A stretch of DNA of 64,000 nt from assembly GCA_028386065.3 (NCBI GenBank), contig JAKUCV010004457.1:19556-83555 (forward strand), read 5' to 3'. The number at the start of each line of letters is the position of its first letter. The stretch's first letter is position 1. Below the pieces are notes generated by a model, which saw nothing but the letters and a program-made list of their open reading frames with translations, was not told the origin of the DNA and made no database searches. Source of the DNA: Turnera subulata. Taxonomy: Eukaryota; Streptophyta; Magnoliopsida; Malpighiales; Passifloraceae. This document shows, one piece after another, positions 1 through 64,000 of this stretch. The translations under genes and the position numbers were made by a program.

Positions 1-1560
1 TTGATAACTAATCCTTTTTTGATACATTTATAAATAATCTTTTATTTGGTACACTTTTTGGTACGTTTATTTTTGCGCGGGTTTGAAATTTGGGGAGGCA
101 CGCTGTACCAATTTGGCCCTTTGATTTCAAATGGGGTCAATGCATAATTATGGAAAAGTTTTAAGTTTGTTTTACAATTTTGAAAGATGTCAAATGGTTT
201 CATAAATTAAGGAATCCATAAGGATCATTGTCTAAAAATAACAAAAATATAATAAAGTTAAAGAAAGAGTGTTTATTGGTCCACATCACACGGGTAAAGT
301 TACCCAGCCTTTTGCCCAAGGTAGGATAGAATTACCCTTTCCAGAAACAAAATTGATTGCTCCATGTGGCAAAAATTTATACATGATATTTGTCAAGACA
401 AACCGACCAGCCACTCCGTGGAATACAAGACACCTCAATTAGAGCTGACAAATGTCATGTATAATGTCTTATGAAATTGTAATCATTGACTTGCTGCCCA
501 TGTCGGCTTCTATACATGGGTTTTAAATTTAATTAAGGAAGTCGGTTTTAGTTTTTGACTTATGAAATAGTTTAGTCACATTTAATAAATGATGTAGTCA
601 GAAGCTTTAGATACGTACTAGCTAAGCAAGCATTAGTTGCTTTTATAGAAAAATTGAAAGAAATTAGGGCGCCACAAGCAAGCTAGTTCCGGCAATATTT
701 TTTACTAATATTTCTCAATTAAGCTGATGAGTCCAAACAAATTAAAAAAAAAAAATCTTATAAAGTCTATTGCTTGTACAACGCACATTATCATTGTAAA
801 CTTCACTACAACAAAAATTGCTACGGTTAAGGTTCTCTTTTTTAAAAAAAGATGATCATCAAATGAATCAATTACGGGCTAGATTTGGAGATTAGATGCG
901 TCGTTGGCTATTTCTTTTTTTGGAATTTTTTTTATGTTTTCCTTTATATCTATATCTAATTTATCTCTCTAGAGATGTTACCATTCCAAAGCAAACGATT
1001 GGAAAATAAATAGTGAACCTGTCGATTTTGTTTGTTTGTAAATTTAATTCTAATCTTAACACACACGTACCGATCATATGATCTGATTCTTTTCTCATCG
1101 CTGAAGAAGACAATATTACTGCGACTCTACACAAAAACATTCCTACCATGCTCAAAGTATTAGACTGTGTAATTTACATTCATGTATATGCTTATCACTT
1201 GTTTTAATTAGTTTGATAGTGCTCCATACTAGATTAGTAGATTTTAGAGCTGGACCAAATATACCATAAATAAGAAAAAAAATCAAATTTTTAACACATT
1301 AACCTGAAAAATCACTCCCCAATCACCTAATAATGGCATTGTACGTACTTGGTTATGTTCCTGAATATACAAAAATTTTGTCCTTATGGGGCATATATTT
1401 GTATATATATAGATGTATATTTTGAATTTCAATTGAACAAAGTGATACCATAACATGATTAGGGGGAAAAAGCAAAAAAGGTAAATACCGCTGGTGGTTG
1501 TTAGTTACAGTTGAAGCTTGAAAAAAACAAAAAGGGGCAAAAAGGGAAATTTGCCTGGGC
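1..1560. other. AT-rich intergenic DNA upstream of fimbrin
   Basis: No coding region, RNA gene or transposon domain is recognisable here. The short open frames are not supported by homology or splice structure. The stretch probably contains the distal promoter of the fimbrin gene, but no specific element can be defended. Confidence 0.5.
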
Positions 1561-1599
1561 TCCTTGTTTGTTACTCTATTTTCATACATTCACTTCCCT

Positions 1600-2106
1600 G
1601 TGTCTTCGCGGGTCTTTACAGGCAACACGCTTTTCTCTCCTTCTCATTTAATCGTTCAATCGATCCATCCTTTTAACATCTTCCCTCAAAAAAACACATC
1701 ACTCCACTCTCTCTCTCTCTCACACACACACAAAACACCACATCTCTTACCATAATGAAATACCTCTGAACTCCTAAGGTTTGTTTTGATCATCCATTAA
1801 TCATCCTCTGTGTCTGTCTTTACGTATGCATTTTGCTTAATCATTTCCTGTTTAAAAACTTCGCATGATCTAAAGTTTTGTATATAATGCATGCATGGTG
1901 ATTATTTGATCATCACCACCTCCGTATATATTTGTCAATATTGTGTTTCTGATCAATTGGCTTTTGTTTTCTTTTGTCACTCTTGTGTGGAGATCCATAT
2001 ATTTTCTCATTTAAGATTGATGTCGTTATTGGTCTAATCTTTGTGGCAAATCAGTTTTTTTTTTAACAAGGAAGAATAAGGAATCCGTGAAAGGATAAAG
2101 GCTGAG
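1600..2106 (+). promoter_or_regulatory. Probable 5' UTR of fimbrin with a leader intron
   Basis: A pyrimidine-rich leader is followed by a plausible donor (AAG|GTTTGT, about 1779) and an acceptor after a T-rich tract (about 2070), leaving a purine-rich stretch of about 36 bp before the ATG at 2107. A leader intron is common in plant cytoskeletal genes, but this one is inferred from splice-site appearance only. A transcript read would settle it. Confidence 0.4.
1707..1733. repeat. CT/CA compound microsatellite
   Basis: A run of about seven CT units is followed directly by about six CA units. It lies in the likely 5' leader of the fimbrin gene; CT-rich tracts are common in plant 5' UTRs. Confidence 0.85.
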
Positions 2107-5100
2107 ATGTCAGGTTTTGTGGGGGTAATTGTTTCTGATCCATGGCTTCAAAGTCAGTTCACCCAGGTGGAGCTGCGCACCCTCAAATCCAAGGTCACCA
2201 CTCTTATTATTATATTTTCCATATCCCATTTTTTTTTTTCTATTGCATTATGGTTCTTTTTCTTTTATTGCATTCGATTAAATGTGCATCTCTTTGTGTC
2301 GCAGTATGTGTCTGTAAGGACTCAGGCAGGCCAAGTTAAGGTGGGGGATCTGCCATCCACTTTTGCCAAATTGAGGGCTTTCGCTGATACATTTTCAGAG
2401 AATGATATCAGGGCTATGTTGAAGGAATCCCATTCAGATATGGAAGAAGAAGTTGATTTTGAAAACTTCCTTCGGGTTAGGCCTTTGGAGCTTAATTAAT
2501 TTGAGTTTCTGCTATTTACCTGTGATCCCACAATAACTTTATAATCTTTTAAGAGCCTTATCAGTTGATCTCTTTTGTAAAAAAAATTCAGTATATCTTC
2601 CTTTCTTTCTGGTCTTGATTGGCAGGCCTACTTGAATTTGCATGGGCGAGCAGTCATAAAAAATGGTGGTAAAAAATTGAAAAATTCTGTTTCGTTTCTC
2701 AAGTCATCCACAACCACGGTTCAGCACAATATTAATGAATCGGAGAAGGCTTCCTATGTTAACCACATCAACACCTACTTGGGAGAAGATCCATTCTTGA
2801 AGAAATATCTTCCATTGGATGCAGCAACCAATGCTGTATTTGATCTCGTGAAAGATGGAGTTCTTCTATGGTAGATGAGTCACACACCTCTTGCTTGACA
2901 AACTTTTGGACGTAATAATGAAATATTGATTCTTTTCTTTGTTTTGTATGGTTTATGCAGTAAGCTTATCAATGTGGCAGTTCCTGGGACCATAGATGAG
3001 CGAGCCATCAATACAAAGGCGGTACTTAACCCATGGGAAAGAAACGAGAACCATACCCTTTGTCTCAATTCTTGCAAGGCTATTGGTTGTACCGTTGTTA
3101 ATATTGGTGCAGATGATCTTGTTGAAGCCAGAGTAAGTTGAGCTGTTTTAAGCCACCGATGGGATATCCTTATTGTTTCGTTTGTGGCTTATTTTTGTTT
3201 TGGTTTCCTGTAGCCCCATCTGGTACTTGGCTTGATCTCCCAGATCGTTAAGGTATTCTACTTAACTTTCTTCTATCACTTATGGAATCACATATTGTCT
3301 AGTATAAACTGGAGACTGTTATGATGATGATACTCTTTCTTACTTTGAAGTTAGAAGACTAGTGGTTTCGGTTATTTATGCTTGCACTTTGACATTTGGA
3401 ATTTCCTCTCTGTTGAACACTTCAGATTCAACTCTTAGCTGATCTTGATCTTAAGAAAACTCCTGAACTGGTGGAATTGGTGGATGATAGCAAGGTCAGC
3501 ATTTTTTTCAGATTTCATTTTCATTTCATGTTTATGATTATGCTGCAAGTGGTAAGCTGAATCTATTTATCTCAATCATTTGGTAATGACTGCTGAAAAC
3601 TACAGGATGTGGAAGAACTTATGGGTTTAGCGCCTGAGAAGGTTTTGTTGAAATGGATGAATTTTCATCTTAAAAAGGCTGGCTATAGTAAGCAGGTCAC
3701 AAATTTCTCCTCTGATGTGAAGGTAAGGAAGTTCGCCAATTTATTCAGGGCACAGCATTTTATTTGTGAATCATGCATGGTTGGTTGTATTCTAAATTGG
3801 CATAATTTTTGTGAGCAAATGAATCGCTTGAGTGGTGCAGCACAGTCTCTTCTGCTTTAAAGTCGAATCTGCAGCAGGCCTTTGTGGCATATCTCTCAGC
3901 TGTAGTGAAGGATACTCTCACTTGTACTGCTAAACAGCCAAAAATATGTTTGTTCTTTCTTTTGAGACAGAGGAGACTGTATTTACTACTTACATGTTTC
4001 TGCTGTTTTATATCATTTCTCAGAGTTGATTTTTTTTTCCCTTTCTTACGATTCTAACTCTTGGCATTCACAGGATGGAGAGGCCTATGCCTACCTTCTT
4101 AATGCTCTGGCACCAGAGCACAGCAGCCCCTCCACCTTGAATGTAAAGGATCCTAAAGCGAGAGCAAACCTGATCCTTGAGCAGGCAGAGAAAATAGAGT
4201 GCAAAAGCTACGTCAGTGCACAAGACATTCTAGAGGGTTCACCTAATCTTAATCTTGCATTCGTTGCAAAAATATTCCAGCAGAGGTGAGGCAAGACATT
4301 ATATTAAATGATTTACTATGTTTTACTTGGTGCATGAGTTAGTAGTTGGCATTTATTCTGTGTGTTTCTTCAATTAGGCTGTCTCACCTACTTTCTCATA
4401 TTAATATGTTAGGGGAATGATCTTCATTTCAAATGTCTAAGGGACGCTTGTAAGTACTGCTGATAAAATAAGCATCCTCCAATGTTCTTGAATTTCTGTG
4501 CAGGAATGGGCTGTCAGCTGATTCCAAAAAGTCGACCTTTGCTGAGATGATGACAGATGATGTTGAAACTTCTCGGGAAGAAAGATGTTTCCGGCTGTGG
4601 ATTAACAGTCTTGGAATTCCTACCTATGTCAACCATGTCTTTGAGGATGTCAGGAATGGGTGAGCTATTTTTTCCCTCCAAATGAAAAATACACATCCAT
4701 GCTGCTATGCATTAATATTCATCACTTGCAAATGCAGATGGGTTCTTTTAGAAGTTCTGGACAGAGTCAACCCTGGATCAGTTAATTGGAAGCAGGCCAA
4801 TAAGCCACCTATACAGATGCCGTTTAGAAAAGTTGAGAATTGCAACCAAGTTGTAATGATAGGGAAGGAACTGCGTTTCTCCCTTGTGAATGTAGCTGGG
4901 AATGACATCGTCCAAGGAAATAAGAAGCTCATCTTAGGTTAGTTTGATTTCATCGTCCATGGAAATAAGAAGCTCTTCTTAGCTATTTTACTTTTTGGTT
5001 CTTGAGCATTGCATTGTCTCATTGTCAGGTTCTATGGAGAAAATATATTTCTCCTAGAACAGATTTTTGACTCTCTCACCCTATTTTTTCCTGCAGCTTT

Positions 5101-6026
5101 TTTATGGCAATTAATGAGGTATACAATGCTTCAACTCCTCGAGAACTTGAGGTCTCACTCTTCCCAATCCCAGGGTAAAGAGATCACAGATAATGACATC
5201 CTGACTTGGGCTAATAACAAAGTGAAGAAATCAGGTAGAAAGTCCCACATGGAGAGCTTCAAGGTAACCAACTAAACACTAACTAGGTTTTATTTTATAT
5301 TTAGTTTAACATCGTAGGATTAATTGTTTGGTGCTTAACTTTTTACCTTCTAGGATAAAAGCCTTTCCAATGGAATGTTCTTCCTTGAGCTTCTTAGCGC
5401 AGTGGAGCCAAGAGTTGTAAACTGGGGTGTTGTTGCAAAAGGAGAAACTGGTACGTCAGGCTCTTTTTTTTTTTTTTCATTTTCATCATTTCATGTTATT
5501 TAATTGATGGTCTGGAACTTCTATGATCATTTCGATAATACAGTGAAAAAGATTCATACTTTTTCTTTTCTTTAACCCAAACTGCAGATGAGGACAAGAA
5601 GAACAATGCCACCTACATTATCAGTGTTGCCCGAAAGCTTGGTTGCTCCATTTTCTTGTTACCTGAGGACATTATAGAGGTTGGTTGCTCTCACTCTCCA
5701 CCTTATAATTTCCCATATTTTCCTGGCATATTGAACTGGATCGTTAGATCACTTACTGTTTCACTTTTGATGATCTTACTGATGATGATCATCAGCTGAC
5801 ATCACTGAGATAACCCTGGCTGGCTACTGACTCATGACAGGTAAACCAGAAGATGATGCTCACTTTATCAGCAAGCATAATGTACTGGAGCCTTCAGCGA
5901 GAGGCACCTGGTGGTGAACCTATAGACATTCTTGATGCATCTCCTTCTGCACCAGCTGAGGACGAGGCAGCTCAGGATGGTGAAGTTCCCAATGATGATG
6001 CTACCAATGTAGAAAAAGATGAATAG
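2107..6026 (+). CDS. FIM: Fimbrin (plastin-type actin-bundling protein), 14 exons
   Basis: Fimbrin cross-links actin filaments into bundles through two tandem actin-binding modules, each made of two calponin-homology (CH) domains. Coding exons read from GT-AG sites: 2107-2193, 2305-2475, 2626-2870, 2961-3132, 3214-3252, 3426-3494, 3606-3722, 4074-4285, 4504-4659, 4738-4937, 5097-5263, 5354-5450, 5588-5679, 5841-6026. They sum to 2010 nt, in frame, giving 669 aa, close to plant fimbrins (about 650-690 aa). The start is typical of the family ([20 protein letters not shown]). Residues 1-100 are the degenerate EF-hand-like headpiece; CH1 to CH4 follow at roughly 120-240, 265-370, 390-500 and 515-620. 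CH hallmarks visible include DGVLLWCKLINV and NGLSADSKK. The last ~45 residues are an acidic tail ([14 protein letters not shown]), as in plant fimbrins. No frameshift or lost splice site was found, so the gene looks functional. Which paralogue it is (FIM1-FIM5) cannot be told. Confidence 0.95.
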
Positions 6027-6810
6027 ACAATGCAGCATTTTTGTTGATTTCGATTATTTATTTGTTTATTTAAATTTTCAAAGACTAATTTTCAAGAGAG
6101 CAGATTTTGAGAGAAAATTCTCTTGCCGCTGGCAAATGCTCAGAAAAAGTTTTTCTCTAGAGGGAGTCTTCTTCCTTCTGTGCTCCAAAAAAACCTCAGT
6201 AGAAAATGAAAAAAGTTTTGAAAAATTTTGTCATTCTGTAATTAGAGTTTGTTGATGTTATACATGTCCTTGTAACAAATATTCCGTTCAATATGCTGAA
6301 TATATTGATGAGGAAAGGAGGTTTTCCTTTGCTCCATCTTCCATTATTGTACGAAAAGTTTTACTGGGTATCATTAGGGAAACTTGGGACTCATAGCACA
6401 TTGGTGCGCTGCTCTATCCCGCTACCATACTAGCTTGGACTAGTTTTTCCTCCATAACCATCAAGGCTGAAATGAGAGACACCACATTTTGGTTCATAGG
6501 TAGCCTCCTCTTGCCGGCTATTGACAAATTCACCAGTACAAACTCTCAAACAGGAAATCCATTCCAAGTCTATGGAAAAAAGGATGTCTTAACTTTTTTA
6601 AAAAAATCAATGCATTTGGTATTTGAGTATAGAAGAGTTGCCGAAATTCGAAGTAGAGAACCAAGGCGTTTAGGACACCAAGTTACATACAACAACATTT
6701 ATTTATGTTTCCATTCCAAAGAAAACGTAACATAAGGAGTCATTTGTTCTTTTTCTTTAGTGGAATGATAAGAGAAACATTTTCCTTTTTGTGGAAGTAA
6801 ACTGTAACAA
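6027..6810. other. Shared 3' region between convergent fimbrin and BTB/ankyrin genes
   Basis: It holds the 3' UTR of fimbrin (+) and of the BTB/ankyrin gene (-). The stop codons are 784 bp apart. No further gene is visible. Confidence 0.6.
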
Positions 6811-9648
6811 TTATGCATGGAAATCTTGAGTATAATCACTGGGCGAATCAGATTTTTCTTTTTCTGCCACAAGCATAAGCATCTCAAGGCGCTTGTCAAA
6901 AAGTAGCGCACTTTCATCTCTCTTGTCAAGCTCAGCAGCTTCAGCTTCAAGCCATTTTTCTCGCAAATCATCAAGAAGATTTTGGTCAGTATTTACTACA
7001 GCTCCTGGGGCACTTGGAACCGTGGTGCGAAGTGATGAATCTCCGGATGGTGGAGGTAGTGTTAAAAGCATGGCTCGGAACTCAGGTGTATCGGCAAATG
7101 TCTCAAAATTACAAGCCATTGTATCTAGGCAGTACTCTCGGATCTTCCAGACACCATACCTACAAATATAACCTCATCAATTATTATCTTGGTAGCCACA
7201 AAGTACAGCTATTGATACTTTTACTCTTTAGCCATCAACATAACAGAATTCACTTCTTTCTCTGCCTTCATAACCATAGTGCTTCAAGAGTTTCAAACCT
7301 TTAAAGCATGTAACATATTTTTCGGTTATGTTGATTATAGCATCATTACTGTAATGTTGTAGAGATCCAAATAACAAAATCACAACAAATAATTAGGGAC
7401 TCCCCAGATTCATGAAGAGAGGTGCATCATCTAAGAGTCATAAACAATTGAATTATATGTACATGAAATGAAAATCAGAAGTGTCTCACATTTTAGTTCC
7501 AACAAATAACTTTCTTGTGAAATCCATCTCAAAACACTTAAAAGTTTAAACTAAAAGGGAATCCATCTCAAAACACGTTAAAGTAAAAGATTAATCAACA
7601 TATATAGAGAAGATTAGTAGATAAGCACTTACATATCTGACAGCATCAGCCAATGGCAGAGTTCAGAAGGCGATACCATTTCAAGATGTGGCAACAGCAC
7701 ATCAGCTACAGCACGCTTAAGAGGAAAGAGTAAGTATCTGGAAGCAGCATCAAACATTTCCTCTGCCTGGTCAAACAATAGAATGAGTGCTGGACAAGAA
7801 TTCTATTCGAGGTACAAGCCTTTTTGATTGACATATAAGGTACCTGATCTGGATCTATATCCTTCAAACCGTCAGTGTACCTGTACCAAACAAGAAGTCA
7901 GAGCAAGTTCCAGGAAAATTGGCACTGTCCTGACAATCTGAAACACATAAATAGTCCAAGCATTCAAATATGTTCATCATGCAACAGGCTTGCAAATCAC
8001 AGGGGAGGAATGCCAAAGATCAATAAATAACAGCATTCAACTAACATCATCTAATGGTTATTTGCTACATAATTTTGATTAAGCAAAACCTTCAACAAAA
8101 TAGAAACTTACATGAACTCGACCATTTTTTCAAATGCTTCCATGCTCAAATCATGTTCTTCAAACAAGGGAATGGTATCACAGGGAGACTCATCCTTCCC
8201 TTCATGAAAATCTTTCATACGCGACAACCTTGCTCTAAAGTATTCCGATCTTGATGCCAACACCACTTGATGGCAGCGGAAAATCCTCTTATCAACCCTT
8301 ACACACACGTCAGCAAGATCATCTGCAGAGTTACTAATCCGCATTGCACCAAAGGAAGATGCTAACCTATCAACACTGATTGCCCCATTTTGTTCAACAG
8401 TGGAATTTGCCAGGGAAGTCTGAAGGATCCGATGCAATGCAGCAGGAAGCCGATCTTCCTCAGGAAGCGATAAACCCTGTAAAATAAACCGTTTTTGCGA
8501 ATTGTCCACATCCTTGAGTGATTTGTACTCTGCATATTTCTGGTGGACTAATTCTTTCTCGAGGGCCCTCTGTAAGGATTCACATTTGCACACTTTGCAG
8601 ATTCTTACAAGATCTTCCATGTCATCTACTGCAATCTCTAGTCTGTCAGAATAAAAGAAGTGAATGAGACCGTAAAGAGCAGGATAAGACAACTTTTCCT
8701 TCGCAAATCTCACTTCACCACGGTCTCTCCAATCAGTTTGAAACTTTCTCTTAAAATACGGTGACCGAGCACTTAATATGACTCTGTGAGCTTCAACAGG
8801 CCTACCTTGCACAAAAAACACCACATCTGGCGGGAAGTGGTTGGAATTGGATGCCCCATTCGACAAAACACCTAACATTATAAACCAAAAGAAGAGTCAC
8901 ATTTCAGGTTACTCCCAGAAGCAAGACCCAAAAAATCAATTACTAGTCAACAGAATCACATTAGTCAGTGATTTTTTATCCCATTAAGCTACTAACCCTC
9001 CTCCAATTCAAAAACTGGAGCACATTTCAAAATCGAAAACATCATTTCTTTGGAATTTCCAAACTATCACAATTCACAAATTTGGAACTGCATACTTCTA
9101 TCTCCACACTTAGCAAGTACTGCGCATTTAAACAAAAAATAATAACCAAACCCCTAAAAACAGAAATCACAACTACCTGGAGCATCAAAACCACCCTCAA
9201 CCTGATCGAAATAAGCTCTGTTGGCGGGGCAGGCCAAGAAAGTGTCCCTCAACGCGGCCTGCAGGGGGCCGAGGGGCGGGGGCCGGGCCTCGAAGGCCTT
9301 GAGGAGCTTGCGGACCTTGAGATTGAGGGCGGCGTAGTGGCAGCGGTCGCCGTCGAAGGTGTGCTCGGAGCAAATGGCGCCGCTCTCGAGCAACATGCGG
9401 GCGGCGTCGAGGTGTCCGGCGAGGCAGGCGTAGTAGAGGGCGACGGAGTCCCACTGGTCCCGCGCGTTGACGTTCACGCCCCCGGATTCCAGGAGGAGCC
9501 TGAGGCGGTCGACGTCCCCGGCGCGGGAGGCTTCGAAGACGTCGCCGTTGGGGACCTTCTTGAGCGGGAGGGAGGAGGTGAAGTCGGAGGGCTGGAGGTC
9601 GATGTCGTCTAGGTCGGTCCAGCCCGAGGTTGGGCGTTTTAGGGACAT
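6811..9648 (-). CDS. BTB/POZ and ankyrin-repeat protein, At2g04740-like, 5 exons
   Basis: Exons on the minus strand: 9648-9177, 8871-8112, 7880-7844, 7766-7633, 7159-6811. All have GT-AG borders and sum to 1752 nt (583 aa), close to the Arabidopsis relative as I remember it. Residues ~33-135 are ankyrin repeats ([38 protein letters not shown]). A first BTB domain lies at ~165-270 ([20 protein letters not shown]) and a second at ~340-430 ([20 protein letters not shown]). The C-terminus is charged and possibly coiled-coil ([18 protein letters not shown]). Proteins of this design are candidate substrate adaptors for CUL3 ubiquitin ligases; that role is family inference. Exon 1 is strikingly GC-rich (ankyrin part) against the AT-rich remainder. 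No damage was seen. A piece of intron 1 and the start of exon 2 is duplicated at 36143-36480. Confidence 0.93.
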
Positions 9649-10199
9649 TTTTCCCGGTGTTGGGGTTTGGGAATTTTGGGGGTTTTAGGTTTTAAGCTGT
9701 TTTGGATGGATTGACGGTGGAAGATGAAGGCTAGAGTGTGACGTCAGATTAAGACAATTTGGAGGTGGAGGGAAAAATATTTTGCTATTTTGGCTCTTTA
9801 TATGGCACCCTCTGAGTTAGATATTTCGTAACTTGGTTGTAAGTTGTAACGCTCAAGAGAAAAATAAATAACAATTTTAATAATAAAAGTTGATATAAAT
9901 AGTATATTAATTTGCAAGAAGAGGAACCATCGATCCCTCATCTCTCTCTTTTTGTTGATGGACTTGGCGGGTTATGGTGTGTTCGATTTGATCTACTACC
10001 CTGGGTTACAATTTACTTGCATTTGAGTTTTGTTGGATTCGGGTCCAATTTTGAGAGGAGGTATCAGGGACGGAGTAAACCGAGGCTTTGTTATGGAATG
10101 CCAACATTGAAATTTGGACGAATGTCTTTTCGCGATAAGCTCCTTCAGCTACTGGTAATTCTGGCCTACCGCCGCCTAGTATTGATACCTTTTTTCAGG
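9649..10199. other. Upstream region of the BTB/ankyrin gene
   Basis: Probable promoter of the minus-strand gene next to AT-rich intergenic DNA. From about 9910 on the sequence may be the 5' part of the LINE remnant that follows, but no motif proves it. Confidence 0.4.
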
Positions 10200-10830
10200 T
10201 GGAGGAGGAGATATTCAAGTTACTCGATGTGCCAAAGGTCCTATGATTCAGATATCGGAGCGTTTTCAGCGGGAACTCCATAGGCGATGGAAATGCACCC
10301 TGCAATGTGAAACTCTAGGGACGTAATATCGGTTTTGTGACCCCTTATGCAATCGGTCTAACAATTGTCTTCACCGGTGAAAGTAATTGATTTAAAGCAT
10401 AATTATTATTACGTTAAATTCTTGAGCCATGCAAATTATTTGCATGCCCCATGGTTTATGGGCATTACCTTACTGTGGAACAATGGTGGCCTGATTTTGA
10501 TCCGGCTAAGCATGTGGCGGAGTCGGTCATTACTTGGGTTAGGAAACCGGAACTCCCTACTTGGTTATATCACCGGTAGGTATTAAGTATTGCTGGGGAT
10601 GAGGATGGGAAAATAGTACGGGGTGATGAAAAGACATGCAAGAGATTGAATCATGGCAAATTTGCCAAGATCGCAGTTAGTATTAATCTGGCGAAACCTT
10701 TGACTCGGGGAGATCAATGTTGATGATCATCGGTACCAGGTTATGTATGAAAGGCTCCCTGACTTGTACTTTTCATTGTGGACTTGTTGGTCAAGTTGAG
10801 GAAGTCTTGGTAGCGAAACCGACTCATGCT
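10200..10830 (+). mobile_element. LINE ORF1 remnant (DUF4283 plus zinc knuckle), decayed
   Basis: Reading across several frames gives a collinear match to the ORF1 proteins of plant L1-type LINEs. The order is ISERFQRELHRRWK near 10245, GRNIGFVTPYAIGL near 10320, HNYYYVKFLSHANYL near 10400, YLTVEQWWPDFDPAKH near 10480, ITWVRKPELPTWLYH near 10530, GKFAKIAVSINLAKPL near 10660, then YERLPDLYF and HCGLVGQ of a zinc knuckle near 10750-10790. Stops and frameshifts separate the blocks, so it is a dead fragment. ORF2 (endonuclease and reverse transcriptase) is not seen next to it. The 3' tail of a LINE at 20372-20515 could belong to the same insertion, split by later elements, but this is not shown. 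Confidence 0.75.
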
Positions 10831-12299
10831 GCTCCTATTGGAATGGTATCTGATAGTACCTCCACTCGTTTCTTTTACCGCAAAGCTAAGGTATTGTCAC
10901 AGTTAGAGTTAGGTGCCACCTCGACATCGTCCTCTCCACAAAATCTGGCAAAGCTAAGAATTGTATCGTCATCAACTAATGCGACATAGGCAATACCAAC
11001 TCATCACAATCTTTCATAGTGTCTTGCAATTATCATCTAAAACCAATATAGATCTTAATCAATTACTTTTATAATAGATTCTCTGTAAGTAGATATCTCT
11101 CAATTAGGTATTGAAAACTTATTTTTCTATTGAAAATAGTTCTTTAATCAAAATTTTGAGAACTACGTTAAAAAGACAAAGAAGAGTAACAAAATACGCC
11201 CTTAGCTTTACAATGCTCAATCCAAAATTAGTCGACTCTAAATTTTAGGCCGTGGACTAGATATTATGGATAAACACAACTATTACCATCATTTTTCTAA
11301 TAGTCTTTCTAGCTCTTCTTTTTTTATTTGTTAAAATGGTGATGCTAAAAGAATTTACAAACAAAAATTTCAAAATTAATGGTGACGTCACAAAATATAA
11401 ATTACATGGTATATTGCATTTCTGAAATTGAGAACTGATTCTCTTCTCTCTCCACCTTTCCTCTCTCCCATTTCCACGACAAGCACTATACACATTCTTG
11501 GCAATTTAAAATTTGAATCCAGATCTGAACCTGGATCCACAGATCTTCACCCATCGAAAGACAAGATTGCAAACCTTCGTAATTTAGTAGCTTGTCTTCC
11601 AACACAGCTACAACAAATCCTTGTTAATCCCTTTGTGTCCAACCACTAGGTTGTCTTCTCTTTGTTTCCTTTGGTTTATTTGTGTTGAACCCTTGGGTTC
11701 GCCTCACTTGTTTCAGTTTTGACTGGAGATAGTCATTGACTTTCCTTGGGTGAGTCTTCACGGCACATGGCAAAGGTTGGTGGAAGCAGTGGTGGTACTG
11801 GCGGCGGTGCTGGCGTTGACGAGGCTACAGACGGTGAAAGCGAAGATGACGATGACGACGACAAAGACGAACCAGACTCAAGGTTCCTCCCAACTTCTAT
11901 ATCCTATCACCTCTTGAATCTAATTTTGGTTGATGCAGGTTTGATTGAATCCCTGCAACATGGCAAATTTCTTATTTTTTGTGTTTACACCCTATGGGGC
12001 AAAAGCAAATCCAATAGGCTCAATGCAACAAAAATTTGTGTTTTGGACGATGGGGGCCGGCTGAATGGCTACCACATCACCCTCAGCTCTATGTATCCAA
12101 GAATGTCGATTTCCAAAGATATTGGAGTGCGTTTGGACACCAAGGAAGATCGCCTAGTCCTAACCAGGATGTTAGGAACTTATCTGAATTCGATCTCCCC
12201 CCCACTTATCGAATACTGGCTTTTAATTTTTGAAACGTCCTTTACTTCACGCCTTAACTTTTTATCTTCCTGTGTTCTCTAAAAATATGACCAAGTGTG
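10831..12299. other. Unassigned region with weak ORF (11767-12282, +)
   Basis: No known gene was recognised. One open frame beginning MAKVGGSSGG at 11767 runs through a Gly-rich then strongly acidic stretch (ESEDDDDDDKDEPDSR) and stays open to 12282. A possible small intron (GTTCCT... to GATGCAG, about 11882-11939) lies inside it. The Gly/Asp-rich part could be the N-terminus of a transposon protein or of a lost gene. No transcription evidence can be seen. Confidence 0.3.
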
Positions 12300-12816
12300 T
12301 GTTGATTAAACACCGATTAGGTCAGGAAGTTCTATGTGAACTTCTCAAGTGATAGATGGCAATTCGATCCGGGTGCTTGACAAACCGTTTACAACCTAGG
12401 AATTCTAATCACAAGAATCCTACACACTTGCTTGAAGATACCTCACTTCAAGACTTCTCTCAAGGAAAGAAAATCACTCTTCTTATGAGTAGCTGCAAGG
12501 GAACAAACCTCCCTTTCAGTGTATGAACAACACTATAAAGATTACTCAAACAAAAAGCTCTCTCAAGAGTAGGTATGAGTTACAATTAAGCTCTAATAAG
12601 GCAACTCTCAATAATCTCAAAGGAATTGGCTCTTAAACTTGATTGAATGTTTTGCAATGAATGATGAATGAATGGAGAGTTGATTGGTTATGAAACACAG
12701 CTGAAAATGCTCAATATGTAGCTCTGAAAAATCATGGAGCCGTTTGAAATCCACCCAAGAAAACACCTTTAAACAAGGCTTAGTGGGTGCTAAAAAATTG
12801 TCTGCTACAATGGCAG

Positions 12817-13797
12817 AACATCGATGTTTTGCCTATAAACATCGATGTTTTAGCCACAATTTTAAATTATTGTTCCAACGGCTAGTAGAACATCGATGTT
12901 GTCTTTTAGAACATCGATGTTTCCATACCCAACATCGATGTTCTTCAATTCAACATCGATGTTTTTTGGCTTCGCAAAAATATGATGGAAAAGGGTCTAA
13001 GCCAGAACATCGATGTTGGAAAACGAAACATCGATGTTTTGTACAACATTGATGTTTAATTGGCCAACATCGATGTTTTTTGGCTTCGGCAAAATTATAT
13101 TTCAAAGACAAGTTTTCATGAACATCGATGTTGGATTGGAAACATCGATGTTTTGACCAACGGTCACAAGAACATCGATGTTTTATAATCCAACATCGAT
13201 GTTTTAGAGCTACTGCCAATATTTTGAAAAACTTGAAAAACAGAACATCGATGTTTGGTTTCAGAACATCGATGTTTTGGACTAAAAACACAANNNNNNN
13301 NNNNNNNNNNNNNNNNNNNNNNNNNNNNNNNNNNNNNNNNNNNNNNNNNNNNNNNNNNNNNNNNNNNNNNNNNNNNNNNNNNNNNNNNNNNNNNNNNNNN
13401 NNNNNNNNNNNNNNNNNNNNNNNNNNNNNNNNNNNNNNNNNNNNNNNNNNNNNNNNNNNNNNNNNNNNNNNNNNNNNNNNNNNNNNNNNNNNNNNNNNNN
13501 NNNNNNNNNNNNNNNNNNNNNNNNNNNNNNNNNNNNNNNNNNNNNNNNNNNNNNNNNNNNNNNNNNNNNNNNNNNNNNNNNNNNNNNNNNNNNNNNTTTT
13601 TTGGCTTCGGCAAAATTATATTTCAAAGACAAGTTTTCATGAACATCGATGTTGGATTGGAAACATCGATGTTTTGACCAACGGTCACAAGAACATCGAT
13701 GTTTTATAATCCAACATCGATGTTTTAGAGCTACTGCCAATATTTTGAAAAACTTGAAAAACAGAACATCGATGTTTGGTTTCAGAACATCGATGTT
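12817..13797. repeat. Array of 21 copies of the palindrome AACATCGATGTT
   Basis: Perfect copies start at 12817, 12838, 12889, 12910, 12931, 12952, 13006, 13027, 13066, 13121, 13141, 13171, 13192, 13244, 13265, 13642, 13662, 13692, 13713, 13765 and 13786. One degenerate copy (AACATTGATGTT) is at 13044. Many lie in close pairs 20-21 bp apart, about two helical turns. The last six repeat the six before the gap because the flanks are duplicated. Confidence 0.97.
13294..13596. other. Assembly gap (303 N) between identical 217-bp flanks
   Basis: The 217 bp before the gap (13077-13293) and after it (13597-13813) look identical, base for base, by eye. This suggests a tandem duplication the assembler could not cross, or a false join that repeats one sequence. 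Confidence 0.95.
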
Positions 13798-14235
13798 TTG
13801 GACTAAAAACACAACTTTATGTTTGAAAGCATGCTTATGAATGTATGATTGAAATGTGTTTTGTTTGAGCCAATGCCTAAGAGAAGTTGAGTGTTTTACC
13901 TTGTACAAATGGGTCCTAACTTCTCTTGCTCTTCTTTGCACTTCAACTCTTGATCATATCTTCTCTTGAATTCTTGATCACTTTGGTTGAGTACTTGTTT
14001 GCTTGATTTCTTTTTGCTTCATCTTGGTTATGATCTTGGTTTGTCATTTATCAAAACCTGTAATGAATGAACCATGAAGACATAGGTTCTAACACAGGAA
14101 AATGCCGCCTAATCGTCTTATTGAGTGTTTGGTCACAAACATGGAGCTGATAGCAGATGTGGTCTTCCGCAAACTCGCCGGAATAGTGGATTTCTCATCC
14201 GTTCACGATTTTACTGCCCATCACAATAGGCTTTT

Positions 14236-14442
14236 TGTTATAAAACACGTTATATATTGGTGAATAACTGTTGTACAAAACTTATCACTGTTGTACCAAA
14301 CCTTATCAGTGTATAAATATTACACATACAGAAATGAAATAAATACAGAGAAACAATGGAGCTGTGCTCCTCTTTAGCTCTTCTCTTCTTCTCCCAGTTT
14401 TCTTCGTTCAATCTCTTCTTCATTAACTCTCCATTTATAACA
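14236..14442 (+). repeat. 5' LTR of the decayed copia element
   Basis: 207 bp, TG...CA. It differs from the 3' LTR by point changes and a ~23-bp internal tandem duplication around the ACTGTTGTAC motif. PBS-like TTATCAGCACGAGC follows at 14445. Confidence 0.93.
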
Positions 14443-14499
14443 CATTATCAGCACGAGCTTTAATCAATTGAGTAAACGAAACCCGAGCAAGAAGAAAAC

Positions 14500-15350
14500 T
14501 GGCAGAGAAGAAAGAAAAAAAAACAGAAGAAGAGGAATAGTGCGTCACCCCCTCGGCTACTGTTCACGCCGAGACATTCTGGGCCGCCTCCCGTCTCACT
14601 ACCATTACCAGTGAACTCCCCGTGCCGTTGCGACCTCGACGCCGCCTTCTCCCGTCGGTTTCCACCGCCGACGCGCCGTCTATAGCTGAAGACCCGACAG
14701 CAAAACCCGCCACCCGGCAAGACCCGACGGGTCTGCCTCACCTGCAGCCTCGCGACGACGAGCCAACAACCGCGTCTCCTTCTCGTCACTCGCTCGACCG
14801 CCATCACAATAGAAGGCAGTGCCGCCCTCTATCTCGCCTGCAAGACGCTGCCACTGGCTGGACAAAGCAGACCCGACGAGCAGGCCCGTCGGATCCGCCT
14901 CCTCATGCCGCCGGTACCACTCCCAGCCGCACCTCCCTCCTGCATCGTCACCTTCGTCTGCACGAGCCGCCGTCGTCTGCACGATCCGCCTCAGCCCTCT
15001 TCCTCTCCTACGTGTCCGGTGAGTGACCGGGTGACCCGGATACATGGACGGGTTGAGGATAGACCCGGGTCGACCCGCGCTTGGCTGGGCTTGGGCGCTT
15101 TGGTTCTAGGCCAGCCGCGTGGGCCAACGCTTGGGCTGTTGCTTGGCCTGGGCTGGGCTAGTCCTTTTGGCCCAGTTCGTTTTTTTTAAGGTAATAAAAA
15201 AATAAATAAACAAAAGGGAAAATATAATTTGGGAAAATAATAATTATTATCACAAAAATAATTTTGAAAACGATATTATCAAAGTATATACCAGAATAAT
15301 AACCGGGTATAAGTATGATATATTATATATTACTGCTAAAAGATTTATCG
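14500..15350 (+). mobile_element. GC-rich segment resembling a family A LTR, inside the copia element
   Basis: A GC-rich, exon-like stretch ends in a consensus donor (CCGGTGAGTG, about 15017). Then comes a zone rich in GGGTCGACCCG and GGGCTTGGGC motifs. After that comes AT-rich DNA with ATTATCAAAGTA and AATAATAACCGG, which is shared with the family A solo LTR near 41610-41650. The order of modules matches that LTR. The GC-rich part itself is not alignable by eye. Insertion ends are not visible. Confidence 0.5.
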
Positions 15351-15389
15351 ACATACCCTCTATTATTATGCTTTACTTTGTATTCAATA

Positions 15390-15468
15390 TTGGCCGGCTA
15401 AGCCGCCTTATCTCTTTGTTGGCCGGCAAAGCCGCCTTGTTTCATTTGTTGGCCGGTTAAGCCACCTT
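15390..15468 (+). repeat. Three tandem TTGGCCGGCTAAGCCGCCTT units
   Basis: Units start at 15390, 15419 and 15449 (29-30 bp spacing). Each contains an imperfect palindrome GGCCGGC/GCCGCC. Copies two and three carry one to three substitutions. Confidence 0.9.
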
Positions 15469-15510
15469 TCTATCGAGTAAGCATATTTTATGTTTTTATT
15501 TAAATTACAA

Positions 15511-15679
15511 ATGGGCTCATAAAAGGCCCATTGCCTTTAATTTTTGGTTATTGGGCTATGAAAAGGCCCATTACATTTATTTTCTTGCTTTAATTTACGT
15601 TCTGATTGGGCTAGTACAAGGCCCATTGTTTTTATTTTTCAGTCATTTAATTTTAATTGGGCTAATTATAAAAGGCCCA
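15511..15679 (+). repeat. Four paired TGGGCT...GGCCCA units
   Basis: TGGGCT followed 8-12 bp later by GGCCCA occurs at 15511-15530, 15551-15570, 15606-15625 and 15657-15679. Each pair is an inverted repeat. TGGGC/GCCCA is the site II motif bound by plant TCP factors, so the array could act as an enhancer; that is inference. Confidence 0.85.
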
Positions 15680-15779
15680 TGTTTATTTTTATTTCAGTCT
15701 TTTATTTATTTAATTTTTGGAATTATGTTAATATTACAAGACTTGAATTGGAGGTCCTTAGAATTTTCGGAAGAAATTT

Positions 15780-15950
15780 GTTATGGGCATACGCAATAAA
15801 AGAGAAAATAAAGCAAAGACTGGATGTCTTACTGCCAAAAGATCCCGCAGATCTTTGAGGAAAATTGAAGAAAGATATGACCACCAGAAGAGGGATATTA
15901 TACGACCACCACAAGATGGATATTGTTCTTGCTTACCCTGAAGGCGCAAG
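15780..15950 (+). pseudogene. Copia gag remnant
   Basis: The frame containing EERYDHQKRDIIRP (near 15870-15910) matches the conserved block of copia gag (UBN2 family) usually written LKERYDHQK. Upstream, frames with KEKIKQRLDVLLPKDPADL fit the part just before it. Stops and shifts break the ORF. Confidence 0.65.
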
Positions 15951-16505
15951 TCATTTTTATTGAATGCTTTTATTTTATGTTCTATTTAATTATTATTTGT
16001 TATATTTTATTTTATTATGTTTACTTTACTGTTATTATAATCGTTTGTAGAATAATGGCTCAGACATTTGTCCTAGAGACAATGCAAATTGACATCCAAG
16101 GGGAGAGTTATATGTGTGGATGTCAACTATTTTACATAACATGTACAATCTCAAAATGAGAAAAAGATTTATACGCTCCAGAAGTGCATAAGTTTGAATA
16201 TGTTCCTGAAGGACGCATGTTTTACTATGATCTAGAAGATCATATATTTAAGCTCTAGAAGAGCATATACTCTTGAAGAGACACTCCCACTTGCAATAAA
16301 AGAAATTATATGGATCCCGTTGAATTGACTCTGCTCTATTCCCTGAAGCGAATAAGACAGTATAATTAATTGTGCCTGAGGCCATGAATGAGATTATAAT
16401 TACAAGGCTGAGAGAAAGTGTGCATATTATTATTGCATAATGGATCCATAACTAGAGAACATTCACAAAGAGGAATCGTTCTCATACATGAATTTAAACA
16501 GCTAT

Positions 16506-17188
16506 TTATCTATTGGGTACAACATTAACCCTGAAACTTTGAGCCTCACTGTTGATGTTGACCCTAATACTGTCGTTCCAGGAGAACCACATACCACCCA
16601 TGTTATTTTCTCCAGGTATCTCAAACCGATTCGTTGGAGGAAAACGGAGTGAATTACTCCATGATTCTCTGAAGGTTGCCACAAGGTTTCAGTAATCAAT
16701 ACCATGTTGGGCTTATACTGATTCTTCAGATCCCTTAAGGTACGCACAAAATCTTGGGACCTTCTTGCTACACCCCTGCAATTCCATAGTAGAAGTCGTA
16801 CCTTAGGCCATGTAGGTGGTAACCCAGATACCCTTTGGACACTCCGAGCCATCATAGAAACTTGATAATAACTGCTTTGATTCAAAATTTGACATGAAGG
16901 CTCGAGTTGAAATTCCTGCAGTCTATCAGATATGAAAAACATAATAGAGTTAGCCGAGCCATAAAAGGAAGCCCTTAGATTGCTTTGGTCCTCTAGGAAG
17001 AAAGTTTCTTCCATAGGAGTCACAAAGAACCTAGATGAGTATAGCTCATCAACAAAAACTAAATGAGGAATTCTTGCAAGTTCACTCAGTAATTCCTCCT
17101 GTTGCTCATTCACCATACTATATGCTAACCTATTCCTCCTTCCTAGAGAGGCACCCTCAACAAAGAAAACAGTAGCTGGGGAAGGCAT
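16506..17188 (-). pseudogene. Third copy of the family A antisense ORF2 (novel domain plus EEP fragment), frameshifted
   Basis: Starts with MPSPATVFFVEGASLGRRNR at 17188 and aligns end to end with the 227-aa ORF2 proteins at 49058 and 59435. Shared blocks include FFVEGA.LGRRNRLAYSMVNE, FVTPMEE.FFLED, YGSAN, LLLWNCRGVARR and LRDLKNQYKPNMV. The homologous stop is at 16506-16508, so the gene is 683 nt against 684 in the others. A one-base deletion near 16645 throws the last ~45 codons out of frame. The catalytic-type Glu of the LINE endonuclease motif is still present (LITET). It lies antisense inside a dead copia element, between gag and integrase remnants. The fact that the frame is open over most of its length despite clear divergence suggests it was functional until recently relative to its host element. 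Confidence 0.85.
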
Positions 17189-17227
17189 TTTTTTCTTGTC
17201 TTGTTGATTTTTCTGAATCACTCCCTT

Positions 17228-17233
17228 CTTATA
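17228..17233 (-). promoter_or_regulatory. TATA box of the third ORF2 copy
   Basis: On the minus strand GGCTATAAGAAGGGAG lies about 40 bp before the ATG at 17188. The other two copies have TATAAAAG ~105-110 bp before their ATG, so position has changed but the box type and the following GGAG(C/T)G(A/G)TG-like context are similar. Confidence 0.45.
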
Positions 17234-17619
17234 GCCTGAGCTTAGACAACTAGGTGTCAGTTTTTCAAATATGGACCCCCTTTCTGTCTAAAAAGATCCA
17301 GAAGATTTTACGGTGATTAAAAATGTGTATTATTTTTCACAAAACTCCAAAAGTTTTTTTCAATCCTCGAGGCTTTGTTTTTGGAAAAGATTGCCGCCAC
17401 ATTTAATTATTGCTCAATAATTTTGATCTTTTTCGACATGAGTGGCAGATTTAAGCCTAAAATTAACACATGTATTGCAGCCTGAAGCTAGCAATTTAAG
17501 TTATTAAACTTACCATATCCAGCCAGAAGTTGGAATGCACTAGCCTGAAGCTAGCAATTTTAAGTGTTTAAATACACAATTTACGCAGCCTGAAGTTGGC
17601 ACCAACTTGAAGTTGGTTC

Positions 17620-20180
17620 ATGGATTTATTGTTGGCATGACCGGTTGGGCCATTCCGGATCAATAATGATGCACGAAATTTATTTGGTCATTCATTGAAA
17701 AACCAAAAGTTTTACAATCAATGAATTTCCACGTGTTTGTGTGCTGCGAAATTAATTATACGGCCTTCCTAAGATGAGATTGGCCTGGAATCACCAGCAA
17801 GTTTGGAAATAATTCAAGGACATGTACGCGGACTAATAACTCCGCCGTGTTGACCATCTAGGTATTTTTTACGATGCATCGACTAGATGGTCTATTGTAT
17901 GATGCAAGTTGGCATTGTGCGCACTTATTTTAATGATTAAGCCACTTGCGGGTACATATCCCTACTTATGTTATTAGACTATATGTGTAAATAATGCTGG
18001 TATATTTCTTCAATGGATAATGTATATCATTGGAAATAAACCCAAATAGATCTGGGAGAATATTGACAATTGATTGCAGGACCATTGTTAATAAAATATT
18101 ACTGTTTGAGAAAATGGTATTTTACATGCAGCAGCACTTGTGTGCATTAAGCCAACAAGTTATCATAATGTCTCCCCATTTAATTGGTTCATGGTCACGA
18201 ACCTAGTAACTCCCATCTTCGGACCGTTGGTTGTACAAGTATATAATGCTCTACCACAGCATAGTAAAATTGGTCCTTAAAGAAGACTGGGAATATATGT
18301 TGTGTATGTTGGGCATGAATCCCCATCAATTACAAAGTAATTGAAACCATTGACTAATGATTGGAGATTTGTTTATTATTAATTAAATGAAAGTGTTTAT
18401 CCAACATAAGGGGGAGGAAATAAGCAGCTAGATCAAGATAGATCAAGATATTATTGAAATGCATTATCAATGTATGATTGTTGATCCTCAAACAAATTAG
18501 TGTGAACCTGAAGTTCAAAACATGATTCATTTGCAAGAAAATTGATATGCAATTGCTAGACATATAAAGTGACCAAATCTTATACACCAGCTGCAAATGC
18601 TCCTGTTTAAATTAATGTTCCAGAAGAATAAGTATAGTATGCAAATGAATCTAAAGTACGCAAGAATTGTAGAACATACTCGGTTCCAAAAGAAAAGAAA
18701 TTCTCGATAGAGAAAAAGGAGCAAAGAGATAAGATGGCCCCAGTAAGAAAATAAGGCCTCCAGTAGAGGTTTGAATTAAAACTCCTCAAGAGGAGGAAAG
18801 TCCTCTAGAAGAGGTTTCTGACACAATCGATAAGGTTCCAGAAGAAACACAGAAATAAGTGAAAATAATGAGATCTCAATTATAGTGTCAGAAATAAGAT
18901 GGAACCGACGTGAAATAACCGGTTGACGGAATACTATTTTTATTTATTTTATATAGCGCTAAATATTATGAGGATCATGAACCTACATATGTTGATGAAT
19001 GTAGGCGCAGAAAGATTGGCCAAAACAAAAAGACATAAGGCTGTGTTAGACTTGCTTGTGAAGCGAGAAATTTTCGGACCTGTAGTCCGTACACCAGATG
19101 GTGTAAAATTGATCGGTCATAAAATGGGTATTTGTGCGGAAAAGAGAATAAATAATAAGATATAAAGCACGGTTTATAGCACAAGGTTTTACCCAAACGA
19201 CCTGGTATTAATTGTGAGGAGATATACTCCCCTGTGGTGGATGCAATAATTTTGATAAGTCTGGCATTATATGAAAAGAATTAGAAATGCATCTAGTGGA
19301 TGCCTTTACAGCCTATTTTTATGGATCCATAAGTCATGACATATGCATGTGAATCCCTGAAGGATTCAAGCTGTTTGAAGCAACTAATTCCCGGGAATAT
19401 ACAAAATTAAGATAATTTGATCTTTACATGGTTCGAACCAAATTTGTATATGTATTATATAAATAAGTATACGCATGAATTTATTATTGCTTGTGTTGTT
19501 CCATTATTTTGTGTTTAAATATTATTAGAACTCCTGAAGAGGCTTCCAAATGTCGTACTATGTTTTGAGATGGAAAAATCTCATAAAGGAATTAGATTGG
19601 TCCAGAAGTATCCTATCAAAGTACAATTTATATTACTAGTAACATAAAGCCTGAAACTTTTGACTTAAGCCTATTGGCAAAATATAACTTTGCTCTTATC
19701 TTCGGGGTATAACAGATATGGTATTATGTTAACCCTGTAAATCCGAAAAGAATATAGTTGGTTTTACAGATGAAGATCCTTTATTTGATCCACAGAAAGC
19801 ACAGACGGACATCTGCTACGTTTTTACACATGAAATTGCTATATCATCGGGACCACAAAAGCAAGGTAACAAGGAAGATGTTCCAACAACAAATTATGAA
19901 GATAATGCTGCCAACGCTGTCCAATTAAAGTAGTGCTGTATCAGAAGTGAGCGGACATGGCATCTGTCACCAAATGTCACCGAAAGTTGACAAGGATGAT
20001 TGGCATGCAACGACATCCAGAAATCAAGAGAGGCCAAAATGAGGGGAAATAGAATACGTACTGCACTCTTTTTTCCTTTACCAAGTTTTTATCCCACTGG
20101 ATTTTTCTTGGTAAGGTTTTTAATGAGGCAGTTGTCCAAAAAAGCTTATTCTACCCAAGGTACAACAGTATTCAACGGGA
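17620..20180 (+). pseudogene. Copia pol remnant (integrase, RT, RNase H) and 3' region
   Basis: Blocks in pol order: integrase zinc-finger remnant (HDRLGHSGSIMM) near 17630-17690; the integrase core near 17800-17900; the ILHAAALVCIKPTSYH block near 18120-18170; RRLGIYVVYVGHESPSI near 18280-18330; hinge PAANAPVCINVPEE near 18590; RT start REIFGPVVRTPDGVK near 19060-19110; RT palm fragment DAFTAYFYGS near 19300; RNase H piece TDEDPLFDPQKAQT near 19770-19810. The typical copia 3' region rich in TTTTTCCTTTACCAAG is near 20070-20120. Many stops and frame changes make all of it non-functional. Confidence 0.85.
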
Positions 20181-20182
20181 AG

Positions 20183-20366
20183 TGTTATAAAACACGTTAT
20201 ATATTGGTGAATCACTGTTGTACCAAACCTTATCAGTGTATAAATATTACACATACAGAAATAAAATAAATACAGAGAAACAATGAAGGTGTGCTCCTCT
20301 TCAGCTCTTCCCTTCTCCCAGTTTTCTTCCTTCAATCTCTTCTTCATTAACTCTCCATTTATAACA
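20183..20366 (+). repeat. 3' LTR of the decayed copia element
   Basis: 184 bp. It is preceded by a short purine-rich tract (ACGGGAAG) and by the conserved copia 3' region. It is followed directly by the CTTTT duplication. Confidence 0.93.
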
Positions 20367-20371
20367 CTTTT

Positions 20372-20519
20372 ATGTTAGGCCTCTTTTGACAGTTCATCTT
20401 CTAAGATAGACTCATACATTATCGTGTTGCTTGATGTGTAGTTTGCAATATATATCCCCTGTAATGTTGTTTTTCCAGTTTATATCAATGAAATCAATAT
20501 GCTTGCTGACAAAAAAAAT
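20372..20519 (+). mobile_element. Probable LINE 3' end with short A tail
   Basis: The sequence ends AATGAAATCAATATGCTTGCTGAC followed by eight A, with a T-rich, low-complexity run before it, as in the 3' UTR of plant L1 elements. The copia element at 14236-20366 split it (target CTTTT). No coding part is left to confirm it, and a processed gene copy is the alternative. Confidence 0.4.
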
Positions 20520-22152
20520 TGGGAACTGGGAAGTGCTACAATAAGATCAACTCGCTGAATTCATTATTCCCAGGACTTGGGCTTTAAGGAGAAATCCAAA
20601 ATCATGGGTTCAAAAAGCCCATCCTTATCCGAACAAAATCTGAACTTCACCAATCTCCCAACAACATGTAGCGGAACTCATCCAATGTAAAAAGCCCTTA
20701 AAAATCAATACAAGGCATGAATGTAATCAATTTTTTCCCAACTCAATGTACTATTCATGGTGTTTCTTTGTGAACGATCATGGACACTCGAGTACGTTTG
20801 GACTTGAAAAATTTTAGTTATACAATACCTAGAACTAGAACTATAATATAAACTCCTGATTTTCAAAGAAAAAAAAAAAGAAACTTCTCATAAAAAAAAG
20901 AAAAAAAATAATTTTTTCATAAAAAAAAAAGATAAAGGAAACTTCTCTCGCTAGACTTATTCACTGTTTTTCTTTGATCAAATAGACTATCACGGGACCC
21001 AGTAACTGGTAAGTAACATCATGCAGACATCCGAATCCCGAAGTGCAAAAATCTTCCCACAAACACACACGTGGCTCCCCATGAGTTCTCCTCCAAACCA
21101 TTCCCGCCAATACAATCTCCGATTTTCCAACGATAACACATACTATCACCCACAGGCTAACTCCCCCCACCACAATTTTCAAATACTAGTCTATATATAC
21201 TACTGCTAGCTACAAAACGTAATAAACGCAAAAAGCCAAAAAGCAATGAGTCCATTCCATTTCCCAACCTATAAGAACTTCAAACCCCTGGCTTTTCGGC
21301 TCCGTACACACACACACACATGACACATGACACACCCCCATTTTCCCCCATCATCCTCTGGTCTTTACCAATATCCATCAGGTCTTAGTGAAGTGAAGGT
21401 TACTAGCTAAGCAACCTAGCCCTCACTCACCATTATTCCTTTAGCTGTTTTGCATTATCATTTGAGGTCCGGTCTGCTTTCTCATTTCGCTTCCATTGTT
21501 TCCCTCACTAAAACGAGGTTAGACTAAAAATTATTTCCAAGTAATAACGGTTAGTAACCTCAATATATCATCGGTGCTTTCTAGTTTTTTTAGTTGTTTG
21601 GTGTTAACTATAGCTTCTTTTTGCAGTTTAGTTATGGTACAAACAAGCTGGTTAATGAAGTGGTTTTAAGTCATGAATTTCTACTCTGTGTTCGCTGTTC
21701 TTTTTGGTACAAGTTACTTATTTTCTTTTCTTTTCTACGGTGAATTTTTTTTTTTTTAAAAAAAGTTGGTTAAGTTTGGTCGATGTGGTGTTAGGGCTAA
21801 CATATAGAACATAATAGCAACGATTTGGCTTGCTTCAGTTCCGGTGACGTTTGGGAAGTTAATGTGTTTTCAACGGAAAAGACAGTGAACCGGCTTGTGT
21901 TCGTGCTTTTTTTTTTTGTTTTTTTGGATTAATCGGGGAGAAATGGAGAGTTTACGTTGTGGTTAATTTTTTTTTTGTTTTTGTTTTTAGAACTTGTGTT
22001 TGCGTTTAGTGTTTTTAAGTGAACTATTAATTTGTGAAGACAAAATGTGGAATGTTTGGCTTATCCTGTTAATTAATTGAAACTGGTTGTTTGTTCTAAT
22101 GCTCTGCTCGTGCAATTTGTTTACAGTGTAGTGTGGTTGTGGCGGACACCCG
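20520..22152. other. Intergenic region and 5' leader of the EDM2-like gene
   Basis: An A-rich low-complexity block (20860-20945) contains an imperfect repeat of AAACTTCTC units. The rest is AT-rich and probably holds the promoter. Long T tracts and an AG before TGTAGTGTGG (about 22126) suggest an intron in the 5' UTR. No other gene is visible. Confidence 0.5.
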
Positions 22153-25100
22153 ATGTCGTCCTCAGAGGAAGAAGGCGAGATTTCTGAGCAACAGGTCACG
22201 AATTACTACTTCGTTGACAAAAACGACGAGCTCGTTCCCTGCTCCATTTTGCCTGTTTCGTGGGACGGGAACGAGGCGGTGGGTGATGGTGATGATCCCC
22301 GTCAAGTGGAGGTGTATCTACGTGGAGTTCACCACAGTGGGTGCCAGAAATTCTACAAGCAGGTTGTGGCCTGGAAGTTTGAGCTATCCTATGCGGTGCC
22401 TGAGATCTCTGTGCTCACCAAGGGGAAGAAGAAGTGGATCATGCTTGGGAAACCAAGGAAGGGATACGAGGGGGTGATCAGGACAACCTTGGTTGCTATT
22501 CACTGGCTTCATTTTGTCGAGAAGAACCCTGATGCTGTGGAGGAATCTGTGTGGAATTACTTGTTGAAAACTTTCAGGCCAGTGTTGTTAAGCTATAGAT
22601 ATATCTTTATTTCTTTATTTATTTTTTGGGTTAGCTTAGATTGTGTTTTGTTGACTTTTGGATGTTGCCTCTTTATTCTTCTGCAGCTCGTATGACATCC
22701 GCCCTTCCAAGAGTGATCTGTTAGATCATCTCCAGTTGATTGGTGAGGCTGCAAGTAGGGACAAAGAGTTGGCAACTTCTAAGGTTGGTTTGTTACCCAC
22801 TAATGTTTTTCTCGAATTGTTATTCAGTAATCACAATTGTAATAGCTCTTCTTGAGAAAATTCTGTCTTTGGGGGAGTAAAATATAGTATAGGTGATTTT
22901 GGGATTAGTCCAAGTTTTTTGAGTAGTATGTTCTATGATGTTGCACGTGCTGCCTATGATGTTGCATTTGTATCCTCTGAGGACTCTTTTACTTTTTGCC
23001 TTTTTTTAATTCTTAAACATTGGGTTAGTCTTGTTGACTTCAGTTTCATAACCTTCAACATGAACAGATATCGTTAGTAAATTGTAATGCTGACCTGATG
23101 ATTTTGCAACAGTGTTTTCTTACCGGGAAACCTAATGCAGATATGTCTTTTCACCAGGTCAGTATTTCATATAATTCTCTTTCTAGCACATTATCTCTAC
23201 GTCTATGTATTCTTTTGTATTTTCTAATTATAAGGAAATGAATTTTCATAATTAATGAATATTATTTTCCTTATGACTAAAATAACTTTTCATTGAATTA
23301 ATTACATAACACAATCATTGTTTATGGAAGGGTTATTTCAGTCACAATAAGAATGATATTTATTAATTGTAGAAATTTATTTCCTTATTTAGTGACTTAT
23401 CATGTGACCCTAGGGCACAAGAAAAATCCTTCTTAATAGAAATCATCTTTTTTTTGGTTTAACAGGATGTTAAAACAACGAATATAGACGAGTTCATTGT
23501 TTATGATGAGGATGTCAGTGATGATGAAGCTGATGAATCAGCAGTGGTTATCTGGGATACTGTTTGCGCATTTTGTGACGATGGTGGCAAAGTTTTGTCG
23601 TAAGACTTGATGACTTAATTTTTAAGAGTTTAATTCTTTTCCGTTTAGATATTTTCCCTCCTCTATCTTTATATAGCTTCTTTAAATTTCTCTTTCATTT
23701 TTAACGAGTCAGTACGCATTCTTTTTTGGGATGGGCATTAACAATCAGATATGGAATCCTATAATGTATGCCCTATAACTACTACCCTTGATATGGGAAA
23801 GGTATATGATTAATTTATGGGCCATGCTTTTGGAACCATATTGGAGTTAAGCAAAAAGAATTCTAAATAGAGCTGTTGTACCACAGATTTCTTTTCTTTT
23901 TTTTGGTCAGAAAGGATTTCAATTCCTGTACCACAGATTTCAGATAGTTAAGTTTGATGTGCTGGTTCTAAGATAGTGAATGAGCTAATAAGTTGGAGTC
24001 TCCCTTGTGAGCTGCAGTTTTCATTGGTCCTACTGTCATAGATGAAGGTTGCTCCAGTAAATCGTTCCAATTTTGAGCCAGTGAAGATACATTACTTTTT
24101 GCGTATTGTTTTTCTCACTTTTTCTTTTTCATCAGCTAGTGAACCGTACAATTACCTTCTCTTGGGTACTTACCTTGTTTGGGGTTTGCAGTATGCTGTT
24201 ATTCATGGTTTTGTTGCTTCCGTACTCAATAGATATCCTGTTCTTAAGATTTTCTTCTGGGCTCTTTATAATCTTTCTATACGGTCGGATACAGCTGTGA
24301 GGGAAGGTGCTTGAGATCGTTTCATCCAACAAAGGCTGATGGGTTAGAAACTAAATGTGAATCCCTTGGCTACAATAGCAAGGAGGAGTATGAAGTAAGG
24401 ACTTTTGTTCTGACCAGAGAAATGATGATCTGTTTTCCTATTCACTTGCCTGTGTTCCAATACATCATGCGCCTCTGACAAGTTCTCCGTTATATATAGG
24501 CAATCCCAAACTTTTTGTGTAAAAATTGTCAGTATCAGCAACACCAATGTTTTGCTTGCGGCAGATTAGGACTTAGCAGTAAATATTCTGGTCAAGAGGT
24601 ATGTGCTTCTAATACTTGAAATCATTTTTGTATTTTTTTTATGTTTTCAAACTTTGGGATTTTTTTTGAGTCATTTATATGCTCAGTGATTGTTTGTTAA
24701 ACATTTTGGATACGGTCACGATAGGTAAACTTGCATGTCATTTTGTTAAGATGCAACCACCATATGAATTATCTATCCTGGAGTTTTTAATTGTTGATAA
24801 AAATAGAAGAGACAGATTGATACCCAGATATAGAGTAGAGGAGAAAGAGAGTGAGATGGAGAGTTGGTGGTATTATGACTTGTTTCCAGTGGGTAACGTC
24901 TCTCAAAGAACTATGTGAAAATGTTTGCAAATAGAATAACGACATTAATTCACTACTTCTGTGTACATACAACATTGAATTTCCAGGTTCTGGAATCTGT
25001 TAGCTGAGTTGAGCACTACCCCAAAATTTCTGTTTCTGCAGAACTAGAAATCACATCCATATGTTGCTGAAGAGCTTAAAGTCTTGTGAATTTTATGCCA

Positions 25101-28100
25101 AAACATCCCATGTCCTTGTCCTTATTGATTAAAGAGTGTATATGTGTGTGTGGTGCTTGTTATTCCTGGAAATTTGTAATGTTTAAACTTTTACATTGCT
25201 TCCACCATACTTGAAATTCGTCTGGATGTTGATATAATGACATTTACTGTCTTTGAAGGTCTTCCCTTGTGTTTCTGCTACCTGTGGGCGCTTTTATCAT
25301 CCAGAATGTGTTGCAAAACTACTTCACAAAGGAGATAAAGCTCAACAAGAAATATTTCGAGAAACAATCACGGGCGGGGAGTCATTTACATGCCCTGCTC
25401 ATAAATGTCGTGTTTGTAAACGTGGAGAAAACAAGGACCTTGATGAGCTGAGGTTTGCAATCTGTAGACGTTGCCCAAAAGCATACCACAAGCAATGCTT
25501 GCCCAGGTCAAGAATCATAGTTTCCACCTCATCTGTGCAGTATTGCCAGATTTCATCTATGAAGTAATCTCATGTTGATGACAGGTTATCTTTATGTTTT
25601 CAGTGATATTAGATTCGAAAGTGATGGAATCAATTTGGCAAGGGCTTGGGATTTTCTGCTGCCAAATCGAAGGATTTTGATTTATTGCATGTAAGATTCA
25701 CTTCAGTGTTCATTTTCAAATTGAATGCCTTTTATCATCTTGTTCTTGATGCCTTCTGGGCGGTGTATTATTCTGATCAGGGCGCATAAGATTGATAGCC
25801 AACTTGGAACTCCAGCCAGGAACCACCTAAAATTTCCTACAGTTGAAATAGAGAAACAAAATTTGGTGCGGCAATCAAGACAAAACATTATGACAGAGAA
25901 GAGAGAGATACATTCCAAACTTGCTGCTACAAATAGAAGTGGAATGCAGAAGCTCAACAAGGGTGAAAAGCTGCATAGTGGTATTGTTGGAATCAGTGAT
26001 TCTAAAGGGAATGTGAACAGAGATCACGGACAAGATTTTAAGCCCTCTAAGAAATCATACACTATTGATTCTGATGACAAGTCTCTTGAGCAGTATTTTA
26101 AATCTGGCTCAAATAAGGCCTCCAGAGTCCAGAATATGAGAAATGACTTGTCAGCCAGCTCAAAATCCTATCCAGTTAGGCCTACAAAACGAAGTATGGC
26201 AACAGACAAAGCGAAGAGTAAAGTTTTAGAGACATCTGGGTTGCAAGAAGCTCCTCCTGTTGATGCTGAAGTGGAAAGACGGTAAATACTTTTCCTTTTC
26301 ATGTTCCTTTGCAGTTTGCGCGACATTATGTTTGGTTGATTCATTTTTTTTCCTCATTTTGTAGAGTCAGGGCTATCGTGAATGATGTTGCTCGTTCATT
26401 TGACGTTCAAGAGTATATGGAAAGACATAATATCCGTGTATCAAACTCCAACAAAAACATAAACAAGTCCATAACACTAGGACTAGTGGAGGGTTCTGTG
26501 AAGGTCTATTTTATTGAGATTTGTAGAAATGGACGCACAATCTGATTGTTTCAAAGCATTGTAATTGGGGGAAACTGCAAGAGCTTTTCTTAACATCTAG
26601 ACCTATAACTTTTCAATTTATTGTAGGCTGTGCGTGCTGCCGTGGAAAAGTTAGAAAAAGGATGTGACATTGATGATGCAAAAGCTGTTTGTGACCCGGA
26701 GGTTCTCAATCAGATTTTCAGATGGAAGGTTTAAATTCTATTTTTTATATACTAGTCACGTTGAAGGTGGGACTCCAACAGCTCCCTTGCTTTGCAAAAA
26801 TACCAATAAACAACAGCTGTTGCTCTGCCTAATATTTTCTTGATTTTATGCACATATTGCTTGTTTACGGCAAGTTGTGATCAAATATTTTACCAAGTAT
26901 TGGTAAATTGTGCCCAAAATGATCGATTACCATTTTCCATTTTTTTGTTTGGTTTGGTGTATTGTCTATTGCATCTTTGTCCATTCCTATATATAGTTAT
27001 GATAACATAAAAACAGTATGAAACATACTACATTTTTCTTTCCTTTCCACAATGCAGAAAAAGCTACACCAATATCTTGCCCCTTTTTTCCATGGCAACC
27101 GTTATACATCTTTTGGTCGTCATTTTACACGTGTGGAGAAGCTTAAGGAGGTACGTGCGGGCGCTTCTTTTTCATTTAAGTTTTTTTTTTCCTGAATGGT
27201 GTGATATCACATTATTTTAAGTTTTTTGTGGTAGCATATGCGCAAACGGGTTTAATTTTAATGGTTTTCCTTTCTTAGATGACCCTTAAATGTTAAGGCT
27301 TTCTCAGTTGCATGACAAATTGACTTCCAACAGTATTAATGTAGTTTTTTTTGCATTGTGAATTGGTACAACCTTTCAATATTATTATGATAGCCCCGTT
27401 AGCTCTCAGGAAAAAGAAAAAGGGCACATGACCTTGTTGTGCACTCATATATTTCTGACTTGCTTATATTCATATTAAGACGACGCTAATGTCTGCTTAA
27501 TGTACTGTAGATTGTCAACAGGATCCATCGGTATGTGCAAGATGGTGACATGGTAAGAATCTTCTACCCTTCTTTTCATGTTTTAGTTTGGATCTACGTG
27601 AATATTGCAATTACTTGCTTTTAACCACAGTAGTCTTAATAGCATCAAAAAAACCACATAGTCTTAAGAGTAATGACTAGAAAAAAAAAGCTGACAACTT
27701 GGAGTTAGGAGTCTGTGGAAACATGACATCCCAGGGGCCAGGGTCTAAAAACAAACTTGGGGAAAACTAGAATGGTTTGTATGCGTAGTTATTAGTGTCC
27801 AACTGCTTGACATTTATTTCCTTTATGTTCTGATTAACTGCCATATGCTTATATCTAACAAAAGCTGTGCTCTTGTCGCTCTTTGAAAGCAATGAAATGC
27901 ATGAGGCTGGAGCCTCAATTTGTAGTTTATGGTTGTATGCAAGCATCTTTCTCTGTTGAACTGGTGAACAAACGAAGGCCTTCTCTGTTGAAAATTTGAA
28001 ATACATGTACATTTGATATTGGAACGTTTTAAAGAATCAATTTTCCTTTTCTACTTTAACTGCCTTCTTCCGAGTCTAACTTCGTGAGTGGTAAAGGGAG

Positions 28101-30488
28101 AATTATCAAATACAGAAGGCCTCGTTGCACAGATGTTTGTCATTTCGTAGGAAGCATAAGATTCTGAGTAGTCGACAATGCATATAAACTCTTATCTTTG
28201 TCTAGATTAGGAACACATTTAACTTTGTCAACATTATAAATACTCGGTTTCGAAAAAGGAATTAAATATACTCGCAGAAAGAAACACACCATCGCACTGA
28301 GCTCTGATTTTTTAGTTCTCCGGTCCGTTTGGATGTAGTTGATTTTTTAACTTAGTTTTATCTCTCCTTTTGAGCTCTGATTCTATTGGCAGATAGTCGA
28401 CTTCTGCTGTGGTTCAAATGACTTCAGTTGTCTGATGAAAGGGAAGCTTGAAGAAACAGGGAAGTCTTGCTCATTTAGAAACTACGATCTTATACAGACA
28501 AAGGTGCTACTTTGCTTTCATTTGTTTACGAAGAATGAATGCATACTTTCAGTGATTTTCTGGTTTCATCTGAGATCATAAAGCAACATTTCATCTATAT
28601 GATTTCATACAAATTAGGAGGCCTAGGTTTTAGGTACCCAAAATTAGTTGGGAATAGCCAGTTAACCAGACATTTATACTAACAGTCGTACTCGAAGAAA
28701 AATTGCTTCACCAATCTGTCTTTAGATAAACCACTGATCAACCTGAATCTTACTTGTGAAGTGGGTGAACATTTGCTGCATTAATAAGCTTCTCTCCCAG
28801 AGAAACATAGATTGCCTCATATATAAAATCTTTGAGAAAAGAGTTAAAATAAGTATGGTTTCAAGAAAGTCTCGCGAGGACAAATCCTAAACTATGTTTG
28901 GTTGTCAGACTGATTGACTCGCTTTTCAATTGTTCTCAAAGCAAGGGTTGGGTAAAACTTGCGGACATCCTGGTTTTAATTGATCTAAGCCCATGAAAGA
29001 TATATATCAATAAGACTCGTCAGTTTGTCTTCTATTTATTTAGGGAAGTGCTTGTGCTGGGACCTTTTCTTTATTAATCAATCTATACTTATTTTGTCAA
29101 GCTTCTGTTTTTCGAATGATAAGGTAAAGCAATCCATTTTGTAGCACATGGTCCCTAATAGCAAAATCGAAATTGATAGTGACCTATTAACTAATGCCAC
29201 CAACAATTTCGATTATAGTTTACCAAATGATTTTAGAGGAGCGGGGATTGCGTGTGTTGTAGAGAGGCTGTCTTAGCTACTTTCTGGAGTTCTCTGGATA
29301 GAGAGAGGCAAACCTTTTTCATCGTCATTATTGTTCTAGATGATTTAAATGGGCAAAACACTTGTCTTCACTAAGGTAATGCAGCCGGGTGAGTGATTTC
29401 TTTGGCTGCTGTCCAGATTTTGTTAGGAAATCATATCCTCCGAGTCTGTTGTGTTTGGTTGTTCTTCCCTAGCAGATAAAGCCCTGTTATGGCTATCATC
29501 TATCGTTTTGTTTTGTTATATTTGTGAACCGGAGGAACTTAACAGTCTGTTTTCTGCAGAATGATTTCTGCTTTGAGAGAAGAAACTGGTTTAGCGTTGG
29601 GTTACAGGAATTACCTCGTGGTTCACGGCTGGTAGGAGCCTAAACAGTTGGTTCAATTCATTGAAACGTATTTGAATACCTTCCCTCCTATTTGTAAGCA
29701 TTATAATCTTGTTGTTTACGATTATGCCTTTAGATAATGGGGTTAAATCCTCCATTTGCAAATGCTGGTGATTTTATTAAAAAGGCTCTGGAGTTCAAAC
29801 CCAAGCTCATTATTCTTATCGTTCCAAAGGAAAACAGAAGGTACGACATACTTTTCTTCTTTTAACTACAAATCAAACAGAAAAGGATGCAATCTGCCTT
29901 TCAATCTCACTCTGCATCTTACCAGAGTTCTCGAAACAGCCCAATATGATTTAATTTGGGAGGATGATACATTACTCTCGGGAAAGGTACACAAGCAAAT
30001 TAGCTAGCTCATTGTTGCCTACAAATGTTGTTCTTTTTTTTTTTTTTTTTTCCTCTAACAGCATTTTCCCCCTATTTTATGTTTGACAGTCATTTTATCT
30101 CCCTGGATCAATTGATACACATGGGGAGCAGATGCTCAATTGGAATAATGAAACACCTCCTCTATATCTCTGGAGTCGAGCTGATTGGACTGACAAGCAT
30201 CTTGCAATTGCACAAGATCTTGGTCACAGGCGCACATTATCAAGAGATCGAGAACAGAGTTGTGTTCTTTATCTTTTGGAGAAGTATCAGAATTGGCAGG
30301 GTTATTTCCCTGGAGATGAGCGTGCAGATCACCATGTTACTTGCAGAACTCACGAAAATGAGGGAAGCCGCCACACTGAGTCATTGCTACTGGAAGATCA
30401 CAAGCGATCAATGGCTTCTGGGGCTCCAGACATGTGCATGGACATGGATATATCTCCAACCAATTCACCGGATAGATGCAATCATTGA
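22153..30488 (+). CDS. EDM2: EDM2-like PHD-finger chromatin protein, 18 exons
   Basis: EDM2 (ENHANCED DOWNY MILDEW 2) is a nuclear plant protein that reads histone marks and controls poly(A) choice in genes with intronic transposons, including NLR immune genes. Exons: 22153-22586, 22687-22783, 23113-23157, 23466-23599, 24295-24394, 24500-24598, 25259-25506, 25604-25690, 25781-26281, 26365-26503, 26627-26728, 27058-27150, 27511-27552, 28393-28503, 29560-29631, 29734-29840, 29926-29986, 30090-30488. They sum to 2871 nt in frame (956 aa). Seen: an N-terminal EDM2-type domain (1-145), then Cys/His-rich PHD-type zinc fingers at ~226-390 (CAFCDDGGKVL; CEGRCLRSFHPT; CRVCKRGENKD; CRRCPKAYHKQC). A methyltransferase-like fold has SAM-motif-I-like DFCCG at 710-714 and NPPF at 773-776. 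A conserved IWEDD/FYLPGS block follows. Arabidopsis EDM2 is about 1300 aa, so this C-terminus is roughly 300 residues shorter. It could also be an EDM2-like paralogue (EDL). Confidence 0.92.
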
Positions 30489-31058
30489 AAGTATTATAGA
30501 AGAAATTTTGTGGACAAAACCAGTTTTGCGGGTCTCAGCCTCTCCTTGATCAGGGTGGCATCTTAGACCTCGGGCTCGGTGGATATTTTGTGCAGGCGAT
30601 TAGATTAACTGCTGGAATACTATTTTACTGCTCTTCTCCAGGTGACTGGATGTGATATATAATTATGGCATCGATGATGATATCTCTTAGCGAAATTTTA
30701 TGATCCTACAAATGGTTCCCATATGTATCTGGCGAGTTTCCGCGCTAAGCATAAGTGCAAAACCTACATGAAAGACCGTAAAATTGTAGTTTATCAGAGT
30801 GAAGTTAAATAACTTTTTGATAAGCATAAGTGCAACATTTACATTTCACAAAGTCTCGATGGCAATTGGGGAAGTTGTTTTGGTACATGTTCATGATCAA
30901 TTTGGAAGCACATCATTACCAAGTCCATTCTACAAATTGGGAAGTGACACCTCAAAACTGCCGAGGGATAAAACATTTACATTTCGCAAACACTGTTTTT
31001 TTTTTTTTTTACCTTTATCCATTTGATTATTGACTTGAGAGTTAGTTTAGGACCATTA
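30489..31058 (+). other. 3' region of the EDM2-like gene
   Basis: AT-rich DNA with no further ORF of note. The phrase GCATAAGTGCAA occurs twice (about 30749 and 30824). A T run is at 30998-31011. The copia element begins 575 bp after the stop codon. Confidence 0.5.
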
Positions 31059-31063
31059 GTTTG

Positions 31064-31306
31064 TATAGAGAATAGAATAACAGAATAGGAAAATGAATGA
31101 ATGGCACACACACCAAACTGGTGGCTCGTCACACACATTATATTGACGTGATGTTTGCATCTTACAAGGAGTCTAAGTCTTACAGAGATATGTTTCATCC
31201 TAGTGATTACGATAGCCTCTATCACATTCACAGCTGTACATGATCATCTCAGATTCATCATCATAATGTTTATCATTATCTATACAATGCATATCATTAT
31301 CTAATA
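31064..31306 (-). repeat. 3' LTR of the Ale-type element
   Basis: 243 bp, near-identical to 35648-35892. It is flanked on the left by TSD GTTTG. Confidence 0.95.
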
Positions 31307-31319
31307 CTCCCCCGCAAAC

Positions 31320-34310
31320 TCAACCTGGTGATGAGCCAAGATTGAGTTTGTTGAGTAGCTGATGAAAACGATTGGTAGCCAATGGTTTTGTCAGTATATC
31401 TGCAAGCTGATCATCACTTCCAATGAATTGAACAGAGAGATTTCCTTGTTGAACCTGTTCCCGAACAAAGTGGAAGTCAATCTCGACGTGTTTGGTTCGA
31501 GCATTAAGAACCGGATTATGACTTAGAAACGTTGCACCGAGATTGTCACACCATAGTAATGGCTTGGAGAAGGGCACACCCAGCTCACGTAACAGACTTT
31601 GCACCCATAATAATTCAGCAGCTCCATCAGCCAGACTCTTGTACTCGGCTTCAGTGGAGGACCTGGCAACTGTACGTTGTTTCCTTGACGCCCAGGTAAT
31701 CAGATTACCCCCATAGAACACAAAATATCCGCCTGTTGACCGTCGATCATCCGGACTTCTTGCCCAGTCTGCATCGGTGTACACATGCAAATCAGTGGCA
31801 GTAGTACGGTGAAGGTGTAAGCCAGTTTCAGAACTGTGCTGAAGATATCTTAGTATTCGCTTCACTGCAACTAGGTGTTTGTCGGTCGGTTGATGCATAA
31901 ATTGGCTAACTTTGCTCACCGAGTAGGCAATATCCGGGCGAGTGATGGCTAGATACTGTAGGGAACCCACTAAGTGTCGATAGTGAGTGGGATTAGTCAA
32001 AACTTTGCCTTGAGTTTTGCGCAGGGTTTGAGTTACTGAGGCTGGTGTTAAGACAGCTTTACACTTATCCATGCCCGCCCGTTGAATTAACTCCCGTGTA
32101 TGCTTCTTTTGTGTCAAAAGAACACCTGTTGTTGTATATTGAACTTCGATGCCCAGAAAATATCCTGGTCTGCCAAGATCTCTTAGAGCAAAAACCGTGT
32201 TTAGCTTGTGAAGTAAGTCTTGAAGAAAACCTGGATCATTACTAGTAACAATAACATCATCGACATACACAAGTAAATAAACACGGATATGCGATTGCTG
32301 AAACAGTAGTAAGGAGGGATCAGATTTGGAAACATGAAACCCTTGGGAGACTAAGAAGTTGCTGAACCGAGAGTACCAGGCCCGAGGAGCCTGTTTTAAA
32401 CCATACAGAGACTTGTGTAATTCACAAACATGTGAGGGCCGAGTTCGATCAACAAACCCGGGAGGCTGCACCATATAAACTTTTTCCTGCAAAACACCAT
32501 GTAAGAATGCATTACGGACATCCAATTGTTTGATTACCCAGTTATGTGATAAGGCAATTGAAAGGACAAGTCTGATTGTTGTCGGCTTCACAACCGGGCT
32601 GAAAGTCTCACAGTAGTCAAGCCCCTCCCATTGGTGGAAACCCTTTGCCACTAACCGAGCTTTGTAACGCTCAATGCTACCATCCTGCTTCCGTTTGACA
32701 CGGTATACCCACTTGCACCTGACTATATTCATTCCAGATTGTGGTGCAACTAAGGTCCATGTGTTGTTTCTAGCCAAGGCATTCATCTCTTCCAACATAG
32801 ATGCTCGCCACTCGCGATGCTTGTTGGCTTTGGTGAAACAGCTGGGTTCATCAAGGGAATCAGATTTAATCTCAGCCACATGGGTCGAAGGAGAGTAACG
32901 TGTTGGAGGCTTTCTGTGCTCTCGAAGTTGCATGGTATGTCGAGGTTTTGGTGGGCTGGGTTCGGGCGAGGTAGGTGCAGAAGAGAATGCAGGAGGGGTG
33001 GAATGAGGGATGTCAACCCGAGTCGGTGATGAAGGTGGTGTTTGGTCGAGAGTTGTTGTAGGCAAGGGAGGTGATGCAACAAGAAACGTGTCATTGGTAG
33101 GTGAAGAAGGTGGTATTTGTACCAAATTAGGATTCGGGAGAGATAGGGTAGGAGGATCAAGAGGTATGGTGGTGGATGACGATGGCACCAGTGAGGAGGC
33201 TTTAGTAGTAGTGTTCGTGGGGAAGAACACTGAGAGAGGGACAGTTGTCCAAGTTGTTGACGGTGGTGGTGTGGAGTGGGAGACCTCTGGTTCCAAAACA
33301 TAAGGAAAATGATTCTCATGAAATTGCACATGACGTGCAAAATAAAAACGTCGATTTTTGTAGTCATAACATCTATATCCTAAATGAGTTGGACTATATC
33401 CAAGAAAGACACAAGGACTAGATCTGTAATCCATCTTATGCTTGTTAAATGGACGAAGGAAAGGAAAACAAAGTGAGCCAAAAACCCGTAGGAAGGAATA
33501 ATCTGGTGGGGTACCAAGGAGAGTTTGATAAGGAGACACATTTTTAAGAACAGGTGTAGGGAGACGGTTAATCAAATAAACAGCTGTTTCGAATGCAAAA
33601 TGCCAGAATTTTTGTGGAATATGAGCAGTGGCCATAAGTGTCAATCCAGTTTCGACTATGTGCCGGTGTCGGCGTTCGATAGCACCTTGTTGTTCATGTG
33701 TATGTGGACACATGATTCGGTGCTGGATGCCATTATTGAGGAAAAACTTTGTTAACTTTCTGTACTCTCCTCCCCAGTCCGTTTGGACGAATTTAATTTT
33801 GGTATTGAACTGACGTTCCACACGTGTTTGAAAATATTGGAAAACATGAAACACATCCGATTTATTCTTGATAGGAAAATACCAAAGAAATTTGCTGAAG
33901 TCATCTAAGAAAAGAACGTAATAAGAATGACCATCTATACTAGATGTAGGAGAAGGCCCCCAAACATCACTATAAACCAACTCTAGAGGATGACTGGCAG
34001 TGTTATTGGTAATGGAAAGGTGCTGCCGAGTCATCTTGCCTAAAGGACAATGAACACATAAAGATCCTGGACTCGAACGAAGGACTGGAAGAGAATGACT
34101 AGAAAATATCCGTTGTTGGGTTTGATGGTGAGGATGACCAAGCCTCCTGTGCCACACCAACGCCTCCACACGAACAGTAGAAAAAGCCTCAAACTGGTGC
34201 CGGATGGTTTCAAGGGGTAGATGGTACAGACCATCAATGCTCGGGCCGGTTAAGATTGTTGTCCGGGTATCCTGATCCTTAATGGAAAAATGGTCAGGGT
34301 AAAACTCAAA
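31320..34310 (-). CDS. Copia integrase, reverse transcriptase and RNase H
   Basis: The frame continues from just after the TAG at 34311-34313; the first ATG is at 34169 (949 aa from there). Order of domains is copia-type. The integrase HHCC finger comes first (WHRRLGHPHHQ, then LCVHCPLGK). The D,D-35-E core follows (YSDVWGP; VQTDWGGEYR; GAIERRHR). Next is a Pro/Thr-rich hinge of ~150 residues, then reverse transcriptase (FSPVVKPTTIR; DVRNAFLHG; LLVYVDDVIVTS with the YVDD site). RNase H is last (YTDADWARSPDDRRSTGG; SSTEAEYKSLADG). All catalytic motifs are present. If translation requires continuity with Gag, the TAG would block it unless read through. Confidence 0.95.
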   Translation of the reverse strand, partial: FEFYPDHFSIKDQDTRTTILTGPSIDGLYHLPLETIRHQFEAFSTVRVEALVWHRRLGHPHHQTQQRIFSSHSLPVLRSSPGSLCVHCPLGKMTRQHLSITNNTASHPLELVYSDVWGPSPTSSIDGHSYYVLFLDDFSKFLWYFPIKNKSDVFHVFQYFQTRVERQFNTKIKFVQTDWGGEYRKLTKFFLNNGIQHRIMCPHTHEQQGAIERRHRHIVETGLTLMATAHIPQKFWHFAFETAVYLINRLPTPVLKNVSPYQTLLGTPPDYSFLRVFGSLCFPFLRPFNKHKMDYRSSPCVFLGYSPTHLGYRCYDYKNRRFYFARHVQFHENHFPYVLEPEVSHSTPPPSTTWTTVPLSVFFPTNTTTKASSLVPSSSTTIPLDPPTLSLPNPNLVQIPPSSPTNDTFLVASPPLPTTTLDQTPPSSPTRVDIPHSTPPAFSSAPTSPEPSPPKPRHTMQLREHRKPPTRYSPSTHVAEIKSDSLDEPSCFTKANKHREWRASMLEEMNALARNNTWTLVAPQSGMNIVRCKWVYRVKRKQDGSIERYKARLVAKGFHQWEGLDYCETFSPVVKPTTIRLVLSIALSHNWVIKQLDVRNAFLHGVLQEKVYMVQPPGFVDRTRPSHVCELHKSLYGLKQAPRAWYSRFSNFLVSQGFHVSKSDPSLLLFQQSHIRVYLLVYVDDVIVTSNDPGFLQDLLHKLNTVFALRDLGRPGYFLGIEVQYTTTGVLLTQKKHTRELIQRAGMDKCKAVLTPASVTQTLRKTQGKVLTNPTHYRHLVGSLQYLAITRPDIAYSVSKVSQFMHQPTDKHLVAVKRILRYLQHSSETGLHLHRTTATDLHVYTDADWARSPDDRRSTGGYFVFYGGNLITWASRKQRTVARSSTEAEYKSLADGAAELLWVQSLLRELGVPFSKPLLWCDNLGATFLSHNPVLNARTKHVEIDFHFVREQVQQGNLSVQFIGSDDQLADILTKPLATNRFHQLLNKLNLGSSPG

Positions 34311-35621
34311 CTAAACTCGATTGTCTTTAGTAAATTTTTGTACGGAAAGCAAAGATTTAGTGATTGTAGGAACATGCAGAATATCAAGAAGTCGTAAATG
34401 TTTAGTAGATGTGGGCAGAAATTTAGAACCAATACCCGTGATATTCAGCTGTGCACCATTGCCAACCTGCAGGGAGTCAGCCCCGTGATAATCTTCATAA
34501 TGAGTGAACTGGGATGGATCCGGAGACACATGATGACTAGCTCCTGTATCCGGAAACCAAGTGGAAGGTGCATAAGGAGCAGGGGTGGAAGGAACCGATG
34601 AGGCGGTATTGGCATTAGGCGGAGTATAACGATTGTAACAGTTTTGCGCCGTGTGACCCAAGCGCCCACAAATCTGACATCGAGGCTTGTTGTTGTTGTT
34701 GTTCCAGGTAGGACGAGGGTCAAATCCACCACGGCCTCGGCCTCCACCATTACGGCCACCACGCCCCCGGTTACCAGACCGGCCACCACAAGACTTGCCA
34801 TTGTCAGGGAAGGCAGCTCGCTGAACATAGTGCGCAGAAGGCACTGGGGCAAGAGCAGGAACTACTTCAGCAGTGGAAGCAGTAGGTTCCAGAGTAAGAG
34901 CTTTGACTGGATCATCATAGATGAACTCATGGCTCATCAACAAACTTTGCAACTCTGAAAACTTAACAGGTTCAAGTCGTGTTTGAAGAGAGGAAGTTAA
35001 AGGTTTAAACTCAGCTCTTAAACCACGAAAAACAGAAACATTAAAATCATTGGTTTCAAGAGGCTTCCCTGATGCAGCCATCTCATCAGCGAGACGCTTG
35101 GCTCGGTTGAGATAACGAAGAGCAGACTCAGTGGGTTGCTGCTCCAACCGTTGCAATGCCATGGTAATGGCCATAACCCGAGTGTTGTTAGGGGATGCCA
35201 AGGACTCCTCCAACGCAAACCAAGCAGCCCGAGAAGTCTTCTTGTTGACTACTGTGGAGAATACATCAAGGGTGACTGAAGAGAGGATGGCTGAGAGGAT
35301 CGAGCTGTCTTGTTGACTCCACTGAGCATATGCAGGATTTGGCACCGGCTCGACATCGTCTTGCTGAGCAGGTAGAAAAGGTGAGGGGCATGGGAAGGAT
35401 CCATCAACATAACCCATAACCCCTTGTCCAACAAGAAATGGCTCCATCTGGGCACGCCAAAACACGTAGTTGGTTTCGGTCAGCTTGATTGAAATATGAT
35501 GGTATACTTGAGACAAAGGATGAGTGGCCAGTTCATTTGCAGCAGCCACTTGAGAAACACCAGAAGAAGATGCGGTTTGCTTGGAAGCAGAGGACTCAGT
35601 GTTTTTAGGATCGGTTGCCAT
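34311..35621 (-). CDS. Copia Gag and protease part of the polyprotein
   Basis: A 436-aa open frame from ATG 35621 to a TAG at 34311-34313. The start MATDPKNTES lies 27 bp inside the LTR/PBS border. The gag core (UBN2 type) spans ~40-250 (LTETNYVFWRAQMEPFL; ALRYLNRAKRLADEM). A Gly/Arg-rich stretch is followed by a CCHC zinc knuckle (CQICGRLGHTAQNC, ~320-333) that packages the element RNA. The aspartic protease follows with its active-site DTGA (FPDTGASHHVSPD, ~362). The frame continues without shift into the integrase ORF after the TAG. It is otherwise undamaged, unusual for a genomic copy and in keeping with its youth. Confidence 0.93.
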   Translation of the reverse strand: MATDPKNTESSASKQTASSSGVSQVAAANELATHPLSQVYHHISIKLTETNYVFWRAQMEPFLVGQGVMGYVDGSFPCPSPFLPAQQDDVEPVPNPAYAQWSQQDSSILSAILSSVTLDVFSTVVNKKTSRAAWFALEESLASPNNTRVMAITMALQRLEQQPTESALRYLNRAKRLADEMAASGKPLETNDFNVSVFRGLRAEFKPLTSSLQTRLEPVKFSELQSLLMSHEFIYDDPVKALTLEPTASTAEVVPALAPVPSAHYVQRAAFPDNGKSCGGRSGNRGRGGRNGGGRGRGGFDPRPTWNNNNNKPRCQICGRLGHTAQNCYNRYTPPNANTASSVPSTPAPYAPSTWFPDTGASHHVSPDPSQFTHYEDYHGADSLQVGNGAQLNITGIGSKFLPTSTKHLRLLDILHVPTITKSLLSVQKFTKDNRV

Positions 35622-35647
35622 TAAAGACGTTTATGGCTCCGCTACCA

Positions 35648-35892
35648 TATAGAGAATAGAATAACAGAATAGGAAAATGAATGAATGGCACACACACACC
35701 AAACTGGTGGCTCGTCACACACATTATATTGACGTGATGTTTGCATCTTACAAGGAGTCTAAGTCTTACAGAGATAGGTTTCATCCTAGTGATTACGATA
35801 GCCTCTATCACATTCACAACTGTACATGATCATCTCAGATTCATCATCATAATGTTTATCATTATCTATACAATGCATATCATTATCTAATA
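35648..35892 (-). repeat. 5' LTR of the Ale-type element
   Basis: 245 bp, flanked on the right by TSD GTTTG (35893-35897). The PBS lies immediately inside. Confidence 0.95.
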
Positions 35893-36022
35893 GTTTGTAG
35901 TATAGTTGATGAGGAAGAATTATACCTCGTATCATTAATAATCGAATGCCTACTAGCTAAATTGATAGATGAACCCCTACTTAGAACAAGTTGGGTTTGA
36001 CATTAGACTTTGGTCTCCTAAC

Positions 36023-36070
36023 AATAATTCCTTCCATAGAAAAAGACAATAATGCCTTCCATAGAAAAAG
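36023..36070. repeat. Two-unit tandem repeat
   Basis: Two 24-bp units share CCTTCCATAGAAAAAG. Minor feature. Confidence 0.7.
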
Positions 36071-36142
36071 CTTCTTCAACCCGCAATCACTAAAAACTGA
36101 AATTTAATTTGCCAGAGTTTGTATGTATGCCTAAATTTAATT

Positions 36143-36480
36143 TGCGGCGGGAGGGAAGTGGTTTAGGGGATTGGATGCCCCAGTCGACAAAATACCTAGC
36201 TACTGAAACATATCAACCAAACTAAAGTATCACATCACATTTCAGGTTGTTACCCCCAAAGGCAAGTCCATAAAAATCAATTACTAATCAACATTCAACA
36301 GAATCGCACTAGTCAACCCTCCTCGAATTCATTCAAACCCAGACAAGATTTGGAATTCGAAAATTAAATTCATTTATTCTCCTGATTTCCAAACACTATC
36401 ACAATTGATCACAAACTTGGATTTGAATTGCATACTTTTAGCTAGCTCCACACTTAACTGGTACCTACCACGCATATTAT
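36143..36480 (-). pseudogene. Duplicated fragment of the BTB/ankyrin gene (start of exon 2 and intron 1)
   Basis: GGGAAGTGGTTT...GGATTGGATGCCCC...CGACAAAATACCTA matches the start of exon 2 (about 8828-8875). The following ~280 bp match intron 1 (to about 9125): ACATTTCAGGTT, AAATCAATTACTA, CAACAGAATC, CTATCACAATT and CTCCACACTTA occur in the same order. Exon 1 and the rest of exon 2 are absent. Identity is moderate with several indels, so the copy is old. It lies about 27 kb from the source in the same orientation. Confidence 0.85.
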
Positions 36481-36764
36481 ACATATACCAAAACACGGAA
36501 GTTTGGCTGCATTTGAAGTTAAGTGGCCATTTTATCATGAAAATTTTATAATCTGACAAACTTACCCTCATTAAACCGTTTATGCAACGTGAGGCTGTTT
36601 GTGGACCAACGGCCCGATCCAAAATGTAAACGCTGACTACGGGCTTTATCTTTTGGAAGTCAGGCCCATTTTTAAAGATGTGGTCTTCAGATATTTTTCT
36701 TTACTCGATGATTAGGAATGCAAATATGTCTAACCATCTTCTATGTACTTATGTAGTATGCACT

Positions 36765-36870
36765 GAAAAAAATTAAAAAAAAAAAGAGAGAGAGAGAGAA
36801 AAAAAAAAACCTTGCTCTCTGGCTCGCAGTAAAACATGTTCCTGAGCAAAAAAAAAAAAAAAAAAGAAAA
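36765..36870. repeat. A-rich and GA microsatellite block
   Basis: A runs with (GA)n at about 36786-36799 and a second A-rich tract around 36848-36870. Low complexity. Confidence 0.8.
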
Positions 36871-37438
36871 AAAAGACTTGGAGGCAAATACCATTTTGAG
36901 AAGAGACATGTTTTGTGCAAATATCATTTTCAAGTGTGGAAGTGAGTCATTATCAGGCAAGTGACTCTTGCATACTTGAGCAACTTCTGCTCGAATGATG
37001 TCGTGCTACTAGGGGTATAGGGCAAGTAACATCAAGCACCAGGAGGTAGAAACAGCGGTGGCTTCATGCCAGCAAAGTAAATGATCTTTTAATTATCCAC
37101 AATTAGACGCTTCGATGAATCTTCATCAAGATTTTCATCGTTAATGGCCCGTCAAGTATCGATTGCATTAAATCTTATATGCGGATTTGAGAGAGGTGTC
37201 AGCTGCCGTCATTTCAAGGGCTTGCTTTGGAAGTTCTTATGCCAAAGGCAAAGAAATCTGTTTTACTTCCTTTGCTCTTAGTCTTCTTCCATGAATCTTG
37301 AATCCCTCTATGATATTATTCATAACAGTCATTGGAATTCATGATTGATCACGTGAAAAATTCCCCCTTCCTCTCATAGGTATTTCTTACTTTCCTATTA
37401 TCTCTGCATGAAGAATCATTATTCATGCTTGGAGGCTT

Positions 37439-37477
37439 ATAATCAATAATTTTCCCAGCGGGAAAATTATTGATTAT
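37439..37477. repeat. Perfect 18-bp inverted repeat with 3-bp loop
   Basis: Arms ATAATCAATAATTTTCCC and GGGAAAATTATTGATTAT surround AGC. The match is perfect over all 18 positions. It does not sit at a visible transposon end. Confidence 0.9.
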
Positions 37478-39317
37478 CTCTGACCGGGGCCTGGACCGAC
37501 GGAGCGATGATGACACCATTGATGCCTTTTTTTTTGCGACAAAAAAAAAAAAAAAATTCCCAGCCATCTTTGATTCTCTTAAATTCATGCTTGCATGGCT
37601 ATATTTTCTATATTTATTATCTTTTTTACGGATATTTAAACTTTGCTTCGTTTTCCATCCATTGCGTGGTTTCCAATAGTTAATGTGAATTTACAATTGC
37701 TTTATTTTCCTTGAAAACAAACAAAAATGTAGTACTGTTGATAAGAATCTACAATCTTATTTTTCTTATGTCATTTTTCTATCACTACATTTTGGTTCTT
37801 AATTTTTTTTGGAACATTTTTGTTCTTAATTCAAGCTTACATGACTATATTAATAATATCTTCCTAGTACTATCTTTTATTGATTGCCAAAGATTGGGGC
37901 TTGGCTTCTAAATAGTAAATTTTAGCCAACTACAACACATTTGTCCCTTTTTCCTACTACGACGGTGCCGTTGTTGACGACCACCACTAACAGAAGCCTT
38001 CATGGACGACAAAGAATCCTGGCTTCTCTTTTTGGGTTTTTTTTGGAGTTTGCGGAAAAAAATTAATAAAAAAAACTAAAACTAAAGGTTACTCTAAAAT
38101 ACGCATCAGGTTCACTCTGAAAAGTTTGGTTTTCTAGAGACTTGAAAAAAGCTGCAAAGTTGACATATATTTCACTAGATTCGGAACTTCTGTGGCTGAT
38201 TGTTATTGTTGATGATAGTTTGGATCGAGATTACTTGGAGAATTGAAGTTGCTGCTTTTTATTTGCTATAAAAGATGGGAAATGAACCGAGGGGTTTATT
38301 ATAGTTTTGGAATCCCAGTGGCTGCTGTGTTGTGCATAACTCTACACCTCCGAACCAAAAGCCCTTTGGATTGGATTAGTGGCTGGGAATTTTGCTATGA
38401 TAAATTGAACAGAAGCATGCTTTCATTTTAAAGCTAATTCTCTTAATCACTTCATCCTCTGTTTGCATAAGATGTATGTTAGTTGGTATTTGGACTTCAA
38501 TTGAGACTAATGAAGGGATTTTAAACTCCTTGATTTCTTTCTTATCACTTTCTCATTTCACGCTACAGACAAACAAAGTAAGGTAGAGGATACTTGAAGG
38601 TCAGTTTCTGCCAATGAAGAGGATCAATCAAAGGTAAAAAAAGACAAGAATACGCACATGGTATGGTGATATTGTTAAAAAGAGAATACCAAGGACACGA
38701 ATATGTACATGATCTGAGACAACTACAATGAAGTTGAAACGCCCCGACCTGTATTTACCGTACACAGTAAACACGTGCCGGAACTGTGACAACCCAACCA
38801 GACAAAGCCCAGCATACAGTGTATACAACAGTAACTCGGGCTCAACAGCCCAAAAATAATAACGTCAATAACAACATAATCGGCCCAATGGCCCAACAAT
38901 AACAAAATAATGCACAGCGGAAAACTTAATAACTCACAAAACACTGTATGCGACACTGATGCAAACTATGGATCCGAGCCCGGTCCAAGGGATAACGCCG
39001 CAGCCTGTCTGGAATGCACCAATCCTGTACCACAAATAACTCATCCTACAGGATGAAAGCCCGCAGGTGAGGGGTGAGTCCGAAGTGCTCACCGACGAAG
39101 GATAGACAATCAATATGCAACTATAATAACTCAAGGTCCAAAAACAGGTGAAAACCACCAAAAACATACCCAACCGAAAACTCGACCCAAAACCGGTCCA
39201 AGTCCAAAAGACTAAAACAAAAATCCAATTTTATCTTTCCGGGACCCTTCACGGACAAGCTAGAGGTCAGACCTGGTTATCAACAGATTCCGGGTGCCAG
39301 ACGAAATCCAGAGAACC

Positions 39318-39692
39318 CAGGGATCGACATCCCAAAAATACGAACCCAGGGATAGAAATCCCAAAAATAATCACGGGATAGACATCCCAAGCATAGACAT
39401 GCTTATCACAAGTAACCCAGGTCAAGGCCACCACAAAACAGTCTTAAACCATCGAGTCGTACCACTACTTACCACGTGACAATTATATTATCGTCATCCA
39501 GAATCAAATCACAGGGATCAACATCCCTAACCAAAATACCGGGATAGACATCCCTATCCAAAATCAAGGATCGACATCCTTATCACACTTATTATTAATT
39601 CCGTTATACTTATACCAAAAGACACGAAAATAAATATCCAAAACCCGACACGGGGATAAACATCCCAAAAACCAATTCAAAATACTGGGATA
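39318..39692. repeat. Hairpin array in the A1 3' LTR
   Basis: Successive small hairpins: GGGAT-CGAC-ATCCC (39320), GGGAT-AGAA-ATCCC, GGGAT-AGAC-ATCCC, AGCAT-AGAC-ATGCT, GGGAT-CAAC-ATCCC, GGGAT-AGAC-ATCCC, AGGAT-CGAC-ATCCT, GGGAT-AAAC-ATCCC (twice). Loops keep a 4-nt (A/C)(A/G)A(C/A) pattern. Confidence 0.9.
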
Positions 39693-39798
39693 AACATCCC
39701 GACAATAATCACAACAAAAGCATCAACCAATAGTGCAATAAACATCAAGCACAATAACCGAGTAATACAGGCACATATTGAAGGAAATCCATCCTCAC

Positions 39799-39874
39799 CT
39801 TGGCCGATTACTCAACTCCGGAAACAATGACCGGTCCGACACCGGCTCCTCGGGAAACTGCCCGATATCCGAAC
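39799..39874 (-). other. Conserved LTR mini-exon, A1 3' LTR
   Basis: On minus: acceptor TTGTTTTGTATAG, 76 bp, donor GTGAGG. The open frame contains DIGQFPEEPVSDRSLFPEL. The same block and splice signals occur in all complete family A LTRs here. Confidence 0.6.
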
Positions 39875-41818
39875 CTATACAACAAAACAATATATACACA
39901 TAAATGCACATAATCGGTATGCTACGATGCCAATACTGCGAAATAATCCCATCCCGGTTCATATCCGTTTTTATCATCTTTTACCGAAAATATTATACCA
40001 TACGTATATCCGAATATAATTTCGGTACCATACTTTAATTAAAACTCTTTCAAAAATATTTTCATAAATTAATTATAATTTTCCAAAATTATAATCTCCA
40101 TAATTTTTCTAGAAAAATAATAACTTATTTATAATTTTCAGAAAATATTTATATAGTATTTATCTTTTTCTCAATATATGATAATATTTTCCAACACAAA
40201 ATTTGTAACAGCCCGGGTAAAATTTATATTTTTACCGGGACTGTAAAAATGCTTTGTACAGTAATTTACCATGTAAAATAATTCTGGGTAATTATTTCAG
40301 GGTAAATTAAGCATCGGATTCCGAAACCGACCCTTACCCCACGCTAGGGATTTTTCTGCGGATTTTACGGACCAAAGTTAGAATTTTTCTGGTCCGGGAA
40401 TCTTCAGAAAAGTCAGGTTTAACCTCGAATTATCGGACCAGAAATAAGTCAAGGGGGTATTATTGATATTTTCTGGTCTGGACGGGACACGACTGCATAA
40501 TGCAGCCGCCTTCTCCTGTGTGCCCGTGAACTGCCTCCTGTGTGACTTGTGACCCTGCATGAATTATTTTGTCGTACTCTTCTTCTGCCTGCTTATCCAC
40601 ACCAAGCCACCCAGTTCTCTTCAATCTTACCCTGCAACTCACTGGCTGCAAACTCCACCTGCATAAAACACATCACAACTCACCTCCAGTACAACCCTGC
40701 AAACACACAAAACTCAGTTTCTTTCTTTTCCACCAAAACCAGTAAAATAGAAAAAAAAAAGAAAAAGAAAAAAAAAACACAACAAACGCACAGCAGCCCG
40801 AGCCACCCACCACCGGGCTACCGCCGCCGTGAGCCACGTCAACACCGCCATTTCTTTTTTCTTCTCCCCCACAGCCGGCCACATCACCGAGCCCAACCAC
40901 CGGAGAGCACCTCGTCGCCACCAGTCGCCACGGCGTTCGATCTCCTCCCTCGCTCGCTTGCTTGTCGTTGCTGTCGCCACACACCGCCATCGACCTGCAG
41001 GAGCCGCCGAATGTGACACGACCGTCTACAGATCGTCGCCGCCCGCCCAGACGAAGCTAGCCGCCGCCCTCTCTCGTCACGACGACACGCGTCGCCTGGG
41101 TCACCGTCGCCTCGACCTTGCGCTCCCCTTCCGTGCCGTCAAGCAGCCGTCCTCGCCGTCAACCTCGCGCCACCGCCACTGTGAGGTGAGTGCAGGAGAT
41201 GGATGTGGCGTGCGGGTCGACCCGCCACAGTGGGTCGGATCCGGGTGTTGATGGGTCAACAGATGGGTTTTGGGTGCTTGGGCTTGGGCCTTGGTCAGTT
41301 GGGCTTGGCCACGTGGGCCTGCGCCTGGGCCTCAGCTTGAGATCTGTGCCTGGTACTGTGCAAGCCTGGCTGGCACTATTCACGGGCCCAGCCCAGTAAA
41401 AAAAAAGGAAAAGGGAAAATAAAATCTAGAATAAAGGAAAACAATAAAAATAAAATAAAATAAATAATTATATTGGTATATTGGAATAATTTGGGAAAAA
41501 GTATGGATATTAAATGGAAAATAATTACTTTGGAATATATATATATACATGGAAAATAATAATAATTTTGGAAAGTACATACTCAAGGAAATAAAAAAAA
41601 TGGAAAGGGTATTATCAAAGTAAATACGTACCGGAATAATAACCGGATATAATTATAGTAAAATATTACCGGCTTATGTAATTAAATGGTGAATTATGAC
41701 GATAATGGGAATAACCCGGGGAAGTACCGAGTAGGTCCAATAATTATTTTACGGTTTATAGTATTAGTCGGGCATTTGCATATCATCTTATATGTGCATA
41801 AATTGTTGTTTGATATAG

Positions 41819-41896
41819 GAATTGATAACGAGCAGTACCCTGAGGAGCTTGAGCCGGAACACTTCGAGGACTATTAGGAATAGAAAATCGACTAAG
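41819..41896 (+). other. Conserved LTR mini-exon, nested solo LTR
   Basis: Acceptor TTGTTTGATATAG, 78 bp, donor GTGAGGATAA. The frame EQYPEELEPEHFEDY is related to QFPEEP of the other copies but ends in a stop. Confidence 0.55.
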
Positions 41897-42325
41897 GTGA
41901 GGATAAGTAATTATTTATACACTGTCGTAGTGCCAAGTTGCTGTTTGTGTGTTATATGCTTAAATAATTCTTGTGGCTATGAATGGTTGTTGTGAATTGA
42001 ATTTAAACGATATTTGTTGCCGTTGATGTTGCTGAATTGATGCTACTGTTGATGTTATTGATAATGTTAGAAATGTTGGTACTAGTAGATTATTACTGTT
42101 GTTGTTGTTGGCTGTGTAATTGTGGGAATAGAGTACCGAGGGTACCTGTTAATTGAGTTTGTATTATCCAGACGAGCGGAGAGGCTGTGAGCCTGCTCGG
42201 GATAATGAGAGAGTGGAGGATAATAGAAACTAAGTAACTAGGAATAATAAAATTGGTCACACTTAGACATCTAGTAAATCACAGTTAAATGTTGGAATAG
42301 CCAGATGGTAGTCTTACTTTTATGG

Positions 42326-42433
42326 TGCTGGGGGAGAGTGTGCTTGGGGTCTGCTCCCTGTCTGTACCAGTTTTTATTTTAGGCGCTGGGGGAGAGTGTG
42401 CTTGGGGTCTGCTCCCTGTCTGTGCCAGTTTTA
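42326..42433 (+). repeat. Two-unit 58-bp tandem duplication
   Basis: GCTGGGGGAGAGTGTGCTTG begins at 42326 and again at 42384, each followed by GGGTCTGCTCCCTGTCTGT. It occurs only in this LTR copy. Confidence 0.9.
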
Positions 42434-43061
42434 CGTGGAGGTACCAAGGCGGGGTCCACAGGCTAGCTAGCTTGACTACCAGGCGACGACCATCATTTAA
42501 CTAGTGATAGGGGCCCTGATAATAAAATTTGGTATAGCGTGTCTAGAATCACAGAGTGTGTTATTTAGGGGTTCGTATGAACCTTAGTTAATTATTGTTG
42601 ATGTGACTTGGTTTATTTACGATTATTGTATATGTATATTTGCTTATGGATTTTACCCGGTGAGCACTTCGGACTCACCCCTCGCCTGCGTGACCTGGTC
42701 GCGTAGTTTGATTGTGCGCAGTTCAGGTACGTTCGAGGCAAGCTGTGGCGTACCCTCTGCCAGGCCCGAATCCATCCTGCGTTGCATCATGTTTATATCA
42801 TTGTCTATTGCTGTGTTGTATTAAGACTTCCGCTGCTTGCATTCTATAACTTTGTGGATTAATACTTGTTGTAATAATGTTCCCGTGCCGGGACAAATAC
42901 TGTTGATGTATTATGTACTTTTACTGTATTAATGCTGTTGGACGTGATGATTACTATTGTGACTTTTGTAATAGTATGTGGTCTCTCGTGTTCACTGTGA
43001 ATAACGGTAAATACGGTTCGGGGCGTTTCAAAATTATAATTACCCTTAATTTTCAAAGTAC

Positions 43062-43079
43062 ATATATATATATATATAT
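43062..43079. repeat. (TA)n microsatellite
   Basis: About nine TA units. Comparable tracts at 53480-53495 and 62430-62462 occupy the same place in the other LTRs and differ in length. Confidence 0.9.
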
Positions 43080-43849
43080 TCCTCAACCATAATTTTCTAG
43101 AGAAAATAATACATATATTAAATTTCCAGAATTTATTTTCATGTTATTTATATATTTTTCCAAATAATATTAGTTTTTCTCCAAAACATAACTTAATTAT
43201 TTACCCATGTATATATATTTATAATATCCTCAAAATACCAGAATTAAATTGATCATAATTTTCTCAAAGTATATATATTTTTTTCTGAAAATTAAATTAC
43301 CAGATTAATTAATAAATACATATATATTTTTTGTTTTTTTTAATTAAACGGACTGGGCTGAACAGTGTCGGCCCAGACCCTGCACAGTGCCAAGCCCAGG
43401 CCCGTATAGAGCCCAGCAGCACAGCCAGCCCACGCCCGAGCCCAGATCAACCAAGTTTAGAAACTGCGACCCGTTTACATCAAACGGACCCTTGCAAAAC
43501 CCGGGTCTTACCTCCGGGTTGCGGCAGCGCGACGACAACGGCGAGCACGGGAGGAAGGGCGAGCACAGCAGGGCGTGCGGCGGATGAAGGCGACTCTATG
43601 GGCGGTGGAACGACGGCGCTGCATCGTCGGCGTGAGGTGGCAGGCGCGGAAAAGCTATATCCGCGGGTTCTCCGCTGGGTCAACGGCGCGTCACGGGTCG
43701 TCAGGCGGCGGAAGGCGACGGGAAGGGCGAGGTTGAGGTCGCGCCGACTCGGCGAGGACGATGGTGGCGGCGGTGCAGCGAACGGCGGCGCGGAACACCT
43801 CCTGGTGAACAGTGACCCGAGGAGATCCGGGTGGCGAACTATTCACCTG

Positions 43850-44155
43850 GTTTCTTCCTTTTTCTTCTTTTTTTTTTCTATTTTCTTCTTTTTTTCCTAT
43901 TTTTCCGATTTTTGTTTCTTCTTTTTTTTCTTTTCTCTTTATTATTTTTTTCCTTCTCTCATTTTCTTTCTTTTTTTTCTTCCCTCTGTATTTTTTTTTC
44001 TGTTTTTCTATTTTAATTTTCCTTTTCTCTTTTTTTTCTTCTCTTCTTTTTTTTTTCTCTCTTTTTTTTTCTTTCTCTTTTTTTTTTCTTTCTCTCTTTT
44101 TCTTTTTCTTCTCCTCTTCCTCTCTTCTTCCTTTCTTCTCCTGCTTCCTTCTTTT
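43850..44155. repeat. 300-bp polypyrimidine tract
   Basis: Almost pure C/T on plus (purine on the element's sense strand). It encodes a spurious poly-Phe/Ser frame. On minus a TATA-like TTTATAAAAAG lies at its upstream edge (about 44150). Shorter equivalents are at 57478-57600 and 63222-63345. Confidence 0.9.
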
Positions 44156-46764
44156 TATAAACGGGAAATTACTGTTACACTTGTGAATCGTTCAATAATG
44201 CAGCTTGTCTGCATTATGGAGCGAGACGGTCCGGACCAGAAAATAACTGATACCCTCTTAGTTATTTTCCGGTGTGATTTTTCCGAAAATTCCGGGACCC
44301 GAAAAATACCGACTTAGGCCCGAAAAATCCACGGAAAAATCACGAGCGCGGGAAAACTCTCGGTTTCGAAAAACGACTCCCAATTTACCTTGAATTAATT
44401 ACCCAAGATTAATTCAACAGTAAATCTGTAACGCCCCGATTTTTCGTTAATTGATTTTTACGGAATTTTTGAAATTTCATTTCCAATTTTACCCTTATAG
44501 AATTTCCGGGTATTTTAAGCCAAGAAAATTATTATTATTATTAATTTATTTTCCTGGAAATATTAGATTTTAAGTTGGAATTGTTTGTTGTTCGGGTTTC
44601 GTTGAAGTAAAATGTGATTCGGTGGGAAAACGAGGTTTATTGTAGTTTTATTTAAACTACGTCGTTTTGGTAAAAAAAAAAAAACAACCACGCCGTTGAC
44701 CGAGTAGGGCGAGTTGACCAAGCCAGAGACCAAAACGACGCCGTTTTGGCCTTGGCTGGCACACAAGCCCTAACCCTTCTTTCCTTCTCTTTTCTTTTAT
44801 CCTTTTTTTTTTCTTTCCCACTCTTGTCTCCCCGAGCCGCCGATGATCTTCACCCGATGTTCTCCTCCAATTGCTCTAAACAGTTAACCACCCTCAATTG
44901 CTACCACTTTCCCACATCGATTCTTCTTCTCTCCCTGACACTCCTTTCTTCTTCTCCTTCCTCCTTTCGAGCCGCCGTCGTCGAGATGCCGTCGCCCCAT
45001 CTCTTCTCTTCATGTCACCCGCCACTGCAACAAGGAAGGAGGAGGTGCTGCAGGCCGTCACCTGTGTAAGGATTTGTTCGCGTCGTGGTTGCTGCCGTTG
45101 ACGTTTTTTGTTGGGTAAGTCCCTCCTCCGTTCCCGGTTTTCTATTCCTTTCTTCGTCCTCCTTGCTTCCCGGTGATGATGTCGTCTTTTTTGGTTGTTG
45201 ATGTGTGGGTCGGCGTGGGGTTGCTGCAAGCTGTGGTGGTGTTTGGTGTGTTTGGAGTTTGGCAGTGTGGGCTTGGTGTTACTCGACCGAACCGGGGTTT
45301 GAGACAGAATCGGCGGGTGCGTCAGGGGCTCGCCGGTGCTGCCTTCTCGCGGGTTGTGGGTCATGGTCGTTCAGGCGCGGTGGTGGTTCGGTGGTTTGGT
45401 TGAGTTCGGGCTGCTGGTCATGAGTTGGAATTCTGGCAGTGGGCTGGTGTGAGGCTCGGGTTGGTTTAGTCGATTTCGAGCAGAACCCGAGACCCTGAGT
45501 GTGCGTCCGAAAGCTGCTAGTGCGGGTGTCCTTTTCCTGTGAGTGGTTCTGTCAACTTTAATTCTTTCTTTGAATTGTTTAGATTCTGCGTCGGCTCGGT
45601 TGTTTGGCAAATGCTTGTGTAGATCACTTAATCTGGTTTACAAATGGTTAGCTTTTAGAATAATACATTATCTGGAAGTTATGGGGTATATGCCGATGCA
45701 GGAATGTTAATTAGTATATCGAAACATATCCATGAGTAGAATAATGAATTGGTTTCGATAAGCTCAAGCTATTTCCTTTAAGGTTGTACTAAATTCAATT
45801 TTGTGGACGGGTTGCTGTCCACCAAATATGTTGGTTCTGAGTTGGAGTTTGACTAAGTTTTGGATTGGTCAACGGTTGATTGGTTTGGGTTGGTCAGTAG
45901 GTTAAATGGTGGAAACTACCCTATCAATGTAGTGAAAGTGATTTATGGGTTTTACAAAAGTTGAATTTAAAGTCTGGGTTCTTTTAATAATTCGTAAGAG
46001 GAATTTAAGGCTTGGTCCAAGTTTGATAATATGTATTTGTTTGAACCAGTTTCCTAAAGGGTTTGAAAATGTTTTCTTTTGGAAGGGGTTTTCCAATTTC
46101 TAATTTTTTTTATTTTATTTTATTAAACTTAAGCTTGGACTCTAGTCCTTATATACCCACGTGGGGTTAAGGATTGTTAATAGTAAACTACACCAGCTAG
46201 CGCATAGTGTCCATGCATCTCGTAGTCTCGTGGATTTGTATTGTAAATGTATTTGGGTTATAATTGTAAGAACCCAGTAACGTCGAGGTAGGAGATGGCT
46301 TTATATTTCAAGATGTTTCTAATGATCAGGTGAGGACTTATAAACCTTTGTATGCATTACTGCCTACAATGCTCGGTTAGTTGTCTTGGTTTATGAAGTG
46401 GTATTATTTGTTTGGTCTTGAATGCTGTATGCATGCTTGCCTGTTGTGCTGATGTTGCTATTTGCAAAGTGAATTATGTTGATGATACCTATGACGTGGT
46501 GTGCCTGATTATGTGACCTGTTGTCCGATGTGATGTATTGTGCCTGTCTAGTATGACTTGTTTGGTTATGATAAACACATGAGATATAGATTGTGGTTTG
46601 TGTGGTGGACTGTGGGCTGGGGGCCCGGACTTGAGAATAAGATATTAAATCCACACAACACTGTTTGATCATAATTTATGGCACAACTCTTAAAACATTA
46701 TTGAGAATAATAAAACATAATGATTCTACTGTGGGCTGTTGACCGGTTGGTTCGAGCGGGAAGT

Positions 46765-46820
46765 GTTACCCCTCGGGATTCCATGCGGTTAAGCATGGTA
46801 TATGCGGTTTAGCATATGGG
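46765..46820. repeat. Hairpins in family B LTR
   Basis: CCATGC-GGTTAA-GCATGG and ATATGC-GGTTTA-GCATAT lie side by side: same loop type, different but complementary stems. Confidence 0.8.
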
Positions 46821-46862
46821 TCTGTTATGACTGGTTCTACCTCCCTCCTTCTACCTCCCCCT

Positions 46863-46912
46863 TTCTATCTCCCTCTTTCTCTCTATCTCTCTCTCTCTCT
46901 CTCTCTTTCTAT
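46863..46912. repeat. CT-rich microsatellite
   Basis: CTCCCTCTTTCTCT units merge into (CT)n at about 46886-46905. Confidence 0.85.
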
Positions 46913-47780
46913 GGATATGTTTGGGCTTCGTGCCTGGTTTATTTGGGCTTATGCCTGGTTGTCTCATGAGACGGGACCGAGCTCGACGCACACAGTAGAG
47001 GGCCCTAATAAAATATTTAAACCTAATAACAAAGATAATAATATAAGTAATGACAAGTGATGGTTTGTAGTCGGATGATGTCTTGCTCTGTGTATTGTGG
47101 TTGTTGTTGTTTGTTGCCGGTGTACTTGTAGTTGATTTGTAATTATATATTATTGGTTTATTTGTTTGCGGTGAGACAGTGGTTGGTCTCACCCCCTCAC
47201 AGACCTTTTACAGGTTAGCTGTTCGTTGAGCAGTGGTGCATATCAGCAGGTGGCGGTGCTTTCCTCGGGTCGGATCCATAGGGTGCATTACATTCATATT
47301 TGTTTAAGTATTTGTCTTCCGCTGCATACTCGAATTGTATTACTTATTGTATGATATATTGCATAATTATATGATGATTATCTTATTTATGCCGTATCCC
47401 GGGTGGAAAGGGCAGTTCAGTCTTTTCATATGCTTTAATTGATTTAATTAGATATTTTTGGGATACGGGTGTTCAGACGATTTTTTTTTTTGTCACGGGA
47501 TTGATAAGGGCAAATTAGCCATTTTATACTTAAATTCTATTTTATATTAACAATTGGGACACAGGCGTTTCAAAATCACGGTAAAAAGACTTTTACAGTC
47601 CCGGTAAAAATCTAAAATTTTTACCCGGGCTGTTACAGTCTACCCACCTTAAAAAGAATTTCGTCCTCGAAATTCCATCTTATCCGTGGGTCCTACCACG
47701 ATAAGCTTCTGGCATACTCTGCCAGGTGTCCAAACTCAACCCGAGATACCGCTTATACCCTTAAGCGACATCTCGTCCTC

Positions 47781-47788
47781 TATAAAAA
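47781..47788 (+). promoter_or_regulatory. TATA box of A1 ORF1
   Basis: TATAAAAA lies 40 bp before the ATG at 47821. Upstream are two inverted repeats also present in A2: CTTATCCGTGG/CCACGATAAG (about 47680-47705) and CGCTT/AAGCG (about 47751-47768). Confidence 0.7.
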
Positions 47789-47820
47789 CCAAACCTCATG
47801 ACTGGCAAACTCACACAGTC

Positions 47821-48198
47821 ATGGACTCTCCAATCCGATCTCGAATGACCTCAGACTCCGAGAACAATAGCTACACCGGCGACACTGCTTTCCCGACAAG
47901 CTCCGAAGAAGAACCTCCCAAGAAGCGGTTCAAGACAAACATCATCGGCTTGAAAGAGCACATGGTCGTCTCCCCAAAACGGCGAAAGAAGCGTGCTGGC
48001 AAGAAAGCTGAAGATCGAAAGGGCAAGGCGACGGCTGAAAGCAGCACTCCGCAGCAGACTCTGACGCAGCTGAACGTCTCACTGAAGAAGATCAGCTCGG
48101 CGGTGGCGCAGATAGAACTGGCGTGCGCGGAGCTCTTCCCTCACGTGAAGAACGTACAAAAACTTGTAAAAGATCTAGAGAAGCAAGTAACTCCATAG
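47821..48198 (+). CDS. A1 ORF1: basic 125-aa protein antisense to the element
   Basis: Starts MDSPIRSRMTSDSENNSYTG. The ATG is chosen because the A2 homologue begins at the same codon after a conserved TATA box; the frame is open further upstream but that part is not conserved. Residues 1-30 are Ser/Asp/Glu-rich. Residues 33-72 hold basic clusters (PPKKRFKTN, PKRRKKRAGKKAEDRKGK) typical of nuclear localisation or nucleic-acid binding. Residues 80-125 show heptad-like hydrophobic spacing (LTQLNVSLKKISSAVAQIEL, KLVKDLEKQV), suggesting a coiled coil. It is about 87% identical to the A2 protein. AATAAA occurs 32 bp after the stop (48230). No known family was recognised. It may bind nucleic acid or partner ORF2, but this is a guess. 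Confidence 0.75.
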   Translation: MDSPIRSRMTSDSENNSYTGDTAFPTSSEEEPPKKRFKTNIIGLKEHMVVSPKRRKKRAGKKAEDRKGKATAESSTPQQTLTQLNVSLKKISSAVAQIELACAELFPHVKNVQKLVKDLEKQVTP

Positions 48199-48942
48199 AG
48201 TACTTCTTCTCCTGTTGTAAAACCTTATGAATAAATAAAATAAGTTTCCTTTTAAATCAAAATTCTTATATTACAGAGTCTCATGGTAGACAAAAAAATA
48301 AAACCTCTCAAAACAAAACAAAAATAAACAATAAGAATATAAAATCAAATATGAAGAAATTAAAAACAAAATTCGTTTAACAAAATCAAAACATAAAGAA
48401 ATTAAAACCAAAAACATGTTTTCATGATCGGTGCTCGTATCGGACGTAAACATCCTCGAACCCAAGAAACGTGACATACAGAGCTAACGGTGATGTCGGT
48501 TACCTCGTGAGAAAGATATCCGCTATCTCGCACGGTGCCGATCACGAGAGCGTCATGTGCCCCTCGAAAGAAACGATACCCACTTGTTCACAAATTCCGC
48601 ATGAGCCAAAAACGTCTGTCAAGTCTCGTATCCCTCCACGATGTCCGAACAGGTGTAAGCTTGTCGCACATGTGCTCTACTCGAGGTGTGGTCCCATTAG
48701 TCTAGCCTCAACGGTCACGAATGCATGTGATAAAAGATGCAGGAAGATATAGAAAAAACCATGAAAAGAAAGGACAACGTAGCCAGGGAGATAGAAAATC
48801 GCGGGATAGAAAAGGGCTAAAAAACACTGGCATTTAAAGCCCGAAAAACGTATAAAGTAACGAGCAATAAATGAAGCAACGGCAAAATTTTCAAAAAACA
48901 AATCTTGAAAATCGAAAACAGTAAACACGCTCTCCATAAGAG

Positions 48943-48950
48943 TATAAAAG
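48943..48950 (+). promoter_or_regulatory. TATA box of A1 ORF2 inside an inverted repeat
   Basis: TATAAAAG is framed by CGCTCT (48928-48933) and AGAGCG (48953-48958). It lies 108 bp before the ATG. In A2 the arms are CGCTCC and GGAGCG, a compensated change. Confidence 0.7.
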
Positions 48951-49057
48951 ACAGAGCGGTGAGGTGTAAATCATCAAAAGCATTTAAAAGCAAACAAAAC
49001 ATCCAGGCAACCAAAACCACAACGTTTAGCAAACAAAACACCACACGTCGAGACAAC

Positions 49058-49741
49058 ATGCCTGCTCCTTCATCCGTCTTCTTCGTCGAAGGTGCCAACC
49101 TAGGCAGAAGAAACCGACTGGCCTACAGCATGGTCAATGAGCATCCAGAAGAACTACCGAACGAGCTCGGTAGAATGCCGCGTCTGGTCTTCGTCAACGA
49201 ACTCTACTCATCCAGATTGTTCATCACTCCCATGGAAGAGATGTTCTTTCTGGAGGACCATGGCACTCTGAGGACCTCCTACTACGGCTCGGCAAACTCC
49301 ATCATGTTCTTCATCTCCGAAAGACTTCAGGAGTTCAACCTAGAGTCCACTTGACATACCCTGGAGCAAGGCACATACTACCAGCTCTCGATGACTGCCC
49401 AGAGCATGCCTAGAGTCACTCGTCTGCCCGTAACTTGGCCCAAGGCCCGACTACTGGTGTGGAATTGCAGAGGAGTCGCTAGGCGTTCCCAGGAGTTCTC
49501 GCGTACCCTGAGGGACCTCAAGAACCAATACAAACCAAACATGGTTCTTCTGACGGAGAGCCAGTGGCAACCTCAAGACGATCACGGTCTCATCCCACTC
49601 CGGTTCCCTCAAGCAAACTGGTTCGAGCTTCCAGGCCAGGACAACAGGGGCGACATGTGGTTCTCGTGGAGCGACAGCATCCAAGTCAACATCAACAATG
49701 ACCCCAACAGCTTCAGGGTCAACGTCGTTCCAAGGCGATGA
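49058..49741 (+). pseudogene. A1 ORF2: novel domain plus EEP-endonuclease fragment, one nonsense codon
   Basis: Homologous to the intact 227-aa protein at 59435. It opens MPAPSSVFFVEGANLGRRNR. Residues 1-130 form a conserved domain I do not recognise. Residues 132-210 resemble the start of the LINE endonuclease (EEP) fold: WNCRGVARR (the Asn site), LRDLKNQYKPNMV, then LLTES with the Glu at 167, and MWFSWSD where LINEs have GG.WLLW. The rest of the nuclease (the later Asp and His sites) is absent. A TGA at codon 99 (49352-49354) interrupts it. The ending is TGA at 49739. AATAAA follows at 49757. It is antisense to the element and close to the PBS. Confidence 0.85.
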
Positions 49742-50595
49742 ATGTATTTTTATTTCAATAAAATATCAATGTAATATTTCTGTTTGTAATCAAAATATTA
49801 GTATTATTAATAATATTTATATTTCCGTTATTTATGGCATCATTACCACTTATGTGAATGTTCTGCGACAGCTGGCGTCCCTTGACTGGATCCATAATGC
49901 ACTAACTAAATGATATAAAATAATAAACAAATGGAGCGAACTATGCAAATAAGGTCAACAAACACACAAGGACTGCCCAACAAGACCTAACGCCTGCTCC
50001 GCTACCAAAATGAAATGCCCCGACCCGTATTTACCGTACACAGTAAACACGTGCCGGAACTGTGACAACCCAACCAGACAAAGCCCAACATACAGTGTAT
50101 ACAACAGTAACTCGGGCTCAACAACCCAAAAATAATAACGTCAATAACAACATAATCGGCCCAATGGCCCAACAATAACTAAATAATGCACAACGGAAGA
50201 CTTAATAACTCACAAAACACTGTATGCGACACTGATGCAAACTATGGATCCGAGCCCGGTCCAAGGGATAACGCCGCAGCCTGTCTGGAATGCACCAATC
50301 CTGTACCACAAATAACTCATCCTACGGGATGAAAGCCCGCAGGTGAGGGGTGAGTCCGAAGTGCTCACCGACGAAGGATAGACAATCAATATGCAACTAT
50401 AATAACTCAAGGTCCAAAAACAGGTGAAAACCACCAAAAACATACCCAACCGAAAACTCGACCCAAAAACGGGCCAAGACCAAAAGACTAAAACAAAAAT
50501 CCAATTTTATCTTTCCGGGACCCGTCACGGACAAGCTAGAGGTCAGACCTGGTTATCAACAGATTTCGGGTACCAGACGAAATCCAGAGAACCCA

Positions 50596-50975
50596 GGGAT
50601 CGACATCCCAAAAATACGAACCCAGGGATAGACATCCCAAAAATAATCACGGGATAGACATCCCAAGCATAGACATGCTTATCATAAGTAACGCAGGTCA
50701 AGGCCACCACAAAACATTTTTAAACCATCGAGTCGTACCACTACTTACCACATGAGAATTATATTATCGTCATTCAAAATCAAATCAAAGGGATCAACAT
50801 CCCTAACCAAAATACCGGGATAGACATCCCTATCCAAAATCAAGGATCGACATCCTTATCACACTTATTATTAATTCCGTTATACTTATACCAAAAGACA
50901 CGAAAATAAATATCCAAAACCCGACACGGGGATAAACATCCCAAAAACCAATTCAAAATACTGGGATAAACATCC
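50596..50975. repeat. Hairpin array in the A1 5' LTR
   Basis: Same hairpin series as at 39318-39692, with GGGAT-CGAC-ATCCC first. The second unit here is GGGAT-AGAC-ATCCC. Confidence 0.9.
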
Positions 50976-51074
50976 CGACAATAATCACAACAAAAGCATC
51001 AACCAACAGTGCAATAAACATCAAGCACAATAACCGAGTAATACAAGCACATATTGAAGGAAATCCATCCTCAC

Positions 51075-51150
51075 CTTGGCCGATTACTCAACTCCGGAAA
51101 CAATGACCGGTCCGACACCGGCTCCTCGAGAAACTGCCCGATATCCGAAC
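51075..51150 (-). other. Conserved LTR mini-exon, A1 5' LTR
   Basis: 76 bp between TTTTGTATAG acceptor and GTGAGG donor on minus; same frame as at 39799. Confidence 0.6.
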
Positions 51151-51923
51151 CTATACAACAAAACAATATATACACATAAATGCACATAATCGGTATGCTA
51201 CGATGCCAATACTGCGAAATAATCCCATCCCGGTTCATATCCGTTTTTATCATCTTTTACCGAAAATATTATACCGTACGTATATCCGAATATAATTTCG
51301 GTACCATACTTTAATTAAAACTCTTTTAAAAATATTTTCATTAATTAATTATAATTTTTCAAAATTATAATCTCCATAATTTTTCCAGAAAAATAATAAC
51401 CTATTTATATTTTTCAGAAAATATTTATATAGTATTTATCTTTTTCTCAATATAGAAAAACATTCACAGCGGAAGACTTATAACTCACATGACAACACAT
51501 GCAAAGCCCAATGCAACTAATGGATCCGAGTCCTGTCCGAGGGTACGCATCAGCTTGCCCGGTACGTTCCTGCACTACAAACAACTCATCCTACGGGATG
51601 AAACCCCGCAGGCGAGGGGTGAGTCCGAAGCGCTCACCGACGAAAGATAAACAGAGATATATAATCAACCGTAATACTCTCGAAGTAATGCAACCATCAA
51701 ATCAGAAGAATCTATCACAAACAACGTAACAGTGGAATACAACCCAAACAACACAACAGAGGAATCCAACTAAATCATATCAAAGCCAAGACCAAAAGAA
51801 TAATTGTTATTAATTTCAAATTTTATCTTTCGGGTCCCTGTCACTAGACAAGCTAGGGTCGTACCAGGTTATCAATTAATTCCGGATGCCAGGTCAAACA
51901 ACCATACCAAATCTTACCATACC

Positions 51924-52200
51924 GGGACCACGTCCCAAATTACCAAATCACACCGGGTTCAACAACCCAAATACCATACCAGGATCAACATCCCAAAACC
52001 GGATATTCGGTATATCCGAACCACTGGGTATTCGGTATACCCCAACCACAGGCATCAAAATGCCAACCGGATATTCGGTATATCCGAACCACTGGGTATT
52101 TGGTATACCCCAACCACAGGCAACAATATGCCAACCGGATATTCGGTATATCCGAACCACTGGGTATTCGGTATACCCTAACCACAGGCAACAACATGCC
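51924..52200. repeat. Hairpin array in the A2 3' LTR
   Basis: Stems differ from A1: GGGAC-CAC-GTCCC, GGGTT-CAAC-AACCC, GGAT-CAAC-ATCC, GGATAT-TCGGT-ATATCC, GGGTAT-TCGGT-ATACCC, GGCAT-CAAA-ATGCC. The GGATAT, GGGTAT and GGCA hairpins form a ~68-bp unit repeated three times (51999-52200). Confidence 0.9.
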
Positions 52201-52996
52201 AACCAAATCAAGTAACCAAACCAAGTAACCGACCATAGCATCCCAGAATTAATCTTCAAACCATCGGCCGTACCACTACTTCCCACATATATCATCATAT
52301 CATATCAATTCCAATTTCCAATTCCAATTTTCCATTTCTCAATTATCCACAGTCAATAGTTTATTCCAATTATCCAATCACAACACTGTCTACCGATAAC
52401 AATCACAATATCCATTACAGTCAAATAATTATCCAACTTCCTACTAGCTCAAGTTATACAACAGACCATTCCATCAACAGTTTCATAACATCAATTACTC
52501 ACAGTCCAACATCAATCACAACACAGTATCCAATAACCCAATAACAGTCATACAGCGGTTCAATCAAGCAAATCAACATCATAGCAACAACAGCAACAAT
52601 AACCGTAGCAGCCAAGTAACCAACACAATTCCATATTACCAAATATCCGTCAACAATACTTGTAACACCAATTATTCACAATTAACAGTTCATCACAATA
52701 TCCACACGACCAATAGCACAGTCCAACAATAGCAACATCAATAACCATTACAGTCAAATATCTAACAATGTCCCTCTCAGTAGTTCATTCAAACAACAAA
52801 ACACACAATTATCCACATTGACCAGTTCATCATTATTCTCAATACAATATCACAAATCCAATATCACAGTCTAACATCAACAACAACGACAATATCATAG
52901 CAGTCAATCCACCAACAGTAATCATTTCAGCAGTTCAATCAAGCAACAAAGCAAACACAGTGTTACGGGCACATATGAAGGGTTATCCATCCTCAC

Positions 52997-53071
52997 CTTG
53001 GCCGATTACTCAACTCCGGAAATAATGACCGGTCCGACGCCGGCTCCTCGGGAAACTGCCCGATATCCAAC
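52997..53071 (-). other. Conserved LTR mini-exon, A2 3' LTR
   Basis: 75 bp on minus between ...GTATAG and GTGAGG; frame DIGQFPEEPASDRSLFPEL. Confidence 0.6.
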
Positions 53072-54094
53072 CTATACCACAAAACAACACATACTCACAT
53101 AAATGCACATATTCGGTACGCTATGACGCCAAACTACGAATTAATCCCATCCCGGTTCTTATCCGTTATTATTTCCATTTATCGAAAATATTTAACCATA
53201 CGTATATCCGAGTATAATTTCGGTACCATACTTTAATTAAAATTCTTTTTCAAACTATTTTCGTAAAATAACTATAATTTCCAAAATAATAAACTCCATA
53301 ACTTTTCCAGAAAAATAATAAGCTATTTATAATTTTTCAGAAAATATTTATCTAGTATTTATCTTTTTCTAAGTATACATAATAATAATATTTCCAAATG
53401 CGAAATATAATTACCCTTAATTTCCAAAATACATATTTATACACATATACCAAAATCATAATTTCTAGACGAAATATATATATATATATATATTAAATTT
53501 TCAGAAATTATTTTCAAGGTATATCTATATTTTTCCAAGTATTATTAGTTTTTCCAAAACATGACTTAATTATTTATCAATTAAATATATTTATATTTTC
53601 CTCAATATACTAGAATTAAATTGAGCATATTTTTCTCAAAGTAATTGTATAATTTTTTTCCAAAATTATATATCAGATTATGAATAATAAATATATATAT
53701 ATATATAGTTTTTTTTTGAATAACTGGACTGGGCCAAGTCCAAGCCCAGGCCCGTTACTTTTCCCAGACCCATCAATCCACAACCCAAATCCAAGCCCAA
53801 TACCAAACAAACCCAACCCATAACGCATAACCCACATGGATCCGGGTTAGCTACCCGGGTCGTCTCCTACCCGCGGGTCAACATCCACGGCTCACCTTGA
53901 GCACGGGAGGCGGCGGTGGTGCCGGCGCGGCGCGACGGAACGAGCGGCAAGGAAGGCGCGGCAAGGCTGAGGCGACGGCGGAGACGGCGCCACGGCAGTT
54001 GGGGAGGCGGTGGTGGCTGCAACAGAACGAAGGACTTGCTTCGTCGGGCGTCGCGACTTGGACGGCGACTGCAGCAGGAGCAGAGGACGGCGAG

Positions 54095-57000
54095 TGTGGA
54101 AGCCCGTACCCCAAATAAGTAAAAAATAAAATAATTAAATGAAAAAGAGTTATCAAAATACTCTTGAAACCGGGGTACAAAAACCGATGCTTCGGCATAC
54201 AAACATTTTCCATGAAAATGTATTAACAACGAGATGTCATAAAAATAAACGAGATCAACCGGCTTAACAAATAATAAGCCATCACGGCATCACGCCGACA
54301 TAATATCACAAATCACCTCCGGCTAACTGCCGATATAAAGATAAAACATTTATGACATCTCGAGTTATTTATCATGCAGCGGAAGATGAAAGTAATAATA
54401 ATGCTCAAGATAGAAAATATCATGCATATGGCCCTATGGATCCCACCAAGAGATAATGCACAACTACCTGCTGAAGTGGCTGCGTCTGATCTCCGAGTCG
54501 AAGGTGTAAGTGAGTCTGCACGCTAACTAAAGTCTGAAAAACAACGGTGGCGATTATGTGAGTCGCCTACTCAGTGAACATTAAAAGTCTAAATATACAT
54601 GAAAGTGAGGTCATGCTCGTAGGGTGAGTAGCTCACGAGCACAAGTACAGCATACAAGCAAATCAGAATCACACACCATCACAAAATTGTTTTATTGTAT
54701 TATAGCTCGTATTGTTTGAGCTCAATGCGTTATCTTATTGTTATTATTATTATTATTTTTATTATTATGGGCCCTCTACTGTGAGTCAAGTCTCGGTAGC
54801 GCATCTGATCAGATCAGGGTGTGAAACCCAAATGTCGAACCTCAGAAGGGGTAGATTCTGAGGCCAAAAACCACTGATGAATCTCAAGTGGCCGCTAGCT
54901 ACCTGAGGGTGCACTCAGACACACCTAACCGGTGCAAGTCTTCCAGGGGTGCACCTACATCCCCTGGGCATGCTAAACAGCATAATGTGACCCGAGGTAC
55001 CCACCCTCCTCGGGGCTACCAACCGACACCACAGTAGTATTTAGTATTTTATTCTTAATTAAACCTTTAAATTTCTGTTTGAAGTACATTATGTCTTTCA
55101 GGGAAGTGTGTATGTGTCCCTGTATCATCCGGGCCTTCGACCCATAACCACATATTATCACGAAAATGTATTACATGTTATATAACAGTTTTTCATGTAG
55201 AATTTAGACATGTGAGATCAACCAGGTATACAAATTCCAATCATCGCATGTAGCAAACAAGGCAAGTAAACAAACAAACCACACCAACACGCATTCACAA
55301 GACATATATAAAAAGATTTGTAATGTCACCTCAAAATGCAGATTATGACTTCTTTCCGGTCCGAGTCTACAGCTCCCGAGATATCTCCCGTACCTGAATA
55401 CCGGTATATAATATAATCACTAAACTAATTTTAGAAGTAAAACGTGCATGTATGCTAAAGGTACGCTCTTATCGAGTAACTCCCGTCCCCAACTATCAAA
55501 TTGTAGGATTTCCGGGCCTAAGTCCAAAAGGATATTTTCTTCTTCATAACTCCAACAATTAAGGATCTACGGTTCATCGGTTTAAGTAAATTAACAAATT
55601 CTCGGCCTAAAGCCCACTAAATCTTAAATCACAAATTCCGGGCCGTGGGCCCACTTCCTTAGATCCATATTTACCGATTATGAAATTGGGCTTCGAGCCC
55701 GTTCTTAATGTCTGTGAATTTAGTTATCCGTAATTAGGTCCTAAGTTCGTAACTTTAAGTCCATTTAAAACCTTCTAGCTTCAAATTGAGATTATTGGGC
55801 CTGGGCTCGGTTTTTCCTAAAACCGCCCTAAAATCGTTCCCGAGCCCAAGAGTTGATCGGCCTAAATTCTCTATGTGTCGGTAAGTCTTTCCGGCCACAC
55901 CCACTCTAACTCTCCGCTCTCGGTACCGCAATTCTCTTAATGAAAATAAATGTATATTACGGTAAATAATTCAAAATTCAAGTACACGACAAAACCGAGA
56001 CAAATCATAGATAATTACCGACTACACTCGTAAAAACGAGAACTATCGTCCGCCGGCAGAACCCGAGTCTTCGCCGAAAAAGTCCCCGAGCCCTCGCCGA
56101 AACAGTGCGCGCTCGCCGGATTCCGGCGAACCTCGCCGGAATAGTAACCCGGGGTGCCAGAAACGTCAACGAACTGCCAACGCCGAAAACCACAACAAAC
56201 TGTCAAAGCCCCAAAACCAACAACTCACATCCCATTCTTTGAATTCATATGCACAATCGACAAAACAGATTGAGAACTACAGGAGGTCACCGGAAAGACG
56301 AATCCGCAGAACCTGATGCCGGATCCGAGCCCCAAACGTCCCAATGGTGTCGACCGAACACGCACACACCCACTGCCGGATCAGCCCCACAGCAGCAACC
56401 TTCAAACCCGCACCGGCCAGCACTAAAATCTAGCCATCCTTCATCGGACCCGCCACAAAGACCTCCGGACACGAGCACCTCAAACACAACACACACCCGA
56501 CGCCTCCGTACACACAACACCCACAACACCGATCAACATCAGCACCAGAAAATAAAGGAAGCAGAAGAAAAGAGGAGCAAAGGAGACGCTTACCACGGCG
56601 GCGACGATATGGAGTTAGGCCTGCCCTCCGTACCCGTCGTCTCGCCTCACGTCCCCTGCCTCTGGGACCTTCGTCCACCACGACCCACAACCTTGAAAGG
56701 AGAGGGAGTGACAGCGACAGCGGCGGTGGCCTTGTGTCCCAACGACGGCGACACAGAAGGTAGAAGAGAGGATGTATGGCGGCGGCGGCGGTTTTTGTGA
56801 GAGGAAGGAAAAAGAAAACGGCTCCCCCCCCCCCCCCCCCCCGGTTTGTGAGTGAGAGCGATTTGAGAAAAAAAAGAAGGGAGAAGAAGATAAGAAAAAG
56901 AGAGGAAATAGTGGGGGACAACACCGTTGGGGAGTGGCGGCTGAGTGGGAAGAAAACGGCAGGAAGATAAGAATGAAGGAGAAGAAAGAAAGAAGAAAGT

Positions 57001-57317
57001 GGAAAAGAGGGAAAAAAAAGAAATTGGGCTAGGGTTGGCCGCCCTAGTGGACGACCTGTCGTCCGCTTAGGCGCGGTCAACCCTGCCTGGTCAACTTTTT
57101 TTTTTTTTTCAAGACCTCAAAACGACGTAGTTTTAACTAAAACTACGGTAGACGTCGTGTTTCGTCCCGAAACGCGTTTTAGGTCCGACGAAACTCGAAA
57201 GCAGTGTATTACCACTCATAATTAATGAATCCAATGGAAAATAATTTAATTTAATTTCCATTACCGAAATTCGGAATTTTCTTTATTAATCCAAAAACGG
57301 AAAACCGGGGCGTTACA
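54095..57317 (-). mobile_element. Nested solo LTR of family B, TSD GCGAG
   Basis: 3223 bp, plus-strand ends TGTGGAAGCCCG...GGGGCGTTACA; read on minus it starts TGTAACGCCCCG like 44427-47572. TSD GCGAG is at 54090-54094 and 57318-57322. The intact sequence without the insert is seen in the other A2 LTR at 63061-63080. Contains a hairpin CCTCAGAA-GGGGTAGA-TTCTGAGG (about 54840) and GT donors on minus (about 56595 and 55330). Confidence 0.93.
56824..56842. repeat. 19-base C homopolymer
   Basis: An uninterrupted C run inside the GC-rich zone of the family B LTR. Its length may not be accurate in the assembly. Confidence 0.9.
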
Positions 57318-58092
57318 GCGAGAAGGCGCGGCTCTCTACTCGTCGTCATCGTGTGGAGGTGCTGAACGGGGCGGCATGGTGGCGGCAATGAGGTGGTCGG
57401 CGCGGCAGGGGAAGAAGGAAAAGAGATGCAGGCAGGGGGTGACGGTGGTGCTCCTCCTCCTCCTCCCGATTTCATCTTTTTTTCTTTTCTTCTCTCTTTT
57501 TTTCTTCATTTTCTCCTCTCCCTCTCTCTCTTTTTTTTTTCTTTCTTTCTTTTTTTTTTCTCTCTTTTCTTTTTCCTCTCTTCCTCTCCTGGTTCCTTCC
57601 CACCGGTTTTAAGCTTTTAATCTTAATCTTTTTTTTTTTACTATTAGACTTGTGAGCAATAATGCAAATCGTCCGTATTACGGGCGAGTCCGATCCGGAC
57701 CAAAAAATAACAGATACCTCCTTAGTTATTTTCCGGTGTGATTTTCCGAGAAATTCCGAAACCCAAAAAATACCAACTTAGTTCCGAGAAATCCACGGAA
57801 AAATCACGAGCGCGGAAAAATTCTCGGTTTTGAAAAACGACTCCCGATTTACCTTGAATTAATTACCCAAGATTAATTCAACAGTAAATCACGGTAAAAC
57901 GACTTTTACAGTCCCGGTAAAAATCCAAATTTTACCCGGGCTGTTACATTCTACCCCCCTTAAAAAGAATTTCGTCCCCGAAGTTCCGTCTTATCCGTGG
58001 GTCCTACCACGATAAGATTCTGGCACGTACTACCAGGTGTCCAACCTCAACATGATTTGTCGCTTATACCCTTAAGCGACATCTCATCCGCT

Positions 58093-58100
58093 TATAAATA
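58093..58100 (+). promoter_or_regulatory. TATA box of A2 ORF1 with upstream hairpins
   Basis: TATAAATA lies 42 bp before the ATG at 58135. GTCGCTT/AAGCGAC (58059-58080) forms a hairpin just upstream. A second inverted repeat, CTTATCCGTGG/CCACGATAAG, is near 57990-58015. Confidence 0.7.
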
Positions 58101-58134
58101 CCAAACCTCATAGCTGAGACACTCACTCTCAGCC

Positions 58135-58512
58135 ATGGACTCTCCACTTCGTTCTCGAACGACCTCAGACTCCGAGAACAACAGCTACATCGGCGGCACA
58201 GCTTTCCCGACAAGCTCCGATGAAGACCCTCCAAAGAAACGGTTCAAGACCAACATCATCGGTCTGGAGGAGCACATGGTGGTCTCCCCAAAGCGACGGA
58301 AGAAACGTGCCGGCAAGAAAGCTGAGGACAAGAAGGGCAAGGCGGTAGCTGAAAGCAGCACACCGCAGCAGAAACTGACGCAACTGAACTTCTCGCTGAA
58401 GAAGATCAGCTCGGCGGTGGCACAAATTGAACTGGCGTGCATGGAGCTCTTCCCTCACCTGAGGAACGTCCAGCAACTTGTAAAGGACTTAGAGAAGCAA
58501 GTAACTCAGTAG
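58135..58512 (+). CDS. A2 ORF1: intact basic 125-aa protein
   Basis: Homologue of A1 ORF1 with the same length, start and stop region; 16 of 125 residues differ and there are no indels. Acidic/Ser N-terminus (TSSDEDPP), basic clusters PPKKRFKTN and PKRRKKRAGKKAEDKKGK, and a C-terminal amphipathic region (LKKISSAVAQIEL, LRNVQQLVKDLEKQ) are all kept. AATAAA is 36 bp after the stop (58548). Its own TATA box and poly(A) signal make an independent transcription unit likely, running against the retrotransposon RNA. No match to a known family was recognised from sequence alone. The predicted role, a nuclear nucleic-acid-binding or scaffolding protein, is inference. Confidence 0.8.
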   Translation: MDSPLRSRTTSDSENNSYIGGTAFPTSSDEDPPKKRFKTNIIGLEEHMVVSPKRRKKRAGKKAEDKKGKAVAESSTPQQKLTQLNFSLKKISSAVAQIELACMELFPHLRNVQQLVKDLEKQVTQ

Positions 58513-59320
58513 AGTACTTCTTCTCCGATGTAAAACTGTTATGTATTAATAAAATAAGTTTCCTTTTGCAATCAAATCTCTTAGATTATGAATTCTCTTG
58601 TTAAGATATGAAAACTCATATTTAACTGAAAAACAAAATATTTAAAACATAACAAAACCGTCATGAATAAATTTGAACATAATGATGTTAAAAACAGGAC
58701 CGATAAAACGAATTATAACCAACATAAAGAAATTAAAAACGAAACAAAACTCGTTTAACAAAATCAAAACAAAAAAGAAATTAAAACAAGATATGTTTTC
58801 ATGCTCGGCGCTCTAGTTTGATCGTGTCCATTCTCAATCCTGAGAAACGTGACACGTACAGTTAACGGTGACGTCGGTTAACCTCGTGAAGAAGATATCC
58901 GTTAACTGGCAAGGCGCTGTTCACGGGAACGTCCTGTGTCCCTCGAAAGAAACGATACCCACTTGTTCACAATTTCTGCATAAGCCAAAACGTCTGTCAA
59001 GGCTCGTATCTCTCCACGATGTCCGAACAGCTGTGAGCTTGTCGCACATGCGCTCTACTAGAGATACGGCCCCATTCGTCTAGCCTCAACGGTCACGAAT
59101 GCATGTGATGAAAGATGCAAGAAAATGTAGTAAGACCACGAAAAGAAAGGACAAGGTAGCCAGAGCGGAAGAAAATCAAGAGATGGAAAAAGGCTGAAAA
59201 AAAATCTCTGGCATGGGCCCGAAAAACACGTAAAGTAACAAAGCATTAAATAAAGCAACGGTAAAATTCAAAGAGCAAGATCTTGAAAATCAAAAACGGT
59301 AATCACGCTCCCCGTAAGTG

Positions 59321-59328
59321 TATAAAAG
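59321..59328 (+). promoter_or_regulatory. TATA box of A2 ORF2 inside an inverted repeat
   Basis: TATAAAAG lies 114 bp before the ATG and is framed by CGCTCC (59306-59311) and GGAGCG (59333-59338). Compare CGCTCT/AGAGCG in A1. Confidence 0.7.
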
Positions 59329-59434
59329 AAACGGAGCGGTGATGTGTAGATCATCAAAGCATTTTAAAGCAAACAAAACTCTCAGAAAACAAAACCACAA
59401 CGTTCAAAACAAAACCCCATACGTCCAAATCAAG

Positions 59435-60118
59435 ATGCCTGCTCCTTCATCAGTCTTCTTCGTCGAAGGTGCCAACCTAGGCAGAAGGAATCGTCTGGCA
59501 TACAGCATGGTCAACGAGCGTGCTGAAGAGCTACCAAACGAGCTCGACAGGATGCCACGTCTAGTCTTCGTCGACGAGCTCTGCTCATCGCGGTTCTTCG
59601 TCACTCCAATGGAAGAGGTGTTCTTCCTAGAGGACCATGGAACACTGAGGACATCCTACTACGGATCGGCAAACTCCGTGATGTTCTTCATCTCCGAGAG
59701 GCTTCAAGAGTTCAATCTGGAGTCCACTTGTCAGACTGTGAAGCAAGGTGCTTCCTACCAGCTCTCAATGACAGCTCAGAGCATGCCCAGAATGACTAGG
59801 CTACCTCCAACCTGGCCAAAGGCACGACTGCTGGTGTGGAACTGCAGAGGAGTGGCAAGGCGTGCCCAGGAGTTCTCGCGAATCCTGAGGGATCTGAAGA
59901 ACCAGTACAAGCCGAACATGGTTCTTCTGACGGTGACGCAGTGGCAACCACGAGACGATCACGGTCTCATCCCACTCCGATTCCCTCAAGCTAACCGGTT
60001 TGAGATTCCTGGCCAGCGCGACAGAGGCGGCATGTGGTTCTCGTGGAGCGACAGGGTCACGGTAAACATCAACAGTGACGCAAACAGTTTCCGTGTCAAC
60101 GTCGTTCCAAACCGTTAA
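59435..60118 (+). CDS. A2 ORF2: intact 227-aa novel domain fused to EEP-endonuclease fragment
   Basis: Starts MPAPSSVFFVEGANLGRRNR. The frame is open upstream to 59318, but this ATG is shared by all three copies. Residues 1-130 are a conserved domain I do not recognise (LVFVDELCSSRFFVTPMEE, YYGSANSVMFFISERLQEF). Residues 132-210 match the start of plant LINE endonucleases: LLVWNCRGVARR, LRDLKNQYKPNMVLL, GGMWFSWSD. The fold is cut off before the later catalytic Asp/His residues, and position 167, Glu in the other two copies and in LINE enzymes, is Val here (LLTVT). It is therefore unlikely to be an active nuclease and may bind nucleic acid instead. It is antisense to the element, next to the PBS, 922 bp after ORF1. 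Confidence 0.85.
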   Translation: MPAPSSVFFVEGANLGRRNRLAYSMVNERAEELPNELDRMPRLVFVDELCSSRFFVTPMEEVFFLEDHGTLRTSYYGSANSVMFFISERLQEFNLESTCQTVKQGASYQLSMTAQSMPRMTRLPPTWPKARLLVWNCRGVARRAQEFSRILRDLKNQYKPNMVLLTVTQWQPRDDHGLIPLRFPQANRFEIPGQRDRGGMWFSWSDRVTVNINSDANSFRVNVVPNR

Positions 60119-60884
60119 TTGTATTTTCGTTATTTAAAATATCAAAAATCAGTGTATTATTTCCCTTTTTATAAAATATAAAATATCACTGTAATATTTC
60201 TGTTTGTAATATCAAAATATTAATATTTCCCTTTGTACTCAAAATATCAGTATTTGCAGTATTAATAATATTTGTTTTTTCGCATATTATGGCATCATTT
60301 ACCTCATATGTGTATGTTTCGCGACAGCTGGCGTCCCTTGACTGGATCCATAATGCACTAACTAAATGATGTAAAATAGTAAACAACTGGAGCGAACGAT
60401 GGAAACAAGACAACAACACACCTAGACTGCCCGACAAGACCTAACGCCCGCTCTGCTACCAAAATGAGACGCCCCGACCCGTATTTACCGTACACAGTAA
60501 ACACGTGCCGGAACTGTGACAACCCAACCCATCAAACCCAACATACAGTGTATAAAACATAACCCCTAGCTCCACAGCCCAAAAATATAAATAGCAATAT
60601 GGCCCTACGGCCCGACATCAATAACAACAGTAATAACTCAACTGGCCCAATGGCCCAGCTATAGTAAAAACATGCACAGCAGAAGACTTATAACTCACAT
60701 GACAACACATGCAAAGCCCAATGCAACTAATGGATCCGAGTCCTGTCCGAGGGTACGCATCAGCTTGCCCGGTACGTTCCTGCACTACAAACAACTCATC
60801 CTACGGGATGAAACCCCGCAGGCGAGGGGTGAGTCCGAAGCGCTCACCGACGAAAGATAAACAGAGATATATAATCAACCACCA

Positions 60885-61160
60885 CGTCCCAAATTACCAA
60901 ATCACACCGGGTTCAACAACCCAAATACCATACCGGGATCAACATCCCAAAACCAGATATTCGGTATATCCGAACCACTGGGTATTCGGTATACCCCAAC
61001 CACAGGCATCAACATGCCAACCGGATATTCGGTATATCCGAACCACTGGGTATTTGGTATACCCCAACCACAGGCAACAACATGCCAACCGGATATTCAG
61101 TATATCCGAACCACTGGGTATTCGGTATACCCTAACCACAGGCAACAACATGCCAACCAA
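60885..61160. repeat. Hairpin array in the A2 5' LTR
   Basis: Same series as 51924-52200, with the 68-bp GGATAT/GGGTAT/GGCA unit in three copies; the first stem has one change (AGATAT). Confidence 0.9.
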
Positions 61161-61951
61161 ATCAAGTAACCAAACCAAGTAACCGACCGTAGCATCCCAG
61201 AATTATTCTTCAAACCATCGGGTCGTACCACTACTTCCCACATATATCATCATATCATATCAATTCCAATTTCCAATTCCAATTTTCCATTTCTCAATTA
61301 TCCACAGTCAATAGTTTATTCCAATTATCCAATCACAACACTGTCTACCGACAACAATCACAATATCCATTACAGTCAAATAATTATCCAACTTCCTACT
61401 AGCTCAAGTTATACAACAGACCATTCCATCAACAGTTTCATAACATCAACTACTCACAGTCCAACATCAATCACAACACAGTATCCAATAACCCAATAAC
61501 AGTCATACAGCGGTTCAATCAAGCAAATCAACATCATAGCAACAACAACAACAATAACCGTAGCAGCCAAGTAACCAACACAATTCCATATTACCAAATA
61601 TCCGTCAACAATACTTGTAACACCAATTATTCACAATTAACAGTTCATCACAATATCCACACGACCAATAGCACAGTCCAACAACAGCAACATCAATAAC
61701 CATTACAGTCAAATATCTAATAATGTCCCTCTCAGTAGTTCATTCAAACAACAAAACACACAATTATCCACATTGACCAGTTCATCATTATTCTCAACAC
61801 AATATCACAAATCCAATATCACAGTCTAACATCAACAACAACGACAATATCATAGCAGTCAATCCACCAACAGTAATCATTTCAGCAGTTCAATCAAGCA
61901 ACAAAGCAAACACAGTGTTACGGGCACATATCAAGGGTTATCCATCCTCAC

Positions 61952-62026
61952 CTTGGCCGATTACTCAACTCCGGAAAAAATGATCGGTCCGACGCCGGCT
62001 CCTCGGGAAACTGCCCGATATCCAAC
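61952..62026 (-). other. Conserved LTR mini-exon, A2 5' LTR
   Basis: 75 bp between the same acceptor and GTGAGG donor on minus. Confidence 0.6.
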
Positions 62027-62426
62027 CTATACCACAAAACAACACATACTCACATAAATGCACATATTCGGTACGCTATGATGCCAAACTACGAATTAAT
62101 CCCATCCCGGTTCTTATCCGTTATTATTTCCATTTATCGAAAATATTTAACTATACGTATATCCGAGTATAATTTCGGTACCATACTTTAATTAAAATTC
62201 TTTTTCAAACTATTTTCGTAAAATAACTATAATTTCCAAAATAATAAACTCCATAACTTTTCCAGAAAAATAATAAGCTATTTATAATTTTTCAGAAAAT
62301 ATTTATCTAGTATTTATCTTTTTCTAAGTATACATAATAATAATATTTCCCAATGCGAAATATAATTACCCTTAATTTCCAAAATACATATTTATACACA
62401 TATACCAAAATCATAATTTCTAGACG

Positions 62427-62466
<40 letters not shown>

Positions 62467-63676
62467 TTTTCAGAAATTATTTTTAAGGTATATCTATATT
62501 TTTCCAAGTATTATTAGTTTTTCCAAAACATGACTTAATTATTTATCAATTAAATATATTTATATTTTCCTCAATATACTAGAATTAAATTGAGCATATT
62601 TTTCTCAAAGTAATTGTATAATTTTTTTTCCAAAATTATATATCAGATTATGAATAATAAATATATATATATATAAATATAGTTTTTTTTTAAATAACTG
62701 GACTGGACAAGTCCAAGCCCAGGCCCGTTACTTTTCCTAGACCCATCAATCCACAACCCAAATCCAAGCCCAATACCAAACAAACCCAACCCATAACGCA
62801 TAACTCACATGGATCCGGGTTAGCTACCCGGGTCGTCTCCTACCCGCGGGTCAACATCCACGGCTCACCTTGAGCAAACGGGAGGCGGCGGTGGTGCCGG
62901 CGCGGCGCGACAGAACGAGCGGCAAGGAAGGCGCGGCAAGGCTGAGGCGACGGCGGAGACGGCGCCACGGCAGTTGGGGAGGCGGTGGTGGCTGCAACAG
63001 AACGAAGGACTTGCTTCGTCGGGCGTCGCGACTTGGACGGCGACTGCAGCAGGAGCAGAGGACGGCGAGGAGGCGCGGCTCTCTGCTCGTCGTCGTCGTG
63101 TGGAGGGGCTGAACGGGACGGCATGGTGGCGGCAATGAGGTGGTCGGCGCGGCAGGGGAAGAAGGAAAAGAGATGCAGGCAGGGGGTGACGGTGGTGCTC
63201 CTCCTCCTCCACCCGATTTCATCTTTTTTTTCTTTTCTTCTCTCTTTTTTTCTTCATTTTCTACTCTCCCTCTCTCTTTTTTTTTTTTTTCTTTCTTCTT
63301 CTTTTTTTTTCTCTCTTTTCTTTTTCCTCTCTTCCTCTCCTGATTCCTTCCCACCGGTTTTAAGCTTTTAATCTTAATCTTCTTTTTTTTTACTACTAGA
63401 CTTGTGAGCAATAATGCAAATCGTCCGTATTACGGGCGAGTCCGATCCGGACCAGAAAATAACAGATACCTCCTTAATTATTTTCCGGTGTGATTTTCCG
63501 AGAAATTCCGAAACCTGAAAAATACCAACTTAGTTCCGAGAAATCCACGGAAAAATCACGACCGCGGGAAAATTCTCGGTTTCGAAAAACGACTCCCGAT
63601 TTACCTTGAATTAATTACCCAAGATTAATTCAACAGTAAATCACGGTAAAACGACTTTTACAGTCCCGGTAAAAAT

Positions 63677-64000
63677 CCAAGCCCAACCCACATAGCCCAA
63701 ACCTAACCCATAACCCATAACCCAAACTAAAGCCCAACAAACTAAACACCTAAACCTATAACCCATTCCCCACAAAACCCAAGCCCACTACCAAATATTC
63801 AACCCAAACCCAACAACCCACAAACTCCAACCCAACAACTAAACCCTACCCGACCCATCCAAATAATTCGGGTCAAGACCATCATAACGGGTCGTCAACC
63901 CACGCTTACCACAGGGGCTGTTTCGGCGGTGAGGGCGGCAACGAGCAGGTGGCGGCGTGAGGCGCGAGCAAGGCGACGCGTGAGGAGGTACGGGGGCGGG
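63677..64000 (-). mobile_element. Fragment of another family A-like LTR
   Basis: Rich in CCCAA-type motifs (AAGCCCAACCC), then GGGTCGTCAACCC and a minus-strand donor (CTGTGGTAAGCGTG, about 63910) followed by a GC-rich zone. This is the same module order as 62700-62900 in the A2 LTR, but the sequence differs. It joins the A2 LTR at a shared AATCCAAGCCCA-like stretch and runs off the window. Confidence 0.6.

Follow-up and report, generated by a model that had tools for sequence, protein, structure and literature searches.

Two putative antisense genes of an LTR element family in Turnera subulata, one of them shared with Copia-like and mariner-type elements

Structure of family A and its antisense reading frames

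The 64,000-nucleotide window analyzed here, from Turnera subulata contig JAKUCV010004457.1, contains two copies (A1 and A2) of family A, an LTR element with paired LTRs of about 3.6 kb, a primer-binding-site (PBS)-like site, and a polypurine tract (PPT). The family is abundant in the genome to which the window belongs. A2 runs along the minus strand. Its interior (57949-60464) lies between a 5′ LTR at 60465..63680, the outer end of which is rearranged beyond 63680, and a 3′ LTR that an insert (54095-57314) breaks into a first part at 51455..54094 and a last part at 57315..57948 (all minus strand). The truncated 5′ LTR of A1 (50011..51454, minus strand) is 97.6% like the outer part of its 3′ LTR (38735..40178, minus strand) over 1,444 bp, and inserts break up the remainder of the latter as far as about 47640. 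Rearranged ends obscure the target duplications of A1 and A2; two whole family-A copies (L065 and L066) carry 5-bp duplications (ATAAG and ACTAT), LTR pairs matching at 95.0% and 97.1 to 97.9%, and both of the reading frames described below in open form.

Two open reading frames lie antisense to the element between the A2 PPT (57950..57965, minus strand, assigned from sequence) and the PBS-like site TGGTAGCAGAGC (60450..60461, minus strand), which we take to differ at a single base from the common plant initiator-Met site. ORF1 (58135..58512, plus strand) encodes a 125-aa protein that is basic in the middle and has a helix at the C terminus; ORF2 (59435..60118, plus strand) encodes 227 aa. An earlier note on this DNA had placed both ORFs in A1 and A2; the two ORFs are real, and ORF1 of A1 is intact (47821..48198, plus strand), but ORF2 of A1 (49058..49741, plus strand) is closed by a TGA at codon 99. 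The TATA boxes that the note had placed at a fixed distance before each ORF were confirmed, at 58093..58099 (plus strand; A1 at 47781) for ORF1, 42 nt from the ATG in A2 and 40 nt in A1, and at 59321..59327 (plus strand; A1 at 48943) for ORF2, at 114 and 115 nt, respectively. The same holds for its claim of an AATAAA past ORF1 in both copies (58548..58553, plus strand; A1, 48230), which starts 36 nt (A2) or 32 nt (A1) downstream of the ORF end. Further upstream of ORF2 is an element of about 60 bp (59241..59305, plus strand), with one match in 14 of 17 family-A copies and two in 3 of 17. Among 20 copies picked by ORF2 and read, 17 share the order PPT-ORF1-ORF2-PBS. When the A2 interior was dinucleotide-shuffled 1,000 times, ATG-initiated ORFs extended to 198 aa at most; none of the shuffles reached 227 aa and 75 reached 125 aa. 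The length of ORF1 alone is therefore weak evidence, and the case for ORF1 is carried by codon-level selection.

No gag, reverse transcriptase (RT), or integrase match to Pfam at E ≤ 0.1 was found in the 45 other frames of at least 50 aa in the A1 and A2 interiors, the best match of any kind being DUF3593 in one frame (E = 0.0012). Six-frame lists of both interiors held no recognizable gag-pol, and the Pfam scan of these frames showed no RT, integrase, or chromodomain. The only chromovirus-like trace is a pol-end-like relic that overlaps the PPT and the start of the LTR in A2; it reads NFGDEILFKGGRM* (57953..57982, minus strand; A1 counterpart, 47642-47671), presumably a likeness of the chromovirus pol C terminus. 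Judged by these features, family A is probably a non-autonomous LTR retrotransposon descended from a Ty3/gypsy chromovirus, and we found no autonomous partner for it. These results support the earlier description of an LTR family that lacks gag-pol and carries two antisense genes with promoter-like sequences. No link to the Tat lineage was found: no TRP28 (Transposase_28, PF04195) match was listed in Pfam, and the relic at the PPT resembles a chromovirus pol end. No Rfam family matched at gathering score in the window, and none at E ≤ 1 in 57900-60500.

Purifying selection and protein features

The genome of the window was searched for copies of both ORFs, and each is present in at least 150 copies (the best 150 matches listed), with stops in 11 of 150 ORF1 copies and 10 of 150 ORF2 copies. 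Picking copies by the protein under study gave biased dN/dS values (0.06 for ORF1, 0.04 for ORF2); cross-picked sets and the comparison of A1 with A2 were used instead (NG86 method throughout). Between A1 and A2, dN/dS was 0.130 for ORF1 (dN = 0.069, dS = 0.534) and 0.126 for ORF2 (dN = 0.079, dS = 0.630). Across 17 copies picked by ORF2, ORF1 gave 0.132 (136 pairs). Across 26 copies picked by ORF1, ORF2 gave 0.113, or 0.071 without the outlier L047, in 273 of 325 pairs, the other 52 being left out for having fewer than 80 shared codons or for saturation. The ORF1-picked set also included 3 of 29 loci with no ORF2 match in the stretch read, and stop codons interrupt ORF2 in 8 of the 26 copies (frameshifts not counted). 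Diversity at codon positions 1, 2, and 3 was.082,.056, and.246 for ORF1 and.032,.018, and.222 for ORF2; LTR diversity (.19 to.26) is similar to that of the third positions. The earlier note had named ratios near 1 and a lack of other open copies as signs against its reading; the ratios are about 0.1, and many copies are open. By these codon-level measures, ORF1 and ORF2 are proteins under purifying selection.

Two other accounts of the substitution pattern were discarded. Synonymous sites had seemed hypervariable, with dS of 0.4 to 0.6 far above the adjoining noncoding block, but third positions are at the LTR level and it is the block that is less variable. CpG decay was set aside as the source of the third-position excess, CpG being touched in 5 of 33 and 12 of 71 third-position differences.

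Could the ORFs be passengers, that is, captured host genes or pieces of them whose constraint is inherited from the host gene? Pack-TYPE transposons do take up coding sequence (PMC8903248), and LTR elements have been described as transducing genes (PMC7264820). However, the whole element layout is common to the copies, positions 1 and 2 are conserved where the LTRs and position 3 diverge alike, and the scored copies number at least 150 for each ORF. No single-copy host source appeared among the best 150 matches listed, and we regard capture as improbable. A role for the antisense transcript itself, with convergent transcription yielding double-stranded or antisense RNA through which the element would be regulated, is very improbable. 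Vicient and Casacuberta raised the antisense-RNA idea for other antisense ORFs in 2020 (PMC7264820), but a dN/dS of about 0.1 together with the third-position excess requires a protein, which disfavors this view. A candidate conserved hairpin between the ORFs was likewise rejected, since the structure in A2 element-sense RNA (z = −2.76) is not retained in A1 (z = +1.36).

An AlphaFold2 model of ORF1 places the C-terminal helix at residues 77-123. The ORF2 model had a mean pLDDT of 35.8 and was set aside; its low-confidence strand-helix-strand at 131-166 merely agrees with the idea of a nuclease. That idea comes from a faint likeness of the second half of ORF2 to the first third of the nuclease domain PF03372 (Exo_endo_phos / LINE endonuclease), seen at E < 1 in 18 of 23 ORF2 members (best E = 0.0064). 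The L060 member scored 16.2 bits against a gathering score of 24.5 over profile positions 2-84 of 225, the A2 ORF2 itself had no PF03372 match, and none of the 23 members scanned contained the full domain above gathering score. Searches of 5.8 billion proteins, among which plant proteins are probably sparse, returned no homologue at E ≤ 0.01 for ORF1 (13 candidates) or ORF2 (87 candidates), and a sequence search of the PDB gave nothing convincing. We consider ORF2 a 227-aa protein of a new type.

ORF2 in Copia-like and mariner-type elements

The distribution of ORF2 does not support a gene pair private to family A, for ORF2 occurs without ORF1 in elements of two further kinds. The window itself holds a third copy, ORF2b (16506..17188, minus strand; one frameshift), 71% identical to ORF2 in amino acids and antisense within a Copia-like element at 14236-20366. 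The LTRs of this element (5′, 14236..14442; 3′, 20183..20366; both plus strand) are preceded and followed, respectively, by CTTTT. All five ORF2b loci read beyond the window's own have the same Copia-like context; ORF2b is open throughout in only 2 of the 5, with stops in the other 3 (frameshifts not counted), and its selection values, obtained from copies picked by the same protein, carry a downward bias. Together with those in the 8 of 26 ORF2s above, these stops are as expected for decaying insertions, yet the copies are far from universally intact. TATA-like sites precede ORF2b in the Copia-like copies too.

In 3 of the 20 ORF2-picked copies (L059, L060, and C3860), ORF2 lies inside mariner/Stowaway-type DNA transposons with CTCCCTC-type end repeats and TA duplications; L059 and C3860 have an additional inner end. 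The end sequences settled against reading these loci as a retroelement variant, a Mutator-like element, or a Helitron. L060 carries transposase-domain ORFs (DUF7769 above gathering score; HTH_Tnp_Tc3_2 and DDE_3 below), and no listed ORF of the L059 unit or C3860 is transposase-like, the domain scan there covering ORF3 only. ORF3, a small, helical-looking gene, is open beside ORF2 in all three elements and is less constrained (dN/dS of 0.31 to 0.44 in three pairs). The mariner ORF2 versions are open and 94 to 96% identical to family-A ORF2, with ORF1 absent. The region upstream of ORF2 accompanies it in the Copia-like and mariner-type elements, and the 60-bp element has two to three matches in each mariner element, some of them next to ORF3.

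Such a distribution argues against functions that depend on reverse transcription. That both proteins serve family-A retrotransposition, through RNA packaging, nuclear import of cDNA, or target choice, would suit a non-autonomous LTR element with a basic ORF1 ending in a helix, and the antisense protein of Grande localizes to the nucleus (PMC11963269). ORF2, however, is also open in three DNA transposons that have no RNA intermediate, making such a role unlikely for the pair; the objection spares ORF1, which was seen in family A only and may still act there in retrotransposition.

A stronger contender, possible although well short of even odds, is that the mariner copies swallowed a piece of family A in Pack-Mariner events, ORF2 being idle there with its real role in LTR elements only. 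Pack-Mariners are already known (PMC8903248), L059 contains two fragments of family A, one from the leader and one resembling an LTR end, one mariner ORF2 pairs with a family-A copy in the tree (98/89), and the constraint on ORF3 is only moderate. Against this, all three mariner ORF2s are full length, with pairwise dS of 0.39 to 0.59 and dN of 0.012 to 0.017 (the latter biased down, since the copies were chosen by protein similarity), and ORF3 is open in all. A single clade for the three was not rejected (AU test, p = 0.153), so repeated capture lacks support.

A possible trans-acting role and known systems

The explanation that we favor, at a probability of roughly 0.43, is that ORF2 and a small helical partner form a nuclear trans-acting regulator or silencing antagonist in the gag-pol-less family A and in elements of other classes. 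Family A would borrow gag-pol in trans, and each ORF would be expressed antisense from its own promoter-like sequence. ORF2, its small helical partner alongside, would then work in the nucleus on the elements that carry it, either as a trans-acting regulator or as an antagonist of silencing. Its nuclease-like half, in which most of the domain is missing, would be expected to bind nucleic acid without cleaving it. Such a role would pay in RNA-copied and cut-and-paste elements alike, and it could be maintained without mobility proteins of the element's own. Nonetheless, selection has difficulty retaining a freely diffusing protein in a non-autonomous element, except where the protein targets its own family. 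A broader version, which we hold to be doubtful, makes ORF2 the founder of a shared anti-silencing or regulatory helper family recruited separately by Gypsy-derived, Copia-like, and mariner elements of the same genome, with genes that defeat the host passing between Class I and Class II as modules together with their promoter; a small helical partner would then accompany it in two of the three element kinds (ORF1 and ORF3).

By way of working only, ORF2 may be set beside VANC of Arabidopsis VANDAL, a transposon-encoded accessory anti-silencing protein that acts on its own family (PMC10398659). Judged by the 60-bp upstream element, with its single match in 14 of 17 copies, no VANC-like tandem array of target motifs was seen in family A.

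Long LTRs, high copy number, and missing gag-pol also mark LARDs, the interiors of which are described as noncoding; family A resembles them in all three respects but has a coding interior.

Antisense ORFs near the 3′ LTR, kept across copies and given as of unknown function, are described for Grande (gene23), RIRE2, Retand, and PvRetro13; they occupy the stretch that separates pol from the 3′ LTR, and TRP28 occurs in 97% of Retand clusters (PMC7264820, PMC11963269). The Grande gene has its own promoter and encodes a nuclear protein (PMC11963269). The ORFs of family A are likewise antisense and kept across copies, but the family has no recognizable pol, hence no pol-3′ LTR position, and no TRP28 match. 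The 2020 review describes such ORFs as without similarity to other transposable elements (PMC7264820), whereas ORF2 is common to other element classes. Rodriguez et al. (2017, PMC5408684) described the same types of accessory ORF3 in LTR and Penelope-like elements of bdelloid rotifers. In that case the elements concerned are all retroelements and the ORFs are recognizable enzymes, whereas ORF2 joins retrotransposons to a DNA transposon and is a new protein. Pack-Mariners have Stowaway-type ends, a TA duplication, and foreign coding DNA inside (PMC8903248). The ORF2-bearing mariner elements match them in all of these but differ in their cargo, a gene that belongs to other transposons and is open in each of the three elements read; one of these three has transposase-domain ORFs.

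Antisense accessory ORFs in plant LTR elements were thus known already, and the unusual part is the sharing across classes. It bears on the function and origin of these ORFs: because ORF2 and its upstream region are common to different classes, the candidate functions narrow to what such elements share, and the question can be put to the test with a single protein in a single genome. The finding carries a warning for annotation as well, since accessory genes of this kind may pass for host genes. What is new here, an accessory ORF shared between LTR and DNA transposon classes, suggests a tool common to different transposons.

Architecture and coding content of family A

ORF1 and ORF2 lie in a nested LTR region whose family A elements occupy the minus strand in the window sequence. 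The interior of copy A2 is 2.5 kb long, with a primer-binding-site (PBS)-like sequence at 60450-60461 (minus strand), a polypurine tract (PPT) at 57950-57965 (minus strand), and an LTR on either side, of which the left is interrupted by an insert; the A2 LTR parts are 97.8% (2190 bp) and 96.0% (619 bp) alike. A second, divergent copy, A1 (38735-51454, minus strand), has LTRs that are 97.6% alike over 1444 bp. L065 and L066, two whole copies at other genomic sites, carry LTRs roughly 3.6-3.7 kb long with identities of 95.0% and 97.1-97.9%, target duplications ATAAG and ACTAT, and open ORF1 and ORF2 in each. The earlier description of interiors holding antisense ORF1 and ORF2 without gag-pol held up: no Pfam match to gag, reverse transcriptase, or integrase was obtained at E ≤ 0.1 among 45 further frames of at least 50 aa in the A1 and A2 interiors. 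One of these frames weakly matched DUF3593 (E = 0.0012). A short minus-strand frame directly before the 3′ LTR, kept in A1 and A2 (A2 version, NFGDEILFKGGRM*), overlaps the PPT and presumably resembles the end of a chromovirus pol, making chromovirus descent of family A likely.

A1 and A2, in the same orientation, join through truncated LTRs at 51454/51455, apparently as after a deletion between neighboring elements. At 40204-43031, a related LTR-like sequence oriented the other way is apparently a solo LTR nested within A1's left LTR. The window also contains a Copia element (31064-35892) whose long gag and pol ORFs occupy the minus strand; its ~245-bp LTRs (31064-31306 and 35648-35892) are 98.4% alike.

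Both ORFs run antisense to family A. The length of ORF2 (227 aa) was reached in 0 of 1000 shuffles and is significant by itself, whereas that of ORF1 (125 aa) was reached in 75 of 1000, which is weak by itself. Between A1 and A2, dN/dS was 0.130 for ORF1 and 0.126 for ORF2, and 33 of 52 and 71 of 106 differences, respectively, fell at third positions; none of 500 neutral simulation runs gave a ratio as low for either ORF. Third-position GC is 63-68% in the ORFs versus 38% GC between them. The proposal that both copies carry both genes stands for ORF1, but ORF2 of A1 carries one stop, so only ORF1 has two open copies in the window. Upstream of the ORF1 TATA box (57976-58092) are two inverted repeats, CTTATC...GATAAG and TCGCTTA...TAAGCGA, largely retained in A1 by eye.

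Selection on ORF1 and ORF2 across the genome

We searched the genome containing the window (518.7 Mb, 7125 contigs). The first look returned 7903 candidates for ORF2 and 3875 for ORF1, which are not copy numbers; the best 150 were scored for each, representing the most similar end (for ORF2, 94-97% identical, the window's own aside). The order PPT-ORF1-ORF2-PBS was found in 17 of 20 ORF2 copies fetched from the 150 scored. Because ranking copies by a protein favors those with few amino acid changes, each ORF was measured in copies picked by the other. The earlier note had named a dN/dS near 1 and a lack of other open copies as grounds against function. Neither was seen: dN/dS was 0.132 for ORF1 in 17 ORF2-picked copies (136 pairs) and 0.113 for ORF2 in 26 ORF1-picked copies (273 of 325 pairs, median of 193 codons covered; 0.071 minus one outlier), and stops interrupted just 11 (ORF1) and 10 (ORF2, author's count) of the best 150. 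With frameshifts outside the count, stops occurred in ORF1 of 2/17 ORF2-picked copies and in ORF2 of 8/26 ORF1-picked copies. The other ORF was missing from the examined stretch at 3/20 ORF2-picked and 3/29 ORF1-picked loci.

Across 19 aligned interiors, ORF1 diversity was.082,.056, and.246 at codon positions 1, 2, and 3, and the ORF2 values were.032,.018, and.222; three stretches of LTR gave.19-.26, and the sequence next to the PBS gave.066. Third positions evolve at the LTR rate while amino acid positions are restrained. We conclude that purifying selection has long acted on ORF1 and ORF2 as protein genes. Two noncoding stretches fall below LTR diversity (58921-59140, π =.112; 60301-60464, π =.066, versus.19-.26) and are possible promoter and packaging regions.

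ORF2 in Copia-like and mariner-type elements

A third ORF2 copy in the window, ORF2b (17188-16506, minus strand), has one frameshift and is 71% identical to ORF2; silent divergence from family A ORF2 is saturated (dN, 0.17-0.19). It lies antisense within an element whose LTRs are ~0.2 kb long (14236-14442 and 20183-20366). CTTTT flanks this element on both sides, and the element weakly matches another Copia pol in the RVT_2 region (E = 0.015). When the genome was searched with ORF2b, the 150 further places scored were 91-96% identical to it (own copy aside), 36 of them with stops (author's count, first ~180 residues only). Flanks matching this Copia-like element occurred at all five loci read beyond the window's own (longest matches, 82-84% over 1.9-3.4 kb); three of these had stops, and two kept the full 227-residue frame open. 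A TATA-like site lies upstream in 6/6 copies, the window's included. No sense-strand frame exceeding 117 aa was found within 1.5 kb in the five loci, so this family, too, may be non-autonomous.

Among the 20 fetched ORF2 copies, the remaining three lie outside retrotransposons. L059, L061, and L062 share a ~2.97-kb unit at 99.5-99.8%, with unlike sequence immediately outside, bounded by TA and the ends CTCCCTCTGT... and ...ACGGAGGGAG, a motif we take to be Stowaway-type. The TA boundary follows the rule for Mariner elements (PMC8903248). An element on contig C3860 has the same kind of boundaries, with its core inverted relative to the ends. It and L059 (near 7824; region 7818-8117) each carry an additional Stowaway-type end internally, as though a smaller element had fused to one side. 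L060, a 7.07-kb element bounded by matching ends (826-7893), has ORFs that match DUF7769, HTH_Tnp_Tc3_2, and DDE_3, the latter two under the gathering score. A further L060 ORF (6392-6778) reads, we presume, like the start of imidazoleglycerol-phosphate dehydratase (no Pfam match at E ≤ 1), so the element may also carry host gene pieces.

ORF2 is full length and open in all three mariner-type elements (the L059 unit, L060, and C3860). Beside it, pointing away, is ORF3 (95 aa, coiled-coil-like by eye), which showed no similarity to ORF1 on comparison and is under weaker constraint than ORF1 and ORF2 (dN/dS, 0.31-0.44; three pairs). The weakest point of the mechanistic reading given below is that the mariner copies were picked by ORF2 similarity, so their low dN cannot count as separate evidence that the gene is used in these elements. 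The suggested gene pair keeps its order in the 17 fetched family A copies, but ORF2 is not confined to it.

Evidence on the direction of transfer is mixed. L059 holds a piece of the family A leader reaching base 60443 as well as a stretch resembling an LTR end, which points to transfer from family A to mariner. The mariner copies, however, have two to three matches to the element upstream of ORF2, some of them next to ORF3, and this could indicate the reverse direction. The ORF2 tree pairs one mariner copy with one family A copy (98/89), but the test did not reject a single mariner clade (p = 0.153). Between elements, dS is 0.085-0.199 for ORF3 versus 0.39-0.59 for ORF2, which fits exchange of ORF2.

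Possible role of ORF2

No Pfam family matched ORF2 above its cutoff. PF03372 (Exo_endo_phos) matched 18 of 23 ORF2 proteins at E < 1 (best E, 0.0064), L060 residues 134-211 aligning with profile positions 2-84 of 225; A2 ORF2 gave no PF03372 match. The WNCRG stretch is, we assume, typical of plant LINE endonucleases. Asn136 is retained in 43/43 covered copies and Glu167 in 40/43 (Val in A2). ORF2 lacks the later portion of this domain and is therefore unlikely to cut. ORF1 has a basic middle and a helix at 77-123 predicted with fair confidence.

Antisense ORFs in plant LTR elements (PMC7264820, PMC11963269), additional ORFs in general (PMC12786077), ORF sharing between retroelement classes in rotifers (PMC5408684), and Pack-Mariners (PMC8903248) are known. 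The literature searched, at the level of titles and abstract beginnings with few subscription journals, held no description of the ORF1-ORF2 pair or of an accessory gene common to LTR retrotransposons and a DNA transposon.

ORF2 has the structure and selection of a gene and is present in three kinds of element. Because DNA transposons too carry it open, a reverse transcription or packaging step is a poor candidate for its role. A function in trans in the nucleus, in transcription regulation or escape from silencing, would fit best, much as VANC proteins are described as serving VANDAL elements (PMC10398659). That ORF2 is a shared helper protein recruited by Gypsy-derived, Copia-like, and mariner elements seems to us rather doubtful; our confidence in both shared-ORF2 readings is slightly lower because some ORF2b copies carry stops and ORF3 is less constrained. 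Our leading, still tentative reading (probability roughly 0.4) is that ORF2 may be a trans-acting nuclear regulator or silencing antagonist that would be useful to elements of different classes.
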